Below are positions 1 to 64,000 of a stretch of DNA of 64,000 nucleotides, one piece after another. Position numbers and translations under genes: made by a program. The notes below the pieces were generated by a model. The model did not search any database. It was not told where the DNA came from and was given only the letters and a program-made list of their open reading frames with translations. Location of the stretch: assembly GCA_016342755.1 (NCBI GenBank), contig JAEINS010000001.1, positions 372,001 through 436,000 on the forward strand. Reading direction: 5' to 3'. The DNA comes from Melioribacteraceae bacterium. GTDB lineage: Bacteria > Bacteroidota > Ignavibacteria > Ignavibacteriales > Melioribacteraceae. Position 1 is the first letter of the stretch. Every line of letters starts with the position of its first letter.

Positions 1-1054
1 TGATGCGGTTTATATAATGACACCCGATCATCATCACGCAAGTATATCTGTTGCGGCAATGCGAAAAGGTAAACATGTTATAATGCATAAACCAATGGCT
101 ACAACTGTAGCAGAAACACGCTATGTCGCAAAAGTTGCTAAAGAAACCGGGGTTGCGACACATATGTTCTGTGCTGAGAGTATTCATACTACTCCGCTTC
201 TTTCGGAATGGATTTGGGACGGAGCAATTGGAAATGTTACAGAAGTTCATAATTGGTCTACTCGTCCGGTATGGCCGCAAGGCTGGACAAAATATCCGGA
301 AGAAAAAATGGATATTCCGGAAGGATTTAACTGGGATCTTTGGCTTGGCCCGGCTAAATACCGTGAGTATAATTCTGCTTATACACATTCACTTTTCCGC
401 GGCTGGAAGGATTTTGGCACCGGAGCATTGGGCGATATGGGGCATTATAGTTTTCGTCAGATATTCCAAATGCTTAAACTTGAACTCCCGGTAAAAGTTG
501 AAGCCAGTGCAAACATAGTCTCAGAAATTGAAAATCAATATTGGTTAGCTAAACCGACCGATATATCATATCCAAATGCTTCAATAGTACATTTTGATTT
601 CCCGGAACGAGATGGAATGCCTCCTGTGAAATTGAACTGGTATGATGGCTGTTTACGTCCGCCGTTACCTAAAGAGTTAGAAATAGAAGGCAGAAAAATG
701 CCTAACGAAGGTTTATTAATTGTTGGTGATAAAGGTAAAATTCTGGGAGGATTCAGAGGCGATAGTCCCCGTATTATTCCGGAAAGCAAAATGCGTGAAT
801 ATAAAAGACCTGAAGAATATTTAGAAAGACCGATTGATGGATTTGACCAATGGGTAAACGCCTGTAAAGGCGGTAAACCTTCATCAGCCAGATTTGAAGC
901 TGTTGCCAAACTGACTGAAACAATTTGTCTGGGAAATATTGCTTTAAGGTTTGATGACAAACTAAATTACAATTCTGAGGAAATGAGATTTGAAAATTCT
1001 GAGGAGGCTAATAATTATCTTACTAGAGAAATTAGAGATGGATGGGAGTTTTAA
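1..1054 (+). CDS. Gfo/Idh/MocA family oxidoreductase, 5' end cut by window edge
   Basis: The reading frame is open from base 2 (DAVYIMTPDHHHA...), so the real start and the N-terminal Rossmann half lie outside the window; the stop is at 1052. The TPDHHHA stretch is the NAD(P)-domain motif of this family. The usual EKP motif reads HKP (IMHKPMATT), which keeps the catalytic lysine but not the glutamate. The C-terminal half has FGTGALGDMGHYSF, which matches the conserved Asp-x-Gly-x-His region. It is most like the proteins at 43274-44644 and 53035-54375, sharing the W-I-W-D-G-A-I-G and FPERDG...PPVK blocks, and those two carry Tat signals, so this one is probably exported too. The reaction is presumably NAD(P)-dependent oxidation or reduction of a sugar ring; the substrate is unknown. 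The next gene starts 6 bases downstream. Confidence 0.9.
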   Translation, partial: DAVYIMTPDHHHASISVAAMRKGKHVIMHKPMATTVAETRYVAKVAKETGVATHMFCAESIHTTPLLSEWIWDGAIGNVTEVHNWSTRPVWPQGWTKYPEEKMDIPEGFNWDLWLGPAKYREYNSAYTHSLFRGWKDFGTGALGDMGHYSFRQIFQMLKLELPVKVEASANIVSEIENQYWLAKPTDISYPNASIVHFDFPERDGMPPVKLNWYDGCLRPPLPKELEIEGRKMPNEGLLIVGDKGKILGGFRGDSPRIIPESKMREYKRPEEYLERPIDGFDQWVNACKGGKPSSARFEAVAKLTETICLGNIALRFDDKLNYNSEEMRFENSEEANNYLTREIRDGWEF

Positions 1055-1060
1055 TTAAGT

Positions 1061-3103
1061 ATGAGAGAACTTAATGTTGGTTTTGTTAATGGTGAATTAG
1101 TATTTAAGCTTGATAAGGTTAAAGTTTTTGCGAGAAGGAATATTGTTGTAAAAGATGAAACCGGTGAAATTTCCGAATACCCAATTAAGTTTGACGGGAA
1201 AAAAATTACTTGTGTATTGGGGAAGTATGGAGTTTATACAGAAGAATTAATTAGTGACGGTAATGTACTTTTGGGTAAAATTGAAGTTGATGTAAATGAT
1301 AATATAGGTTTTGTAATTCAGAATCCGGTTGAGTTTCAAAAACCGTTACGCACTCCTTATTTCATGATTCCCGGATTTTTATACGGTTCAAATAATATAA
1401 AATCCTCTGACGGAATGCAGCCAAAATTTAATTACGGCGGTGAAATTGGTTATCCGGACAGTTCTAAATTTTATTGCAGAACCGATAGGAGTGCAAACGG
1501 CTGTATAATTAGAATTGGGGATGGTGTATGTTCAATGATAGCTTTAGATCATGTTGTGACGGAGATTGAAGTTTATCAAGAAGACAAATGGTCGGCTGCA
1601 CATCTTTTTACGGGATTAATGCTTGATAGTTCGCAAGCGGATAAAGATATAATAGGCTTTCAGATTGGTTATGAAAACGCGCCATATAGGTATTCATGGA
1701 TCAAAGAAGAAGATATGCCTAAGGAAAATGAAAAACTGTTCGGATATATTAAAAATCTAAAAGGTAATTCACTAAAAATTTCAAATACTTATTTTCTTGA
1801 AGAAGCCAATCATAATTCGGATTATGGAAACGCGCTAAGGATTGCTTATGAAAATTACCACCAAAGTCCTATAAAAGTTGGGCAAAGAAAAAACGCAGTA
1901 AGAGATATTGGTAATAGTCTTGTTGAATATGGATATAATGCACAATCCAAGATTTTTTGTTTAACTGATGATGAAGACGGCAAAGATAAAGGCGATATAG
2001 CCTGGACCGGAGGAATGCAGGCGGCATATCCTTTATTAAAAGCAGGGTATTATCTTAATGAGGATAAATTTATTAATACCTCACTGGAGTTTATTCACAA
2101 TCTTATTAATACTGCGTACAATAATAAATCCGGCTTATTTAATGAGGAATATAGAGATGATAAATGGCAGGTAACCGGCTGGTGGGGTACACGTGAGGAC
2201 TGTTTTAATTTTGGAGATGACCCCTTACATTCAGCTTATTTAAACGGACAATGTTTATACTACTTGCTTAAATCTTATGTTTTAACTGACAAATGCCATA
2301 AACAATGGTTAAATGCTGCAATAAAGGTAATGGATAAAATTCTTCTCTCTCAAAGAGAAGACGGATGTTTTGGAGTTTTCTTTTCACCGGAAACCGGATT
2401 AGCTATTGATTACGATGGTTTCCAGGGATGCTGGTTTATTCCGGCTCTTGTATTATTGAATAAAGTTACTGGTAATAAAAAATATTTAGAAGCCGCTGAA
2501 AAAGGAATTGATTATTATTATTCATGCCACTTATTAGGAGAACTTTATAATACCCCTATGGATACACATCGCGCGGTTGATGAAGAAGGAAATCTTGCTT
2601 TTATAGCCGCATGCCGGGAACTTCATCAGTTAACAAATAATACGAAGTATAAAAATTATGGAATGGCCGGACTTAACTGGGAATTTTCATGGAAGTTCTC
2701 TTATAACAAAGTTTATTCTAATAATCCGTTGCGCGATCTAAAATGGAGTTCCTCTGGCGGCTCAATTACAAGTACTCATAATCCATCAATACATCAAATG
2801 GGTAATCTGGTAGCGGGTGATATTTACTACTTCTTCAAAGTAACAAATGATGATTATATAAAGGAAAGATTGAAAGATACTTTAATCTGGGGACTTAATG
2901 CGTACAATGTAGAAGACGGTTATCTGGGTTATGGTAAAAAGGGACAGGGGACAGAACAATTTACTTATACCGACGGAGTGGTGCTTCCATGGCCGCATCC
3001 GTGGGATGGAGGAATTTGGGAATCCGATTTACCGTGGGCAACAGCATGTATACTTTTATCATGTGCTGAAGAAGATATTCCAAATAATTTTTTTGAAAAT
3101 TAG
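1061..3103 (+). CDS. Six-hairpin glycosidase-like protein, cytoplasmic
   Basis: 680 residues with no signal peptide. Roughly residues 1-260 look like a beta-rich N-terminal domain. From about 300 on, the protein is helical with repeated Trp/Gly-rich turns (DIAWTGGMQAAYPLL, WQVTGWWGTREDC, GFQGCWFIPALVLLNK, GGIWESDLPWATA), the style of an (alpha/alpha)6 barrel as in six-hairpin glycosidases such as GH127-like or uronyl hydrolase enzymes. I cannot place it in a numbered family. It starts 6 bases after the oxidoreductase gene, so the two are co-transcribed and probably act on the same intracellular oligosaccharide. Confidence 0.6.
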   Translation: MRELNVGFVNGELVFKLDKVKVFARRNIVVKDETGEISEYPIKFDGKKITCVLGKYGVYTEELISDGNVLLGKIEVDVNDNIGFVIQNPVEFQKPLRTPYFMIPGFLYGSNNIKSSDGMQPKFNYGGEIGYPDSSKFYCRTDRSANGCIIRIGDGVCSMIALDHVVTEIEVYQEDKWSAAHLFTGLMLDSSQADKDIIGFQIGYENAPYRYSWIKEEDMPKENEKLFGYIKNLKGNSLKISNTYFLEEANHNSDYGNALRIAYENYHQSPIKVGQRKNAVRDIGNSLVEYGYNAQSKIFCLTDDEDGKDKGDIAWTGGMQAAYPLLKAGYYLNEDKFINTSLEFIHNLINTAYNNKSGLFNEEYRDDKWQVTGWWGTREDCFNFGDDPLHSAYLNGQCLYYLLKSYVLTDKCHKQWLNAAIKVMDKILLSQREDGCFGVFFSPETGLAIDYDGFQGCWFIPALVLLNKVTGNKKYLEAAEKGIDYYYSCHLLGELYNTPMDTHRAVDEEGNLAFIAACRELHQLTNNTKYKNYGMAGLNWEFSWKFSYNKVYSNNPLRDLKWSSSGGSITSTHNPSIHQMGNLVAGDIYYFFKVTNDDYIKERLKDTLIWGLNAYNVEDGYLGYGKKGQGTEQFTYTDGVVLPWPHPWDGGIWESDLPWATACILLSCAEEDIPNNFFEN

Positions 3104-3167
3104 ACTGTTGTAAATATGCGTAAACTTGGAGGTAGTTTAGAGTTAAAAAAATAAGAGGAGGAATGAT

Positions 3168-3674
3168 ATGAAAGGGATTGTGATTTTAATATTTGTTTTA
3201 AGTTCGTTTTTAATTGCTCAGGAAAAGGAAAGTGAATTTACACGTGGAATTATTGAAATTGGTGTTGTTGTAAGTGATCTTGATAAGTCCGTTGAGTTCT
3301 ACAAAAACGTAATCGGGATGCAAAAAGTTGGCGGGTTTAACATTGATGAAGATTTTGGAAAACGATCAGGGCTTACCGGCGGAACTCCATTTACTGTTGT
3401 TACAATGAAATTGATTGATGATGATAATTCAACACAATGGAAACTTATGAGTTTTGGTAAAAAGGCAAATCACCCTTTACCTAAATATATTCAGGATGAT
3501 ACCGGTATGCAGTACACAACAATTATAGTAAAAACAATGGAGCCGTTTCTAAAAAGGATAAAAGAAAATAATATTACTCTGCTTGGTGAAACTCCCACTA
3601 AAGTTGGTGAAAACGGTGTGTTTGTTCTAATACAAGATCCTGATGGCAACTTTATCGAACTGATTCAGCGATAG
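3168..3674 (+). CDS. Exported VOC (glyoxalase-fold) protein
   Basis: 168 residues. An N-terminal hydrophobic segment (residues 4-17, VILIFVLSSFLIAQ) looks like a signal peptide, followed by one vicinal-oxygen-chelate domain: IIEIGVVVSDLDKSVEFYKNVIGM is the classic first module and VFVLIQDPDGNFIELIQ the last, with Glu in the usual metal-ligand position. Family members bind a metal and act as glyoxalases, epimerases, dioxygenases or binding proteins; which applies here is unknown. Translation starts after a very strong ribosome binding site (AGAGGAGG, about 3155). Secretion is unusual for a VOC protein. The next gene starts about 50 bases on. Confidence 0.8.
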   Translation: MKGIVILIFVLSSFLIAQEKESEFTRGIIEIGVVVSDLDKSVEFYKNVIGMQKVGGFNIDEDFGKRSGLTGGTPFTVVTMKLIDDDNSTQWKLMSFGKKANHPLPKYIQDDTGMQYTTIIVKTMEPFLKRIKENNITLLGETPTKVGENGVFVLIQDPDGNFIELIQR

Positions 3675-3721
3675 TTGATAAAAAATAATTCAGACCAAAT
3701 AAGAGTTTTAGCAGGTTAAAA

Positions 3722-4984
3722 TTGAATAGAAAAGAATTTATAAAAAACAGTATAATTACTTCTGCCGCACTTCCGCTTTTGTATAATGGGAATGTATTTT
3801 CAAAACAAAAACATGAGGATGAAAAAACAATGATCTCAAATAATTCCTTCAAACCATTAGCAATAACAATGTGGGATTTCTCGTGGCTGGAAAATAAATG
3901 GCCGGGTGCCGGTTATGAAGACTGGGATCTGGTTCTTGATCAGTTGGCTGAGCGGGGTTACAATGCAATTCGTATTGATGCCTATCCGCATCTGGTATCT
4001 GAAGATGCTGAGAAAGAATGGACTTTAATACCGGTCTGGCGTGTTTCTGATTGGGGAAGTCCTGCTGTTAATAAAGTAAAAGTTCAGCCTATGCTGAACC
4101 AGTTTATTTCAAAATGCAAAGACCGTAATATTAAAATTGGTTTATCATCCTGGTTTAGGGAAGATACTAATAACATGCGAATGAAAATTACTTCTCCGCA
4201 AAAAATGGGAGAGATCTGGATTAAAACTCTTAGATCTATTGAAGATGCCGGGTTGCTCGATAATATTTTTTATGTTGATCTTTGCAATGAATGGCCCGGA
4301 TCTCACTGGGCACCTTATTTTAAAAATAATCCGCCGGAACTTACCTGGGGCGCATGGCATACAGAAAATTCAATGAAATGGATGGAACAATCAATTAAAC
4401 TGATTAGAAAAGAATTCCCTGATATGCCGCTGGGTTATTCAATTGAAATGCATAAATCACATGTGGAATATAATAGAGACCTGTCATTTTTTGATTATCA
4501 GGAGCCGCACATTTGGATGAGTAATTCAAACTTTGATGAATATTACAAAAAAGTAGGTTATAACTACGATACTCAAAAATTTGATAGTTACGATAATCTG
4601 CAGGCAAACGGCGAAAGAATTTATAGAGAGAATACTGAACATTGGCATAAGATACTCTTTAAGGCAATGGACTATTATATAAATTACAGCAGGCAGCATA
4701 ATTTTGCCTTGATGACTACAGAATGCTGGGGAGTTGTTGATTATAAGGACTGGCCTTTACTTAAATGGGACTGGGTAAAAGATTTATGCGAACTAGGAAC
4801 AAAACGGGCTTCGGATAGTGGACGTTGGGCGGCAGTTGCTACAAGTAATTTTTGCGGACCGCAATTTACGGGAATGTGGCGTGATGTTGAATGGCATCAA
4901 AAAATGACCAATTATATTAAAAATTCAAAAATTGATAAAGAGTTATTGGATACAAAACTTATTAAAAGAATTGAAAATATATAG
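3722..4984 (+). CDS. GH5-like (clan A) glycoside hydrolase, exported
   Basis: 420 residues from a TTG start (no in-frame ATG precedes the signal). The N-terminus NRKEFIKN plus a hydrophobic run resembles a degenerate Tat signal with RK in place of RR. After about residue 45 a TIM barrel follows: the candidate acid/base is Glu190 in LCNEWPG (end of strand 4) and the candidate nucleophile is Glu334 in TTECWG (strand 7), a spacing normal for clan GH-A. The fold is like cellulase-like family members, but the sequence does not match a characterised GH5 subfamily that I recognise. Likely retaining beta-glycosidase of the periplasm; substrate not determined. Confidence 0.7.
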   Translation: MNRKEFIKNSIITSAALPLLYNGNVFSKQKHEDEKTMISNNSFKPLAITMWDFSWLENKWPGAGYEDWDLVLDQLAERGYNAIRIDAYPHLVSEDAEKEWTLIPVWRVSDWGSPAVNKVKVQPMLNQFISKCKDRNIKIGLSSWFREDTNNMRMKITSPQKMGEIWIKTLRSIEDAGLLDNIFYVDLCNEWPGSHWAPYFKNNPPELTWGAWHTENSMKWMEQSIKLIRKEFPDMPLGYSIEMHKSHVEYNRDLSFFDYQEPHIWMSNSNFDEYYKKVGYNYDTQKFDSYDNLQANGERIYRENTEHWHKILFKAMDYYINYSRQHNFALMTTECWGVVDYKDWPLLKWDWVKDLCELGTKRASDSGRWAAVATSNFCGPQFTGMWRDVEWHQKMTNYIKNSKIDKELLDTKLIKRIENI

Positions 4985-5310
4985 TTAATAAAAGGTATTT
5001 TGCATCTATATCTTAATTCTTTGCATAAATAAAGGGTTAAATTAACATTGTAGAATTTTATACAGTAATTAAATTAGCTCTGGCTTAATCCCGATTTATT
5101 AAATCATATTTTTATTATAACCAATATGATTATTAAGAAAACCAACATAACCCAAATTAATTAAGCGCCTCATCTAATAATTCAACCTTTTAGAATCAGT
5201 TAAAACCTGTTTAATTTTTCCGCAAACAGTTTTTAACGGTTGCAACATATAAATTAATACTTATTTGTATTAGACTTAAAAAGCAAATTTACTATTTAAC
5301 GGAAACTAAG
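4985..5310 (+). promoter_or_regulatory. Intergenic region upstream of the sulfatase gene
   Basis: 326 bases without a credible gene, strongly AT-rich. It probably holds the end of the preceding unit and the promoter of the operon that starts at 5311. The only notable element is the 8-base palindrome GTTGCAAC at 5239-5246, embedded in AACGGTTGCAACAT, about 65 bases before the start codon; the same 8-mer recurs at 44842-44849. No clear rho-independent terminator was found. Confidence 0.4.
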
Positions 5311-7257
5311 ATGAAAAAAATACTTGTAACATTTTTTCTAATTAATGTTCTTATTAGCTGCACATTAAAAGAAGAATTAACCCAGCCGAATATTATCTTT
5401 CTAGTCAGCGAAGATAATAGCCCTTTCCTTGGATGTTATGGCGATAATACCGCTGTAACGCCAAACCTGGATAAGTTTGCAAAAAAAAGTGTAAAGTTTA
5501 ATAAAGCGTTTTCAAATGCTCCGGTATGCGCTCCTTCCCGTTCAACAATTATAACCGGAATGTTTGCAACATCGATGGGAACACAGCATATGCGGAGTGA
5601 AAATCCAGCACCTTCATTTGTAAAATTCTTCCCATATTATCTAAAGAAAAACGGATACTTTACTTCTAACCGTGTAAAGAAGGACTATAATACCGTTGAT
5701 CAGGATTCAGTTTGGGATGTAACAGACTGGTGGGGATGGAAAGATGGTTTAGCGGGAAGAAAAAAAGACCAGCCGTTTTTTATGATGTACAATACATGGA
5801 TGAGTCATGAAAGTAAAATTCATCCAAATTCGGATAATTGGCAATATTTTCAAGGAACAATGCAAGAACACGGAGTTGATTCACTTACTTATACAAAATG
5901 GTGGGATGAAGCTAAACATGATCCAGAGTTAGTTGAAATTCCTCCATATCATCCAAAGACAAAAGAGATGAAAAAAGACTGGGCAAAATATTATGATTGT
6001 ATGGAGTTAATGGATAGAGAAATTGGGGTAATTCTAAAAAAACTTGAAGAAGATAATTTGTTGGAAAACAGTATTGTCTTTTATTTTAGCGATCATGGCG
6101 GTGTTTTAGGCAGAAGCAAAAGATTTGTTTTTGAATCAGGATTAAAAGTCCCAATGCTTTTACATGTGCCTGATAAATATAAACATCTTGCTGATTTTAA
6201 AATGGGGAGTGAAACTGACAGAGTAATTAGTTTTATTGATTTAGCTCCAACTGTTTTAAGTTTAGCTGGACTAAAACTGCCTGATTATTTAGAAGGGAAA
6301 GCATTTGCGGGCAAATCAGTCCAGCCGGAAAAAGAATATGCGTTCGGATTTAGAGGAAGAATGGACGAACGTTATGAAATGGTCAGGACAGTCCGCGACA
6401 AGGATTTTAGATATATTCGTAATTTTATGCCGCATAGAATAACCGGCGGAAAAGTTCAATACTTATGGAAAGCTGAGTCCATTTCATCCTGGGAAGAAGA
6501 ATATAAAAAAGGGAATTTAGATAAAGTACAATCCGCATTTTGGGAGCCAAAAGCCGTGGAAGAACTTTACGATATAAAAAATGATAAACACAATACTGTT
6601 AATCGTGCCGGTAATTCTAAGTATAAATCTGATTTAATCAGATTAAGAGGTGTACTAAAAGAACATTTAATATCGACAAAAGATCTGGGGATTTTCCCGG
6701 AAACGGAAATGATAAGAAGATATGAAGACAAAACTCCGTACCAAATGATACGGGAAAACTTCGATTATAAAATGGCTTTAGAGACTGCAAGTATCGCGAC
6801 TGAAGGAGATTTGGACAATATAAACTTTCTGATCAAAAGGTTATCTGATAATGAAAGTGTAAACAGATATTGGGCTGCAACCGGATGCGCTATATTAAAG
6901 GAGAAAGCAGTTAAAGCAAAAAGTATACTGTTAAAGCTTCTTAATGATGAATCTTACGCCGTAAAAATTGCCGCCTCCGAAGCTCTGTTTTATTTGGGTG
7001 AAAAAGATAGAAGTATAAATACACTTACTGAAATAATAAATCTGCCTAAGATGGATAGTGAACAAACACCTGATAACATTGAGCTTTATTCAAATCACTT
7101 TGCAATTACACAGGCTTTAAATGTAATTGATGTTTTAAATATTGATACACCGGAAATTAGAAATGTGACAAAGCAGATTTCAGAATCTAAGCGCAACGGT
7201 ATGCGTAGTTATGATAAAAGAATTGCGGAAGATTTAGTTGAGAAGTATAGAAAATAA
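5311..7257 (+). CDS. Sulfatase (arylsulfatase family S1), lipoprotein
   Basis: 648 residues. The signal ends in a lipobox (LISC, Cys19), so it is probably membrane-anchored. Metal-binding FLVSEDNSPF lies near residue 30, and the formylglycine site is Cys73 in CAPSR (C-x-P-S-R), which must be oxidised by a maturase for activity. Further metal-site motif: YFSDHGGV. It resembles the heparan N-sulfatase-like subgroup. A helical C-terminal extension (about 485-640, with RYWAATGCAILKE and AVKIAASEALFYLG) has HEAT-like repeats, known on some bacterial sulfatases. Likely removes sulfate esters or N-sulfate from oligosaccharides. First gene of the block running to 16879. Confidence 0.9.
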   Translation: MKKILVTFFLINVLISCTLKEELTQPNIIFLVSEDNSPFLGCYGDNTAVTPNLDKFAKKSVKFNKAFSNAPVCAPSRSTIITGMFATSMGTQHMRSENPAPSFVKFFPYYLKKNGYFTSNRVKKDYNTVDQDSVWDVTDWWGWKDGLAGRKKDQPFFMMYNTWMSHESKIHPNSDNWQYFQGTMQEHGVDSLTYTKWWDEAKHDPELVEIPPYHPKTKEMKKDWAKYYDCMELMDREIGVILKKLEEDNLLENSIVFYFSDHGGVLGRSKRFVFESGLKVPMLLHVPDKYKHLADFKMGSETDRVISFIDLAPTVLSLAGLKLPDYLEGKAFAGKSVQPEKEYAFGFRGRMDERYEMVRTVRDKDFRYIRNFMPHRITGGKVQYLWKAESISSWEEEYKKGNLDKVQSAFWEPKAVEELYDIKNDKHNTVNRAGNSKYKSDLIRLRGVLKEHLISTKDLGIFPETEMIRRYEDKTPYQMIRENFDYKMALETASIATEGDLDNINFLIKRLSDNESVNRYWAATGCAILKEKAVKAKSILLKLLNDESYAVKIAASEALFYLGEKDRSINTLTEIINLPKMDSEQTPDNIELYSNHFAITQALNVIDVLNIDTPEIRNVTKQISESKRNGMRSYDKRIAEDLVEKYRK

Positions 7258-7296
7258 TAGCTGGTTTGTTAAAATAATTTTAAGCGGAGTGTTTAT

Positions 7297-7341
7297 ATGA
7301 AAACAAGACAATTTGGAAAAGTTTTTGTGATTTTCGAATAA
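7297..7341 (+). pseudogene. Possible remnant of an aldo/keto reductase N-terminus
   Basis: A 14-codon frame MKTRQFGKVFVIFE preceded by a good ribosome binding site (GGAG at about 7285). MKTRQ-[FL]-GK is how many aldo/keto reductases begin, so this could be what is left of such a gene after deletion. The match is only eight residues and may be chance. Confidence 0.25.
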
Positions 7342-7374
7342 TAAAAAAGTAATAATAAAAAAGTAATAATAAAC
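7337..7374 (+). repeat. Short A/T-rich tandem repeat
   Basis: The 14-base unit AATAATAAAAAAGT occurs at 7337-7350 and 7351-7364, followed by a partial third copy to 7374. It overlaps the end of the small remnant frame and sits just upstream of the gene at 7394. Slippage repeat; no known function. Confidence 0.7.
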
Positions 7375-7393
7375 TAAGTGAAATAATTCTAAG

Positions 7394-8758
7394 ATGAAAA
7401 AAATAATTCTGTTTGTGTTTCTTCTTTTTGTTAAATCTTCTTTAATACTTGGGCAGGTTCAAGTGCCGGATTATCCGGATGATGCATATATAGCTGCTGA
7501 TTTTAAGCTTTGGGCAGACGGAAAAGAAATACTTGTGTATGACACGCCGGTTGCCGCAATGGCTTCATTTTGTTTAACTGATTCAGTCGAAATAAAAATC
7601 TGGTCAAAAGTTTCTTTTATGCAAGTTGATATTCGTCCAAAACATTTGAATATAATTTCAAAACACGAAGGAAATTATCTGACATTTAAAATTCCTAAAA
7701 ACATAAAAATTTCTGTTGAGCTTGATAAAAGGATCTATAGACCACTTCTGATATTTGGTCAGGAACCAATAAATGAAGCCGAAAAAAAAGATGCCGATTA
7801 TTTTTATGACGCGGGTAAAATTCACAAAATTGGCAGAGTCGTTTTAAAATCAAACCAAAAAGTATTTATTGAAGCGGGAGCAATTGTTGAAGGTGCATTT
7901 CATTTTTATGAAACGGAAAATGTAAAAATAATTGGTCACGGTATAATTGATAATAGAAACTTAACACGAAAAACCGGGACACAGGGTATTAAAGGGGTTT
8001 TATCAAACAACTTTGAAATTAAGGGAATTCATATTATAGGAAATCCGCGTTGGACCTCAGCTTATTTTGCATGCGCTGATTTTTCAATTGATGATGTACG
8101 CATAATTGGATGGCGGCCAAGTGATGACGGGATAGATATAGTAGGCTCAGAAAATTCTTCCATTAGAAATAGCTTTGTAAGAGTTAAAGATGATTGTATT
8201 GCAGTGAAAGCCATGGGTGCCGGAACTTATGATCTAAATGAAAAAGATTATAGTCAGACTGGCTGCAAAAATGTTAAAAATTTATTGGTCGAAAATAATG
8301 TAATCTGGAATGCTGATTGGGGAAACGCAATTGAAATAGGATTTGAAACCCGTGCTGAATTTATGGAAGACATGATCTTTAGAAATAATGATATAATACA
8401 TGTTGAAGCAAACGGCGGCGTTTTTACAATTCATAATGGCGACCGCGGAATGATTAGAAATATCTTATACGAAAATATTAGAATTGAAGATGCCCGGGGC
8501 TATCTTTGTCATTTCCAAATTCTTAATTCGCATTACTCAAAGGACAAAAAACGGGGACAAGGGAAAAATATCAAACTTAAAAACATAACAGTTTCAGAAG
8601 GTATTCCTTTAAACTCCATTATTACTGGTTATGATGATGAACATATTTACGATGGTGTTTATTTTGAAAATTTAATAATTCACGGGGAAAAAATTAGCAG
8701 TCCGATTGAGGCAAATGTTTTTTCTGAATACGCAAAAAACATAAAGTTTATAGAGTGA
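7394..8758 (+). CDS. Pectin-lyase-fold glycoside hydrolase (GH28/GH49-like), secreted
   Basis: 454 residues with a cleavable signal (about 1-20, ending ILGQ). Residues 25-140 look like an N-terminal beta-sandwich, as found in front of GH49 dextranase-type helices. From about 150 a right-handed parallel beta-helix follows (VFIEAGAIVEGAF, VKIIGHGIIDNRN). The acidic motifs expected of GH28/GH49 inverting enzymes are present: SDDGIDIVGS and, one coil later, VKDDCIAVKA. The typical GH28 SHG motif was not seen, so GH49-like or an unassigned relative is more likely than a true polygalacturonase. It lies 7 bases upstream of its paralogue at 8766. Confidence 0.75.
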   Translation: MKKIILFVFLLFVKSSLILGQVQVPDYPDDAYIAADFKLWADGKEILVYDTPVAAMASFCLTDSVEIKIWSKVSFMQVDIRPKHLNIISKHEGNYLTFKIPKNIKISVELDKRIYRPLLIFGQEPINEAEKKDADYFYDAGKIHKIGRVVLKSNQKVFIEAGAIVEGAFHFYETENVKIIGHGIIDNRNLTRKTGTQGIKGVLSNNFEIKGIHIIGNPRWTSAYFACADFSIDDVRIIGWRPSDDGIDIVGSENSSIRNSFVRVKDDCIAVKAMGAGTYDLNEKDYSQTGCKNVKNLLVENNVIWNADWGNAIEIGFETRAEFMEDMIFRNNDIIHVEANGGVFTIHNGDRGMIRNILYENIRIEDARGYLCHFQILNSHYSKDKKRGQGKNIKLKNITVSEGIPLNSIITGYDDEHIYDGVYFENLIIHGEKISSPIEANVFSEYAKNIKFIE

Positions 8759-8765
8759 TTAAATA

Positions 8766-10061
8766 ATGAATAGAAAAAAAATAATATTATTGATTTTGTT
8801 TATGGTTTTTGTTTTTGGTTTTAGTAATACAAATAATCTAAAACTTGAAGATGTGAAATACAGCGATTATTACAGTGTAGAAGTTAACGGCACAAGAATT
8901 CCTCTTTATTACTCGCAAGTTGCGCCGATTGCCGTTTTTACAATTAAAGATGAAGCGAAAATTGATGTTTCATGGAATCAGCAAATTACAAAGGTTGAAA
9001 TATTACCAGAACATTTAGGCATTAAATATAAGGTAAATGGGAATTCAGTTGAGTTAAACTTAAAAGGAGCCGCAAAATTTTATGTTAAGCTTAACGATAA
9101 CTATGTATATCCGCTTGTTATTATAGCGCATAACAAAAAAGACTGGGGTATAAATAAAAATGATCCTAATGTTAAAGTTTTTGAATCGGATAAAGTTTAT
9201 AACGCCGGGGAAATAATATTAAACTCTAATGAGACAATTTTTATTGAAGAAGGTGCTTATGTAAAGGGAAGTATTAAAGCCGAAGATGCCAAAAACATTA
9301 AAGTTCTGGGTTACGGAATACTAGAAGGGACAATGTATCTGCAAGAATCGGAGACTGAGGCAATTCTGATCAAAAACTGTAAAGGTGTTAAACTTGAAGG
9401 AATAACCAGCATTGATGCAGCCTGGGGGAATTTGATACTGGAAAATTCGGATAATATTAGTATTGCGGATTTTAATGCTTTTGGCTCGCGCGAAAAAAGA
9501 ATGAATGACGATGGACTTGATATTGTGGCGAGCAAAAATGTTACAGTGGATAATGTGTTTTTAAATCTCCGCAATAACAACATTGCAATCCAAGCAAATG
9601 GAACCGAAAAAAGTTTTGTTACAAACGTTACAGTAAAAAACTCGGTTTTTTGGAAAGGTGATTATGGTAATGTTTTTGAGTTTGGTTATAAGACAGATGG
9701 TTTGGCAGCAGAAAATGTGACATATAAAAACCTGGATGTACTTCATACTTTAGCCTGCGGCGTTTTTAGTTTCGCAAGTAAATCCGGGGTTGCAAAGAAT
9801 TTTACTTTTGAAAATATCAGAATTGAAGATGCCCGATTTAAATTATTTGAAATAAATCTTAACGGCAAAAACGCAAAGCTTTGTAATGTGAAGTTTAAGG
9901 ATATTCAACTTTCAAAATCACTTATGCCTTATTCCGATTTTCTTGAAAATGAGGGGGAGATAAAAAATCTTATTATTGAAAATTTCACTGTAAATAATGT
10001 AAAGGTTACAGATAAAGTTGAAGCTCATTTTAGGACTTCAGAAAAAGTAATTATTAAATAA
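8766..10061 (+). CDS. Paralogue of the preceding beta-helix protein, probably catalytically inactive
   Basis: 431 residues, signal peptide about 1-20, same two-domain plan as 7394-8758 and clearly homologous (shared FENIRIEDAR, EEGAYVKGS versus EAGAIVEGA). The first acidic motif is kept (NDDGLDIVAS), but the second, DDCIAVK in the neighbour, reads NNNIAIQ here, replacing both aspartates with asparagine. This suggests a binding protein or an enzyme with changed chemistry. Gene order and 7-base spacing point to tandem duplication within one operon. Confidence 0.75.
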   Translation: MNRKKIILLILFMVFVFGFSNTNNLKLEDVKYSDYYSVEVNGTRIPLYYSQVAPIAVFTIKDEAKIDVSWNQQITKVEILPEHLGIKYKVNGNSVELNLKGAAKFYVKLNDNYVYPLVIIAHNKKDWGINKNDPNVKVFESDKVYNAGEIILNSNETIFIEEGAYVKGSIKAEDAKNIKVLGYGILEGTMYLQESETEAILIKNCKGVKLEGITSIDAAWGNLILENSDNISIADFNAFGSREKRMNDDGLDIVASKNVTVDNVFLNLRNNNIAIQANGTEKSFVTNVTVKNSVFWKGDYGNVFEFGYKTDGLAAENVTYKNLDVLHTLACGVFSFASKSGVAKNFTFENIRIEDARFKLFEINLNGKNAKLCNVKFKDIQLSKSLMPYSDFLENEGEIKNLIIENFTVNNVKVTDKVEAHFRTSEKVIIK

Positions 10062-10068
10062 GTGTATT

Positions 10069-10167
10069 ATGAAAAATCTGAATGCAATGATTTCCAGCTT
10101 AATATTATTTACTCTTTTTTTCGTTATGAAGGAAGAACTGCTTTTGGATAAGACAGAACAGAATTAA
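10069..10167 (+). CDS. Very small hydrophobic peptide or decayed signal-peptide remnant
   Basis: 32 codons from ATG, with a hydrophobic core (SSLILFTLFFVM, residues 9-20) and a charged tail. It lies 7 bases after one secreted protein gene and 37 before the next. It could be a short membrane peptide, but it reads most simply as a leftover signal sequence. No homologue recognised. Confidence 0.2.
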   Translation: MKNLNAMISSLILFTLFFVMKEELLLDKTEQN

Positions 10168-10204
10168 ACAATAATAGTTGAAAAACTAGGAGTTATAAAA
10201 TTAT

Positions 10205-13198
10205 ATGTCACAATCAATAAATCAAAAAATAGTTATAGGAAATACTCTGAAGTATTTATCAATAATAACTTTAGTGATCTTATATTTTTCTTCTGCCATT
10301 TTTGCACAGCAAATTATTGGAGACGGTGACTGTTTAAGTGAAGGATTCAAAAATCCGCCAACCTCTGCAAAACCTAAAGGATACTGGTGTTTGGTAAATG
10401 GGAATTTTGATCTTACCCAAATGACCAAAGAACTTAGGGAGTATAAAGAGAAAGGTGTTGGAACACTAGATATATGGGATGTTGCGGGCTGGGTTGATGA
10501 AAACAAAGTTGTCCCTGCCGGTTCTCCATTTATGAGTGATAAATCCGTTCAAGCAATTACGCATGCAATTCGGGAAGCTGGCAAAATAGGCATGGATATT
10601 GGCATAACAATTTCCAGTAGTTGGAATGCCGGTGGCGACTGGGTAAAACCCGAAGATGGAGTTATGGGTTTATTTGAATCTTCTGTTGAGATAACCGGAT
10701 CACAAAAGGTTAATTTAAATATTTCTTTTCCTGAAATACCAAATGAATTTCAAGGTAAAAAAATGCTTCTTGAAAAAGGAGAAGACGGATTACCAACTTT
10801 CTATAAAGAAGTAGCGGTTCTTGCATATCAATTTGAAGATGATTCTGTAATTGTAAAATCATTAAATATTTCAGGAAATTTTAATGGTGGGAAACTTTTG
10901 TGGGATGTCCCGGAAGGGAATTGGAGAATAACCCGTTATGTCTGTACAGGAACTGGTCAGCCGTTAATGCGGCCAAGTCCAAACTCCAACGGGTTAATGA
11001 TAGATCACTTTAATGCGGAAGCAACTAAAAGACATATTAATTTCTTTTTTGAAAAACTTGAAAATGAACTTGGCGATCTTTCAAAAACTGCCTTGAAATA
11101 TTTGTACACGGATAGTTATGAAGCTAACAGTGCCGTTTGGACTGTTAAAATGCCGGAAGAATTTAAGAAGAGAACCGGTTATGAATTAGCCCAATATTTA
11201 CCGGCATTAAAAGGTTTTGTAATTACTAATAAAGAAATAACAGAAAGATTTCTATTTGATTTTAAAAAAGTTTTATCCGATCTAATTATTGAAAACCACT
11301 ACGAACTTGGGCAAAAATTATGTCTGGAAAAAGGAATTGAGTTTATTGCAGAAGCAGGCGGCCCCGGACCGCCGCTTCATAATTGTCCATTCGAATCATT
11401 AAGTTCATTAGGAAAATTGGGAGCGCCGCGCGGTGAATTTTGGTTTGATCCCATGTGGGCAAAAGAAAAAATTGACGAACTTCAGATTATTAAAGGCCCG
11501 GCTAGTGCGGGTCATCTTTACAATCACAAAAGAGTTGAGGCTGAATCTTTTACCGGGACTCAGATTTGGCAGTTTGGACCGGGCGATTTGAAGTCAACCG
11601 CTGATCGTGCAATGTGCGAAGGACTTACAAGCTTTGTATATCATACATCGCCTCATATTCCCAGAGAAGCCGGAATACCCGGATGGATATATAACTTTGG
11701 AACAATAATAAATACCACAAGAGCATGGTGGCCGTTGTCAGAAGGTTTTCACAATTATATTGGCCGATCTTGTTTTTTATTGCAGCAGGGAAATTTTGTA
11801 GGTGATGTTCTTTATTATTATGGCGATGAAGCTCCAAATTTTGTTAAACCAAAACACATTGATCCTTCACTTGGTTTTGGATACGATTATGACGTAACAA
11901 ACTCAGATATCATCTTAAATCATCTTGATGTAAAAGATGGCTATTACATTTTACCGCATGGACAGAAATATAAAATCCTTGTCCTTCCAAATGAAACAGC
12001 TATGAATCCAATTGTGTTAGAAAAAATTTCCCAATTAGTAAAAAAGGGAGGTGTTGTAGTTGGAGAAAAACCTTCCGCATCACATTCATTATTCGAATCA
12101 GAAAAGAACAATGAGATTGTAACGCAATTGGCAAATAAAATGTGGTCTGGGAAAAGTTATAAAAATGAATTTGGTAATGGGATTGTTTTTAATAGAACAA
12201 ATTCGCTTAGAGAAATATTATTGGAATTAGGGATTAAACCAGATATTCAAATTGCAAATGATAACCCGGAAGATATAATTGATTTCATCCATCGTCAGAC
12301 TAAATCCGAGGATATTTATTTTATCAGAAATAAAACAAATATTCCGCAGACTTATAATTTAACACTTAGAACCGATATTGGCGCACCGGCATTATGGAAC
12401 CCGGATGATGCTTCTAAAACAGAAGTTCAGGTGTTTATACAAGAGAAAGGATTTACAAACCTTCCGCTGAAACTTGACGCTTTTGGTTCAACTTTTATTG
12501 TGTTCGAAAAAGGGAAAGTAACAAATCATATTGTTGAAGTTATTAAAGATAATGAAAAGATATTCCCGTCGGGGACTAATAAATTCCCATTAACATTTTT
12601 GCAGTCCGCTGGTGTGTTTAACGAATTTGGAAAGTATAAAACAAAATTTTCAAATGGTAAATCGAAAGAATTTGTAGTCGGTGAAAATGAAGTCCTTTCA
12701 CTTAGCGGACAGTGGGAGTTAAGATTCCCGTTTGGATGGGGAACACCAACAAGAACAGTAATGGATTCGCTTATTTCATGGATTGATTCAGAAGATGAAG
12801 GGATAAAATATTTTTCCGGTATCGCTGAATATCATAAGTCATTTGACTTTAACAAAATTGAAAGCGGGGAGAATTATTTCCTCAATCTTGGAGAAGTTTC
12901 AAAAGTTTCGAGAGTGTATTTAAATGGGCATGATCTTGGCATTAAATGGTTTGCTCCTTATAAATATAAGGTAACCGAATTTATAAAATCCGGTAATAAT
13001 AATTTAATTATTGAAGTTGCTAATGTAATGTCAAATCAGATGACCGGTGATTCTAAACGTGTTGGAAGAGATAAACGAACACACTCTAATATTACCAGGG
13101 GTCCAAATGCATGGATGACTCCATATAAAGATCTGGAACTTATTAAGTCAGGTTTACTTGGTCCGGTACGAATAATTTCTGTAAAAAATGGATTTTAA
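10205..13198 (+). CDS. GH106-like alpha-L-rhamnosidase, secreted
   Basis: 997 residues. The signal peptide is long (to about residue 35, SSAIFAQ). The start of the mature protein, FKNPPTSAKPKGYWCLVNGNF, is the hallmark opening of GH106 enzymes, followed by a TIM-barrel region with YLYTDSYEAN and KRVEAESFTG, both typical of the family and carrying candidate catalytic glutamates. The C-terminal 150 residues form beta-sandwich modules (LSGQWELRFPFGWG, KVSRVYLNGHDLGIKWFAPYK) as in the family's full-length members. Family activity is inverting removal of alpha-L-rhamnose. Suggests that rhamnose is part of the target polymer. Confidence 0.85.
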   Translation: MSQSINQKIVIGNTLKYLSIITLVILYFSSAIFAQQIIGDGDCLSEGFKNPPTSAKPKGYWCLVNGNFDLTQMTKELREYKEKGVGTLDIWDVAGWVDENKVVPAGSPFMSDKSVQAITHAIREAGKIGMDIGITISSSWNAGGDWVKPEDGVMGLFESSVEITGSQKVNLNISFPEIPNEFQGKKMLLEKGEDGLPTFYKEVAVLAYQFEDDSVIVKSLNISGNFNGGKLLWDVPEGNWRITRYVCTGTGQPLMRPSPNSNGLMIDHFNAEATKRHINFFFEKLENELGDLSKTALKYLYTDSYEANSAVWTVKMPEEFKKRTGYELAQYLPALKGFVITNKEITERFLFDFKKVLSDLIIENHYELGQKLCLEKGIEFIAEAGGPGPPLHNCPFESLSSLGKLGAPRGEFWFDPMWAKEKIDELQIIKGPASAGHLYNHKRVEAESFTGTQIWQFGPGDLKSTADRAMCEGLTSFVYHTSPHIPREAGIPGWIYNFGTIINTTRAWWPLSEGFHNYIGRSCFLLQQGNFVGDVLYYYGDEAPNFVKPKHIDPSLGFGYDYDVTNSDIILNHLDVKDGYYILPHGQKYKILVLPNETAMNPIVLEKISQLVKKGGVVVGEKPSASHSLFESEKNNEIVTQLANKMWSGKSYKNEFGNGIVFNRTNSLREILLELGIKPDIQIANDNPEDIIDFIHRQTKSEDIYFIRNKTNIPQTYNLTLRTDIGAPALWNPDDASKTEVQVFIQEKGFTNLPLKLDAFGSTFIVFEKGKVTNHIVEVIKDNEKIFPSGTNKFPLTFLQSAGVFNEFGKYKTKFSNGKSKEFVVGENEVLSLSGQWELRFPFGWGTPTRTVMDSLISWIDSEDEGIKYFSGIAEYHKSFDFNKIESGENYFLNLGEVSKVSRVYLNGHDLGIKWFAPYKYKVTEFIKSGNNNLIIEVANVMSNQMTGDSKRVGRDKRTHSNITRGPNAWMTPYKDLELIKSGLLGPVRIISVKNGF

Positions 13199-13280
13199 GA
13201 TTCAATAAAAAATAGAATTAGAATAGTATAAAAGCTTTTAGCACTACATCTAAGCTGATTTGTAAAAGTTAACCTTATGT

Positions 13281-13379
13281 GACTTATGTGGCGGAGCTGT
13301 ATCAATTTTAATCCCAGATAAGCGGAGAGCATTGAAAGATATTACTGTTGAAGGCGGAATAAAAATTCACTGCAACTGA
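13281..13379 (+). other. Start-less open frame, possible gene fragment
   Basis: Between 13199 and 13404 one frame is open for 32 codons (ends GGIKIHCN then TGA) and reads like protein (GAVSILIPDK, LKDITVEGG), but there is no start codon and a stop lies shortly upstream. It may be the tail of a deleted gene. Parent family not recognised. Confidence 0.2.
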
Positions 13380-13404
13380 TTTTTTAATAATTATAAAAAT
13401 TAAT

Positions 13405-14973
13405 ATGAGAAAAATAATCGTAATAATTTTATTTGTTGTTAGTACTTTGATGGCCCGGGAACTTCCTAAAATAAAAAATGTGGTTGTTATTATTGCGGAT
13501 GATCATGCACTAAATGTGACTGGAGCTTATGGAAATAAATATATAAAAACTCCTTCTATAGATAAGTTAGCCGAAGAAGGGATCAAGTTTACAAATTCTT
13601 ATTGCAATTCTCCAATTTGCTCAGCGTCACGGCAATCATTATTAACTGGTAAATATCCGCATGCTACGGGCGTTAACCTTTTATTTACACCATTCCCGGA
13701 CGAAGGAAACACAACTATAGCTGAACATCTGCAAGATCATAATTATAAAACCGCGCTGTTTGGGAAAACGCATTTCAATAATTGGGTTTGGTACGACCTA
13801 TATAAAAACGGTTTGCCAAAACATGGCTTTGATACTCTTGTTCAAAATAGAGAGTATAATAAATATTATAATAGTTTAGAGAAAATGGAATTACCCACTG
13901 ATCAAAAGTTTTATAATAGCGAGCAAATTGATAAAGAGAATATTGCCGAATGGATGAATTGTAATGCGCTTCCGCATCCGGTATATGATAAAAACAGCAG
14001 CGGAACATTTTATGCAAACGAAGCAATTGATTTTATAAGACAGAATAAAGAGAACCCCTTTTTTGTCTGGCTTGCATTCCATGAACCGCATCATCCGTAT
14101 TATTTCCCCATTGAATATGAAGATAAATATGACCCGGCGGAAATACCTTTGCCAAAAGGGAGTCTGGAAGATGATAGATGGATTCCGGAGAAATTTAAAA
14201 ATTTGACACTTGATGAAAAGCGTGGAATAATCTCAGCTTATTATTGTTCAGTTGAGTATATGGATAAAAATATTGGATTAGTTACCGCAGCAATTGATGA
14301 AATGGGATTATCGGGGAATACTCTGATAGTTTACATTAGTGATAATGGTTATCTGCTGAATGATCACAAACGATTTGAAAAGCATACAATGTGGGAAGAA
14401 GCAATCAGGCAGCCAATGATTATTAAAGCCGGGGATGATTTTAGACACGGTGAAAAATCGGATGCATTAATTGAATATGTTGATATTGTACCAACAATAT
14501 TAGACATGATAGATGTAACTCCGCTTAAAGAGGCTCAGGGAAGCAGTTTTCTTGAAGTCATAAAAGGCTTTTCATCCTCACATAAGGAGTATGCTTTTTC
14601 AACATATCTTGAAGATAATCTTGCGATGATTACTGATAGTAAATGGAAGTATGTTTTTACAACCGGCAGCAGGGATTTAGGAATAGGATATAAAACCGGA
14701 TATGGACCGTCTGGAATAACTCATAGATTATACGACTTGATAAATGATCCAAAAGAAACAACGGATGTTTCTAAGAAAAAAGAAAATCAAGAATTATTAA
14801 TGAACTTGAAAAACAGATTGTTAAAAAGCTTTATTGAAACACATCCGGATGCAAATAAATTGCCAAATAGTTTAACGCTCGATGGAAAGCTTGTATGGTT
14901 TTGTGAACCAAGAGATGTTGGTGCAGATCAGTCGTTAGATCCAATTCCGGTAAAAGTATTTAAAACAAAATAA
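13405..14973 (+). CDS. Sulfatase (family S1), exported
   Basis: 522 residues with signal peptide (about 1-17, ending MARE). Metal ligands in VVIIADDHALN (residues near 30). The formylglycine site is Cys72 in CSASR, the C-x-A-x-R variant of the canonical C-x-P-x-R. Further sites: GKTHFNNW and VYISDNGYLL, matching the second metal-binding loop. Full length for a single-domain sulfatase. Different subgroup from 5311-7257. Family reaction: hydrolysis of sulfate esters from sugars; it ends 10 bases before a GH110 gene, so a sulfated galactose residue is a reasonable guess. Confidence 0.9.
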   Translation: MRKIIVIILFVVSTLMARELPKIKNVVVIIADDHALNVTGAYGNKYIKTPSIDKLAEEGIKFTNSYCNSPICSASRQSLLTGKYPHATGVNLLFTPFPDEGNTTIAEHLQDHNYKTALFGKTHFNNWVWYDLYKNGLPKHGFDTLVQNREYNKYYNSLEKMELPTDQKFYNSEQIDKENIAEWMNCNALPHPVYDKNSSGTFYANEAIDFIRQNKENPFFVWLAFHEPHHPYYFPIEYEDKYDPAEIPLPKGSLEDDRWIPEKFKNLTLDEKRGIISAYYCSVEYMDKNIGLVTAAIDEMGLSGNTLIVYISDNGYLLNDHKRFEKHTMWEEAIRQPMIIKAGDDFRHGEKSDALIEYVDIVPTILDMIDVTPLKEAQGSSFLEVIKGFSSSHKEYAFSTYLEDNLAMITDSKWKYVFTTGSRDLGIGYKTGYGPSGITHRLYDLINDPKETTDVSKKKENQELLMNLKNRLLKSFIETHPDANKLPNSLTLDGKLVWFCEPRDVGADQSLDPIPVKVFKTK

Positions 14974-14983
14974 ATGATATAAA

Positions 14984-16879
14984 ATGAAAAAGAATTTAGC
15001 TGCAATGATTTTCATTGTATTCGTTTTTGCTTGTTCCTCTGGTAATAACGAAAAAGGAATAGAGCTTAATGCCGTAGATTATGGATTAACTGAAGGTGTT
15101 GACGGTACGCAAGCTATAATAAGGGCTTTAGATGATGCCAGGCAAAAGAATGCTTCAAAACTGATTATTCCCAAAGGGATATATTTTTTTAGTAACGAAA
15201 AAGCTCTTGAAAAATATATCTCAATATCGAACAATGATAATGGTTTAAAGCGTATGGTCTTTTCAATTACTGGTTTCAATAATTTTGAAATAGACGCGAA
15301 TGGATCTGAATTTATATTTGACGGACTTTTAATCCCTTTTGTTATAGAGCAGTCTGAAAATATAACAATCAAAGGTTTATCAATTGATTGGAAATCGCCA
15401 CTCTATGGACAGGCCGAAGTAATAGCCAACAATAAATCCAAAAAAACTTTTGATGTTAAAATAGACGATGAATTTAAGTATGAGATTCATAAAGGTACAT
15501 TGTATTTTAAAACAGCAAGGGGTTATCACGATACAGGAAAAAATCTATTCTTTTATCCAGGTAAAGAAGGAACAGTCTATAATGTGGATTCTTACAAATT
15601 AGATCCTTGGGGAAAATGGCATTCAGATTCCTACGAGGCAAAAGAGTTAAAAAAAGGATTAGTCAGAATTACGAATCGTATAAACAGCAATCTTCCCGAA
15701 CCCGGCTGGATATGGGTATCAAAAGGTACTGATGAATTGAGCGATAGAACAAGTCCGGCGATTCGTATTTACAAAAGTTTTGGTATTGACTTGCTTAATG
15801 TTACAATATATCATTCAGGAGCAATGGGCGTTATAGGTGAAAAGTCCGGGGACGTAACAATTGAAAATATGAAAGTGATTGCATCTCCTAATACTTCGCG
15901 GGCAGTTTCAACCACTGCGGACGCGACACATTTTGTTAATTGTAAAGGAACAATAAGGGTTAAGAATAGTTACTTCGCTAATATGCTTGATGACGCAATT
16001 AATGTTCATGGAATTTATACTAAAATAGTTGATATAATAGATGAACATACCATTGGTGTTAAACAAATTCATGTTGAGCAGCATGGTTTTGATTTTGCTG
16101 AAGCTGGCGATACGATAGTAGTTGCAGATAATAAAACCCTTTTGCCGGTTGATACTCTTGTAGTAAAAAAATATAAATGGTATAACGAAGAATATCAGAA
16201 AATTACAGTTTCCCAGCCAATCAATAAAAATGTAAAAGTAAATTTTGGAGTTGAAAACGCAAGCTGGTCAGCCGGTTTAGAATTTGTAAGTTCTACAGTT
16301 GAAAAAAATCGTGCACGCGGGATTTTATTTTCTACACGGGGAAAAGTTTTTGTTGACGGCAATACATTTTCAAATATGATGGCTGGAATAAGTATTTCCG
16401 GAGATAACAATTATTGGTTCGAATCCGGTCCAAGTGAATCTGTTACCATTAGCAATAATAAATTTATCAATTGTACCACAGGCGGAAAAGGTAACTCAGT
16501 AATAATGATTGCGCCCATTATAACTCATCCTCAGTTATCCGATGGATACTACCTAAGAGAAATAAACATTATGAATAATCTATTTGAAGCCTATGATAAA
16601 CAAATATTATTTGCACTATCTGTTGAAAGACTCAATTTTATGAACAACACTATTATTCATTCAAATAAGTTTACCGCTTTGTATCCTGCCAAATCTACTT
16701 TTGAAATTAATAGTTGCAGAAATATAAATATTGAAAATAATAATTTAAATTCATTCCAAAACGGAAGTATTCTAATTGACAAGAGTTCTGCTGAAGGACT
16801 AACTATTTCTAATAATAAAAATCGGACTGGACAAACTTTCATAAAGAAAGAAGCCAAAGGGCTGGACAAAGTTCTGTAA
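14984..16879 (+). CDS. GH110-like alpha-1,3-galactosidase, lipoprotein
   Basis: 631 residues. Lipobox FACSS at Cys17. Right-handed parallel beta-helix throughout. The blocks TTADATHFVNCKG and SYFANMLDDAINVHGIY are diagnostic of GH110 (the Bacteroides fragilis GalA/GalB-type alpha-1,3-galactosidases); the paired Asp in MLDDA is in the catalytic region. Early segment DGTQAIIRALDDA and KLIIPKGIYFF is the usual N-terminal cap. GH110 enzymes from marine bacteria act on galactans, and the neighbouring sulfatase fits a sulfated galactan side chain (inference). Confidence 0.85.
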   Translation: MKKNLAAMIFIVFVFACSSGNNEKGIELNAVDYGLTEGVDGTQAIIRALDDARQKNASKLIIPKGIYFFSNEKALEKYISISNNDNGLKRMVFSITGFNNFEIDANGSEFIFDGLLIPFVIEQSENITIKGLSIDWKSPLYGQAEVIANNKSKKTFDVKIDDEFKYEIHKGTLYFKTARGYHDTGKNLFFYPGKEGTVYNVDSYKLDPWGKWHSDSYEAKELKKGLVRITNRINSNLPEPGWIWVSKGTDELSDRTSPAIRIYKSFGIDLLNVTIYHSGAMGVIGEKSGDVTIENMKVIASPNTSRAVSTTADATHFVNCKGTIRVKNSYFANMLDDAINVHGIYTKIVDIIDEHTIGVKQIHVEQHGFDFAEAGDTIVVADNKTLLPVDTLVVKKYKWYNEEYQKITVSQPINKNVKVNFGVENASWSAGLEFVSSTVEKNRARGILFSTRGKVFVDGNTFSNMMAGISISGDNNYWFESGPSESVTISNNKFINCTTGGKGNSVIMIAPIITHPQLSDGYYLREINIMNNLFEAYDKQILFALSVERLNFMNNTIIHSNKFTALYPAKSTFEINSCRNINIENNNLNSFQNGSILIDKSSAEGLTISNNKNRTGQTFIKKEAKGLDKVL

Positions 16880-17275
16880 CTGGATATTGGGTTTGATCAA
16901 TCACCAAAAAATATTTTGAAGATTAAGCAAAGTTAATTTTAAAAACCAATAGTGATAAAATAAAACGAACAATTCATGAAGTTTCTAAAATGGCTATCCT
17001 ATTAATAATCACCATATTAACTTTAGGATTCTGTGTAAATAGACAGCAAAGTTTGAAGCATAACCGCGAAACAAGTTTTAATAATGGCTGGAAGTTTAGT
17101 AGAACTTGATGATTCCGATTGGAGAATATTAATTCAGGAACAGTTTTAATAACTGCGGTAGAATAGTTGTCAGGGTAATTAAAAACACGATTAAATATAA
17201 ATGAAAAAATGAAAAACTATTTACTGAAATTGAATAAATCAAAGTTAACTATTTCTAATTAACGGGAATAATAAA
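16880..17275 (+). other. Intergenic region with gene decay and probable promoter
   Basis: 396 bases with no intact gene. The middle holds a frameshifted GH2 start (16990-17149, listed separately). The flanks are AT-rich; the last 100 bases presumably carry the promoter and ribosome binding site (GGGAATAATAAA before 17276) of the next operon. No clear terminator was found. Confidence 0.6.
16990..17149 (+). pseudogene. Remnant of a GH2 (beta-galactosidase type) gene start
   Basis: ATG at 16990 opens 39 codons: a hydrophobic lipoprotein-like signal (ILLIITILTLGFC) followed by NRETSFNNGWKFSRT, then TGA at 17107. A different frame continues from 17108 with DDSDWRILIQEQF and a stop at 17147. The order RE-x-(4)-N-x-GW-x-F ... 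DDSDWR is the N-terminal sugar-binding domain signature of GH2 beta-galactosidases, where it is normally followed by LPHDW. So the sequence shows the first 50 or so residues of a GH2 gene, broken by a frameshift and with the catalytic body deleted. Confidence 0.7.
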
Positions 17276-18610
17276 ATGGATGACTTATCAAGACGAAGTT
17301 TCATTAAAAAATCTTCAATAATAACGGCTGGAATTGGAGCCGCAACAATATTGCCCTCCGCGGTCTGGGGCGCAAAAGTAAAACCGAGTGACAAAGTGAA
17401 TGTGGCAATTATTGGATGCAGAAGCAAAGGGTTCGGCATTCTGAAAGACCATCTGAATTATGAAGATACAAACTGTGTTGCAATGTGCGATGTTGATAAA
17501 AATATTTTGGATGAACGTGCTGCCGAAATAAAAAAAACTTATGGTGATGACCCAAAACTTTATTCTGATTTTAGAAAAATGCTTGAGCAAAAAGATATTG
17601 ATGTTTGTATTGTCGGTACGCCGGATCATTGGCATTGTTTAAATACGGTATATTCACTACAAGCCGGGAAAGATGTTTATGTTGAAAAACCGATGGCTAA
17701 CACAATTGAAGAATGTAATATTATGACTGATGCAGCAAACTACTATAACGGTATTGTGCAAGTCGGGCAGCAGCAAAGAAGCAATTCTATTTTTATTGAT
17801 GTAATGAAGCTTGTAAAAAGCGGAACAATCGGATCGTTGCGAAAAGTAAATATGTGGGCAAACTTCAATTATGGGTTAGGAGCAACACCGGCAATGGATG
17901 AGCCTGTTCCGGATGGCGTTGATTATAATATGTGGCTTGGTCCGGCTCCCAAACGCCCATTTAATAGGAATCATTTTCATGGTTCATGGAGGCATTTTTG
18001 GAACTACGGCGGCGGTATGTTTTCTGATTGGGGAGTTCACCTAATTGATATGGGGCTTTGGGTAAAAGACCAGGTTAAAGCACCTTCAGAAGTTTTAACA
18101 TTCGCTATAAATAATAGTTCTTTTGAAAAGAAACGGGATACATTTGATACCATGACAGCTATGTTCCCAACAAAAGATTATGTAATTAATTATGAAATGG
18201 TAGCCGGTGTGCAGGAAGGGCCATACGATCTTATGTATGGTGTAGCGTTTATTGGTGATAAAGCAACTATTAAAGCTAACAGAAACAGTTATGAACTTAT
18301 TCCTGAATGGGATGGTGAAAAAAAAATCCATATGGCGGAAGCTAAAAAAGTAGAATCGGGGAAAGAATCGCATAGCGAGCATGTACGCAATTTTATAGAT
18401 TGCGTAAAAACAAGAAAGACACCAGCTTGTCCGCCGGAAGTTGGCAGAGCTGCGGCACTGCATGTACACGCTGCAAATATTTCAGCCCGCATTGGTGAAC
18501 CTTATTTAATATGGGATGATAAGAACAATCGTTTTTCAAATTCAGAACGCGCAAACAGTTTTATAGTGCCAGAATACCGGGCACCCTGGACATTACCAAA
18601 AATAGGATAA
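17276..18610 (+). CDS. Tat-exported Gfo/Idh/MocA oxidoreductase
   Basis: 444 residues. Twin-arginine signal LSRRSFIKKSS with a hydrophobic stretch ending AVWGA. Rossmann domain begins VNVAIIGCRSKGFG (residue about 42). Motifs: GTPDHWH, VEKPMANT (standard EKP with catalytic Lys) and GGMFSDWGVHLIDM (Asp-x-Gly-x-His-x-x-Asp), so all the expected active-site residues are present. Folded in the cytoplasm with bound NAD(P) before export. It heads a three-gene run with a TIM-barrel protein and a DUF1080 protein, the set associated with oxidation/elimination cleavage of glycosides; a glycoside-3-dehydrogenase role is my inference. Confidence 0.9.
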   Translation: MDDLSRRSFIKKSSIITAGIGAATILPSAVWGAKVKPSDKVNVAIIGCRSKGFGILKDHLNYEDTNCVAMCDVDKNILDERAAEIKKTYGDDPKLYSDFRKMLEQKDIDVCIVGTPDHWHCLNTVYSLQAGKDVYVEKPMANTIEECNIMTDAANYYNGIVQVGQQQRSNSIFIDVMKLVKSGTIGSLRKVNMWANFNYGLGATPAMDEPVPDGVDYNMWLGPAPKRPFNRNHFHGSWRHFWNYGGGMFSDWGVHLIDMGLWVKDQVKAPSEVLTFAINNSSFEKKRDTFDTMTAMFPTKDYVINYEMVAGVQEGPYDLMYGVAFIGDKATIKANRNSYELIPEWDGEKKIHMAEAKKVESGKESHSEHVRNFIDCVKTRKTPACPPEVGRAAALHVHAANISARIGEPYLIWDDKNNRFSNSERANSFIVPEYRAPWTLPKIG

Positions 18611-18631
18611 ATAATTTTAGGGAATAATAGA

Positions 18632-19480
18632 ATGATATCAAGAAGAAAATTTATTTCGAATATTGCAATTGGCGGTATTGCCATATCAGCATTGCCAAAT
18701 GCTGTTTTTGCGTTCACTGGTGATAATAAATTAAACCGTATCGGTTATATAGCAGGAATGATTAAAAACGAATTACAGGAAGGTGATTGGAAAACAATAT
18801 TAAAAAAGACCGCTGATCTTGGTTATACTGAATATGAAGGCGGTATTCTTGGAGATTCTCCAAAAGAGTTTTTAAACTACTGCAAAAGCATTGGACAAAA
18901 ACCTATAGCCGGCGGAATCACTTTTTCAAAAGATATGGATGAAGTTCAAATCAGTATGGATAAGCTAAATGAAGCCGGAATGGAGTACGCAATAAGTTAT
19001 TGGCCCTGGCTGGTTGGAGGTCCATTTAAGTTGGATGATTGTAAAATAAGTGTTGATATACTTAATCAGATTGGGGAGCTTGCAAAAAAGAATGGTCTGA
19101 AATTTTGCTGGCATAATCATGATAAAGAGTTTTTGGAAATGGAAGAAGGAAAGCCATTTGATTATTTAATGAAACATACAGAAAAAGAATTAGTCAGTTG
19201 CGAAATGGATATTTATTGGGTTAAAAAAGGCGGAGCTGATCCGGTAAAAGTATTAAGGGAATATGAAGGACGCATTCCAATCTTACACGTTAAAGATATG
19301 GCTGATGATGCTGATAAATCTATTATTTGTCCGGGAAAAGGAAATATTGATTTCCCTTCGATCTTTGCAGAAGCTAATAAACAAGGGATTAAACATTATT
19401 TTGTTGAACGTGACAACATTGTTGATGGATTAGGTTGTCTGAAATCAAGTATGGAATATCTGGAAGCACTTAGATTTTAA
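18632..19480 (+). CDS. Sugar phosphate isomerase/epimerase-like TIM barrel, exported
   Basis: 282 residues; Tat-like signal SRRKFISN plus hydrophobic run ending NAVFAF. The barrel belongs to the xylose-isomerase-like / AP-endonuclease-2 superfamily: LKFCWHNHDKEF, LVSCEMDIYWVKKGG, IPILHVKDM and HYFVERDN supply the His/Glu/Asp metal ligands. An exported member placed between an oxidoreductase and a DUF1080 protein suggests work on keto-glycosides or their elimination products (epimerase, isomerase or hydratase) and not on sugar phosphates. 21 bases from the upstream gene. Confidence 0.85.
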   Translation: MISRRKFISNIAIGGIAISALPNAVFAFTGDNKLNRIGYIAGMIKNELQEGDWKTILKKTADLGYTEYEGGILGDSPKEFLNYCKSIGQKPIAGGITFSKDMDEVQISMDKLNEAGMEYAISYWPWLVGGPFKLDDCKISVDILNQIGELAKKNGLKFCWHNHDKEFLEMEEGKPFDYLMKHTEKELVSCEMDIYWVKKGGADPVKVLREYEGRIPILHVKDMADDADKSIICPGKGNIDFPSIFAEANKQGIKHYFVERDNIVDGLGCLKSSMEYLEALRF

Positions 19481-19562
19481 TATTCAAGAATCACAAGCCG
19501 ACAGTTTAATTTTCATGAATTGCAAATTAGGGACATGAGACAATTTTAATTGAGGGATCAAA

Positions 19563-20252
19563 ATGAAAAAGTTAAATACACTAATACTTATAAGTTCATT
19601 TTTTATGATAGTTCTTATTTCATGCAGTAAGGAATTAGATTCAATCCAACTATTTAACGGAAAAAATTTAAGCGGATGGCATATTGATGTTCCCGGTATG
19701 GACGTTAATCCGGATACATTAAATCCGTTTATTGTTAGGAATGGAATGCTGGTTAGTCTGGGTACACCTAACGGGCATATTATAACAGATAATATTTATC
19801 AAAACTATATTTTAGATATTGAATACCGTTTTGCCGGAGAGCCTGGCAATTGTGGCGCGCTTGTTCATGCCTCAACTCCAAGAGCACTTTATGCAATGTT
19901 TCCAAAGTCAGTTGAAGTACAGATGATGCACGAAAATGCCGGCGATTTTTGGTGTATAGTTGAAGATATTGAAGTGGCTGATATGGAAACTAGAAGAGGT
20001 GCAAAAGAAAATTGGGGAATAACTGAAGGGAAAGAAAGAAGAATTGAAAACTTAACTGACGGCACTGAAAAACCGCTTGGTGAATGGAATGAAATGAAGA
20101 TTAAATGTGTTGATGACTCAATAACTGTCTGGCTTAATGATGTAATGGTCAATTCAGGATTCAACTCAACAGCAACAAAAGGACAAATAGCTTTGCAGGC
20201 CGAAGGTTCGGAAGTTGAATTTAGTAAAGTTGAGTTGACACAAATTAAATGA
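19563..20252 (+). CDS. DUF1080 (3-keto-disaccharide hydrolase family) lipoprotein
   Basis: 229 residues. Lipobox VLISC (Cys21). The remainder is one DUF1080 concanavalin-like beta-sandwich: IQLFNGKNLSGWHI, the domain opening; FAGEPGNCGALVHA; KSVEVQMMHENAGDFW; GEWNEMKIKCVDDSITVWLNDV, the closing strands. Members are known to cleave 3-keto-glycosides by beta-elimination/hydrolysis after an oxidoreductase has oxidised C3. Together with 17276 and 18632 it forms a complete-looking module. A second DUF1080 domain is fused in 47634-49067. Confidence 0.9.
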   Translation: MKKLNTLILISSFFMIVLISCSKELDSIQLFNGKNLSGWHIDVPGMDVNPDTLNPFIVRNGMLVSLGTPNGHIITDNIYQNYILDIEYRFAGEPGNCGALVHASTPRALYAMFPKSVEVQMMHENAGDFWCIVEDIEVADMETRRGAKENWGITEGKERRIENLTDGTEKPLGEWNEMKIKCVDDSITVWLNDVMVNSGFNSTATKGQIALQAEGSEVEFSKVELTQIK

Positions 20253-20259
20253 GAAACCC

Positions 20260-21147
20260 ATGGATGTTATGAAATTCAGATCAATGATTTACGCGATGTT
20301 AATTTTAGTAATTTGTTTTTTTAACAGTTGCAAAAAAAATGCAAAAGAAGATAATGATGAACAAAAAAGTTCAATTGTTTATAAACTAGATTTTGAAGAT
20401 GAATATGGAACTCAAGAATGGATTAAGAAAAATGGAATTCCCTATATAGATAGGAAGGACAAAGCACAATTAGTTAAGAATGATCTGAATGACAGTAAAG
20501 TTCTAAGGTTAAAATATGATAAAGGCGGCATTGGACCAAAGGAAACCGGTACGTCGTTTCCTGTAAAGTTTGCCTCAATTGACGGGATGAAGGAAACTCA
20601 TTTCACTGAGTTGTATCTGAAATATTATCTAAAATTTGAGGAAGGTTTTGATTTCAGACTTGGTGGGAAGCTGCCCGGACTTATGGGGGGCGGAGATTCA
20701 TGGACTCGTTCCGGTGGACAGCAGCCAGACGGTACAAACGGGTGGACACTTCGTTTTATGTGGCGTGAAGGCGGAGCTATTGTAGTTTATGCTTATTTAC
20801 CAAAAAGTGAAAACGGGAAGTATGGCGGTAGAACATGGGGACAAGACATTGACTGTGATTTTATTGCAGAACCTGGTAAATGGATTTGTATTGAGGAATA
20901 TGCAAATGTAGGAACACCGGGAAAAGATGATGGAACCTTGAAAGTTTGGATTAATAGAGAAGAAAAATTAAATATAAATGATTTGCGATTTAGGAATGTT
21001 GAAAATAATATTGGGAAAATTGGCGGCTTTTACTTTTCGACCTTTCATGGTGGAAACACAAAAGATTGGGCACCAAGACATGATTCATACGCACAATTCG
21101 ATGAGTTTATTATTACAAAAAAAAGATTTGGTGGTATCACTAAATAA
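20260..21147 (+). CDS. Polysaccharide lyase PL14-like lipoprotein
   Basis: 295 residues from the ATG at 20260; the ATG at 20269 is an equally possible start. Lipobox FFNSC follows the hydrophobic signal. The body is a jelly-roll of the polysaccharide-lyase 14 type: LYLKYYLKFEEGFDFRLGGK, LPGLMGGG, TNGWTLRFMWREGGAIVVY and YFSTFHGG in the characteristic order. PL14 enzymes cleave uronate polymers (alginate, glucuronan). Unsaturated uronates made this way would be substrates for the GH88 at 34355. Whether the enzyme is a lyase or only a binding relative cannot be told here. Begins 7 bases after the DUF1080 gene. Confidence 0.65.
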   Translation: MDVMKFRSMIYAMLILVICFFNSCKKNAKEDNDEQKSSIVYKLDFEDEYGTQEWIKKNGIPYIDRKDKAQLVKNDLNDSKVLRLKYDKGGIGPKETGTSFPVKFASIDGMKETHFTELYLKYYLKFEEGFDFRLGGKLPGLMGGGDSWTRSGGQQPDGTNGWTLRFMWREGGAIVVYAYLPKSENGKYGGRTWGQDIDCDFIAEPGKWICIEEYANVGTPGKDDGTLKVWINREEKLNINDLRFRNVENNIGKIGGFYFSTFHGGNTKDWAPRHDSYAQFDEFIITKKRFGGITK

Positions 21148-21325
21148 TAGAAACAGTATGATATGCTATAATGCTTGTAGAGAATTTTACTTGTAGAGTT
21201 AAATTGAATAATAAATTCCCACGTGTTTTAATAGTGATACTATGGTTATGATATTTTCAAAATAGGATATTAATAAGAATTCAAGTTGTATAAGTAAATG
21301 TAAAATTTTAAGAAAAGGAATAAAT

Positions 21326-22381
21326 ATGAAGAAGCTATTAATTTTAATCACTATCGGTTTGTTTTGCAGTCAGCTTATTGCCCAGACCCAGACTTGGTCA
21401 AAAGAAAAAGCAAATAACTGGTACAAAGAACTTGACTGGCAAATTGGATGTAACTTCTATCCAAGTACAGCAATAAACCAGTTAGAAATGTGGCAGGCCG
21501 ATACTTTTGATCCGGCAACAATTGATAAAGAACTTGGCTGGGCTGAAGATCTGGGGTTTAATCTTGTACGGGTTTATCTACATTATTTGCCATGGCAAAA
21601 AGATGCAGCCGGATTTAAGAACCGAATTAATGAATATCTTGAGATTGCCGATAAACACAATATTAAAACTATGTTTGTTTTATTTGATGATTGCTGGTAT
21701 GGAAATCCCCAATTAGGAAAACAGCACGAACCAATTCCCGGCTTGCATAATTCGGGTTGGGTGCAATGTCCAAGATTTTCAGAAGTAATGGATGAATCAG
21801 TTTATCCGATATTAGAAAAATATACAATTGATATAGTATCCAGCTTTGGAAATGATAACAGAGTTCTGGTTTGGGATTTATACAACGAACCCGCGAATAA
21901 CCATTTACCAGTACATATTTTCCCCTTGCTTAAAAAAGTTTTTGAATGGGGACGAAATGCAAATCCATCCCAGCCAATAACATCATGTATCTGGCGTTTT
22001 AACGATCCGGCACATAGAGAAATTCATGATTTCCTTTTCGCAAATTCCGATATAATCACTTATCATAATTACAGCTCCTACGAATCGATGAAAAAAGATA
22101 TTGCAAATTTTCAGTCTTTTGGCAGACCGGTAATTTGCACTGAATATCTAGCGAGAACATTTGAAAGCAAATTTGAAACTTGTCTTCCTCTAATGAAGGA
22201 AATGAATGTTGGCGCGATGAACTGGGGATTAGTCTTTGGAAAAACACAAACCGTTTATCCATGGGGTTCTCCACTAAATAGCCCGGTTCCGGAAATATGG
22301 CATCACGATATTTTTTATAAAGACGGAAAACCATTTAGTGAAAAAGAAGTTGAATTAATTAAAAGTCTCACAAAAAAATAG
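21326..22381 (+). CDS. GH5-like cellulase-fold glycoside hydrolase, secreted
   Basis: 351 residues with a cleavable signal (1-19, ending LIAQ). TIM barrel with the two clan-A glutamates: Glu188 in DLYNEP (acid/base) and Glu273 in CTEYLA (nucleophile). Additional landmarks: NLVRVYLHYLPW and MNWGLVFGKTQT. Similar proteins are annotated as cellulase-family or 1,4-beta-xylanase-like, but the linkage specificity is not evident. Separate from the upstream gene by about 180 bases, and apparently the last gene before the outer-membrane barrel. Confidence 0.8.
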   Translation: MKKLLILITIGLFCSQLIAQTQTWSKEKANNWYKELDWQIGCNFYPSTAINQLEMWQADTFDPATIDKELGWAEDLGFNLVRVYLHYLPWQKDAAGFKNRINEYLEIADKHNIKTMFVLFDDCWYGNPQLGKQHEPIPGLHNSGWVQCPRFSEVMDESVYPILEKYTIDIVSSFGNDNRVLVWDLYNEPANNHLPVHIFPLLKKVFEWGRNANPSQPITSCIWRFNDPAHREIHDFLFANSDIITYHNYSSYESMKKDIANFQSFGRPVICTEYLARTFESKFETCLPLMKEMNVGAMNWGLVFGKTQTVYPWGSPLNSPVPEIWHHDIFYKDGKPFSEKEVELIKSLTKK

Positions 22382-22711
22382 AAATAAAAAATAAGGTTTG
22401 CCGATAAATTTATTACAAGAGGAAATTGAGAATAATGTCAGTCCGGGCGAAGTGGAAAACTTGCTATCTATGGCATTTTTACTTCCCGACCAGGCTTAGA
22501 GTAATATCATAAATTTCTGTAAGGTTGATCAATAGTAATTTCAAAAAGACTTATCAAAATTAGAAATTAGGTTAAACAAGTAACTTAATGAAATAATTAT
22601 CCTCAATATTTAACTAATTAGAGCGCATTGTTCTTAAAAATTAAGTAATTTGGATCCCTAAATATTAAGGACTAGTACGTTAATTGAATTAAAAAAATAT
22701 AGGCTTTAAAT
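22382..22711 (+). other. Intergenic region with a possible gene tail
   Basis: 330 bases without an intact gene. At 22395-22499 one frame is open for 34 codons without a start and reads like protein (PINLLQEEIENNVSPGEVEN, ending LLPDQA then TAG), so it may be the end of a deleted gene. The rest is AT-rich and likely holds the promoter of 22712. No operator or terminator recognised. Confidence 0.4.
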
Positions 22712-23971
22712 ATGGCAGTAAGAGTTTTAACAATAATTATTTTATTAGTAATGTGTTTTAGCAGCAGTGATGCAAAGAATATGGAAGACGAAAAGAAACT
22801 ATCATTAGAAAATGCACCAAAAGTGTTTATTGATGGCGATAGAATTGATCTGAATCATGTGCGTAGGGAAGTTAATTATGTAAACTATGTTCGTGACAGA
22901 CAATTAGCGGACATTTATGTGTTAGTTACTACTAGAAGAAATGCGAGCAGAGGAGAAGAGTTTACGTTAACATTTATAGGGATGAATGGTTTTTCAGAAC
23001 ATGTGGATACATTATTATTTAATTCAAATGGTCTTAATACTGATGATGAAATCCGAAATAAATTTGTAAGTAATTTAAAGCTTGGTTTAATGCCCTATAT
23101 TTTAAAGACCCCAATTGCCAGGAGATTAACAATCACTTATAACGGGAAAAAACAACCTGCTATGAAAATGAAAGATAGTTGGGATTTTTGGGTTTTTAGA
23201 ACCAGAATTAGCGGTAGTGTAAGAGGAGAGCAATTAAGAGATCGGTATTTTTTGAGCGGAGATCTTAACGCCGATAGAATTACTGAGGACTGGAAAATTA
23301 GATTTGATGGTGATATTGATTATGATGAAGAAAAATACAAGTATGATAATGATTCAACATGGACTACAAACTCTAAAAGCTGGTCAGGAGCCGCTCATGT
23401 AGTAAAATCAATTTCTAATCACTGGTCAGTAGGAGTTTACTCAATTGTTAATTCTTCAACATACAGCAATATTAAAACAGCTTATAGAATAACTCCGGCA
23501 ATTGAATATAATGTTTTCCCTTATGATGAATCGACTTATAGAGAAATACGCATCTCATATTTTGTCGGGCCCAGTTATAACCGATACCACGAAGAAACTA
23601 TTTATAAAGAGACTTCTGAAATTCTTGTTAAACAGGGTGTGAGTGCTGATATTGAGTTTAAACAGCCCTGGGGCGAAATTGATATTCGCGGTGAATATAC
23701 AAACTATCTGCACGATATTTCAAAAAAACGATTTGGACTATGGGGCTGGTTATCTTTTAATGTTTTTAAGGGATTTTCTGTGGATTTTGGGGGGAGTTAT
23801 TCAAAAATACACGATCAGATGACTTTACCAAAACGCGATTTAGATTTAGAAGAAATTCTATTGAGAAGATCGGAATTAGCTACACAATATTCATATCGGT
23901 TAAACTTTGGAGTCGGCTATACCTTTGGTGCTATTTATAATAATATTGTAAATTCCAGATTTGGAGATTAA
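22712..23971 (+). CDS. Outer-membrane beta-barrel protein of unknown function
   Basis: 419 residues with signal peptide (about 1-21, ending SSDAK). Residues 35-135 form a soluble domain with HVRREVNYVNYVRDRQLADIY and VLVTT, a motif I associate with uncharacterised Bacteroidota/Ignavibacteria envelope proteins (there as I/V-x-F-V-N-Y-V-R-D). From about 160 the sequence alternates hydrophobic and polar residues with many aromatic ends (RTRISGSVRG, WKIRFDGDIDYD, IRISYFVGPSYNRY, YSYRLNFGVGYTFGAIY), as in a transmembrane barrel of about 10-12 strands. It is flanked by its own promoter gap and terminator, so it seems independent of the polysaccharide genes. Confidence 0.65.
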   Translation: MAVRVLTIIILLVMCFSSSDAKNMEDEKKLSLENAPKVFIDGDRIDLNHVRREVNYVNYVRDRQLADIYVLVTTRRNASRGEEFTLTFIGMNGFSEHVDTLLFNSNGLNTDDEIRNKFVSNLKLGLMPYILKTPIARRLTITYNGKKQPAMKMKDSWDFWVFRTRISGSVRGEQLRDRYFLSGDLNADRITEDWKIRFDGDIDYDEEKYKYDNDSTWTTNSKSWSGAAHVVKSISNHWSVGVYSIVNSSTYSNIKTAYRITPAIEYNVFPYDESTYREIRISYFVGPSYNRYHEETIYKETSEILVKQGVSADIEFKQPWGEIDIRGEYTNYLHDISKKRFGLWGWLSFNVFKGFSVDFGGSYSKIHDQMTLPKRDLDLEEILLRRSELATQYSYRLNFGVGYTFGAIYNNIVNSRFGD

Positions 23972-23977
23972 TATTAG

Positions 23978-24008
23978 GCAGCAGTTTAGCTATTAAGCTG
24001 CTGCTTTT
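23978..24008 (+). terminator. Rho-independent terminator after the barrel gene
   Basis: Stem GCAGCAG (23978-23984) pairs with CTGCTGC (23998-24004), extended by A/T pairs, and is followed by TTTT. It starts 7 bases after the stop codon of the barrel gene. Confidence 0.75.
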
Positions 24009-24082
24009 CAATGCAAAATACATCTTAATCCAACCAACGTTTTATATACCTTTCCGCTATAAAAATAATCTTAGGATTTTAA

Positions 24083-25093
24083 ATGACAAAAAAAGAAAAA
24101 CTTAATAACCTTGTTAAGGGCACTAATCTAAGTGAGATTGCTTTTTTTAGACCTATTTTAATGAACTTTGCCGCCCATTTTATAAATAAAAAATATTCGC
24201 ATTTTGCCAGTGATTACAAAGTACTTGTTGAAAGTAATATTAAGTGTATGGAAGAGTTTAATATGGACGCGGTTGGTTTAATTTCCGACCCGTATAGAGA
24301 GGCATCTGCTTTTGGAGCGGAAATAACTTTTCCGGAAGACAGAGTCCCGGAATGCAGAAATCATTTAATAACCGGTTATGAAGATGTAGTGAATTTAAAA
24401 ATTCCGGATATTTATAAATCAAATAGAACTCTGGACAGGTTAAAAGGAATAGAAGAATTCAAAAAAATACTAGGAAATGATGTTCCGGTAATTGGCTGGA
24501 TAGAAGGACCTATGGCGGAAGCCTGCGATTTAGCAGGTGTTTCTGAAATGTTGATGCAGACAATGTTAGATGAAAAATTTACAGCCGAATTAATTTATAA
24601 AGCTACGCAAATGGCTAAACTATTTGCAAAAGCTCAAATTGATGCTGGCTGTGATGTTATTGGTATTGGCGATGCAATTTGTTCCCAAATATCACAAGAA
24701 ACGTTTTCACGTTTTGAGAAGGAGCCTTTAAGAGAGATAATAGATTACATTCATGAAAATAATGCTTTGGTTAAACTTCATATATGTGGAAATATTACGC
24801 ATTTACTTAAAGATATTAGTGAGATTAAGCCCGATATAGTTGATCTGGATTTTTTGGTTGATATGGATAATGCTTATGAAATACTTGATCCCGAAATTAT
24901 ACGGTGCGGAAATATTAATCCGGTGGATATTGAGCAAAAAACACCGGAAGAAATATATGATATAACAAAGGAACTGTGCATAAAAGAACGAGACAGAAAA
25001 TTTATTTTATCGGGCGGATGTGAAATTACAATAAATACACCTTATGAAAATTTAAAAGCAATGAGATCAGCTTTAGATGATTCACTTAATTAA
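24083..25093 (+). CDS. Uroporphyrinogen decarboxylase (URO-D) family protein, MtaA/CmuA-like
   Basis: 336 residues, no signal: cytoplasmic. One URO-D barrel: HFASDYKVLVESNIKCMEEF, ADE-like region around VIGWIEGPMAEACDLAG, and LVKLHICGNITHLLKDI, where the His-x-Cys-Gly motif matches the zinc site of corrinoid/CoM methyltransferases of the MtaA/CmuA branch and not haem-biosynthetic HemE. Probably a methyl transferase or demethylase. No corrinoid protein is encoded nearby. Followed after 20 bases by a second member, so the two may act together. Confidence 0.8.
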   Translation: MTKKEKLNNLVKGTNLSEIAFFRPILMNFAAHFINKKYSHFASDYKVLVESNIKCMEEFNMDAVGLISDPYREASAFGAEITFPEDRVPECRNHLITGYEDVVNLKIPDIYKSNRTLDRLKGIEEFKKILGNDVPVIGWIEGPMAEACDLAGVSEMLMQTMLDEKFTAELIYKATQMAKLFAKAQIDAGCDVIGIGDAICSQISQETFSRFEKEPLREIIDYIHENNALVKLHICGNITHLLKDISEIKPDIVDLDFLVDMDNAYEILDPEIIRCGNINPVDIEQKTPEEIYDITKELCIKERDRKFILSGGCEITINTPYENLKAMRSALDDSLN

Positions 25094-25113
25094 AAAATCA
25101 ATTGGGAAATTTA

Positions 25114-26367
25114 ATGAGTTCAAAAAAAATATTTCAAGATAGTTTAAATCATAAATCCGGGAATAAAATCCCAATAGATTTTGGTTCAACTGCCGTAACC
25201 GGAATGCACGTAAATTGTATTGACGGACTCTTAAAATATTACGGAATTAAAAAAGATCCGGTTAAGGTAATTGAACCCTATCAAATGCTGGGTGAAATAA
25301 ATGATGAACTAAAAGAGATTATTGGAATTGATACCGTTGGTGTTTTTACAAAAAAAAATATGTTTGGTTTTGAAAATAAAAATTGGAAAGAATGGAAATT
25401 GCCAAATGGATTATTAGTACAGGTTCCCGGTGATTTTAAAGTTACAAAAAATGATAGCGGGGGATTTTTAATATATCCTAAAGGCGATTTAACTGCTACG
25501 CCAAGCGCACGAATGCCAAGTGACGGATGGTTTTTCGATACAATAATAAGGCAGGAGCCTATAATTGAAGATAAGCTGGATCCCGAAGATAATTTAGAAG
25601 AGTTTGAACTTATAAATGATGAAGATTTAGATTTTTATGAGAAAGAATGTAAAAAGGCTTTTGAAACTGATAAGGCCGTAGTTGCAACTTTTGGCGGAAC
25701 AGCATTTGGAGATATAGCACTTGTTCCCGCTCCTTTTCTTAAAAATCCTAAAGGAATTAGAGATATTCAGGAATGGTACATTTCAACAATAATGAGACCG
25801 GATTATATTCATTCAATATTCGAAAAACAATCTGAAATTGCCTTAGCAAATTTAACGAAGCTTAATGAAAGGGCAGGTAAATTTATTGATGTTCTTTTTA
25901 TTTGCGGAACCGATTTTGGTACACAGAATTCAACATTCTGCTCAATTGATGATTATAACGAATTGTATAAGCCTTATTATCAAAGAATAAATAACTGGAT
26001 TCATAAAAACACAAATTGGAAAACATTTAAACATTCCTGCGGAGCGGTTGAAAATTTTATGGAAGGGTTTATAGATTCAGGTTTCGATATAATTAATCCG
26101 GTACAATGTACAGCTGCCGGAATGGAGCCGGAGATATTAAAAGAAAAATATGGAGATAAACTTGTATTTTGGGGAGGTGGGACGGATACACAAACAATAC
26201 TTTCTTTTGGAACTCCGGAAGAAGTTAGAGAACAAATTTTAAGCAGATGTGAAATACTTGGTAAAGACGGAGGTTTTGTTTTTAACAGTGTACATAATAT
26301 TCAGGCAACAACACCAATAGAAAATATAGTGGCAATGATAGACGCGCTTAAAGAGATTAATAAGTAA
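25114..26367 (+). CDS. Second URO-D family protein
   Basis: 417 residues from the ATG at 25114, chosen over a TTG at 25102 because GGGAAA lies about 8 bases before the ATG. Divergent URO-D/methyltransferase-like barrel: IPIDFGSTAVTGMHV at the N-terminus is typical of URO-D-family proteins in sugar-catabolic clusters, and FKHSCGAVENFMEGFIDSGFD carries the His-x-Cys-Gly zinc-site motif with HSCG. Also VFWGGGTDTQ near the C-terminus. Cytoplasmic. Its substrate is unknown; one possibility is processing of O-methylated sugars. Confidence 0.8.
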   Translation: MSSKKIFQDSLNHKSGNKIPIDFGSTAVTGMHVNCIDGLLKYYGIKKDPVKVIEPYQMLGEINDELKEIIGIDTVGVFTKKNMFGFENKNWKEWKLPNGLLVQVPGDFKVTKNDSGGFLIYPKGDLTATPSARMPSDGWFFDTIIRQEPIIEDKLDPEDNLEEFELINDEDLDFYEKECKKAFETDKAVVATFGGTAFGDIALVPAPFLKNPKGIRDIQEWYISTIMRPDYIHSIFEKQSEIALANLTKLNERAGKFIDVLFICGTDFGTQNSTFCSIDDYNELYKPYYQRINNWIHKNTNWKTFKHSCGAVENFMEGFIDSGFDIINPVQCTAAGMEPEILKEKYGDKLVFWGGGTDTQTILSFGTPEEVREQILSRCEILGKDGGFVFNSVHNIQATTPIENIVAMIDALKEINK

Positions 26368-26398
26368 AAAATATTTCAAAATTTTGAGTGGAGATATA

Positions 26399-28564
26399 AT
26401 GAAGAAAATATTGTTTTTAATAATTATTCTAACCCTTTTATCAAATAATGTTTTTGCCCAGCAAGAATTCCCGTTTCAAAATGTAAAACTGTCGGATGAT
26501 GAACGTATTGAAAATTTAATTTCCTTAATGACACTTGAGGAGAAAGTGGATAATCTTTCTTCGCGCCCTGCCGGAGTTCCAAGGTTAGGTGTTAAGGGTA
26601 CAAGAATTATGGAAGGTTACCACGGATTAGCATATAGCGGACCGGCAAATTGGAGAGTCAGAGGAAAAGATTCCTCAGTAACAACTACATTTCCTCAGGC
26701 ATACGGACTTGCTCAAATGTGGGATCCGGAACTGATTCAAAAAATTGCGTCATTAGAAGCGGATGAATGCCGATATTTAGCTCAAAATAAAAATCATGGC
26801 AGAGCCGGCTTAATTATAATGTCTCCAAATGCGGATCTTGGCAGAGATATTAGATGGGGCAGAACTGAAGAATGTTATGGTGAAGATGCTTTTCTGGCTT
26901 CTCGATTAACAGTAGCTTTTGTAAAGGGACTTCAGGGGAACAATCCGAAATACTGGAAAACTGCCGCTCTTCTAAAGCATTTTCTTGCCAACAGTAATGA
27001 GAACGAACGATTTATAAATTCTTCAGATATTGATGAAAGATTATACCGTGAATATTATTCATATACTTTTTATAAAGGTGTTGTAGAAGGCGGATCCAGA
27101 GCATACATGGCTGCATATAATAAGGTAAACGGAATACCATGCGCTGTTCATCCAATGCTAAAAGATATTACAGTTGATGAATGGGGGCAGAATGGTATTA
27201 TATGTACAGATGGCGGAGCATTTAAATTATTAGTTGATGCCCATAAATATTATCCAAGTTATAAGGATGCGGCTAAAGGTTGTATTAATGCCGGAATTAA
27301 TATGTTTCTTGATGATTATAAATCATCATTGCACGAAGCTCTTAAGGAGGGTTTAGTTAACGAAGAAGAAATAGATGATGTTCTAAAAGGTTTGCTAAGA
27401 GTAATGCTGAAAGTAGGATTACTTGATAACAGTATGGATAACCCTTATATATCTATTGGTATTGAAGATACAATCCCTCCATGGACAAAAACGGATGCTG
27501 AAAAATTAGTTAGAGAAGCAACTGGTAAATCCGTGGTTCTGTTGAAAAATGAAAATAATATTCTTCCAATAAATAAAGAAACAATTAAATCAGTAGCGGT
27601 AATTGGTCCAAGTGCCGATTTAGTAGTCTCAGACTGGTATGCCGGAACTCCGCCTTATCAGATATCAATATTAGACGGGATTAAAAATGCGGTTGGCGAA
27701 AATGTTAAAATAAATTATGCCGCAAGCAATAAAGCTGATTCCGCTATTATAGTTGCAAAAAACTCAGATGTGGTAATTGTCTGTGTTGGAAATCATCCTC
27801 TAAGTTATGGATTAAAGTGGGGCGATAACCAAGTTGCAAGCGATGGAAGAGAAGCTATTGATAGAGAAGCAATATCTTTGGAACAAGAAGATTTAGTAAA
27901 GTTAGTAAGAAAATCCAATCCGAATACGGTTTTAGTAATTGTTTCAAGTTTTCCATATTCCATAAACTGGTCTAAAGAAAATGTTCCGGCAATATTACAC
28001 ATCTCACAATCAAGTCAGGAGCTTGGTAATGGCTTAGCGGATATAATATTTGGGAAAATCAGTCCTGCTGGCCGTTTGGTACAGACGTGGTCAAAATCAA
28101 TAGATGAATTATTGCCAATTCTTGAATATGATATTACAAAAGGCCGTACTTATATGTATGATAAACATGAACCGCTTTTCCCATTTGGACATGGTTTGAG
28201 CTATACTGAATTTGAATATCAAAAAATGAGTATTAATAAAAATAACATATCAGAGGGAGATACACTTAATCTTAATATCAAAATAAAAAACTGCGGCGAT
28301 TTTGATAGTGATGAAGTTGTTCAGGTATATGTTAGTTATCCGGATTCTAAAATTAAAAGACCAGTTAAAGAATTAAAGGGTTTTAAAAGAATTCATATAA
28401 AATCTGGCGAAACAGAAAATGTTGAATTAAAACTTGCAGCAGATGATTTGAAATATTGGGATAAAGACAAACATAAGTTTAATCTGGAAAAAGGGGAAAT
28501 TAAGATAGCAGTCGGAGCATCATCGGCTGATCTGAAATTATTCACAGAAATTGAAGCGGACTAA
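26399..28564 (+). CDS. GH3 beta-glycosidase, secreted
   Basis: 721 residues from the ATG at 26399 (GGAG 6-9 bases before it; a longer in-frame TTG start at 26384 is unlikely). Signal peptide to about residue 20 (NNVFAQ). Classic three-part GH3: TIM barrel with SPNADLGRDIRWGRTEE, KHFLANSNENER and nucleophile Asp271 in ICTDGG; alpha/beta sandwich with SVVLLKNENNILPI and VVIVCVGN; and a C-terminal fibronectin-type domain (DEVVQVYVSYP, RPVKELKGFKRI). Family activities include beta-glucosidase, beta-xylosidase and others. Overlaps slightly with the largest possible frame of the next gene. Confidence 0.95.
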   Translation: MKKILFLIIILTLLSNNVFAQQEFPFQNVKLSDDERIENLISLMTLEEKVDNLSSRPAGVPRLGVKGTRIMEGYHGLAYSGPANWRVRGKDSSVTTTFPQAYGLAQMWDPELIQKIASLEADECRYLAQNKNHGRAGLIIMSPNADLGRDIRWGRTEECYGEDAFLASRLTVAFVKGLQGNNPKYWKTAALLKHFLANSNENERFINSSDIDERLYREYYSYTFYKGVVEGGSRAYMAAYNKVNGIPCAVHPMLKDITVDEWGQNGIICTDGGAFKLLVDAHKYYPSYKDAAKGCINAGINMFLDDYKSSLHEALKEGLVNEEEIDDVLKGLLRVMLKVGLLDNSMDNPYISIGIEDTIPPWTKTDAEKLVREATGKSVVLLKNENNILPINKETIKSVAVIGPSADLVVSDWYAGTPPYQISILDGIKNAVGENVKINYAASNKADSAIIVAKNSDVVIVCVGNHPLSYGLKWGDNQVASDGREAIDREAISLEQEDLVKLVRKSNPNTVLVIVSSFPYSINWSKENVPAILHISQSSQELGNGLADIIFGKISPAGRLVQTWSKSIDELLPILEYDITKGRTYMYDKHEPLFPFGHGLSYTEFEYQKMSINKNNISEGDTLNLNIKIKNCGDFDSDEVVQVYVSYPDSKIKRPVKELKGFKRIHIKSGETENVELKLAADDLKYWDKDKHKFNLEKGEIKIAVGASSADLKLFTEIEAD

Positions 28565-28628
28565 TATCAGTGTCCCTGTTAAAAGTATTAAATTTATAAA
28601 TGTGCTTAAAATCGACTATAGGCTTTTG

Positions 28629-29384
28629 ATGTTTGAACTATTAGAACAATTTCTAAATACTCCGGTTAATTGGATATTGTTTTTTATTTGCGGAGTATTA
28701 ATTGGAATGGCCAAAACCGGTTTATCAGGAGCCGGTTTAATGATAGTACCCATTATGGCAAGTGTTTTTGGCGGTAAGCTATCAGTGGGAATTGTTCTGC
28801 CTATGTTAATCTTTGCGGATATGTTTGCCGTAAAATATTATCATCGCCACGCAAACTGGAGATACGTTTGGATGGCTTTGCCCTGGGCTTTAATTGGTGT
28901 TATAGTCGCGACTTTGTTTGGCAACAGTATTGATGATTCCACATTTAAAGTTTTTATGGCAATAATAATTTTATCCGGAATAATTTTGATGTTAGTAAAT
29001 GATGTATTGCTGAAATCGAAAAATATTCCGGATAAGTGGTGGTTTGCGGCGATACTTGGATTAGCCGGAGGTTTTACAACTATGATTGGTAATGCGGCGG
29101 GACCAGTTATGGCGCTATATTTGCTTTCCATGAGGCTTCCAAAAAATAATTTTATTGGTACGGCAGCCTGGTTTTTCTTTCTCATAAATATATTAAAAGT
29201 TCCTTTTCATATATTCAGCTGGGAAACTATCTCTATTAAGACAGTAATGATCGATATAATAGGATTCCCGGCAATTGTTATTGGTGTGGTTATTGGCATT
29301 AAGCTGGTTAAGTTATTTCCCGAAAAAATTTTCAGGTATTTTATAATTATAAGTACAATTTTATCCGCATTATTTTTACTCTAA
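28629..29384 (+). CDS. TauE/SafE family membrane transporter (sulfite/anion exporter)
   Basis: 251 residues from the ATG at 28629; an upstream ATG at 28551 overlaps the GH3 gene and gives a non-homologous-looking tail, so the internal start is preferred. Seven or eight hydrophobic segments. Two related halves each carry the Gly-rich family motif: GVLIGMAKTGLSGAGLMIVPIM and GLAGGFTTMIGNAAGPVMALYL. Family members move sulfite or organosulfonates across the inner membrane. Its place among sulfatase and glycosidase genes suggests export of a sulfur oxyanion, but the link is inference. Confidence 0.85.
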   Translation: MFELLEQFLNTPVNWILFFICGVLIGMAKTGLSGAGLMIVPIMASVFGGKLSVGIVLPMLIFADMFAVKYYHRHANWRYVWMALPWALIGVIVATLFGNSIDDSTFKVFMAIIILSGIILMLVNDVLLKSKNIPDKWWFAAILGLAGGFTTMIGNAAGPVMALYLLSMRLPKNNFIGTAAWFFFLINILKVPFHIFSWETISIKTVMIDIIGFPAIVIGVVIGIKLVKLFPEKIFRYFIIISTILSALFLL

Positions 29385-29418
29385 ATAAATTATTATAGAA
29401 AATCGATTTGAGGTTTAA

Positions 29419-30810
29419 ATGGATATTTCGAGAAGAAAATTTTTAGCATCTGTTAGTATGCTGGCAGCAAGTACTATCTTACCTGTAAAATCATTTGGCT
29501 TTGGTAAAGAAGGGAAATTGCGTGTAGCCCTTGTTGGTACCGGTGTTAGAGGAATTAGTTTTTGGGGGAGAAGACTTGTTCAGCAATACTCAGATATAAT
29601 TGAGTTTGTGGGACTGAGCGATATAAATTCCGGACGATTAGAATTTGGGAAAAAATATATTGACACTGATTGCCCGACATTTGCGGATTTTGACGAGATG
29701 ATGAGAGAGACCAGGCCCGATTTATTAATTGTTACTACAAAAGATTCAACACATCATCAATTTATAATTAAAGGATTAAAATATTGTGATGTCTTAACTG
29801 AAAAGCCTTTAACTACTGATGAATATAAATGTCAGGATATTATTACTGCTGAAAGAAAATCAAATAAAAAACTAATTGTCGGGTTTAATTATAGATGGAG
29901 CCCGTATAATACAAAGATTAAAGAGTTGTTAGTAAATAATGAGATTGGTAAAATAACATCGGTTGACTTTCATTGGTATCTAAATACATATCACGGCGCG
30001 TCATATTTTAGAAGATGGCACGGTTTAAGAGATTCCGGCGGTACACTTTGGGTTCATAAAGCAACACATCACTTCGATTTATTAAACTGGTGGATTGATT
30101 CTGATCCTGAAGAAGTTTTTGCCTATGGCGATCTTGAATACTATGGAGCAAATGGAAAAATTAGAGGCGACAAATGCAGAACATGTCAGCATAAATCTGA
30201 TTGCAAATTTTTCTGGGATATTACTAAAGATCAGCACATGATGGATCTTTATGCCGCAAATGAAAAGCATGATGGATACATACGTGATAATTGTTTGTTC
30301 AGAAAAGAGATTGATATATACGATAAAATGTCTGCACAGGTTAAGTATAAAAACAATGTCACTCTAAACTATTCATTAACCACGTATTCGCCCTACGAAG
30401 GCTGGAAAGTAGCTTTTAATGGTACTGAAGGAAGAATAGAAGCCTGGCAGGATATTCCGTACTTTAAAGAAGTTTCTGTTGATCAGGCTGAAATGCATGC
30501 AAGGGAAATGGATCAGAGTGGAAAAGATGATATGCAGCATGAATCTATTATAGTTCATAATTTATGGAATAAACATAAGGTTGTTGATGTAGCATTTGAA
30601 AAAGCAGGACATGGCGGCGGTGATAAACGTCTGCACGATAAAATATTTAAGAACCCGGATATGGAAGATCCATTTAAACGGGCTGCTGGTGTACGTGACG
30701 GAGCAATGTCAGTGTTAATAGGCATAGGCGCAAGGAACAGTATCGAATCCGGCAACCCGACAAAAATATCTGACCTTACTGATCTAAAGCCGCAGATCAA
30801 AAGAATTTAA
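29419..30810 (+). CDS. Tat-exported Gfo/Idh/MocA oxidoreductase with Cys cluster
   Basis: 463 residues. Twin-arginine signal ISRRKFLAS. Rossmann start RVALVGTGVRG; EKP motif in LTEKPLTTDEY. The usual Asp-x-Gly-x-His motif is replaced by HKATHHFD (residues around 215). An insertion holds C-x2-C-x5-C (KCRTCQHKSDC) with a further Cys in RDNCLF about 40 residues later; such four-Cys insertions occur in one branch of this family and may bind a metal. No obvious redox partner immediately adjacent. Next gene is GH26. Confidence 0.9.
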   Translation: MDISRRKFLASVSMLAASTILPVKSFGFGKEGKLRVALVGTGVRGISFWGRRLVQQYSDIIEFVGLSDINSGRLEFGKKYIDTDCPTFADFDEMMRETRPDLLIVTTKDSTHHQFIIKGLKYCDVLTEKPLTTDEYKCQDIITAERKSNKKLIVGFNYRWSPYNTKIKELLVNNEIGKITSVDFHWYLNTYHGASYFRRWHGLRDSGGTLWVHKATHHFDLLNWWIDSDPEEVFAYGDLEYYGANGKIRGDKCRTCQHKSDCKFFWDITKDQHMMDLYAANEKHDGYIRDNCLFRKEIDIYDKMSAQVKYKNNVTLNYSLTTYSPYEGWKVAFNGTEGRIEAWQDIPYFKEVSVDQAEMHAREMDQSGKDDMQHESIIVHNLWNKHKVVDVAFEKAGHGGGDKRLHDKIFKNPDMEDPFKRAAGVRDGAMSVLIGIGARNSIESGNPTKISDLTDLKPQIKRI

Positions 30811-30876
30811 TAATATTGCTAAATTATGTTTATCGAAGTTTTAACAAACATTACAAATAATTTTTTTGAGAAAATA

Positions 30877-32904
30877 ATGAAAATAATTTCAATTAGTTTA
30901 TTAACTTTTTTTTTGTTGGTTGGTTGTACGGCGAATCAAATTAAAAATGTAAATCCGGTTAATCCAAATTCTTCTAAAGAAGCGAAAGAATTATTAAAGT
31001 ATTTATATGATCTCACCGGGACGGGGGTTCTTTCGGGTCAGCATAATTATCCGCATCAAAGACACTTATCAACCGATTCTGTAATATCCCGGACAGGAAA
31101 AACTCCGGCAATTTGGGGCTGCGATTTTATAGCTCCTAATATTTACCGGGAAAAATATTCCAGACAAGATGTAGTTGATGAAGCAATAAGACAGTACAGA
31201 AAGGGATGTATTATTACATTGATGTATCATCAGGTTAAACCGTTTGATCATGACAGCCTTGGTTTCAGCGGCAGTGTTAAAAGCCATGTTACAGATGATG
31301 AATGGAAAGAAATAATTACTCCGGGTACAAATTATTATAATATGCTGATTGAAAAAATTGATTCTGTTGCCGTATACCTAAAACAGTTAGAAGAAAAAAA
31401 CATACCGGTTCTATGGAGACCTTATCATGAAATGAATGGTATATGGTTCTGGTATGGTGATAGAAAGGGTTCAGAGGGATTTATTAAGCTTTGGAAGATT
31501 ATGTATGATCGTTATGTGAATTTTCATAAACTGAATAATCTTATTTGGGTATGGAATGCAAATGCCCCGCGTGATTGGAAAGATGATGAAGCATATGATT
31601 ATAAACTGTTTTATCCCGGTGATGAATACGTTGATGTATTGGCGGCGGATGTTTATAAAAATGATTTTAAGAAATCGCATCATGATCAGCTTTTAGAACT
31701 TGGAAACGGTAAGCCTATTGCTATTGGAGAATGCGGAATAATACCGGCACCGGAGATTTTAGAAGAGCAGACCAAATGGGTCTGGTTTATGGATTGGGCA
31801 AATTTTATCTGGGAATATAATGAACCAGAGAAGGTGCGGGAATTATATAATTCACCAAGGGTAATTAATCTAAATGATATCAATATTGGGTTAAAAAAAA
31901 CTAATGAATTAAATAAAAGATTTTTTTCAGAATATAGTTTTTGGAATCAGCCATTGCCAGAGAATCCGGAAGTAGATCCTAAAAGTGAATATTGGATCGG
32001 TCTTTTAGAGAAAGATCAGAGCGGAGAAAATTTTGGCCCAAACGTTGGCGGTTATTCAATTCCTATTTATGAAGTTGATTCTGAAACTCCTAAATATAGA
32101 GTTAATGAAAGAGTATTTACAGATAAACAATGGGCAGTTGTGGGATTTGAAGGCGGCTGGTTTGATAAGGGGGAAGTTTTTCATCATTCAAATGATTTCG
32201 AAAAAATTGTTCCAATACCGGAAAAAGCAATACCCGATAAAGAAAGTGATGCCCATTTTGCCTTAGTAGATTATAAAAACCGTTTAGCCTGGGATATGTG
32301 GGGAGCTGAATTTAAGGATGGGCAATGGTTTTCGTACACCGGCATGTTTTATAGCATTGATGATGACGGTGTTTTTGATGAATATAATTTCCCGATTAAA
32401 GATGATGAAAGTATTCATCATTATGGACCCGGAAGAGCTTCAGGTGTTCCCATAATAGCCGGTACAATTATGTATGATGAAGTTAAGTCGGGTGTAATTG
32501 AGCATAAGCTGTCATGCGCTGTCAGGTATGGGGCGTTAAAAGAATTTACTTATCCTGCTATTTGGACTGATGGAGTTTTTGAAGGCGGTTTACCTGAAGG
32601 ATCTGTTATACAGCTTGATCCGGAATTGGATTTAACTCAGTTTAATTTAACAGAGGGCGAAAAAGTTGTTGCTAAAGCGATGCAAAAATATGGATTAGTA
32701 ATAACTGATGTTTCATTGGGGAATGTTATTTATCCCGAAGGATTATGGAATAACGATAATAAAAGTTGGGAAGGAATTTTAAGAGGCTGGAGTGAAAAGG
32801 GCGGTATTAAAACAATTCCATTAAAAAATTATAGAGTTCTAAAAGTTGTTAACATTGTTAATAAAGGGGATAATGCACGTCCTAAATTTGATCATGTATT
32901 TTAA
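30877..32904 (+). CDS. GH26 (beta-mannanase-like) enzyme fused to an uncharacterised C-terminal domain, lipoprotein
   Basis: 675 residues from the ATG at 30877, which puts a proper lipobox (LLVGC, Cys12) near the N-terminus; the in-frame ATG at 30826 would add 17 atypical residues. Residues 30-345 are a GH26 barrel: VLSGQHNYP, acid/base Glu185 in RPYHEMNG and nucleophile Glu285 in IGECG. From about 355 to the end is a separate domain starting SFWNQPLPENPEVDPKSEYW, with SDAHFALVDYKNRLAWDMW, GVIEHKLSCA, GSVIQLDPELDL and KAMQKYGLVITD; a similar domain occurs alone in secreted actinobacterial proteins of unknown function. GH26 enzymes cleave beta-mannans or related beta-glycans. Confidence 0.85.
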   Translation: MKIISISLLTFFLLVGCTANQIKNVNPVNPNSSKEAKELLKYLYDLTGTGVLSGQHNYPHQRHLSTDSVISRTGKTPAIWGCDFIAPNIYREKYSRQDVVDEAIRQYRKGCIITLMYHQVKPFDHDSLGFSGSVKSHVTDDEWKEIITPGTNYYNMLIEKIDSVAVYLKQLEEKNIPVLWRPYHEMNGIWFWYGDRKGSEGFIKLWKIMYDRYVNFHKLNNLIWVWNANAPRDWKDDEAYDYKLFYPGDEYVDVLAADVYKNDFKKSHHDQLLELGNGKPIAIGECGIIPAPEILEEQTKWVWFMDWANFIWEYNEPEKVRELYNSPRVINLNDINIGLKKTNELNKRFFSEYSFWNQPLPENPEVDPKSEYWIGLLEKDQSGENFGPNVGGYSIPIYEVDSETPKYRVNERVFTDKQWAVVGFEGGWFDKGEVFHHSNDFEKIVPIPEKAIPDKESDAHFALVDYKNRLAWDMWGAEFKDGQWFSYTGMFYSIDDDGVFDEYNFPIKDDESIHHYGPGRASGVPIIAGTIMYDEVKSGVIEHKLSCAVRYGALKEFTYPAIWTDGVFEGGLPEGSVIQLDPELDLTQFNLTEGEKVVAKAMQKYGLVITDVSLGNVIYPEGLWNNDNKSWEGILRGWSEKGGIKTIPLKNYRVLKVVNIVNKGDNARPKFDHVF

Positions 32905-32922
32905 CTGAGGTGATTTTTGGCT

Positions 32923-34314
32923 ATGAGTAAATTCTGGTTTATAATTCTTGTAATAATATTTAATACTTGTCACACTGCAAATGCCCAATCGATATTTGTT
33001 TCAAATATTGGCTGTGATGATAACGACGGTTCACTAAACTTCCCTTTGTTAAGTATACAAAAGGGGATTGATCTTCTGGAAGCGGGTGATACACTATACC
33101 TTAGAGAAGGTGCTTTTTATATTGATAAACCAATCTTAATTAGAAAAAACGGGAATCATGAAAAGTGGTTTTCAATAAAAGCATATAAGGGCGAGCAAGT
33201 TGAGATTAATGGTGAAACTTTCAAAAAATCGAAAAACATACCGGCCGGATATCACGGACAGGATGGAATAATTGATATAGATAGTTCGAGTTATATAGAG
33301 TTAATAGGGATAGGTGTTTGCCACTCAAGAGCTCGGGGAATAAAAATCACTTATTCCAATAATATAAATATACTAAACTGCAGCAGCAGAGCCACTTATA
33401 ACAGCGGTATCGGAGTCCGGTTTACATCAAATCTTAAAATATTTAATTGTGAAGTTGTTGATGCTAATAATCAGGATTACAGACCTTATGGATTCAAAAG
33501 AAGAAGAGAAGCTCCGCAAGAAGCAATATCTTTAATGCCCGCATGGAATTTTGAGGTAGCGTATAATCATGTGCATAATAATAGAAAGGAAGGTATTGAC
33601 TGTAAGGAAGATTCCTATCATGGCAGAATCCATCATAATTATGTTCACGATAATGATAGACAAGGTATTTATGTTGATAGCTGGTTCGGAAGACTTCATC
33701 ACATAGAAGTTTTTGAAAATCATTTGCACGATAACGATTATGGAATTGCAATATCTGCCGAAGATGACCGTTCGAGCATGGATAGTGTTTATATTCATCA
33801 TAATCTGATTTATAATAATCGCGGATCCGGAATATTATTCGGTACGTTTGGTGATAATCATTTAAGGACGGATCTTTTTGTTTTTAATAATACTATTGTT
33901 AATAATGGCAGTGCCGGGCACTGGTGTGGATTAACCGGTGGAATCGAGGTTCAGTCAAAAAATATTAAGCAAGTTAAAATTTATAATAATTTGATATATG
34001 ATAATTATGGCTTTTCGATTGGTACCACTTTTATAAAAAGTGAAGTTATTAACGGGTTAAAAGAACGGGAGATTGAGATTACTAACAATCTTTGTTCCCC
34101 GGAGAAAAATATTTATCAGACCCGAAATTATTTTGACCTGGTAATTCCTTATAATGGTAATAGTTCAATTGAAGAAAACCCGGAATTTAAATTAAAGACA
34201 TTTAATGATTTTCGTCCGCAAAATAAAATTGTGAATAAGTGTGGTATAAATAACTCATCCATTGGTATCGGAGATAAAATAAATACACTTCCGCGACTGA
34301 TATTAAGAGATTAA
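32923..34314 (+). CDS. Right-handed beta-helix protein, secreted
   Basis: 463 residues from the ATG at 32923; GAGGTGA lies 9 bases upstream, whereas it is too close to a TTG at 32917. Signal peptide to about residue 22 (CHTANAQS). Opening IFVSNIGCDDNDGSLNFPLLSIQKGIDL is the DUF1565-like cap that precedes parallel beta-helices. Coils with YNHVHNNRKEGIDCKE, RIHHNYVHDNDRQGIYVDSW and YIHHNLIYNNRGSGILFG follow. Similar proteins include PL6-type lyases and isomerases, but the Lys/Arg catalytic pair of PL6 is not evident. Possibly binds or modifies a polyuronide. Confidence 0.75.
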   Translation: MSKFWFIILVIIFNTCHTANAQSIFVSNIGCDDNDGSLNFPLLSIQKGIDLLEAGDTLYLREGAFYIDKPILIRKNGNHEKWFSIKAYKGEQVEINGETFKKSKNIPAGYHGQDGIIDIDSSSYIELIGIGVCHSRARGIKITYSNNINILNCSSRATYNSGIGVRFTSNLKIFNCEVVDANNQDYRPYGFKRRREAPQEAISLMPAWNFEVAYNHVHNNRKEGIDCKEDSYHGRIHHNYVHDNDRQGIYVDSWFGRLHHIEVFENHLHDNDYGIAISAEDDRSSMDSVYIHHNLIYNNRGSGILFGTFGDNHLRTDLFVFNNTIVNNGSAGHWCGLTGGIEVQSKNIKQVKIYNNLIYDNYGFSIGTTFIKSEVINGLKEREIEITNNLCSPEKNIYQTRNYFDLVIPYNGNSSIEENPEFKLKTFNDFRPQNKIVNKCGINNSSIGIGDKINTLPRLILRD

Positions 34315-34354
34315 AAGTTAAATAAATATTTCAAAATTAAATAAGTGAATTAAC

Positions 34355-35536
34355 ATGAAGAAGTTTTCTTTCCTAATTATGGTAGCTTTAATAGTAGGCT
34401 GTACAACAAAAAAAGATGAAAAAATAATTACAAAAGAGTTTATAGAAACACAGTTAAATTTTAGTGTTGAACAGTATAAACTAATGGCAGAGGCTTGTCC
34501 GGATTCTTTATTCCCCAGAACATTTCAAAATGGGAGATTTGTAACTTCTGATTCACGGTGGTGGTGTTCTGGTTTTTATCCGGGGGCTTTAGTTTATTTA
34601 TATGAGTATAGTAAGGACAATACCATTGAGGCTGAGATTTATAATAAATTCGAATATTTGGAAAAGGAAAAATTAAATTCATCGGATCATGATATTGGTT
34701 TTAAGATAAATTGTAGTTTTGGAAATATGCTGCGTGTTACAAAAGATACCATTAAATATGCTCCAATTCTTAAAGATGCTGCTATTAGTCTGTTATCAAG
34801 GTATAATCCGGATGTCGGTGTAATTCGTTCATGGGGCAGATGGAATAAAGCCTGGCAATATGCAGTTATAATTGATAATATGATGAATCTTGAATTATTG
34901 CTTGTTGCGGATAAACTTGAAGGAAATAAAGAGTTTTATGATTGTGCCATTTCTCATGCCGATAAAACAAGAGAAAATCATTACCGCAAAGATAATAGTA
35001 CATGGCATGTAGTTTCTTATGATTCTGTAACCGGAATCCCGCATGTAAAACAAACTCATCAGGGTCAGGCAAATGAATCGGCGTGGGCAAGAGGACAAGC
35101 ATGGGGCTTATATGGTTATACCGTTATGTACCGGGAAACCGGAGAACAAAAATATTTAGATCAGGCAATTAAAGTTGCTGAGTATATGTTAAACCATAAA
35201 AATGTCCCAGATGATTTAATTTTCTATTGGGATTATGACGCGAAAGATATTTCCAATGCTCTTAGAGATGCTTCTGCTGCGGCTATAACAGCTTCTGCGC
35301 TAATTACTCTATCTGAATATGCTGAGTTAAAGTCGGATAAGTATTTGACGGCAGCAAAAGAAATAATTAAAAATTTATCTTCACCAAAATATCGGGCGGA
35401 GTCAGGTGAAAACGGTAACTTTCTTTTAAAACATTCTGTAGGAAGTTTACCAAACAATTCTGAAGTTGATGTGCCTTTAAGTTATGCCGATTATTACTAT
35501 GTAGAAGCGTTGATGAAGCTTTATAGAAAGATTTAA
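34355..35536 (+). CDS. GH88 unsaturated glucuronyl hydrolase, lipoprotein
   Basis: 393 residues. Lipobox LIVGC (Cys16). An (alpha/alpha)6 barrel with SSDHDIGFKI (Asp111 and Asp113) and YAVIIDNMMNLEL (Asp174), matching the two catalytic aspartates known from Bacillus unsaturated glucuronyl hydrolase. HQGQANESAWARGQAWGLYGY is the substrate-binding signature, and RDASAAAITASALI also fits. The family removes the 4,5-unsaturated uronic acid left by polysaccharide lyases; a lyase partner could be the PL14-like protein at 20260. Confidence 0.93.
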   Translation: MKKFSFLIMVALIVGCTTKKDEKIITKEFIETQLNFSVEQYKLMAEACPDSLFPRTFQNGRFVTSDSRWWCSGFYPGALVYLYEYSKDNTIEAEIYNKFEYLEKEKLNSSDHDIGFKINCSFGNMLRVTKDTIKYAPILKDAAISLLSRYNPDVGVIRSWGRWNKAWQYAVIIDNMMNLELLLVADKLEGNKEFYDCAISHADKTRENHYRKDNSTWHVVSYDSVTGIPHVKQTHQGQANESAWARGQAWGLYGYTVMYRETGEQKYLDQAIKVAEYMLNHKNVPDDLIFYWDYDAKDISNALRDASAAAITASALITLSEYAELKSDKYLTAAKEIIKNLSSPKYRAESGENGNFLLKHSVGSLPNNSEVDVPLSYADYYYVEALMKLYRKI

Positions 35537-35562
35537 TTGAATTATTAATTAGCAGACTTAAA

Positions 35563-36282
35563 ATGAAAAGTATATCGATAATATTTCCGGCATATGACGA
35601 ACAAGAAAAAATTCAGGCTGATATTTTAGCTGCTGATCAGTTTTTAATTAGCAATAGTTTTGAAGGTGAAATAATTGTAGTTGATGATGGAAGCAGTGAT
35701 AGGACTTATGAAAAAGCTTCTGAGTTGATTTCTAATTTGGAATCGGATTTAATTGTTCTGAAACTGGAAGAAAATTGTGGAAAGGGAAAAGCAGTTGCAG
35801 AAGGAGTTAAATCAGCATCGTGCGATATAATACTATATTCTGACGTTGGTTTAACGATCCCATTTTCTGACGCGTTAGCGGGGCTCAAATTTATTTCTGA
35901 TAATGAATGTGAAATTGCCCACGGCAGCCGCAGAATGAAAGAGTCTGTGATTGTTAAACAGCAGGATAAAGATCGTAAAGTTATCTCTGATTTTTTTATC
36001 AGATTTGTAAAGTTATTTTTAGGTATTCCAAAGAATTTTACCGATACACAATGCGGATTTAAAATCTATAAAAGTGGCATCGCAAAAGAACTATACTCAG
36101 ACTTAAAAATCACAGGCTTTCTATTCGAAATTGAAATCATACTTAAGGCAATTAAAAGTGGAAATGTAATCAAAGAATTTCCTGTTAACTGGAAATGTGA
36201 CAGAGATAGCAGATTGTCGATATTTAAAAGTCCATGGGAAATTATAAAAGACACATTGAAAATATATTTAAATAGATTCTAA
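35563..36282 (+). CDS. GT2 family polyprenyl-phosphate glycosyltransferase
   Basis: 239 residues, GT-A fold. SIIFPAYDEQEKI, IIVVDDGSSDRTYEKA and ILYSDVGLTIPFSD (the DxD-like site reads DVG) resemble dolichyl-phosphate beta-glucosyltransferases; TDTQCGFKIYKSGIAKELY is the family's conserved acceptor loop, and KEFPVNWKCDRDSRLSIFKS is the usual end. No C-terminal membrane domain. Probably makes a lipid-linked sugar, the donor for the GT-C enzyme at 37159-38757. Its stop overlaps, by 4 bases, the stop of the convergent ApbE gene. Confidence 0.85.
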   Translation: MKSISIIFPAYDEQEKIQADILAADQFLISNSFEGEIIVVDDGSSDRTYEKASELISNLESDLIVLKLEENCGKGKAVAEGVKSASCDIILYSDVGLTIPFSDALAGLKFISDNECEIAHGSRRMKESVIVKQQDKDRKVISDFFIRFVKLFLGIPKNFTDTQCGFKIYKSGIAKELYSDLKITGFLFEIEIILKAIKSGNVIKEFPVNWKCDRDSRLSIFKSPWEIIKDTLKIYLNRF

Positions 36283-37166
36283 ATTTTTTTTTTGATTTCT
36301 AAAAAATCTTGTTCAGTAAGTATAGCAAGATATTTAACCTCTTTGTTTTTTGATAATTCATTTATCTCATCTTCGTTCATAATCATAACCGCTGTTGTTA
36401 ATGCGTCAGACATAGCAGCTTTTTCCGTTATTACCCATGCCGCTAATTTTGAACTTACCGGTTTTCCTGTTCTTGGATCAATAATATGTTCACCTTTTTG
36501 CAGTCCGGATGAGCTGAACGAATTTGAGTACAAAGCCATTTCGGCTAATATATAGCTGGTCTGCGGATTGCTTAATGAAATTGGCCAGCCATTATTCTTC
36601 TCCAAATTCCCAATTGATTTAACACTGCTTCCGCCGCCGTGCATAAACACATCTGTAATTTCCCAATCCTCTAAAATTTCAACCATCTTATCAATTGCGT
36701 ATCCTTTCCCAATTCCTCCAAGATCGAGATTTATACTCTCAGAATTTAGAGTTACGCTAAATTCATTTTGGTCAAGTATAAGCTCACTTTTAGATCCCAA
36801 ACTCTTGTCATCCAATGAATTATTACCAAGTTTATAATCGTCAATTATCCCGCCGATAGAAATATTGAATGCTCCATTTGTTATTTCGAACAACTTGGAC
36901 GCTTCAAGTAAACACTCAAAAACGTTTTCACCAATTCTAATTTTATCACCTTTGTGTAAGGAATTTATTTTCGATATATCACTGTTGGGAATAAATCTGC
37001 TTAGCTCAGATTCAAGTAAATCAAGTTCCTTTATTGCTTCCCAAGCCGCCTGTTCCGCATAGGATTTATCATCAGAGTTAATAACAATTTCAAAAATAGT
37101 TGCCATTGCCTTATGTGAAAAAACATGAATATTGTTTCTGTTTTTTAGTATTGAGGAATTAATCAT
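36279..37166 (-). CDS. apbE: ApbE family FAD:protein FMN transferase
   Basis: 295 residues, last gene of the leftward unit. Motifs: FSHKAMATIFEIVI (H-x-M-x-T), LDLGGIGKGYAID, MHGGGSSVKSIG, HIIDPRTGKPV and MSDALTTAVMIM, all characteristic of ApbE enzymes, which use FAD and Mg2+ to attach FMN to Thr/Ser of target proteins or to hydrolyse FAD. No signal peptide or lipobox precedes the domain, whereas most ApbE proteins of Gram-negatives are exported. No protein with a typical FMN-bind motif (S/T-G-A-T) was seen in the window, so its target is unknown. Overlaps the next upstream gene by 8 bases. Confidence 0.9.
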   Translation of the reverse strand: MINSSILKNRNNIHVFSHKAMATIFEIVINSDDKSYAEQAAWEAIKELDLLESELSRFIPNSDISKINSLHKGDKIRIGENVFECLLEASKLFEITNGAFNISIGGIIDDYKLGNNSLDDKSLGSKSELILDQNEFSVTLNSESINLDLGGIGKGYAIDKMVEILEDWEITDVFMHGGGSSVKSIGNLEKNNGWPISLSNPQTSYILAEMALYSNSFSSSGLQKGEHIIDPRTGKPVSSKLAAWVITEKAAMSDALTTAVMIMNEDEINELSKNKEVKYLAILTEQDFLEIKKKI

Positions 37167-38757
37167 TCTTATTAATCTGCTTATTAAATGAAACGGGATT
37201 TAATGAATTAAAATATTTTTGATAAATATCATTTTGAATATATCCACGGAATTCTATTGTAGGTCTGATTTCCAAATATTTTTCGAATAGCGGAATATAG
37301 AGATTCTTTTTGCCGGGCGGAGGATATGAGTATAAAGCATTAATAAGTTGCTTTTCAAAATTGGGTGAAGCAAGAATTATTTGGTTCTTATAAATGGTTG
37401 AATCAATATTATTATAATATGATGTATTTGGCATAGTTCGCAAGTACCAGGGGAGAGGCCAATAATCATGGGCATTTCCAATTATTGCCAGATTTAATTC
37501 GTCTTCAGATAAGGTTTTTTGAATATCAATAATTTTATGCGAGATTTCTATAATATCATTTTCAGGCTGAGAATAAGTAAACGGATTTTGTGGATCATCT
37601 GCATTTGCAAAATTTAACTTGATGTTATAATAATTCATTTGAATAATAATAATTACCAGAATAGATAAAGTTAGAATTCTTTTCTTAGGATAATTTTGTA
37701 AAAGCTGTCTAGTGCCGTATCCGGCTAGAAATAAAAAGCCAGTCCAAAAGTTGATTAACAACCATGGGGTTTTATAAGGTATTGAAGAATAAATTACTAA
37801 CTGAACAATAGAAAAGACCGAAATAAACTGCCAAAAGTAATTTCGCTTATTTTTGAATGAATAAAATATTCCTATGATTGATAAAAGTAATATTGGTAAT
37901 TTGGTATAGAAAATAAGACTGTTATTAGTGAAGAATAACAGCTCTAAGTAATAATACCACGGATATATATGATCATTAAAAGAACCGGCTTTATTAAAAT
38001 AATTTGTAAATGTTTTTATAGAATCAGATATACCTTCGGTATTTGTAAAAAATGAAGAATAAAAAAGGATGGAAATTAAAATAAAGACAGATAAAAATAT
38101 TAGAACTGATTTAACAGAAATATCAATCGTAAATTTTTTCCGGGAATAGATATATACAATTACAAATGAAATGAATGCACTGCCGAACGAAATTATAGAT
38201 GTCTCTTTTGTCGCGAATGCTAATCCTATAAATATAGAAGCTACTATTAATGATCTGCTCTTTTTTGTTCTAAAATAGCTGAACAAAATGAGTATTGCCG
38301 AATATACAAACGAAACTAGCAAAGTTTCCTGAATATAATATCTTGAATAAAAAATTAATACTGATGAGGAACCAATCAATATCAAGGAAATAAGTGTAAT
38401 CAGATCCCCAATATTATGCCGGGAAAAATAAATTATAAATAAGAATAAAATACTTATCAGTACCGGCACTAATCTTAAAGTAGTTTCACCAGTTGAAGCT
38501 ATATTTTTTTCTCCGAATAAATAAGAAAGGGGAAGGGTAAAATAATTTAAGGTTGGTCCGTGGTATTCAACCGGATCATATTTGTAATAATTATTTTCAA
38601 GAAGTTGTTGGTATTTAACAGCGTGAACCGCTTCATCGGTATGCATAGGACGATTATCTAAATCGTACAGCCTTAAAGAAATGGCAATAAAAAAGGCGGC
38701 TACAAATAGTAGACCGCCATATTTTATTTTATCAATATTATTTTCCGTAAACTGCAA
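37159..38757 (-). CDS. GT-C family integral membrane glycosyltransferase (GT39 / Agl23-like)
   Basis: 532 residues from a TTG start inside the end of the preceding gene. About ten transmembrane segments. The first loop RPMHTDEAVHAVKYQQLLE, then DPVEYHGPTLNYFTLPLSY, is the GT39/ArnT-like extracytoplasmic site with acidic residues, and matches the family known as flippase-activity-associated protein Agl23. IGLAFATKETSI is another conserved segment. Such enzymes transfer a sugar from a polyprenyl phosphate to an extracytoplasmic acceptor. The GT2 at 35563 could supply the donor. Confidence 0.75.
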   Translation of the reverse strand: MQFTENNIDKIKYGGLLFVAAFFIAISLRLYDLDNRPMHTDEAVHAVKYQQLLENNYYKYDPVEYHGPTLNYFTLPLSYLFGEKNIASTGETTLRLVPVLISILFLFIIYFSRHNIGDLITLISLILIGSSSVLIFYSRYYIQETLLVSFVYSAILILFSYFRTKKSRSLIVASIFIGLAFATKETSIISFGSAFISFVIVYIYSRKKFTIDISVKSVLIFLSVFILISILFYSSFFTNTEGISDSIKTFTNYFNKAGSFNDHIYPWYYYLELLFFTNNSLIFYTKLPILLLSIIGIFYSFKNKRNYFWQFISVFSIVQLVIYSSIPYKTPWLLINFWTGFLFLAGYGTRQLLQNYPKKRILTLSILVIIIIQMNYYNIKLNFANADDPQNPFTYSQPENDIIEISHKIIDIQKTLSEDELNLAIIGNAHDYWPLPWYLRTMPNTSYYNNIDSTIYKNQIILASPNFEKQLINALYSYPPPGKKNLYIPLFEKYLEIRPTIEFRGYIQNDIYQKYFNSLNPVSFNKQINKND

Positions 38758-39409
38758 CTTCGATGTAATGATTTAAGTCGTTACTATTATTACCTTTACT
38801 GTGTAATCTAACATAGCGCGCTTTTTCGCCTTTTGCATCAATAAGTTTTCCTTCTGCAGTTTCAACATAATGCCAGTCAGTTCCAGCACCTAAACCGCTA
38901 GAATTATCTAAATCGTTATTAAATAATGTTCTAACGTTTTTAGTGAAATCAGCATCATCAGCAACCTGAATAACAACATCAAAATAAACTCTAGGCTGTT
39001 TGTGAAAATGCCAAACTACTATTGCGTATAATTCATAAGCCTTCTCAAGATCTATAGTAATGTGCTGCGAAAAAGGTCCCAATTCTACGAAGTAACCATC
39101 ATCAGCATCTTTGTCACCATCATTAATCATTTCAATTTCACCAATAATAGGCATATCATCGGTACTTATAATTTGTTTTCCCAGAGCCAGATTTTTAGTT
39201 CCTTCGGGAGCCAAAAACGGAGCACGCGGTTTACCAAGCGGCTTTTCAAGTTTTTCAATATTCATGTTAGTCGGAGTACCCACAAACATAGATTTTGGAA
39301 GATCTATGTTTATAGGAACTAATTTTGCATCTTGCGAATAAGAATTTTGAGCTAAGAATAATGTGCAAATAAAACTGACTAATAAAATTACGCTAAACTT
39401 TTTATTCAT
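38738..39409 (-). CDS. Discoidin (F5/8 type C)-like secreted protein
   Basis: 223 residues with signal peptide (1-25, ending NSYSQ). After a short linker (KPLGKPRAPFLAPEG) comes a jelly-roll domain: KNLALGKQIISTDD, INDGDKDADDGYFVELGP, QHITIDLEKAYELYAIVVWH and EKARYVRLHSKGN..., ending IEVAVYGK. This is the F5/8 type C layout, usually a carbohydrate- or surface-binding module. Good ribosome binding site (AAGGAG). The last 20 bases overlap the start of the GT-C gene. Located among respiratory components; function unknown. Confidence 0.75.
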   Translation of the reverse strand: MNKKFSVILLVSFICTLFLAQNSYSQDAKLVPINIDLPKSMFVGTPTNMNIEKLEKPLGKPRAPFLAPEGTKNLALGKQIISTDDMPIIGEIEMINDGDKDADDGYFVELGPFSQHITIDLEKAYELYAIVVWHFHKQPRVYFDVVIQVADDADFTKNVRTLFNNDLDNSSGLGAGTDWHYVETAEGKLIDAKGEKARYVRLHSKGNNSNDLNHYIEVAVYGK

Positions 39410-39434
39410 TATTTAAAATCTCCTTAATTATAAA

Positions 39435-40046
39435 TTACTTATTTTCTTTTTGAATACGTAAGATAAAACCTATTTGAAGAAAAACCAAAATAGAAAAAAG
39501 AAGTACACTATAACGATGGAGTTCTAACAAATTGGCTTGTCCTTCAGTTCCAAATATTGGATACATTCCCAATACAATTGAAAGCATTAAAGGGAGTGAA
39601 ACAATTGCTAATAACCAAAACAGAATTTTTGAGATTCCCGATTTTGAAACCTCTAATCCTTTCTCAAATTGAATCTCACTTTCGTTAAACTTATTTGATT
39701 CAGCTGAAATAACTAAAAGTATCATAAGTGAAACCGCAAATAGCGGAGCAACAGCTACATGCAGCAATAATAATATACCCGAAAGATGAATACCAAAAAA
39801 TATAACAGGAAAAAATCCGGTTAAAAAGAGCAGATCGAATAAGAGCAGAGTAATAACAGTAAAAACTCTTTTTGTTGATCCGTTTGCACGAAGATCATTT
39901 TTTTTGAATAGATCCGGAGTTGTTTTAAGTTCATCAAAATAAATTTTTAGTGCTTCGCTGATACTTAAATCTAATTGTTTCAGAACTTTAATTATCCATA
40001 CTATGGAAATTACTAATGCTAAGACAGAAATAATTCTAAACATCAT
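39435..40046 (-). CDS. Small polytopic membrane protein with conserved His, possible b-type cytochrome
   Basis: 203 residues. Hydrophobic segments near 4-22, 62-82, 86-116, 140-162 and 178-198. Histidines lie within or at the ends of helices (His87, His96 in FGIHLSGILLLLHVAVAP and His177 in LLELHRYSVLLF), as in membrane subunits that carry haem b. I cannot assign a family with certainty. Five bases downstream of a multiheme cytochrome c gene, so it may be that protein's membrane partner, passing electrons between quinone and periplasm. Confidence 0.55.
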   Translation of the reverse strand: MMFRIISVLALVISIVWIIKVLKQLDLSISEALKIYFDELKTTPDLFKKNDLRANGSTKRVFTVITLLLFDLLFLTGFFPVIFFGIHLSGILLLLHVAVAPLFAVSLMILLVISAESNKFNESEIQFEKGLEVSKSGISKILFWLLAIVSLPLMLSIVLGMYPIFGTEGQANLLELHRYSVLLFSILVFLQIGFILRIQKENK

Positions 40047-40051
40047 TTATT

Positions 40052-41896
40052 TTAATCCTTCTTTTCTAAATTATTTGCAGAAACTTTCTTTAGTAAGTTA
40101 CCGGAATAAGCTACTAATAATATTAGGATAAGAACTGTTGAAATTATTATTATTATTTTAAGAGCTGGTCTGAAAAAGAAAGTTAGAGAAAAAATATTCT
40201 GATAGATTGAACTTCTGTTCTCAAAATCTGCCGCTTTTAAAAATGTTTCCTTCCCGCTTAGTAAGCTCGATTCAACAGTTATATATTTGTTAAAGAAGTC
40301 AGAGCCTATGGAATGGCAATCGCTGCAGCCGTCTTTTCCTAATGATTGAAGTGCCGGTCTCACATTATGCGCAATGGGCCATGTATATGGAGCAGCTTTT
40401 TCATTTTCAGATTTAATTAGTTGTTTATTTGAAACAGAATATTTATTTCCCGAACTATAAAATGAAGCTTCACCATTAATTTCATCGATGTTATTAAGAG
40501 AATCCAAAACTGCTGTAATTAAGCTGTCGGATAATTTAGGCCATTCGCCAAAATTATAAAGAGTATCAAGACCTAACATTGGACGAACAATTTCTTCGGC
40601 AATCTTAATGTCTAAAGGTGAGAAAGCTGAGTCTGATTTAACTCCCCAAAACACTGGCCAAACTAAATGACCTGGTTCAATTTTCCCTTCATCATTTTCT
40701 GTTAATACAACAGTTTGAATATGAGGGAACTGATTACCATGTTTTGTTGATCCCTGCATTCCCATAAAATGATTTCTTGCAGTTTTTACGTACTCAGTGT
40801 TTTCTTTTCCTATAGCACCGGAATGACAAGTGGTACAAGCTAATTTTTCGAAGTGAACCGTTGGAAGTCCCGCATGTATTGGTCTTGGAGCTCCTAATAG
40901 TCCGCTTTCATTATGGCATCCTTCACAAGTATATTTTTCAGACTCTTCAGAGTTTTCTTTAGAATTGCCTCTAATAATATTATGATCTAATCCGTTTTTG
41001 TGGCAGTCAATACAATTTAAGCCGGATGTAATATGTACATCTTCATTATTCTTCCAGCCATGTTCAAATTGGCTATCAACAACTTTAGTTGAGTGACAGT
41101 AGTAACATCTCTCGTTTGGAACTTTACGGGTGATGTTAAAATTTACTTTTTCATCCTTATCAAATTTAGTTTTATCATACTCAACAGAAGGGGGCGACGA
41201 TGATCTCATATCGATGCTTAACAAAGAAGTAGTATTAAATGGGTCGTAATTATCGGGCATTTTAGAAGCATTGCCCTTAAACTCAGTTAAACTGCTGCTT
41301 GCCGAGGCTGCCCAGCTAAAATTTTCTTTTCTCATATTAGATGCGTATTCAGCTTTATCATAATATGGATCAGCATCATGACAGATTAAACAATTAGTTG
41401 ACATCTTTCCGGAAACTTGCCATCTAAAATAATTATCCGAATGTTCCAGGCTGTCTAACTCACTTAAATCGCCACCGGCATAATAAGGACCAAATCTTTT
41501 TAAGAAACTAAGATTTGAAACACCCATTTCCGAAGGTTTATATGTACCGTCCCATCCTCTAAAAGACAAAGGTATATTTGTAAGAATTGAAGCATCGCTG
41601 TAAATCCATGGTTCGCCTTTTCTGCCTTTAATTTCCGGGTTATCAAAGTTAAAGTGGAAACCATTACTTATAACATCATAGTTATGGCATTTGCCGCCGC
41701 AAGTTTCTTTTGTAGAGAACGGCATAGCTTGTAAATCGTTTTTAGAAATAACTAATCCCGAATGATCAAGTAATTTGATATTATGAACTGGATGAGTGCG
41801 ACTTCCATCAAACTCATCTCCAATTTTTTTCTCTTGTGCAAAAACAGTGTTTATAGCAAAGAGTATTAGAACAGAAAATAAAACAGCTTTTTTCAC
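40052..41896 (-). CDS. Multiheme cytochrome c, membrane-anchored
   Basis: 614 residues from a GTG start with AAGGAG before it. Signal peptide to residue 20 (NTVFAQ). Six canonical haem-binding sites: CLICH (169), CYYCH (264), CIDCH (295), CEGCH (324), CTTCH (354) and CSDCH near 540. A seventh, CGGKCH at residues 66-71, has three residues between the cysteines in place of two. One transmembrane helix near 575-600 (ALKIIIIISTVLILILLVAY) anchors it, with the haem domain in the periplasm. No catalytic family recognised; an electron carrier or reductase for the adjacent exported oxidoreductases is the best guess. Confidence 0.88.
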   Translation of the reverse strand: MKKAVLFSVLILFAINTVFAQEKKIGDEFDGSRTHPVHNIKLLDHSGLVISKNDLQAMPFSTKETCGGKCHNYDVISNGFHFNFDNPEIKGRKGEPWIYSDASILTNIPLSFRGWDGTYKPSEMGVSNLSFLKRFGPYYAGGDLSELDSLEHSDNYFRWQVSGKMSTNCLICHDADPYYDKAEYASNMRKENFSWAASASSSLTEFKGNASKMPDNYDPFNTTSLLSIDMRSSSPPSVEYDKTKFDKDEKVNFNITRKVPNERCYYCHSTKVVDSQFEHGWKNNEDVHITSGLNCIDCHKNGLDHNIIRGNSKENSEESEKYTCEGCHNESGLLGAPRPIHAGLPTVHFEKLACTTCHSGAIGKENTEYVKTARNHFMGMQGSTKHGNQFPHIQTVVLTENDEGKIEPGHLVWPVFWGVKSDSAFSPLDIKIAEEIVRPMLGLDTLYNFGEWPKLSDSLITAVLDSLNNIDEINGEASFYSSGNKYSVSNKQLIKSENEKAAPYTWPIAHNVRPALQSLGKDGCSDCHSIGSDFFNKYITVESSLLSGKETFLKAADFENRSSIYQNIFSLTFFFRPALKIIIIISTVLILILLVAYSGNLLKKVSANNLEKKD

Positions 41897-41909
41897 TATA
41901 ACTCCTTTA

Positions 41910-43256
41910 CTATATATGAAACTCGTTTTTGTTAAATCTGATTTCTCTTTTTGCTTTTATAGCTTCATTAACTTTTAGAACCGCCACTGCAGTTTCATAA
42001 CCAATTTCTACCGGGCAATTCAATTTATCTTTACCACGGATAGAATTAAAGAAGTTTTCTAAATGAGGTTTATGATAAGGATCATTAAACTCAATTGGCA
42101 AAGTATGTTTTGGCGGAGCAACAGTTTCACGAACATCCAGAATAGCTTTTGTTTCAACTTTTTTTGCTTCTTCGGATGGCGCAACTACTATTCCTTTTGA
42201 AACCCACTGATCCCATGCCGGGGCGGTTGCTTCTTTAAAAACACCAACACGTCCGGCTGATTCAGAAATTGTTAAAGCTCCCTGATCGCCCATAAAGGTT
42301 TCAAAGTATCCTTGATTACTGTTGGTTGTAATTGTCTGGTAAAATGCCCGTACAATTCCATGATCAGTTTTATACTTAAATGTTGCAAGTACTGTGTCAT
42401 ACCATTCGTGTGTAGCCGGATCATAATAATCAGTTCCGCCGCTGGCAATAACAGATACCGGCGGTGTATTTAAAAACCAGCTGTAAATATCAATCTGATG
42501 TGAACCTAAATCCACAATTGGTCCGCCGCCTAATCCTTTATACCAGCGCCAGTTACGATGCTGATTCATATTTTTAAAACCATATTTTCTTAATACTGAA
42601 TTTGGTATAGCCTTATTTTTTGGCCATCCATTATCAGGCTGAACAGATCTGTTCCACTGACCGTTAATGGTTGTTATTTTGCCTAAAAGACCTGCATCCT
42701 GTATTAAATTGTTATAACAATGAATATAATTAGGATTACTTCTGCGCTGATGACCAATCTGTACTAAACGTCCTGTTCTTCGGGCTGCGTTAACAATCTG
42801 GCGCGCGCCTTCTAATGTATTCGACATTTCTTTTTCACAATAAACATGAAGTCCGGCTTCCATACAATCTACGGCATGTTTAGCATGCCAGAAATCGGGA
42901 GTAGCAACAATAACCGCGTCCAGATCTTTTTCTTTCGCAAGCATTTCACGGTAATCTTCGTATGCGTTTAATTCATGGCCATATTTTTTAAGAAGTCTAT
43001 AAGCCCTTTTCTGATTATAGTCCTGCCAAATATCACAAACAGCTTTAAATTTTATATTCGGAATTTTTAAACACGCATTCATTAAAACCTGACCCTGAGA
43101 ACCGGTTCCTAATAACGCAACGTTTAAATCATTAGTTACAGAGCTTTGTGCATTTGTTTTAATATACGGCGATAAAATTATTCCTGCTCCGGCCGCCGCA
43201 GTTAGCTTAAGAAAATTTCTTCTATCAATATTAGTATTTGAATCTTTTTTAATCAT
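41910..43256 (-). CDS. Tat-exported Gfo/Idh/MocA oxidoreductase with altered EKP motif
   Basis: 448 residues from the ATG at 43256 (GAGAG about 8 bases upstream); a longer TTG start at 43286 would overlap the previous gene. Twin-arginine signal IDRRNFLKLTA. Rossmann start NVALLGTGSQGQ, ATPDFWHA, and GGPIVDLGSHQIDIYSW with the full Asp-Gly-His-Asp set. The EKP motif reads CEKEMSNT: Lys is present but Pro is Glu. Immediately upstream of the multiheme cytochrome, 14 bases apart, which suggests that these two products work together. Confidence 0.9.
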   Translation of the reverse strand: MIKKDSNTNIDRRNFLKLTAAAGAGIILSPYIKTNAQSSVTNDLNVALLGTGSQGQVLMNACLKIPNIKFKAVCDIWQDYNQKRAYRLLKKYGHELNAYEDYREMLAKEKDLDAVIVATPDFWHAKHAVDCMEAGLHVYCEKEMSNTLEGARQIVNAARRTGRLVQIGHQRRSNPNYIHCYNNLIQDAGLLGKITTINGQWNRSVQPDNGWPKNKAIPNSVLRKYGFKNMNQHRNWRWYKGLGGGPIVDLGSHQIDIYSWFLNTPPVSVIASGGTDYYDPATHEWYDTVLATFKYKTDHGIVRAFYQTITTNSNQGYFETFMGDQGALTISESAGRVGVFKEATAPAWDQWVSKGIVVAPSEEAKKVETKAILDVRETVAPPKHTLPIEFNDPYHKPHLENFFNSIRGKDKLNCPVEIGYETAVAVLKVNEAIKAKREIRFNKNEFHI

Positions 43257-43273
43257 TTTAATAGCTCTCACTT

Positions 43274-44644
43274 TTATAATTTCCAACCTGGTGCGTATTC
43301 ATAATGAAGAAGATCATTTGCTTCAGGAACGTTTGTAAATTCTCCTTTTTCTCCATCATATTCCAGAATAGTGTTTTTATCTTTTAATCTTACTGCTATA
43401 TTGCCAAGTAACATTACTTCAGTTAGTTTAGCTGCATATTCAAAATCAGTTGTACTTTTAGTACCGTTTTTAATAGCATCAATCCATTCCTGATGAATTC
43501 CGGGTGATCTTTCGATAGTTTTTTCCGGGCGCTTATATTCTTTCATAAAAGTTTCTGGAAATAATCTTGGACCGGAACCGTATGTAGAATGCATAAGTTT
43601 TCCTTTTGAACCATAATAAACTACTCCGCCGCCAGAGTCTCCAATTTGTCTGCCAGGTTCCAGATCTTCAGGACGTTCGGGCATTAAACCGCCATCATAC
43701 CATTTAAATGTAACCGGAGGTTTTCCGTCTCTTTCAGGGAAAGTCCATGTAATAATTTCAGCTTCGGGGTAACATTCGCTGTTAAAATTAGTTGATGATG
43801 CCTGTATTGTTTTAGGTAAGCCTAAATCTAAAGCCCAGAAAGGATGATCCATAATATGAGCGCCCATATCACCAATTGCGCCGGTTCCAAAATCCCATCT
43901 TCCTCTCCATGAGAATGGATGATAATCTGGATGATATGCTCTAAAAGGAGCAGGTCCTAACCAGGAAATCCAATCTAAGGTTGGCGGAACCGAAGGAATT
44001 TCTTTTGTTCTTTCAATCATACCCTGAGGCCATATTGGTCTGTTAGTAAATGCATCAACTTTAGTTACATCGCCAATTGCGCCATCCCAGATCCATTCGT
44101 TAACCAAACGTGCCGCTTCACCTGCGTGACCCTGATTACCCATCTGTGAAACAATTTTATTTTCTTTTGCAAATTTTGCCAATGTTCTGGCTTCTTTAAC
44201 TGTGTGAGTCAGTGGCTTTTGTACAAAAACATGAATTCCTCTTCGCATTGCTTCCATAGCAATTACTGCATGAGTATGATCCGGAGTACTTATTGTAACA
44301 GCCTCAATATCTTTTTCTTTGTCAAGCATTACTCTAAAATCTCTGTAAACCTTTAGATCAGGATGTCTTAGTCTGGCAGCTTCACCTTGTGTATCGTCAA
44401 CATCACATAAAGCAACTACATTTTCGTGCGCAACAGCATTTGAATCAGAGTTGCCTTTTCCGCCAATTCCAATATTAGCAATATGAAGAATATCACTTGG
44501 AGCTCTGTAACCCTGGCCTCCTAATACGTGGCGGGGAACTATGCTAAATGCAGCAGCCGCTAAAGTTGTTCTTCCGATAAATTGTCTTCTTGAAATTCCG
44601 TTATCAGAGCTATGAGTCTGATTTTGACTTTTTTTGGTGCTCAT
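43274..44644 (-). CDS. Tat-exported Gfo/Idh/MocA oxidoreductase, first gene of the leftward unit
   Basis: 456 residues. Twin-arginine signal ISRRQFIGRTT (residues 17-27). Motifs: IANIGIGGKGNSD (Rossmann), STPDHTHA, VQKPLTHT (QKP in place of EKP, Lys kept) and FGTGAIGDMGAHIMD. Same subfamily as 2-1054 and 53035-54375, with an AFTNRPIWPQG loop that probably shapes the sugar site. AAGGAG lies 5 bases before the ATG. The promoter must lie in 44645-45161, shared with the rightward unit. Confidence 0.92.
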   Translation of the reverse strand: MSTKKSQNQTHSSDNGISRRQFIGRTTLAAAAFSIVPRHVLGGQGYRAPSDILHIANIGIGGKGNSDSNAVAHENVVALCDVDDTQGEAARLRHPDLKVYRDFRVMLDKEKDIEAVTISTPDHTHAVIAMEAMRRGIHVFVQKPLTHTVKEARTLAKFAKENKIVSQMGNQGHAGEAARLVNEWIWDGAIGDVTKVDAFTNRPIWPQGMIERTKEIPSVPPTLDWISWLGPAPFRAYHPDYHPFSWRGRWDFGTGAIGDMGAHIMDHPFWALDLGLPKTIQASSTNFNSECYPEAEIITWTFPERDGKPPVTFKWYDGGLMPERPEDLEPGRQIGDSGGGVVYYGSKGKLMHSTYGSGPRLFPETFMKEYKRPEKTIERSPGIHQEWIDAIKNGTKSTTDFEYAAKLTEVMLLGNIAVRLKDKNTILEYDGEKGEFTNVPEANDLLHYEYAPGWKL

Positions 44645-45161
44645 ATTTTCTCCTTAAAATCAGGTAAAATTATTATTATTTTAAAACCTTATGTCTTCTA
44701 GAATAATTGGGAAAAAAATATTAAGTTTATTATCGTAATCGATTAAGAAGTGCAAATTTATAAATATTTTACTTCATAACAAAATTGATTACAAGTTTAC
44801 TTTGATTTTCAAAATTAGGCTATATTACTTTTAAAAACAATGTTGCAACTGTGTAAAACAGTGAATTATTTAATTTTTCAACGGTTTTCAACTAACATTT
44901 TTACGTGAATATGTGGATATTTAACTTAGAAATTTTTGTTCGATATAAATTATTAAATTCAGTTTTGTTTTATTAAAATTTTTTGGCGAATCAAATATGA
45001 AAAAAAGAATCGGTTTGATGAATAAAAGAATAGGGAAATGGCATATATGATTCTTTTTAACCGATTCGTATTTAAACATTCAGAACTGACCCGTATTGTA
45101 AATTATTACTTTTCAATTTCCAATTTTACTATCATCATTCATAGCCGCATTAGAGGTTCAA
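44645..45161. promoter_or_regulatory. Divergent promoter region with palindromic sites
   Basis: 517 bases without a gene, between two divergent units. It holds TAATCGATTA, a perfect 10-base palindrome (44736-44745); GTTGCAAC (44842-44849); ACTGT-GTAAA-ACAGT, an inverted repeat (44848-44862); and GAATCGGTT at 45007-45015 repeated inverted as AACCGATTC at 45059-45067. These look like operator half-sites, perhaps for a LacI-type or similar regulator encoded elsewhere. Core promoter elements could not be fixed. Confidence 0.55.
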
Positions 45162-46373
45162 ATGTCAATTAATATACGTTTAAGTATAATGATGTTTCTG
45201 CAATACGCAATTTGGGGTGCCTGGTATGTTACTGTAGGTAATTTTATGAGTGTATCCGGAATGGACTCTGTAATTCATTGGGCATACACAGTTAGTCCTA
45301 TTGCCGCCATAATTTCACCATTTTTTTTAAGTATGGTTGCCGACAGGTATTTTGCTACGGAAAAAGTATTAGCTGTTTTACAAATATTAGGCGGAATTGC
45401 ACTTTTAGCGGCTCCTGCGATGGCAGAAATTTCACCTACAATTTTTATACTTACTTTACTAATTAATATGATTTGTTATATGCCAACCATTGGACTTACA
45501 AATTCGATGGCATTTGCGCACATGACTGATCAGGAGAAGCAATTCCCGATAATTAGAGTTTTTGGAACTATCGGGTGGATTGCTGCCGGGATTTTTGTCT
45601 CAGGAATTTTGGAAGCTGATAAAACGGATATCCCGTTTTTGGTTGCGGGAGTATTAAGCATTTTTATGGGATTATTCAGTTTTGTACTGCCTCACACTCC
45701 GCCGCCGGCCGCCGGCCAAAAAACAACATTTAGACAAATTATTGGTATTGAAGCATTCAATAAAATAAAAAGTAAACCATTCATAGTATTTTTAGTCAGT
45801 TCATTTTTAATCTGCATTCCATTGGCGGTTTATTATTCTTATGCGCCAGTGTTTGTGAATGCCTCCGGTCTGGAAAATCCGGCATTCAAAATGTCATTCG
45901 GACAAATGTCAGAAGCTCTGTTTATAATAATGATGCCGCTGTTGTTTCCAATATTTGGAATAAAAAGGATGCTTTTAATTGGAATGGGCGCATGGGCACT
46001 GCGATATGCTTTGTTTGCTTTTGGTGCTCCAGATACAGTGAGCTGGATGATTTTAACCGGAATTATTTTGCATGGCATTTGTTATGATTTTTTCTTTGTA
46101 GCAGGCTTTATTTATGTTGATAAAAAAGCGGTCCCGGAGATTAGGGCACAGGCGCAGGGATTTGTTGTGCTGGCAACATACGGAGTAGGAATGTTAATAG
46201 GTTCTCAAATTGCCGGATATATATACAACAATATTGTTACCGATTCCTCAAATGCAATGCTGCAATGGAAACAGTTTTGGTTTGTTCCCGCAATTTTATC
46301 GGTTCTTGTAATGATATTTTTCTGGATTATGTTCAAGGATAAAGAAGTTGAAAAAAACAGAGGTCCTTTATGA
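45162..46373 (+). CDS. MFS transporter, nucleoside/sugar:H+ symporter family
   Basis: 403 residues, about twelve transmembrane helices, no signal cleavage. N-terminus MFLQYAIWGAWYVTVGNFM is the signature of the NupG/XapB nucleoside:H+ symporter group of the major facilitator superfamily; EKQFPIIRVFGTIGWIAAG and KAVPEIRAQAQGFVVLAT are further conserved loops. In bacteria with sugar clusters, members of this group are often next to oxidoreductases and probably import sugars or keto-sugars. The stop codon overlaps the next start (ATGA), implying translational coupling. First gene of the rightward unit. Confidence 0.88.
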   Translation: MSINIRLSIMMFLQYAIWGAWYVTVGNFMSVSGMDSVIHWAYTVSPIAAIISPFFLSMVADRYFATEKVLAVLQILGGIALLAAPAMAEISPTIFILTLLINMICYMPTIGLTNSMAFAHMTDQEKQFPIIRVFGTIGWIAAGIFVSGILEADKTDIPFLVAGVLSIFMGLFSFVLPHTPPPAAGQKTTFRQIIGIEAFNKIKSKPFIVFLVSSFLICIPLAVYYSYAPVFVNASGLENPAFKMSFGQMSEALFIIMMPLLFPIFGIKRMLLIGMGAWALRYALFAFGAPDTVSWMILTGIILHGICYDFFFVAGFIYVDKKAVPEIRAQAQGFVVLATYGVGMLIGSQIAGYIYNNIVTDSSNAMLQWKQFWFVPAILSVLVMIFFWIMFKDKEVEKNRGPL

Positions 46374-47617
46374 AAAAAAGATTAAATGTTGGTTTTATTG
46401 GAACCGGATTTATTGGACAATTTCATATCAGATCATGGATTTCGGTACGTGATGCTGATATAAACGGTATCTTTGATAAAAATGAAGAATCAGCAATTGA
46501 AGCTGCCAGTTTAGTGAAATCTCTTAAAGTCGGTGATCCGAAGATTTATAAGTCAGTAACAGAGATGGTTTCTGATCCGGCAATTGACGCGGTATGGATA
46601 TTAACTCCAAATTTTACACGATTAGAAGTTATGCAGGAAATTGTAAATACAATTGATAGCGGAAAAGGGAACTTAATTGGAGTTGCCTGCGAAAAACCTC
46701 TTGGGCGCAATGTTGCGGAAGCTAAAAAAATGTTAGAACTGGTTCAAAAAGTCGGGATATTGGACGGATATTTAGAGGATCAGTTATTCTCGCCAACCAC
46801 AATCAGGGGCAAAGAATTATTATGGTCCCGCGGGGCAGAATTAGCCGGACGTCCTTATCTGGCAAGAGCAGCCGAGGAACACAGCGGTCCGCATATGCCT
46901 TGGTTTTGGGAAGGAGAATTGCAAGGCGGCGGTGTATTAAACGATATGATGTGCCATTCAGTAGAAGTAGCAAGGCATTTATTAACTGAACCGGGAAAAC
47001 CCCGTACAAGTTTAACTCCTGTTAAAGTAACAGCTCATACCGAATGTTTAAAATGGCAGAGAGAAAAATACGCAGGTCAACTGGCTGAATTAAGCGGAGG
47101 AAAACTTAATTATAAAGAGAGACCAAGCGAAGATTATGCACGTTCTGTAATAGAATATAAAGATGAAAACGGTACAAAAGTAATTGTTGAAACTACTACT
47201 TCGTGGTGTTATGTGGGTGCCGGATTACGTCTGAGTATGGAAGTTCTGGGCCCGGAATATTCACTTTCTATAAATTCTCTTGATACTGATATGAAACTTT
47301 TTTTAAGCAGGGGAATTAAGGGAGCTGAAGGTGAAGACCTTGTAGAAAAGCAGAATGCCGAAACAGGGTTAATGCCTATTGTTGCTAATGAAGAAAATGC
47401 TTACGGCTACGATGTTGAAAATAGACACATGGTAGAATCTTTTCTTGATGGAAAAAGACCAAAAGAAAATTTTAGCGACGGTGTGAATGTAACTGAATTG
47501 TTAATGACGGCATACAAAAGTGCTGAAGAAGAGAGAACAATTGAATTCCCTCCACCGGATTTAGATAAGTTTATACCAAAGGTTGCACAAGGTAAATGGA
47601 ATCCAAATAATAAATAA
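46370..47617 (+). CDS. Cytoplasmic Gfo/Idh/MocA oxidoreductase
   Basis: 415 residues, without a Tat or Sec signal, unlike the unit's other members. Rossmann start LNVGFIGTGFIGQFHI, ILTPNFTR and CEKPLGRN (standard EKP). Substrate region GGGVLNDMMCHSVEVARH replaces the usual D-x-G-x-H with D-M-M-C-H. C-terminus has ENRHMVESFLDGKRP. Cytoplasmic location and overlap with the symporter gene suggest that it reduces or further oxidises the imported keto-sugar, returning it to central metabolism. Confidence 0.9.
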   Translation: MKKRLNVGFIGTGFIGQFHIRSWISVRDADINGIFDKNEESAIEAASLVKSLKVGDPKIYKSVTEMVSDPAIDAVWILTPNFTRLEVMQEIVNTIDSGKGNLIGVACEKPLGRNVAEAKKMLELVQKVGILDGYLEDQLFSPTTIRGKELLWSRGAELAGRPYLARAAEEHSGPHMPWFWEGELQGGGVLNDMMCHSVEVARHLLTEPGKPRTSLTPVKVTAHTECLKWQREKYAGQLAELSGGKLNYKERPSEDYARSVIEYKDENGTKVIVETTTSWCYVGAGLRLSMEVLGPEYSLSINSLDTDMKLFLSRGIKGAEGEDLVEKQNAETGLMPIVANEENAYGYDVENRHMVESFLDGKRPKENFSDGVNVTELLMTAYKSAEEERTIEFPPPDLDKFIPKVAQGKWNPNNK

Positions 47618-47633
47618 AGGAATTGTAAAAATT

Positions 47634-49067
47634 ATGAAAAAATTTCCCCTATTAGTAATGTGTTTTGTTATTGTTTTTTCTTCATTAACTATTGGACAAA
47701 ACAAATCTGAAAGATTGTATTACAAGGATGTAAAGATTAAAGAAATTCCTGCCGCCATGCAGTGCTGGACTTTTAGAAAATTTTCATTTATGGAAACTTT
47801 GCCAAAAGTAGAAGAATTAGGAATTAAGTATTTAGAAGCATACCCGGGACAAAAATTATATCCTGATAACGAAGATAAAAAAGTTGGTCCTGGTTTAGCT
47901 GAAGAAGATATTAAAGCTATTAAGGATGCGCTAAAAAAACACGGAATTACTCTAAAAGCCTTTGGTGTAACTAATTTTGATCCAAGTATTGAAGCAGCCC
48001 GGCCTACATTTGAGTTTGCTAAGACAATGGGAATTAAAGTTATTGTAATTGAACCGCAATATGACGATTACAAATTTATTGAAGAATTGGTAAAAGAATA
48101 CAATATAAAAGTTGCCGTTCATAATCATGCAAAACCTTCTAAATATTGGAATCCGGAAACTGTATTAAAAAATGTTAAAGGTCTTGATAAACGAATTGGT
48201 GTTGCCGGAGATACTGGTCATTGGCTGCGCTCTGGAATTGATCCGGTAGATGCGCTTCAGTTATGCGGCGATAGATTGTTAAATCTTCATCTTAAAGATC
48301 TTGATGAGGCCGGAATTGTAGAAGCACAGGATGTGCCATTTGGAACAGGAAAAGTGAATGTTCACGATATATTGGCGCAGTTAACATTAATGGATTACAG
48401 AGGAACGTTTTCTGTTGAACACGAAAGACAATCAGACGAAATGAATCCTTGTCCGCCAATTAAAAAAGGTTTGGAGTATATAAACTCAATAACTTATTAC
48501 AAAGGCTACAATGAGCTTTTAAGTAATTGGGACGGCAAATATTTTAAACATGGCTGGAATCATTATGGACCCGGACATTTTGTATTAGATCAGGAAACTG
48601 GTGAACTTCTTGCTTTTGGCGGAATGGGATTATTATGGTACAGTGCAAAACAATTTGAAGATTTTGTGTTAGATCTGGAGTTTAAATGTCATGATCAAAA
48701 TACAAATTCGGGTGTATTTTACAGAGTTCCGGAATTTGTAACCAGCGACGATTACATTTATCATGCTTTCGAAATTCAAATTTATGATAGCGAGGAACCT
48801 GGAGAACATAGTACAGCGGCAATTTATGATGCTGAACCGGCAAAGCTAAATAATTCTTATGAAACTGGCGATTGGAATCATTATAGAATTACCGTTATTA
48901 AAGATGAAGTGAAAGTTGAATTGAATGGTGTTGAAGTAAATAATTGGAAGATGGAGCCAAGAGGAAAGATTAAAGATTTTGCTATGAAAGGTTTTATCGG
49001 GTTACAAAACCATGATAGTCATGCTAAAGTAAGCTTCCGCAATATTTTTGTTAAAGAGTTAAAGTAA
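47634..49067 (+). CDS. Fusion of sugar isomerase/epimerase TIM barrel and DUF1080 (3-keto-disaccharide hydrolase) domain, secreted
   Basis: 477 residues from the ATG at 47634 (AAAGGA upstream); a start at 47583 lies inside the previous gene. Signal peptide to about residue 22 (SLTIGQ). Residues 40-275 are an AP-endonuclease-2-like barrel: YLEAYPGQ, VIVIEPQYD, IKVAVHNHAKPS, GVAGDTGHWLRSG, LLNLHLKDLDE and FSVEHERQ supply metal ligands. Residues 290-477 are a DUF1080 beta-sandwich: GELLAFGGMGLLWYSAKQ, TNSGVFYRVPEF and DWNHYRITVIKDEVKVELNG. The fusion ties a keto-glycoside lyase/hydrolase to an isomerase/hydratase-type enzyme. Confidence 0.88.
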   Translation: MKKFPLLVMCFVIVFSSLTIGQNKSERLYYKDVKIKEIPAAMQCWTFRKFSFMETLPKVEELGIKYLEAYPGQKLYPDNEDKKVGPGLAEEDIKAIKDALKKHGITLKAFGVTNFDPSIEAARPTFEFAKTMGIKVIVIEPQYDDYKFIEELVKEYNIKVAVHNHAKPSKYWNPETVLKNVKGLDKRIGVAGDTGHWLRSGIDPVDALQLCGDRLLNLHLKDLDEAGIVEAQDVPFGTGKVNVHDILAQLTLMDYRGTFSVEHERQSDEMNPCPPIKKGLEYINSITYYKGYNELLSNWDGKYFKHGWNHYGPGHFVLDQETGELLAFGGMGLLWYSAKQFEDFVLDLEFKCHDQNTNSGVFYRVPEFVTSDDYIYHAFEIQIYDSEEPGEHSTAAIYDAEPAKLNNSYETGDWNHYRITVIKDEVKVELNGVEVNNWKMEPRGKIKDFAMKGFIGLQNHDSHAKVSFRNIFVKELK

Positions 49068-49077
49068 ATAAATAAAA

Positions 49078-49127
49078 AAAACTTAGTGAAACTGATATAA
49101 TCTAGAAATTCGGATTCACTAAGTTTT
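49078..49127 (+). terminator. Long perfect inverted repeat, probable terminator or attenuator
   Basis: AAAACTTAGTGAA (49078-49090) is matched exactly by TTCACTAAGTTTT (49115-49127), a 13-base stem with a 24-base loop, ending in T residues and repeating A residues on the other side, so it could act in both directions. It follows the stop codon at 49067 by 10 bases and lies inside the gene series, so downstream genes may be expressed at a lower or separate level. Confidence 0.7.
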
Positions 49128-49198
49128 AATATAACTTTATTAAAAAATGTTGAAAGGATATAAAATTAAAGCAATTAAAATCCATAAGCGGAGGCACA

Positions 49199-50125
49199 AT
49201 GGACAGAAAAAAATTTCTTGCTAACTCAGCTATAGCTGCTGCCGGAATAGCATTAGGTTCAACAAATACTTTTGCGGGAAAAAAGGATTCTACAATAAAC
49301 TCTCCTAAGAAAAAATTTAATCTAAAATATGCTCCACATTTTGGAATGTTTCAAAACAATGCGGGTGAAGATTTAATTGATCAGTTAAAGTTTATGCACG
49401 ATCAGGGATTTACGGCTTTTGAAGATAACGGAATGAAAGGTCGGACTGTTGCAACGCAGGAAAATATTGCAAAACAAATGTCTAAAACCAATATGGAAAT
49501 GGGAGTTTTTGTTGCTCATAATATTTATTGGACTGAACCAAACTTAACAAGCGGTAAAAAAGATTTAAGAGATGAATTCTTAAAAGATATTAAAGAATCT
49601 GTAGAAGTTGCTAAGCGTGTAAATGCTACATGGATGACTGTTGTTCCGGGGCATGTTGATTTAAGATTAGATATGGGATATCAAACTGCGAATGTTGTTG
49701 AATCATTAAAACAGGCCAGCGCAATTTTAGAACCTCACGGTTTAATAATGGTTTTGGAATCACTTAATTTTTATAATCATCCGGGATTATTCTTAAAAAA
49801 AATACCTCAGGCATATGAAATTTGTAAAGCTGTAAATAGTCCTGCGTGTAAAATTTTAGATGATCTTTATCATCAGCAAATACAGGAAGGGAATTTAATT
49901 CCTAATATAGATAAAGCCTGGGAAGAAATTGCTTATTTCCAAATGGGTGATAATCCGGGAAGAAACGAACCTACAACTGGTGAAATAAATTACTTAAATG
50001 TATTTAAACATATTCATGAAAAAGGATTTAAAGGAATACTGGGTATGGAACACGGAAACAGCAAACCTGGCAAAGAAGGTGAAATGGCTGTTATTGAAGC
50101 ATACAGAAATAGTGATCAATTTTAA
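49199..50125 (+). CDS. Hydroxypyruvate isomerase-like TIM barrel protein, exported
   Basis: 308 residues. The N-terminus MDRKKFLANSAIAAAGIALG is a Tat/Sec-type signal with a single Arg-Lys pair. Strong ribosome binding site (GGAGG). Xylose-isomerase-like barrel with WMTVVPGHVD, LIMVLESLNFYNHPG, CKILDDLYHQQIQEGN, YFQMGDNPGRNEPTTGEINY and GILGMEHGNS; the HQQxxEG and GRxEPxxGEI blocks are typical of hydroxypyruvate isomerase-like proteins. Exported, so probably acts on free sugar or keto-sugar in the periplasm. Confidence 0.87.
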   Translation: MDRKKFLANSAIAAAGIALGSTNTFAGKKDSTINSPKKKFNLKYAPHFGMFQNNAGEDLIDQLKFMHDQGFTAFEDNGMKGRTVATQENIAKQMSKTNMEMGVFVAHNIYWTEPNLTSGKKDLRDEFLKDIKESVEVAKRVNATWMTVVPGHVDLRLDMGYQTANVVESLKQASAILEPHGLIMVLESLNFYNHPGLFLKKIPQAYEICKAVNSPACKILDDLYHQQIQEGNLIPNIDKAWEEIAYFQMGDNPGRNEPTTGEINYLNVFKHIHEKGFKGILGMEHGNSKPGKEGEMAVIEAYRNSDQF

Positions 50126-50145
50126 CAAATAATTATAACTGGAAA

Positions 50146-51684
50146 ATGTTTAAATCAAAAAAAACTGATAAAAAGAAAACTGGAATTAAAAAGTATTTGT
50201 ACGGCTTAGTTTTTTTACTGGGTATTATTTTTACAATTGGATTTAATTACGGATTAGAATATTCGTCTTCAAATGAGTTTTGTGAATCATGTCACGTTCA
50301 TCCGCAGGCAACACAATCATGGAAGCTGGGAAATCACTTTGATAATAGAAGCGGAGTTCTTGTTAAATGTGTTGACTGCCATTTACCGCCAGACGGTTTT
50401 GATTATCTTTATGCAAAAACTACAACCGGATTAAGAGATGTTTACGGTAAACTTTTTAAAGATGAAGATGAATTTAACTGGGAAGCAAAATCGACAAGAG
50501 AAGGTGCCGAACATCACATTTATAAATCAGGTTGTATAAAGTGTCATCAAAATTTGTTTCCGCGCGCTTTAAGCAAAAAGGGTGAAGACGCGCATTTGTA
50601 TTATGATTCTAATTCGGAGACACTTAGATGTATTAATTGTCATCTTACAACCGGACATTTTCATGAGAAATCTGATGATGATTTAACTAAAAGCTTATCT
50701 GATAAAAACCCGGAACTCTTTACGGCTGCGGCGAAGCTAAAATCATTCGAAAACTTTACTGAAACTATTCCCAATACACATGTATCATGGGAGATGATTG
50801 CTATCCCGGAAGGATCATTTAAGATAGGTACTCCTAAAGAGGAATCTTATAGAAGTGAAGTTGAAGGTCCGCAAAAAGAAGTTAAGATAAGCAAATTTTG
50901 GATGGCTAAGGTTGAAGTTACCTGGAATGAGTTTTTACAATTCTTAGAGGAAACAGGTGTTCAGGGCAGAACTGAAGACCAGAAAAAATCCGTTGCAGAA
51001 AAGAACGGTGTTGATGCTATCTCCGGGCCAACTCCGCCTTATGGAAATCCTGGTCAGGGCTGGGGCAAAGGTGAACGCCCAGCAATTACTATGACTTTTT
51101 ATTCCGCTCAAAAATATTGTGAGTGGTTATCAAAAAGAACAGGTAAAACATATAGACTGCCAACAGAAGCCGAGTGGGAATATGCTTCCCGCAGTGGTGT
51201 TGAATCGGCTTATTTCTTTAAAGGTGATCCTGATACATATTCAGAAAAAAGTTTTTGGAACAGTTTGTTTGGAACTGATACTTCAATAATAAATTCCTAT
51301 GCTGTGTATAGATTAAACAGCAGGGGAAAAACCGGCTTGCCATCATCCGTAAAAGAAAATCCGTTTGGTCTTAAAAATATGTTAGGTAACGTAAAAGAGT
51401 TTTGTGCCGACTGGTACGTTCCAAATTATTATTCCCAGTTAAGTGACGGGGTTATAGATCCCAAAGGTCCGGCTAGCGGCAAGGAAAGAGTTGTCAGAGG
51501 CGGATCGTATAAAAATGATGCATCAGATTTAAGAGCTGGTAAACGTAATTATACTAAACATGATGCATGGATGGTTACAGATCCGCAGATTCCAAAGAGT
51601 CTTTGGTGGTATTCTGACTGTAATGATGTAGGTTTTAGGGTAGTTTGCGAATTTAACGATAAATTATTTCAAATTTCGAAATAA
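50146..51684 (+). CDS. Tetraheme NapC/NirT-type cytochrome c fused to a SUMF1 (FGE-like) domain
   Basis: 512 residues. One transmembrane helix at 17-36 is uncleaved, as in NapC/NrfH quinol dehydrogenases. Four haem sites follow: CESCH (46), CVDCH (75), CIKCH (130) and CINCH (162). Residues 213-505 are a SUMF1/FGE-like domain: WEMIAIPEGSFKIGTP, KVEVTWNEFLQFLEE, YRLPTEAEWEYASRS, GNVKEFCADWYVP and VVRGGSYKNDASDLRAGKR. The position of the two catalytic cysteines of formylglycine-generating enzymes (after RGGSY) holds no Cys, so it is unlikely to mature sulfatases. The parts suggest a membrane quinol/cytochrome shuttle with a ligand-binding module. Confidence 0.88.
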   Translation: MFKSKKTDKKKTGIKKYLYGLVFLLGIIFTIGFNYGLEYSSSNEFCESCHVHPQATQSWKLGNHFDNRSGVLVKCVDCHLPPDGFDYLYAKTTTGLRDVYGKLFKDEDEFNWEAKSTREGAEHHIYKSGCIKCHQNLFPRALSKKGEDAHLYYDSNSETLRCINCHLTTGHFHEKSDDDLTKSLSDKNPELFTAAAKLKSFENFTETIPNTHVSWEMIAIPEGSFKIGTPKEESYRSEVEGPQKEVKISKFWMAKVEVTWNEFLQFLEETGVQGRTEDQKKSVAEKNGVDAISGPTPPYGNPGQGWGKGERPAITMTFYSAQKYCEWLSKRTGKTYRLPTEAEWEYASRSGVESAYFFKGDPDTYSEKSFWNSLFGTDTSIINSYAVYRLNSRGKTGLPSSVKENPFGLKNMLGNVKEFCADWYVPNYYSQLSDGVIDPKGPASGKERVVRGGSYKNDASDLRAGKRNYTKHDAWMVTDPQIPKSLWWYSDCNDVGFRVVCEFNDKLFQISK

Positions 51685-51700
51685 ACATTGGGAGTTAAAA

Positions 51701-53017
51701 ATGAGTAAAGATTTTAATCGTCGTGAATTTATGGGTGTTGCAGGCTTAGCAGCAACCGGATTAGCAATTGGTTTAGCAGGATGTGGAAAGAACAGGACAT
51801 TCGAATTGAAGCCGTTTTTGGATCAGGCACCTGATGGCAAAGAATTAAAAGCCGGTTTAATTGGCTGCGGAGGAAGAGGTACAGGAGCGGCAATTAATTT
51901 TCTTGATGCCGGACCAAACTTAAAAATACATGCTTTGGGTGATTTGTTTAAAGACAGAGTTGACGGATGTAAAACAAAGCTTAAGAATGAAAAAAATGTT
52001 GAAGTCGCGGATGAAAACTGTTTTACAGGTTTTGATGCTTATGAAAAAGTAATAGATTCCGGTGTTGACATAATTATATTAGCTACACCGCCTCATTTTA
52101 GACCTATGCAATTTGCGGCAGCTATTGACGCACGCAAACATGTGTTTATGGAAAAACCTGTTGCAGTAGATCCGGTTGGTGCACGTTCAATAATGGCTTC
52201 ATCTAAAAAGGCTGAAAAATTAGGTCTTGTTGTTGGAACAGGAACGCAAAGAAGGCATCAGCGCGATTATGTAACCGCATTTAAACAAATTTATGAAGGT
52301 GCAATTGGTGAAGTTGTTTCTGCAAATTGCTACTGGAATCAGAGTCAGCTTTGGTATAGAGAGCCTAAAAAAAATCTGTCTGAAATGGAAAATATGATTC
52401 GTGACTGGGTAAACTGGACCTGGCTTTCAGGCGATCATATTGTTGAACAGCATGTTCATAATATTGATGTAATACATTGGTTTTCAGAAGCAAAGCCAGT
52501 TAAAGCGGTTGGTTTCGGTTCAAGACAGCGAAGAGTAACCGGTGATCAGTATGATAATTTTAGCGTTGATTTTGAATATGATAATGGGATGCATATGCAT
52601 AGTATGAGTCGTCAGATAAATGGCTGTGCTAATAATGTGTCCGAATTTATTAAAGGTTCAAAAGGTTATTCTAATTGCCAAAATAAAATATGGAACGATA
52701 AAGGTGAAGTAATCTGGGAATATAAGTACGCTAAAACAGATGATGAATATTGGGCGGCAAACAATCTAAAAGTTTCACCGTACGTTCAGGAGCATATTGA
52801 TCTTGTTACAGCTATTAGAAATAACAAACCTTATGTTGAGGCTGAACAAACCGCCATTTCTACTATGGCTGCTATAATGGGCAGAATTTCGGCTTATACC
52901 GGTAAGGAAGTTACCTGGGAAGAAATGATGAATTCAAATATAAAACTTGGTCCTAATGAGTATTTACTTGGTAAAGTTGATGTGATTAAATCAGTTAAAG
53001 TTCCCGGTGTTGAATAA
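51701..53017 (+). CDS. Tat lipoprotein Gfo/Idh/MocA oxidoreductase
   Basis: 438 residues. The signal combines twin arginine (FNRREFMGV) with a lipobox (LAGC, Cys28), so the enzyme is likely exported folded and anchored to the membrane. Rossmann start AGLIGCGGRGTGAAIN, ATPPHFRP and MEKPVAVD. The usual Asp-x-Gly-x-His reads VEQHVHNIDVIHWF, with Glu in the Asp place. Starts 16 bases after the cytochrome/SUMF1 gene; membrane anchoring next to a membrane cytochrome fits direct electron exchange (inference). Confidence 0.9.
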   Translation: MSKDFNRREFMGVAGLAATGLAIGLAGCGKNRTFELKPFLDQAPDGKELKAGLIGCGGRGTGAAINFLDAGPNLKIHALGDLFKDRVDGCKTKLKNEKNVEVADENCFTGFDAYEKVIDSGVDIIILATPPHFRPMQFAAAIDARKHVFMEKPVAVDPVGARSIMASSKKAEKLGLVVGTGTQRRHQRDYVTAFKQIYEGAIGEVVSANCYWNQSQLWYREPKKNLSEMENMIRDWVNWTWLSGDHIVEQHVHNIDVIHWFSEAKPVKAVGFGSRQRRVTGDQYDNFSVDFEYDNGMHMHSMSRQINGCANNVSEFIKGSKGYSNCQNKIWNDKGEVIWEYKYAKTDDEYWAANNLKVSPYVQEHIDLVTAIRNNKPYVEAEQTAISTMAAIMGRISAYTGKEVTWEEMMNSNIKLGPNEYLLGKVDVIKSVKVPGVE

Positions 53018-53034
53018 ATTTTAAAGGTAATAAT

Positions 53035-54375
53035 ATGAAAAGAAGAGATTTCTTAAAGGCGGGTGCGGCAGCTTCAGCGTTTTTTATTGTTCCTAGAAAT
53101 GTACTGGGAAAGGGGTTTGTAGCACCTAGTGATAAACTTAATATTGCCTGTGTTGGTTCCGGCGGAATGGGTGATTATAATTTAAGTTCATGCACTGAGG
53201 AAAATATTGTCGCATTATGTGATGTTGATCATATTAATGCCTCGCATAATTTTGAAAAATTCCCGGACGCTGTAAAATATAAAGACTACCGTGTAATGTT
53301 TGAAAAACAAAAAGATATTGACGCGGTAATTATAGCTACACCGGATCACACACATGCCGTAATAACTATGGCTGCAATGCAGTTAGGCAAACATGTTTTT
53401 TGTCAGAAACCTTTAACACATACTGTTGAAGAAGCCAGGCAAATTGTAAAGGCGGCAAAGTATTATAAAGTTCAGACACAAATGGGTAATCAGGGACATT
53501 CTTCCGAACATATACGTCTCTTAAAAGAGTGGATTGCAGATGGAGCTATTGGAAATGTTACAGAAGTACACGCATGGACTGACAGACCAGTTGGTGGTGA
53601 TCCATGGTCTACATTCGATGTAAAGGCAATGCCAAGTGATACACCTCCTTTACCCGAAGGTATGGCATGGGATTTATGGTTAGGTCCGGCACCCGAACGT
53701 CCTTATCATCCGGATTATCATCCTGGTAAATGGAGAGCCTGGTTCGATTTTGGGACCGGTGCTTTGGGCGATATGGGTTGTCATATTCTTGATCCCGCAT
53801 TTTGGGCTTTAGATCTTGGTTCTCCAACTACTATTCAGGCTACATCAACACATTGGGAACCAGATGTTGCTTCACAAACATTCCCGAGAGCGTCAATTGT
53901 CAGGTATCAGTTTCCTGAAAGAGGAGAAATGCCGCCGGTTAAATTGACATGGTACGATGGCAGATTGCTGCCTCCAATACCTGAAGAACTTGAGCAGGGA
54001 AGAGAATTGCCCGGAAGCGGAGCAATTATAATTGGTGATAAAGGTAAGATAATGCACGGTTCTCATGGAGCAAGTGGCATGAGGATTATTCCTGAAGAAA
54101 AAATGAGAGAATATAGCCGTCCGGGAAAAACTATTCCGCGTGTAAATAATACACACGAAGGAGACTGGATAAGAGCATGTAAAGAAGGCAAAGACGGCGT
54201 TCCAGCTAGTTCAAACTTTAATTACGGTGGTGCTTTAACAGAAATGGTTTTATTAGGTATGGCAGCAATAAGATCAAAAGATGAAATATTAAAATGGGAT
54301 TCTGATAAACTTGAGTTTACGGATAATCCCAATGCTACCCGACTTTTATCTAAAGAGAATAGAACCGGCTGGTAA
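53035..54375 (+). CDS. Tat-exported Gfo/Idh/MocA oxidoreductase, last gene of rightward unit
   Basis: 446 residues. Twin-arginine KRRDFLKAG and hydrophobic run ending NVLGKG. Motifs: IACVGSGGMGDYNL, ATPDHTHA, CQKPLTHT (QKP) and FGTGALGDMGCHILDPAFWAL. Close relative of 43274-44644, with the same DHTHA and QKPLTHT blocks, so one subfamily sits at both ends of the divergent cluster. A terminator follows 20 bases after the stop. Confidence 0.92.
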   Translation: MKRRDFLKAGAAASAFFIVPRNVLGKGFVAPSDKLNIACVGSGGMGDYNLSSCTEENIVALCDVDHINASHNFEKFPDAVKYKDYRVMFEKQKDIDAVIIATPDHTHAVITMAAMQLGKHVFCQKPLTHTVEEARQIVKAAKYYKVQTQMGNQGHSSEHIRLLKEWIADGAIGNVTEVHAWTDRPVGGDPWSTFDVKAMPSDTPPLPEGMAWDLWLGPAPERPYHPDYHPGKWRAWFDFGTGALGDMGCHILDPAFWALDLGSPTTIQATSTHWEPDVASQTFPRASIVRYQFPERGEMPPVKLTWYDGRLLPPIPEELEQGRELPGSGAIIIGDKGKIMHGSHGASGMRIIPEEKMREYSRPGKTIPRVNNTHEGDWIRACKEGKDGVPASSNFNYGGALTEMVLLGMAAIRSKDEILKWDSDKLEFTDNPNATRLLSKENRTGW

Positions 54376-54394
54376 AAATTATCTCCTGCTTTTA

Positions 54395-54425
54395 AGCGGT
54401 TGACAATTAATTTTTGTTAACCGCT
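54395..54425 (+). terminator. Rho-independent terminator ending the rightward unit
   Basis: AGCGGTTGACAA (54395-54406) pairs with TTGTTAACCGCT (54414-54425) through one G-T wobble, with a 7-base loop. A T-containing stretch follows. It closes the series begun at 45162. Confidence 0.75.
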
Positions 54426-54526
54426 ACTTCAAATTTTATTATTTAATATTGATGGGCAGGAATAAGTTTACTATATTGACTTAAAGGATTTCGTAAGATA
54501 AATTATAAAAAATAACAGGTGATTAA

Positions 54527-57500
54527 ATGTCCAGAATATCAACATACATTTTTTGTCTATTTCTAATATTTAGCAACATAACCGCGCAAAAAACCGGCTA
54601 CACGGAATTATGTGAAGGGAATAATAATTTTACTGCTCCGGCAAGTTTTGTTTTGGAACAGAGTTCAGGAATTCTTTCGGTCGAAATTAATAAAGAATCC
54701 AGTAAAACCTGGCAGGGCTTTGGAACTGAATTAGTTGACATGGTTGATATTACTTCAAAAGAAATTGTTAATTTAAGATTGAAGGCAGATACACCTATGC
54801 TGTTATCTGTACAGATATTTGATGGATACTATGTTTATACAACCAGAAGTGTTAAGATTTATCCTTCCGAAGATTTTGTCGATTATTGTATCGATTTTAC
54901 CGGATCATCATCCGTTGATAAAAAAATGATTAAAAAGATTCTTTTAACACCTAACGGAAATACAATTGAACAGTTTCATGCAAATCTTCAAATAGATGAA
55001 ATAAAACTTGGAACAGATGCGCAATATCTGGCATCTGCCGGAGCAGTTTCTAAAAAAAATGTTTTTACTGAATCAAAAAATAATAAGCTGCTTTTATTAG
55101 ATATTGATAATAGTCAATCGATATCAATTATAGAAAGTGGTTTGGGAATTGAAAATATTCAAATTGGTGAAATTATAAATAAACAATCGGAAATAACTTT
55201 TGATTGTAAAGAGAGTTTTATTGGAAGTGATTATTTTTCTGTATCTATAAACGGAATTGAAAATTATGAAAACAATGAAATAAAAATCCCGATAAATATT
55301 GAAGGAAATAATACTCCGTTTATTGAAAGTATTACCGGCAAAAATATTTTGGCTGGTGATACAGTTTTGGTTTCTCTAAAAAATATTACCGATGGCAACA
55401 GTACAGTTGAACAGAATTTAATTATTTCGGCAACAAGCAATAATCAGGAAGTATTGCCGGATAGTAATATAACGGTCGATTTTAATATTGGCGAGTCTGT
55501 TGGCAAACTTAGATTCAGTTGTAATAAAGCTGATTCAAATATAATTGTAACAATTAAACTAGATGATCAATATTCTGTAAATAGTATATATGAAACATCA
55601 TTTTTAGTAAATTCATTTAATCAGATTAATAATAAACCGGAGATTGACGCGGTTTTTGATAAATTTATTTACATCGAAAATGGTGAGTCCAGTATTTCAC
55701 TTTCGGGCATTAGTGACGGAGACGCCGACCAGCAGAATTTAAGCTTCAGTTTTGAATCCGGTAATTCTAACATAGTTCCAAATGCAGATATAAGTGTAGA
55801 GTATGTTCAGGGAAGTTCCGAAGGATTGCTAAAAGTAATTCCCAAAGCCGCCGGAACAACCCGGATTACGATAAGTGTTGCTGATGATGGCGGAAACAAT
55901 AATAATAATGGCAACCAATTAACAGAAATCTCTTTTAATCTTGAAGTAGGAAATTTGCCTAAGAATGGTGATGTTGCCGATTTTAGTTCATTTGATAATT
56001 GGGGAAGAAGTTTTGAAAATGGGCAGCAGTATTATGAACTTGGCACATTTCACGGAAAAGAGAATGTGCTGAAAATAACTTTAAACGATAAAGCATGCTG
56101 GACCGGAACCATTTATAATCTACCGGAATTAAATCTGGATAAACATCGTTACATGAGCTACGAAATTTATTTTGAAGGGAAAAGTTTCGAACAATTTTCG
56201 AGCGGTAAAACACATGCTTATTTTTATGATGACGGCTGGGATGCGGATATAAATAGGAATGTAAATGCGGCACATGATGAGAGAATGACTATCCCTATTA
56301 AAAAATGGGGAGCTGTTTTTTTAGATTTTAGAAAAGCAGGCGGATTGGATAATAATAATGGTGAAGAAATAAATGTAGCAAGAATTAAAAAGGTATTGCT
56401 TAATTATGCGTCTGATTTTACATGGCCGTTTCCAATTGATGACGGAACTGTTTATATAGCTAATTTAAAAGTTGGAGATGCAGTGCCAGACAGTTTAATT
56501 CCGGTAATCCCAACTAAATGTACAATAAATCCGGTTGCAAATCAGGTTGTGTTTAGCGGAGATTCCGAACAAACTATTCATTTAACCGGCATTGGCAATG
56601 GCAAAACTGATGGAATAAAACCTTTGTTAACTATTGCAGCTAGTGACACAACTTTAATTGAAGGCATTGTGGTTTCAGAGATTGATGATTCAGGAAAAGC
56701 CTTTGTAAATTATACTCCTAAAGATCTGACTGGGAAAACGTCAGTATCAGTAACAGTTTCAGCTAATGATGCAAATGCTAAAACAATTGTTTTTGTAATT
56801 GATGTTATTGATAAAGATATAACAAAGACAGTTGATGTAGAACTATTTCCGGGTACAGGTTATCAGACAATGCAGGGCTTTGGTACTTTCTATTTTCCAT
56901 CCAGGCAGAATTATACAAATATTTATACCGATGAACTGGGTGCTTCCGCAGTCAGGATTGGTTTAATAAGTAATCAGATTGAGCCGGTAAATGATAATGA
57001 TGATCCAAACGTATTAAATTTAAGCGCGTTAAATTATGATGCATTCGATTTTGATTATCTAAGAAGATTAAAAGAAAACGGTGTTGAGAATTTTATACTT
57101 ACTTCATGGTCGCCTCCGGCATGGATGAAAAAGAACATGTCAGTAGATTACGGTTATGCATCGGCTCCAAATTATGCTGAGACTGATAACATTCTTGAAC
57201 CATATTATTATGATGAGTTTGCTGAGAGTATGGTAGCTGTAGTTAAAATTTTAAAAAATGAAGCTGATATTGATCTGTACGCGATTGGTATCCAGAATGA
57301 GCCTGCATTTAACGAACCTTATGCCAGTGCGGTTCTTAGTCCGGATAAATTTGCTGATTTAGTTGGTATTGTTGGCGAAAGATTTGAAAGGGAAGGAATA
57401 ACAACCAAGCTATATATGCCTGAACAGGTTTTTTCGCAGTCGCATTATTCTATGGCACAATATATTAATGTGCTTATTGCCAGACCTGAGTCTGAAAAAT

Positions 57501-58399
57501 ATGTAGATATAATAGCGACTCATGCTTATGGTGAAGACGGTATTAAGCCGGGACAGCCTTCATACCCGGGCTGGGTTGAACTTTGGAGTAATACTAAAAA
57601 GTGTCAGAATCCAAAAGAACTCTGGATGAGTGAAACTTTTCCTGAATGTAAAGGTTATGACGATGCTTTTTCACTTGCCGGAGCTATTCATGGCGCAATA
57701 AAATTTGGAAATATAAGCTTTTGGACTCTTTGGGATATTGAAGGAACATTGATGAAAACTTCAAAAAAATTAGAATCGTTTTACACTTCTCAGAATTATT
57801 ATAAATTTATACGGCCAGGAGCCAGAAGAATAAAAGCGGAATCTCTTCATGAAGATATAATGGTTACTTCTTTTAATGATTACAAAAATAACATGTTAAC
57901 AACTGTAGTAATAAATAAAAATTCTGACCCGCTGACAATTAGGCTGTTGAGTAAAATTGATAGTATCCCTTCAGAGTTTGATGTCTATACAACAGCCAGA
58001 AATATGAACTTTGTACATCGCGGTTCAATTGAACCAAATTCAACCTTATCACTGCCGGCAAAAAGTATTACAACATTAGTCGGGTATACTGATGGTGAAA
58101 TGGTAGTTGAAACGGAGCAGGAAGATTTGCTGCCGGACAATTATAAATTATATCAGAACTATCCAAATCCGTTTAATCCTACAACAACAATAAAATATTC
58201 ATTATCAAAATCAACAAAAGTAAAGCTTGCTGTATTCGATATTTTAGGAAGAAGGGTTGAAATGCTGGTTGATCAGAATCAGAGCGCTGGTAATTATAAT
58301 CTACAGTTTAATGCTTCTAGATTATCAAGCGGAGTTTATTTTTATAGAATTATTACTAATGAATTTGTGGAAGTAAAGAAAATGATTTTGATAAAGTAG
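54527..58399 (+). CDS. Large multidomain GH30 glycoside hydrolase with type IX secretion sorting domain
   Basis: 1290 residues. Signal peptide to about 20 (NITAQ). Then beta-rich modules: a CBM-like region (30-165), Ig/cadherin-like repeats with DGDADQQNLSF and DDGGNNNNNG, and a second CBM-like domain (480-660). The catalytic barrel runs from about 780 to 1110: YQTMQGFGTFYFPS, SWSPPAWMKKN, acid/base Glu925 in IQNEP and nucleophile Glu1036 in WMSETF. The C-terminal 85 residues (YPNPFNPTTTIKYSL, GVYFYRIITNEF, ending KKMILIK) are a T9SS type A sorting domain, so the enzyme is secreted or displayed on the cell surface. Family activities include beta-glucanases, xylanases and galactanases. Confidence 0.9.
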   Translation: MSRISTYIFCLFLIFSNITAQKTGYTELCEGNNNFTAPASFVLEQSSGILSVEINKESSKTWQGFGTELVDMVDITSKEIVNLRLKADTPMLLSVQIFDGYYVYTTRSVKIYPSEDFVDYCIDFTGSSSVDKKMIKKILLTPNGNTIEQFHANLQIDEIKLGTDAQYLASAGAVSKKNVFTESKNNKLLLLDIDNSQSISIIESGLGIENIQIGEIINKQSEITFDCKESFIGSDYFSVSINGIENYENNEIKIPINIEGNNTPFIESITGKNILAGDTVLVSLKNITDGNSTVEQNLIISATSNNQEVLPDSNITVDFNIGESVGKLRFSCNKADSNIIVTIKLDDQYSVNSIYETSFLVNSFNQINNKPEIDAVFDKFIYIENGESSISLSGISDGDADQQNLSFSFESGNSNIVPNADISVEYVQGSSEGLLKVIPKAAGTTRITISVADDGGNNNNNGNQLTEISFNLEVGNLPKNGDVADFSSFDNWGRSFENGQQYYELGTFHGKENVLKITLNDKACWTGTIYNLPELNLDKHRYMSYEIYFEGKSFEQFSSGKTHAYFYDDGWDADINRNVNAAHDERMTIPIKKWGAVFLDFRKAGGLDNNNGEEINVARIKKVLLNYASDFTWPFPIDDGTVYIANLKVGDAVPDSLIPVIPTKCTINPVANQVVFSGDSEQTIHLTGIGNGKTDGIKPLLTIAASDTTLIEGIVVSEIDDSGKAFVNYTPKDLTGKTSVSVTVSANDANAKTIVFVIDVIDKDITKTVDVELFPGTGYQTMQGFGTFYFPSRQNYTNIYTDELGASAVRIGLISNQIEPVNDNDDPNVLNLSALNYDAFDFDYLRRLKENGVENFILTSWSPPAWMKKNMSVDYGYASAPNYAETDNILEPYYYDEFAESMVAVVKILKNEADIDLYAIGIQNEPAFNEPYASAVLSPDKFADLVGIVGERFEREGITTKLYMPEQVFSQSHYSMAQYINVLIARPESEKYVDIIATHAYGEDGIKPGQPSYPGWVELWSNTKKCQNPKELWMSETFPECKGYDDAFSLAGAIHGAIKFGNISFWTLWDIEGTLMKTSKKLESFYTSQNYYKFIRPGARRIKAESLHEDIMVTSFNDYKNNMLTTVVINKNSDPLTIRLLSKIDSIPSEFDVYTTARNMNFVHRGSIEPNSTLSLPAKSITTLVGYTDGEMVVETEQEDLLPDNYKLYQNYPNPFNPTTTIKYSLSKSTKVKLAVFDILGRRVEMLVDQNQSAGNYNLQFNASRLSSGVYFYRIITNEFVEVKKMILIK

Positions 58400-58500
58400 T
58401 ATCAAATGACCATAGGATGTTCTTCTTTTTTTTAGATCTAATTTAAGAACTCCTGTGATCTAATCTTTAAATAATTTTTAAAGAAATTAAAAAGTGAACT

Positions 58501-59532
58501 ATGAAATACTTAATAATATTGGCTTTAATAATAAGTGCCTGTACAATGAAAAATGAAAATAGCCCAAACGAAGGAAATATAATAACTCTTTCAAATGGGA
58601 AAATTGAAGCAAAAGTATTATTAAATGGCGGTGGAGGATTAGTGACATTTTCAAATTTTAAAAGTGAGAATGTTCTTCTTTCGGATGAATCTTTGTGGAA
58701 TAATGATTTACTTACTAATACAGATAAATATGATGAACCGAAATTCTATCCATTTAGCGGGCACATTAATTGGGTTGGCCCGCAAAGTGAATGGTGGACT
58801 CAACAAAACGAGTTTCCCAAACTTAAAGAACAAAAATCAGTATGGCCGCCTGATCCTTATTTAGTTTTAGGTGATTATAAATTACTTAATAAAACAGAAA
58901 CATTAGTTAAATTAATTAGTCCTAAAAGTAAGTACAGCGGAGTTCAGTTTACTAAAGAATATATAATTAACGATGACAGTTCGCTTGATCTGATTTTAGA
59001 AATGGAAAACATTAGAGATACGGAAGTCAGTTGGGATATTTGGTTTAATACCAGAATGAATGGCTTCTGTAAAGTGTATGTTCCAATTGCAACAGAGTCT
59101 GATTTACGGTTAGAGTATAGAAATGGAGCTGGTCAGGAACCAATAAATCATATTATTGAAAATGGATTTTTTTCTTTTATCCCGGAAAAACCGGCTCATG
59201 GTAAAACTGAAAAAGTTGCCAAGTCTTTTATTTATCCAAATGAAAATAGGATTTATGCTTTTACAGAAAATGAAATGCTTGTAATAGAATTTGATAGATA
59301 TAATCGAGAGTTAACACATCCTGAGCAGGGAATGATTGAAATATTCAACTCGATAAGAGATACCGGAGATGCTTTGTTAGAACTTGAATATCATTCGCCT
59401 TATTATAAATTAGAGTCGGGCGAATCAAAATTATCGAAGGAAAGATGGTATTTAGATAAGTATAATGGCAGTAATTCGATGGAAGATCATATAGCTAAGA
59501 TAAATAGCTGGGAAATTAACTTTAACAAGTAA
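58501..59532 (+). CDS. DUF4380-like lipoprotein (galactose-mutarotase fold)
   Basis: 343 residues. Lipobox IISACT (Cys14). The body is a beta-sandwich: IITLSNGKIEAKVLLNGGG, FYPFSGHINWVGPQSEWW, VWPPDPYLVLGDY and WDIWFNTRMNGFCKVYVP resemble DUF4380 proteins, which share the aldose-1-epimerase/mutarotase supersandwich. Function in that family is unknown; carbohydrate binding or sugar epimerisation is plausible. About 100 bases after the GH30 gene without an obvious terminator. Confidence 0.65.
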   Translation: MKYLIILALIISACTMKNENSPNEGNIITLSNGKIEAKVLLNGGGGLVTFSNFKSENVLLSDESLWNNDLLTNTDKYDEPKFYPFSGHINWVGPQSEWWTQQNEFPKLKEQKSVWPPDPYLVLGDYKLLNKTETLVKLISPKSKYSGVQFTKEYIINDDSSLDLILEMENIRDTEVSWDIWFNTRMNGFCKVYVPIATESDLRLEYRNGAGQEPINHIIENGFFSFIPEKPAHGKTEKVAKSFIYPNENRIYAFTENEMLVIEFDRYNRELTHPEQGMIEIFNSIRDTGDALLELEYHSPYYKLESGESKLSKERWYLDKYNGSNSMEDHIAKINSWEINFNK

Positions 59533-59548
59533 ATACATTAATAAAAAT

Positions 59549-59692
59549 ATGACGTTTATGAATTATTCGTTTAGAATTTCATTCCCCGGTAAATGGTTAA
59601 ATATACAAATCGCGATGTGGGAATGTTCAAAGATTACTAATGCTAAAAATAACATCTCACTTGCACCCGGACTGCAGGAATGTGGTTCGTAA
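59549..59692 (+). CDS. Short unassigned frame, perhaps a remnant
   Basis: 47 codons between two genes, starting 16 bases after the previous stop and ending 16 before the next start. Reads MTFMNYSFRISFPGKWLNIQ at the N-terminus with no signal and no known motif. No clear ribosome binding site. It fills the gap exactly but may be chance or the relic of a larger gene. Confidence 0.2.
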   Translation: MTFMNYSFRISFPGKWLNIQIAMWECSKITNAKNNISLAPGLQECGS

Positions 59693-59708
59693 TGATTAAG
59701 AGAATTAA

Positions 59709-61925
59709 ATGAGAAATAATAAATTTGAATTGAATTGGGAAGTTGGATTTTGTGATAGCATTAATAACATTCCTGAAGAGTGGATTAAAGCTGATGTTCC
59801 TGGTGCAGTTCAACTCGATTGGGCAAAAGCAAAGAATTATCCTGACTATAAAATCGCGGATAATTATAAAAGGCTTTATTGGACGGAAGATAAGTGTTGG
59901 GTTTACAGATCCAGTTTTGCAATTGATAATATAGATACATCTAAAAAATATTTTTTTATTTCGAAAGGAATAGACTATGAGTTTGAAATCCATTTGAACG
60001 GTAAAAAGATATTTTATCAGGAAGGGATGTATAGAAAAGTTGATATTGAAATAACCGGGTTTTTAAAAACTGACAATGAAATATTAGTTAAAATATATCC
60101 GGTTCCAAAGGTAAATTCAGAAGTCGCGGACAGGTTTCAGGCAGCACAGAGTACAAAACCAGCCGCTTCGTATAGCTGGGATTGGCATCCCAGATTAATC
60201 CCTTTAGGAATTTGGGATGATACATTTATTGAGGCTAGGAACTCAGTTTGTTTAAGTGATCTGGTATCAGAATATATTCTATCGGATGATTTAAAGAAAG
60301 TTGAAGGGTCAATAAAAGTAACCGGAAACTCTCTTAAAAATAAAACCTATGAATTAAAAATTATTTCACCTTCGGATAAAGAGTATATTGTTGCTGGTTC
60401 ATTTAATGACAACACTTTTATAATTAACTATGAGATTAACAATCCTGAACTATGGAATCCAATTGGTTATGGTAGGCAAAATTTATATGAGTGTGAATTA
60501 AAAGTTTATTACAACGGTGATATTGCGGATAGGAAATCAAAACGAATTGGTTTTCGAAAAACTAAGCTGGTAATGAACGAAGGAACCTGGGATGAGCCTA
60601 AAACATTTCCCAAAACGAGAAGTGTTCCCCCAATTCAGCTTGAAGTAAATAACAACAAAGTTTTTTGCAAAGGCAGTAATTGGGTTATGCCCGAAATTTT
60701 TTACGGAACAATTACAAACGAAAGATATAAAGTGCTAATTGATCTGGCAGTTGATGCAAACTTTAATATAATAAGGCTTTGGGGCGGTGCAATAATTAAT
60801 AAGGATTTCTTTTATGACTATTGTGATGAAAAAGGAATTCTTGTCTGGCAAGAATTTCCGCTTGCCTGCATGGATTATTATGATTCAGCAAAATACCTGA
60901 GTGTTCTAGAATCTGAAGCTTCCTTTATTATTGAAAAAATTAAACAGCATCCTTCTTTAGCTTTTTGGTGCGGGGGAAATGAATTGTTCAATAACTGGTC
61001 TGGAATGACCGATCAATCGAAGGCGTTAAGATTACTAAACAAGTTGTGTTATGAACAAGATCAAAATACTCCTTTTATTTCAACGTCACCATTAATGGGT
61101 ATGGGTCATGGTCATTATGTTTTCTTTGATCATGAAAAAAATGAAACCGTATTTGATATTTATACAAAGGCAAAACTTACTGCTAACACAGAATTTGGCA
61201 TTGCAGCACCTTCATCTGTTGATACACTTCAATCAATTATACCGGAAGATGAACTTTGGCCTCCTAAATCTGGAACCGCATGGGAAGACCATCATGCCTT
61301 TAATTCATGGGTTGGAGATACCTGGTTATCTCAAAACACAATTGAAAAATATTATGGGAAATTAAATAATATTAATGAGTTAGCAGATTACGGACAAACT
61401 CTGCAGGCAATTGGCTTACAATTTATTTTTGAAGAATTACGAAGGCAGCGTCCATACTGTTCAATGGCTCTTAACTGGTGTTTTAATGACTGCTGGCCTA
61501 GTGCTGCTAACACTAGCATAATTGAATATCCTTGTAAACCCAAACAAGCCTATTATAGCCTAAAGAAAGCGTGCCGACCAATTTTAGCAAGTGTCAGAGC
61601 TAGGAAATTTGTTTGGAAACCTGATGAATTATTTGAATGTGATTTGTTTTTGCTTAACGATTCTCTGTTGGATATTAAAGCCGGGGAAATGAATATTTTC
61701 ATTAAAACATCAGAATCGAAAAATAAAGTTTTTGAATGGAAATATGCTGATTCGGAAGGGAATAAAAATATATTAGGTCCAACGGTAAGGTTTAATCTTC
61801 CTAATAATATTAATACTCAGTTTGAACTAATTGCTGAAGTGGAAAATCATCCCGAATATAATTCAACTTATAAATTTAGACTGGAACAAACCAACAAAGA
61901 AAATCAAAAAACTTTAAACCAATAA
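59709..61925 (+). CDS. GH2 beta-mannosidase, cytoplasmic
   Basis: 738 residues without a signal peptide. Standard GH2 layout: sugar-binding jelly roll (WIKADVPGAVQLDW, WVYRSSFAIDN, SWDWHPRLIPLGIWDD), immunoglobulin-like domain, then TIM barrel with LWGGAIINKDFFYDYCDEKG, acid/base Glu425 in WCGGNELF and nucleophile Glu495 in NTEFG. SWDWHPR and the NELF context are closer to beta-mannosidases than to beta-galactosidases. Complements the GH26 at 30877, which could release manno-oligosaccharides. Shorter than the usual 800-900 residues because the C-terminal domain is reduced. Confidence 0.88.
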   Translation: MRNNKFELNWEVGFCDSINNIPEEWIKADVPGAVQLDWAKAKNYPDYKIADNYKRLYWTEDKCWVYRSSFAIDNIDTSKKYFFISKGIDYEFEIHLNGKKIFYQEGMYRKVDIEITGFLKTDNEILVKIYPVPKVNSEVADRFQAAQSTKPAASYSWDWHPRLIPLGIWDDTFIEARNSVCLSDLVSEYILSDDLKKVEGSIKVTGNSLKNKTYELKIISPSDKEYIVAGSFNDNTFIINYEINNPELWNPIGYGRQNLYECELKVYYNGDIADRKSKRIGFRKTKLVMNEGTWDEPKTFPKTRSVPPIQLEVNNNKVFCKGSNWVMPEIFYGTITNERYKVLIDLAVDANFNIIRLWGGAIINKDFFYDYCDEKGILVWQEFPLACMDYYDSAKYLSVLESEASFIIEKIKQHPSLAFWCGGNELFNNWSGMTDQSKALRLLNKLCYEQDQNTPFISTSPLMGMGHGHYVFFDHEKNETVFDIYTKAKLTANTEFGIAAPSSVDTLQSIIPEDELWPPKSGTAWEDHHAFNSWVGDTWLSQNTIEKYYGKLNNINELADYGQTLQAIGLQFIFEELRRQRPYCSMALNWCFNDCWPSAANTSIIEYPCKPKQAYYSLKKACRPILASVRARKFVWKPDELFECDLFLLNDSLLDIKAGEMNIFIKTSESKNKVFEWKYADSEGNKNILGPTVRFNLPNNINTQFELIAEVENHPEYNSTYKFRLEQTNKENQKTLNQ

Positions 61926-61952
61926 ATACATAGTTTTTATAAGGAACTTAAG

Positions 61953-64000
61953 ATGAAAAATAGAATGATGTTATTTTTACTTATTGTAATTGGTACTGTT
62001 GCGTGTCAGCCAAAAATGAATCCGGCGGAGAAAATTTTTATTCCGGCAGTTTTTTCTAATAACATGGTATTGCAGGCTAATAAAAATATAACCGTGTGGG
62101 GAAAGGCTGATTCCAATTCGGATATTACCGTATGGATAGAGGACAATAGCGAGACTGCCCATTCTGATTCAGTTGGTAATTGGAAATTAGAACTTGATAA
62201 AATGAATTACGGCGGTCCTTACAAATTATTTGTCGCCGGCAAAGACACAACTGTATTTAATAATGTTATGATAGGTGAAGTCTGGTTATGTTCCGGTCAG
62301 TCAAATATGGAGTGGAATGTAAGAAAATCAGATAATGGTGAAGAAGAAGTTGCCAATGCTAATTATTATAAAATCAGATTGTTCACTGTGCCTAAGATAG
62401 TTTCAGAGAATCCTGAATTTGATTGCAACGGAGCCTGGGTAGAATGTACCTCTGAAACGGTTCCAAATTTTTCGGCGGTTGGCTATTTTTTCGGCAGAGA
62501 ATTACAACAGGAATTAGATGTTGCAATAGGGCTTATACATAGTTCCTGGGGCGGAACACCTGTTGAATCATGGATGGAAAAAGGGACATTAAATTCGGAT
62601 GAAGATTTTAAGCCTATACTGGATAGACAAAAAGAAAATTCAGAAAATTATCCGGAGAAATTTAAACAGTATAAAATGTTAATTCAACAACTTGAGAAAG
62701 ATGGTAAGAAACTGCCAACATATCAAACTGATAATGGAAATAATGGAGTTACGATAGGCTGGAATAAAAAGAATTATGACGATTCTAACTGGGAAATAAT
62801 GAAACTCCCTAAATATTGGGAAGATAATTCAGAACTAAATATTGATGGAGCAGTCTGGTTTAGAAAAAACATAGAAATACCGCAGGATTTTATTGGCAAA
62901 GAACTTATAGTGGAACTTGGTCCAATAGATGATTTTGATATTACATATTTTAATGAGAAAGAAATTGGAAGAACCGGTGAGGAGACTCCAAATTTTTATT
63001 CAACTCCAAGAAAGTATATAATTAAATCTGATTTAGTTAAGAGTGCTAATGTTCAAATATCAATCAGGGTATTCGACCAGTTTGGAGAAGGGGGTTTTGG
63101 AGGCGCACCGCTCGATATGAAGATATATTCGCTTGAAGATGATAAGAATGTTATTTATATAAATGGTGATTGGAAATACAAAATAGAAAAAAAACTTGAT
63201 CCGTCAGCAATTTCCGGTCCCGGCGGTAATGGTCTTCCCGCGGCACCTCAGGGTCCTGGTCATCCTCATACTCCAGCCGGACTATATAATGCAATGATTA
63301 ATCCGGTTGCTCCATATACGCTAAACGGATTTATTTGGTACCAAGGCGAAAATAATGCTTCACGTGCTTATCAGTATAGAAAACTTTTGCCCGCTATGAT
63401 TAAAGATTGGAGAAGTTTGTGGAATGATGAAAACTTATATTTTGGAATTGTTCAGCTTGCTAATTATATGGCAGTTAATAACGATCCGGGTGAAAGTGCA
63501 TGGGCTGAATTAAGGGAAGCACAATCATTAACAAGTTTTAACGATAAGAAAAACGGACTTGCTGTAACAATAGATATTGGTGAAGCTGATGACATACACC
63601 CGACCAATAAACAAGATGTTGGAAAAAGACTTGCCTATTGGGCACTGAATGATGCGTATAAAGCAAAGGGGTTTAATAATGGTACCAATGTCTTTTCTGG
63701 TCCAAAGTATAAAGCAATGCGTACGGAAGGTGATAAGATAATAATTGAGTTTGAATATACAGGGGAAGGACTAAAAACTAGAAATGGAGATGAGCTAAAA
63801 GGTTTTGCCGTTTCTGGTGATGATAAAAACTATGTCTGGGCAAAAGCAAAGATTGAAAAAAATAAAGTTATAGTTTGGAATGATAAGGTTAAAAGTCCGG
63901 TTGCGGTTCGTTATGCATGGGCTAATAATCCCGTATGTAACTTATATAATTCAGCTGAACTGCCTGCTATTCCGTTTAGAACGGATGATTGGCAAGGTGT
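61953..64000 (+). CDS. Sialate O-acetylesterase family protein, lipoprotein, 3' end cut by window edge
   Basis: At least 682 residues, open to the end of the window. AAGGAACTTAAG precedes the ATG. Lipobox TVAC (Cys18). SGNH-hydrolase fold: FIPAVFSNNMVLQ at the start, nucleophile Ser117 in CSGQSNMEW, HSSWGGTPVESWM, GFIWYQGENNASRAYQYR and DIHPTNKQD with the catalytic Asp/His. Between residues 240 and 420 a beta-sandwich is inserted (GWNKKNYDDSNWEIM, AVWFRKNIEIP), a common arrangement in this family. Removes O-acetyl groups from sugars, probably to clear the polymer for glycosidases. Confidence 0.9.
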   Translation, partial: MKNRMMLFLLIVIGTVACQPKMNPAEKIFIPAVFSNNMVLQANKNITVWGKADSNSDITVWIEDNSETAHSDSVGNWKLELDKMNYGGPYKLFVAGKDTTVFNNVMIGEVWLCSGQSNMEWNVRKSDNGEEEVANANYYKIRLFTVPKIVSENPEFDCNGAWVECTSETVPNFSAVGYFFGRELQQELDVAIGLIHSSWGGTPVESWMEKGTLNSDEDFKPILDRQKENSENYPEKFKQYKMLIQQLEKDGKKLPTYQTDNGNNGVTIGWNKKNYDDSNWEIMKLPKYWEDNSELNIDGAVWFRKNIEIPQDFIGKELIVELGPIDDFDITYFNEKEIGRTGEETPNFYSTPRKYIIKSDLVKSANVQISIRVFDQFGEGGFGGAPLDMKIYSLEDDKNVIYINGDWKYKIEKKLDPSAISGPGGNGLPAAPQGPGHPHTPAGLYNAMINPVAPYTLNGFIWYQGENNASRAYQYRKLLPAMIKDWRSLWNDENLYFGIVQLANYMAVNNDPGESAWAELREAQSLTSFNDKKNGLAVTIDIGEADDIHPTNKQDVGKRLAYWALNDAYKAKGFNNGTNVFSGPKYKAMRTEGDKIIIEFEYTGEGLKTRNGDELKGFAVSGDDKNYVWAKAKIEKNKVIVWNDKVKSPVAVRYAWANNPVCNLYNSAELPAIPFRTDDWQG

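Follow-up and report, generated by a model that had tools for sequence, protein, structure and literature searches.

A conserved fusion of a NapC/NirT-type cytochrome and a SUMF1-like domain, and its exported Gfo/Idh partner: a candidate quinone-linked unit for periplasmic sugar oxidation

A window of 64,000 nucleotides, the whole stretch of DNA analysed here, contains a run of forward-strand genes that includes a tetraheme cytochrome fused to a SUMF1-like domain. The genes of this neighborhood, with the basis for each assignment, are as follows.

45162–46373 (+): MFS transporter of the Nucleoside-H+-symporter type (Pfam, curated family profiles)
46370–47617 (+): Gfo/Idh/MocA oxidoreductase without an export signal (Pfam, sequence)
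47631–49067 (+): TIM barrel fused to a 3-keto-disaccharide hydrolase domain, PF06439 (Pfam)
49199–50125 (+): xylose-isomerase-like TIM barrel, which recurs next to stand-alone family members too (Pfam, locus comparison)
50146–51684 (+): fusion gene, NapC/NirT tetraheme cytochrome plus SUMF1-like domain, 512 aa, single intact ORF
51701–53017 (+): partner gene, Gfo/Idh/MocA oxidoreductase with a Tat signal (NRREF) and lipoprotein motif (GLAGC) (Pfam, sequence, model)
53035–54375 (+): Tat-exported Gfo/Idh related to BT_2158 glycoside 3-dehydrogenases (503 bits, under the cut-off of 750)

The following features were located within the fusion gene.

50170–50265 (+): N-terminal membrane helix, residues 9–40 (AlphaFold2 secondary structure, sequence)
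50197–50661 (+): Cytochrom_NNT domain, NrfH-like, residues 18–172 (Pfam, match to NrfH 2j7a)
50281–50301 (+): heme 1 motif CESCHVH, residues 46–52, CXXCHxH and not CXXCHxM, with H52 invariant in 14 aligned fusions
50368–50382 (+): heme 2 motif CVDCH, residues 75–79 (sequence)
50416–50439 (+): K91 and D98, aligned to K82 and D89 of NrfH and invariant in the 14 aligned fusions
50533–50547 (+): heme 3 motif CIKCH, residues 130–134 (sequence)
50629–50643 (+): heme 4 motif CINCH, residues 162–166 (sequence)
50791–51651 (+): SUMF1-like (PvdO-like) domain, residues 216–502 (Pfam, Foldseek top match PvdO 5hha)
51496–51534 (+): RGGSYKNDASDLR, residues 451–463, the formylglycine-generating positions without Cys
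51580–51609 (+): clade signature DPQIPKSLWW, residues 479–488 (motif comparison)

The uninterrupted ORF joins an N-terminal helix, CXXCH motifs at residues 46, 75, 130, and 162, and a SUMF1-type domain in one chain, as the initial annotation had described. Both halves belong to known families, with scores far over the curated cut-offs: 105.8 bits against 24.1 for Cytochrom_NNT (PF03264; E = 2.8e-30, residues 18–172) and 142.9 bits against 23.3 for FGE-sulfatase (PF03781; E = 1.8e-41, residues 216–469). An AlphaFold2 model built with 36 homologues has one helix at residues 9–40 and a SUMF1-like domain with pLDDT mostly >90. The cytochrome part was modelled heme-free and has low confidence, as expected because the heme is absent from the model. 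Scores from a promoter and terminator scan were not above those of shuffled sequence. The full-length architecture is kept at 46%–57% identity in 13 aligned homologues, each with an intact frame and four CXXCH motifs, and an assembly artefact or chance ORF is therefore excluded.

A search for other proteins with this domain order, proposed along with the initial annotation, identified 14 named loci and 51 Bacteroidales genomes. Within the window's class, the fusion was found in 1 of 391 genomes, that of the window itself, and was absent from all 96 nearer relatives. A phylum sample yielded one further fusion (50% identity over residues 18–503), the sequence of which matches a Parabacteroides acidifaciens locus (L079). 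Scanning GTDB with a two-sequence alignment identified the 14 loci (L066–L079), with hosts that include Sunxiuqinia, Maribellus, Parabacteroides, Tannerella, Dysgonomonadaceae, and other Bacteroidia. Among sampled Bacteroidales, the order of P. acidifaciens, 51 of 393 genomes (~13%) and 26 of 206 genera have the fusion. It is neither unique to the window genome nor the oddity it was first taken for. Hosts include many gut and sediment bacteria, among them the common gut commensal Parabacteroides distasonis, a plasmid copy from which is labeled "SUMF1/EgtB/PvdO family nonheme iron enzyme" in RefSeq. The window fusion is closest to the Sunxiuqinia copy (L066), and the best match to the 51701 Gfo/Idh among those compared is the neighbor gene at that same locus (66% identity). 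Because the fusion is solitary in the window's class, it was likely acquired laterally along with the adjacent gene (51701–53017). In the literature searched, which covers few subscription journals, we found no paper naming both NapC and SUMF1, no characterized homologue, and no published description of the architecture. These are known domains in a conserved partnership that is apparently undescribed so far.

The SUMF1 fold of the C-terminal half is evident from its PF03781 score and from Foldseek matches to PvdO and to the formylglycine-generating enzyme (FGE). The nearest solved structure is PvdO 5hha (E = 1.1e-18, TM 0.79 on target), and PvdO is also closest by profile search (E = 9.7e-39). 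Scores were nonetheless well under the cut-offs for the PvdO equivalog (NCBIfam NF051459; 111.2 vs 500 bits) and for the EgtB, OvoA, and SenA sulfoxide or selenoxide synthases (65.5 vs 360, 41.1 vs 400, and 62 vs 420 bits), and these identities were rejected; by score the domain also falls outside the FGE equivalog. No metal site was recognizable in the domain, which has no conserved His cluster. After RGGSY, the fusion reads KNDASDLR, and both active-site cysteines of FGE are absent; the lack of Cys reported earlier is confirmed by the sequence RGGSYKNDASDLR and argues against formylglycine generation. PvdO, a putative periplasmic oxidoreductase, is needed for the final periplasmic oxidation of pyoverdine synthesis, that of dihydropyoverdine, and the purified protein had no detectable cofactor, was inactive alone, and perhaps requires an electron-transport partner (PMC6206403).

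A tree of 95 SUMF1 domains was constructed using a quick method without bootstrapping, and its supports are SH-aLRT values. One clade holds 61 of the 95 domains, including that of the window (support 100). All 15 NapC fusions form a single branch inside it (support 99), and forms fused to PSCyt1 fall in its Verrucomicrobia/Planctomycete part. Clade members are mostly stand-alone exported proteins without a cytochrome. Downstream of the RGGS region and ahead of the C-terminal GFR, the motif DPQxPxSxW occurs in 55 of the 57 members scoring at least 160 bits (the exceptions, L098 and L107, are both planctomycete), in 2 of 15 weaker SUMF1 matches (both within the clade by the tree), and in 0 of 21 other SUMF1 domains of the window's family and order. 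At least four Verrucomicrobia loci (L081, L084, L095, and L103) have one or two PSCyt1 domains ahead of the SUMF1-like domain according to Pfam, and the same layout was judged by sequence in L089. NapC/NirT and PSCyt1 are unrelated cytochrome families, and both are fused to this clade. The PSCyt1 fusion is supportive and not decisive, because PSCyt1 is promiscuous and occurs in many architectures of these phyla; the PSCyt1 label also needs five changes on what is a poorly resolved tree. In a Limisphaerales member (L083: 4684–6855), an N-terminal extension of ~400 aa without CXXCH replaces the cytochrome. No NapC was seen as a separate gene beside stand-alone clade members.

The product of 51701–53017 carries the residues expected of Gfo/Idh enzymes: G55, G57, G60, E151-K152-P153, and H253 are invariant in 35 partner sequences. 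H253 is the candidate catalytic histidine, and the lysine of the EKP motif is kept. Its model has a pLDDT of 88.5, and the nearest Foldseek matches are inositol dehydrogenases, YjhC, aldose-aldose oxidoreductase, and glucose-fructose oxidoreductase. It is not a BT_2158 glycoside 3-dehydrogenase (36.7 bits vs a cut-off of 750) and belongs to another Gfo/Idh family.

Pairing of this family with the fusion is near-obligate. At a threshold of E ≤ 1e-90, the family was detected in 52 of the 393 Bacteroidales genomes, comprising 51 of 51 with the fusion and 1 of 342 without it. A plain Fisher test of this co-occurrence gives 1e-63, a value inflated by shared ancestry, though the pattern covers 26 genera. 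The Gfo/Idh gene lies within 600 bp at 56 of 59 fusion loci. Across the SUMF1-like clade, the family is the immediate neighbor at 44 of 56 loci, compared with 2 of the 15 weaker SUMF1 loci, and those two have the clade motif as well. A lipobox follows the twin-arginine signal in 15 of 15 Gfo/Idh partners of NapC fusions, the window included, and in 0 of 28 scorable partners of non-NapC forms (for the NapC fusions, 10 partners were scored with a regular expression, and four other loci and the window were read from the sequences). Cytochrome tethering of the SUMF1-like protein to the membrane thus coincides with lipid tethering of its partner, which is the best evidence that both work at the same place. 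The initial annotation suggested that the SUMF1-like domain may dock the adjacent Tat lipoprotein oxidoreductase. The genomic evidence for this partnership is very strong; the physical contact itself is inferred. The fusion and the Gfo/Idh protein are very probably functional partners.

Alignment to NrfH (2j7a) places H52 of the fusion at Met49, D98 at Asp89, H64 at His61, and K91 at Lys82, which we take to be a residue near the quinone site. Invariant positions in the 14 aligned fusions are H50, H52, H64, H79, H134, H150, H166, H171, K91, and D98. The residue at the Met position of the heme 1 motif is Met in NrfH 2j7a and in the NrfH-like protein of L034 and is His in all 14 aligned fusions; against the NrfH equivalog (TIGR03153), the window protein scores 73.0 bits, under the cut-off of 134.2. 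In NrfH, the CXXCHXM methionine binds heme 1, and an aspartate occupies the distal side (PMC8840924); this Met and Asp89 are both reported as essential for menaquinol oxidation (PMC10654088). Conservation of the acidic residue suggests that a putative quinone site is retained in the fusion, and the change from Met to His probably alters the coordination or potential of heme 1. Because heme 1 is without the essential Met, quinone chemistry may differ from that of NrfH. This substitution, the match between cytochrome fusion and partner lipidation, the stand-alone clade with its motif, and the PSCyt1 fusion are additions to the initial annotation.

BT2158 is a periplasmic glycoside 3-dehydrogenase required for growth on trehalose, leucrose, and palatinose (PMC11300592). 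Since the neighbors of the fusion are genes of the 3-keto-sugar type and the partner model matches sugar enzymes, a sugar or glycoside is the likely substrate of the pair. Several Bacteroidales copies have a second Gfo/Idh downstream of the pair, and one (L067) also has a ThuA protein. Straight after the window's operon, a gene at 54527–58399 encodes a 1,290-aa T9SS-secreted protein with a GH30-like region, which may supply the pathway substrate. In three loci from Parabacteroides and Tannerella (L079: 13772–15131, L074, and L076), the operon is followed by a RIC-type (iron-sulfur repair) di-iron protein and a LuxR-type regulator, a hint of redox or nitrosative-stress regulation. Two sulfatases had also been reported in the window and are present at 5311–7257 and 13405–14973 (PF00884). 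Their motifs, CAPSR and CSASR, make both Cys-type sulfatases, which therefore need a maturase from elsewhere. The window genome has three further SUMF1 genes.

On the opposite strand, a cluster that neighbors the operon, at 36279–44644 (−), encodes an ApbE flavin transferase (36279–37166), a PMT-like glycosyltransferase, an F5/8-type protein, a small membrane protein, a multiheme cytochrome (40052–41896), and two Tat Gfo/Idh proteins. It looks like a second arrangement of exported dehydrogenases with a cytochrome. ApbE is found within four genes at 11 of 56 clade loci but at 0 of 14 NapC fusions, so it is only a lead, and flavinylation by ApbE as a universal third partner is excluded. Stand-alone pairs of SUMF1-like and Gfo/Idh proteins with ApbE nearby include L082, L094, L096, L100, L103, L106, L110, L116, L117, L123, L127, and others. 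At L038, the gene order is SUMF1-like, YceI-like, then an ApbE-looking protein. Two flavinylation surveys make no mention of SUMF1 or Gfo.

We propose, at what we judge to be even chances, that the fusion is anchored in the membrane and serves a periplasmic sugar-oxidizing Gfo/Idh enzyme as its quinone-linked subunit for redox transfer and docking. A two-component dehydrogenase would oxidize a sugar or glycoside in the periplasm, and the Tat-exported lipoprotein (51701) would be its catalytic subunit, binding NAD(H). The SUMF1-like domain, not acting as an FGE, would dock this subunit or relay its electrons, and the four hemes would pass them to the menaquinone pool via the NrfH-like quinone site. 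Sugar would thus be oxidized outside the cytoplasm with its electrons entering respiration, and the neighboring TIM-barrel and 3-keto-sugar enzymes would process the oxidized product. Electron transfer of some kind between the fusion and the Gfo/Idh protein is slightly favored. A path from sugar through the NAD(H) of Gfo/Idh and the SUMF1-like/heme unit to menaquinone is about an even call; this direction is preferred because NADH can reduce menaquinone in a downhill step, whereas the opposite transfer would be uphill.

Several points count against this proposal. Its weak step is the switch from two-electron hydride to one-electron heme chemistry, for which no flavin or metal center is recognizable in the fusion or in Gfo/Idh. 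Gfo/Idh enzymes are able to run redox-neutrally with bound NAD, making an outside acceptor unnecessary. Most clade members are without their own cytochrome, so the heme is unneeded for the core function or supplied elsewhere. Finally, characterized NapC-type proteins usually accept electrons from quinol, which is the opposite direction. Menaquinol could instead be the donor, with the four hemes feeding the SUMF1/Gfo-Idh unit and a keto-sugar or another acceptor in the periplasm being reduced, as in the NrfHA, NapC, or CymA pathways. Characterized NapC/NirT proteins being quinol dehydrogenases fits this reversal, as do hosts that are gut and termite-gut Bacteroidales (e.g., Parabacteroides, Tannerella, and Dysgonomonadaceae). 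However, with a potential of about −70 mV, menaquinol is too oxidizing a donor for an NAD-dependent Gfo/Idh at about −320 mV, and the CXXCHxM methionine is missing at heme 1, and we regard reverse flow as unlikely.

Instead of docking, the SUMF1-like domain might act as a PvdO-type oxidoreductase on the Gfo/Idh product, with the cytochrome as its electron acceptor. PvdO is the closest solved structure by both profile and fold, and the periplasmic oxidation that depends on it has an unsettled electron route (PMC6206403); the clade is further marked by an invariant DPQxPxSxW segment of its own. A catalytic role is quite unlikely, however, given the absence of FGE cysteines and of a conserved His cluster for metal; PvdO's own catalytic mechanism is unsettled, and several SUMF1 folds are non-catalytic. 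It is improbable that NapC is a mere membrane anchor and that the SUMF1-like domain holds Gfo/Idh without electron transfer: the SUMF1-fold proteins PorK/GldK are structural ring proteins and stand-alone clade members function heme-free, but the 14 aligned fusions all preserve the four heme motifs, eight His, D98, and K91, features superfluous for a simple anchor, and Gfo/Idh is already lipid-anchored wherever the fusion occurs. A formylglycine-generating role for the window's sulfatases, prompted by two Cys-type sulfatases and the SUMF1 fold, can be dismissed, as the catalytic cysteines are missing from both active-site positions, the strict genomic partner is Gfo/Idh and no sulfatase, and three other SUMF1 genes are in the genome.

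Bacteroidota, Planctomycetes, and Verrucomicrobia encode many exported Gfo/Idh proteins, with several in the window alone. For electron disposal by such periplasmic NAD-type enzymes, the gene pair suggests a specific path by which sugar oxidized in the periplasm could feed respiration, and it offers a testable redox role for a SUMF1-fold protein beyond formylglycine and thiohistidine chemistry. More tentatively, the proposed quinone-linked unit could represent a new class of respiratory dehydrogenase, in which a Tat-exported NAD-type Gfo/Idh passes electrons through a PvdO-like SUMF1 domain and a heme-1-altered NrfH-type cytochrome to the quinone pool. In Verrucomicrobia the same SUMF1-like module would connect to PSCyt1, and in other phyla it might connect to carriers flavinylated by ApbE.

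Several known systems can be compared with the proposed unit. BT2158-type systems of Bacteroides likewise have a Tat-exported Gfo/Idh with nearby TIM-barrel isomerases and a DUF1080-type 3-keto-sugar hydrolase (PMC11300592), whereas the 51701 partner is from another Gfo/Idh family; no link of a BT2158-type system to a cytochrome was found in the literature searched. NrfH (2j7a) shares the single membrane helix, four CXXCH motifs, and equivalents of D98, K91, and H64 (D89, K82, and H61). Unlike NrfH, the fusion has CXXCHxH at heme 1, a C-terminal SUMF1-like domain, and a Gfo/Idh partner instead of NrfA. PvdO has the closest fold to the SUMF1-like part, is periplasmic, and is also without the FGE cysteines, but it has no heme domain, a different genomic context, and no DPQxPKSxW segment. 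The resemblance to FGE (SUMF1) is in fold only, as the fusion has neither catalytic cysteine and no conserved sulfatase partner. The proposed principle, a periplasmic sugar dehydrogenase working with a membrane cytochrome subunit, is that of FAD (GMC) dehydrogenases with a cytochrome c subunit, such as fructose or glucoside 3-dehydrogenase. Those proteins are unrelated to the ones described here, being flavoproteins in contrast to an NAD-type Gfo/Idh.
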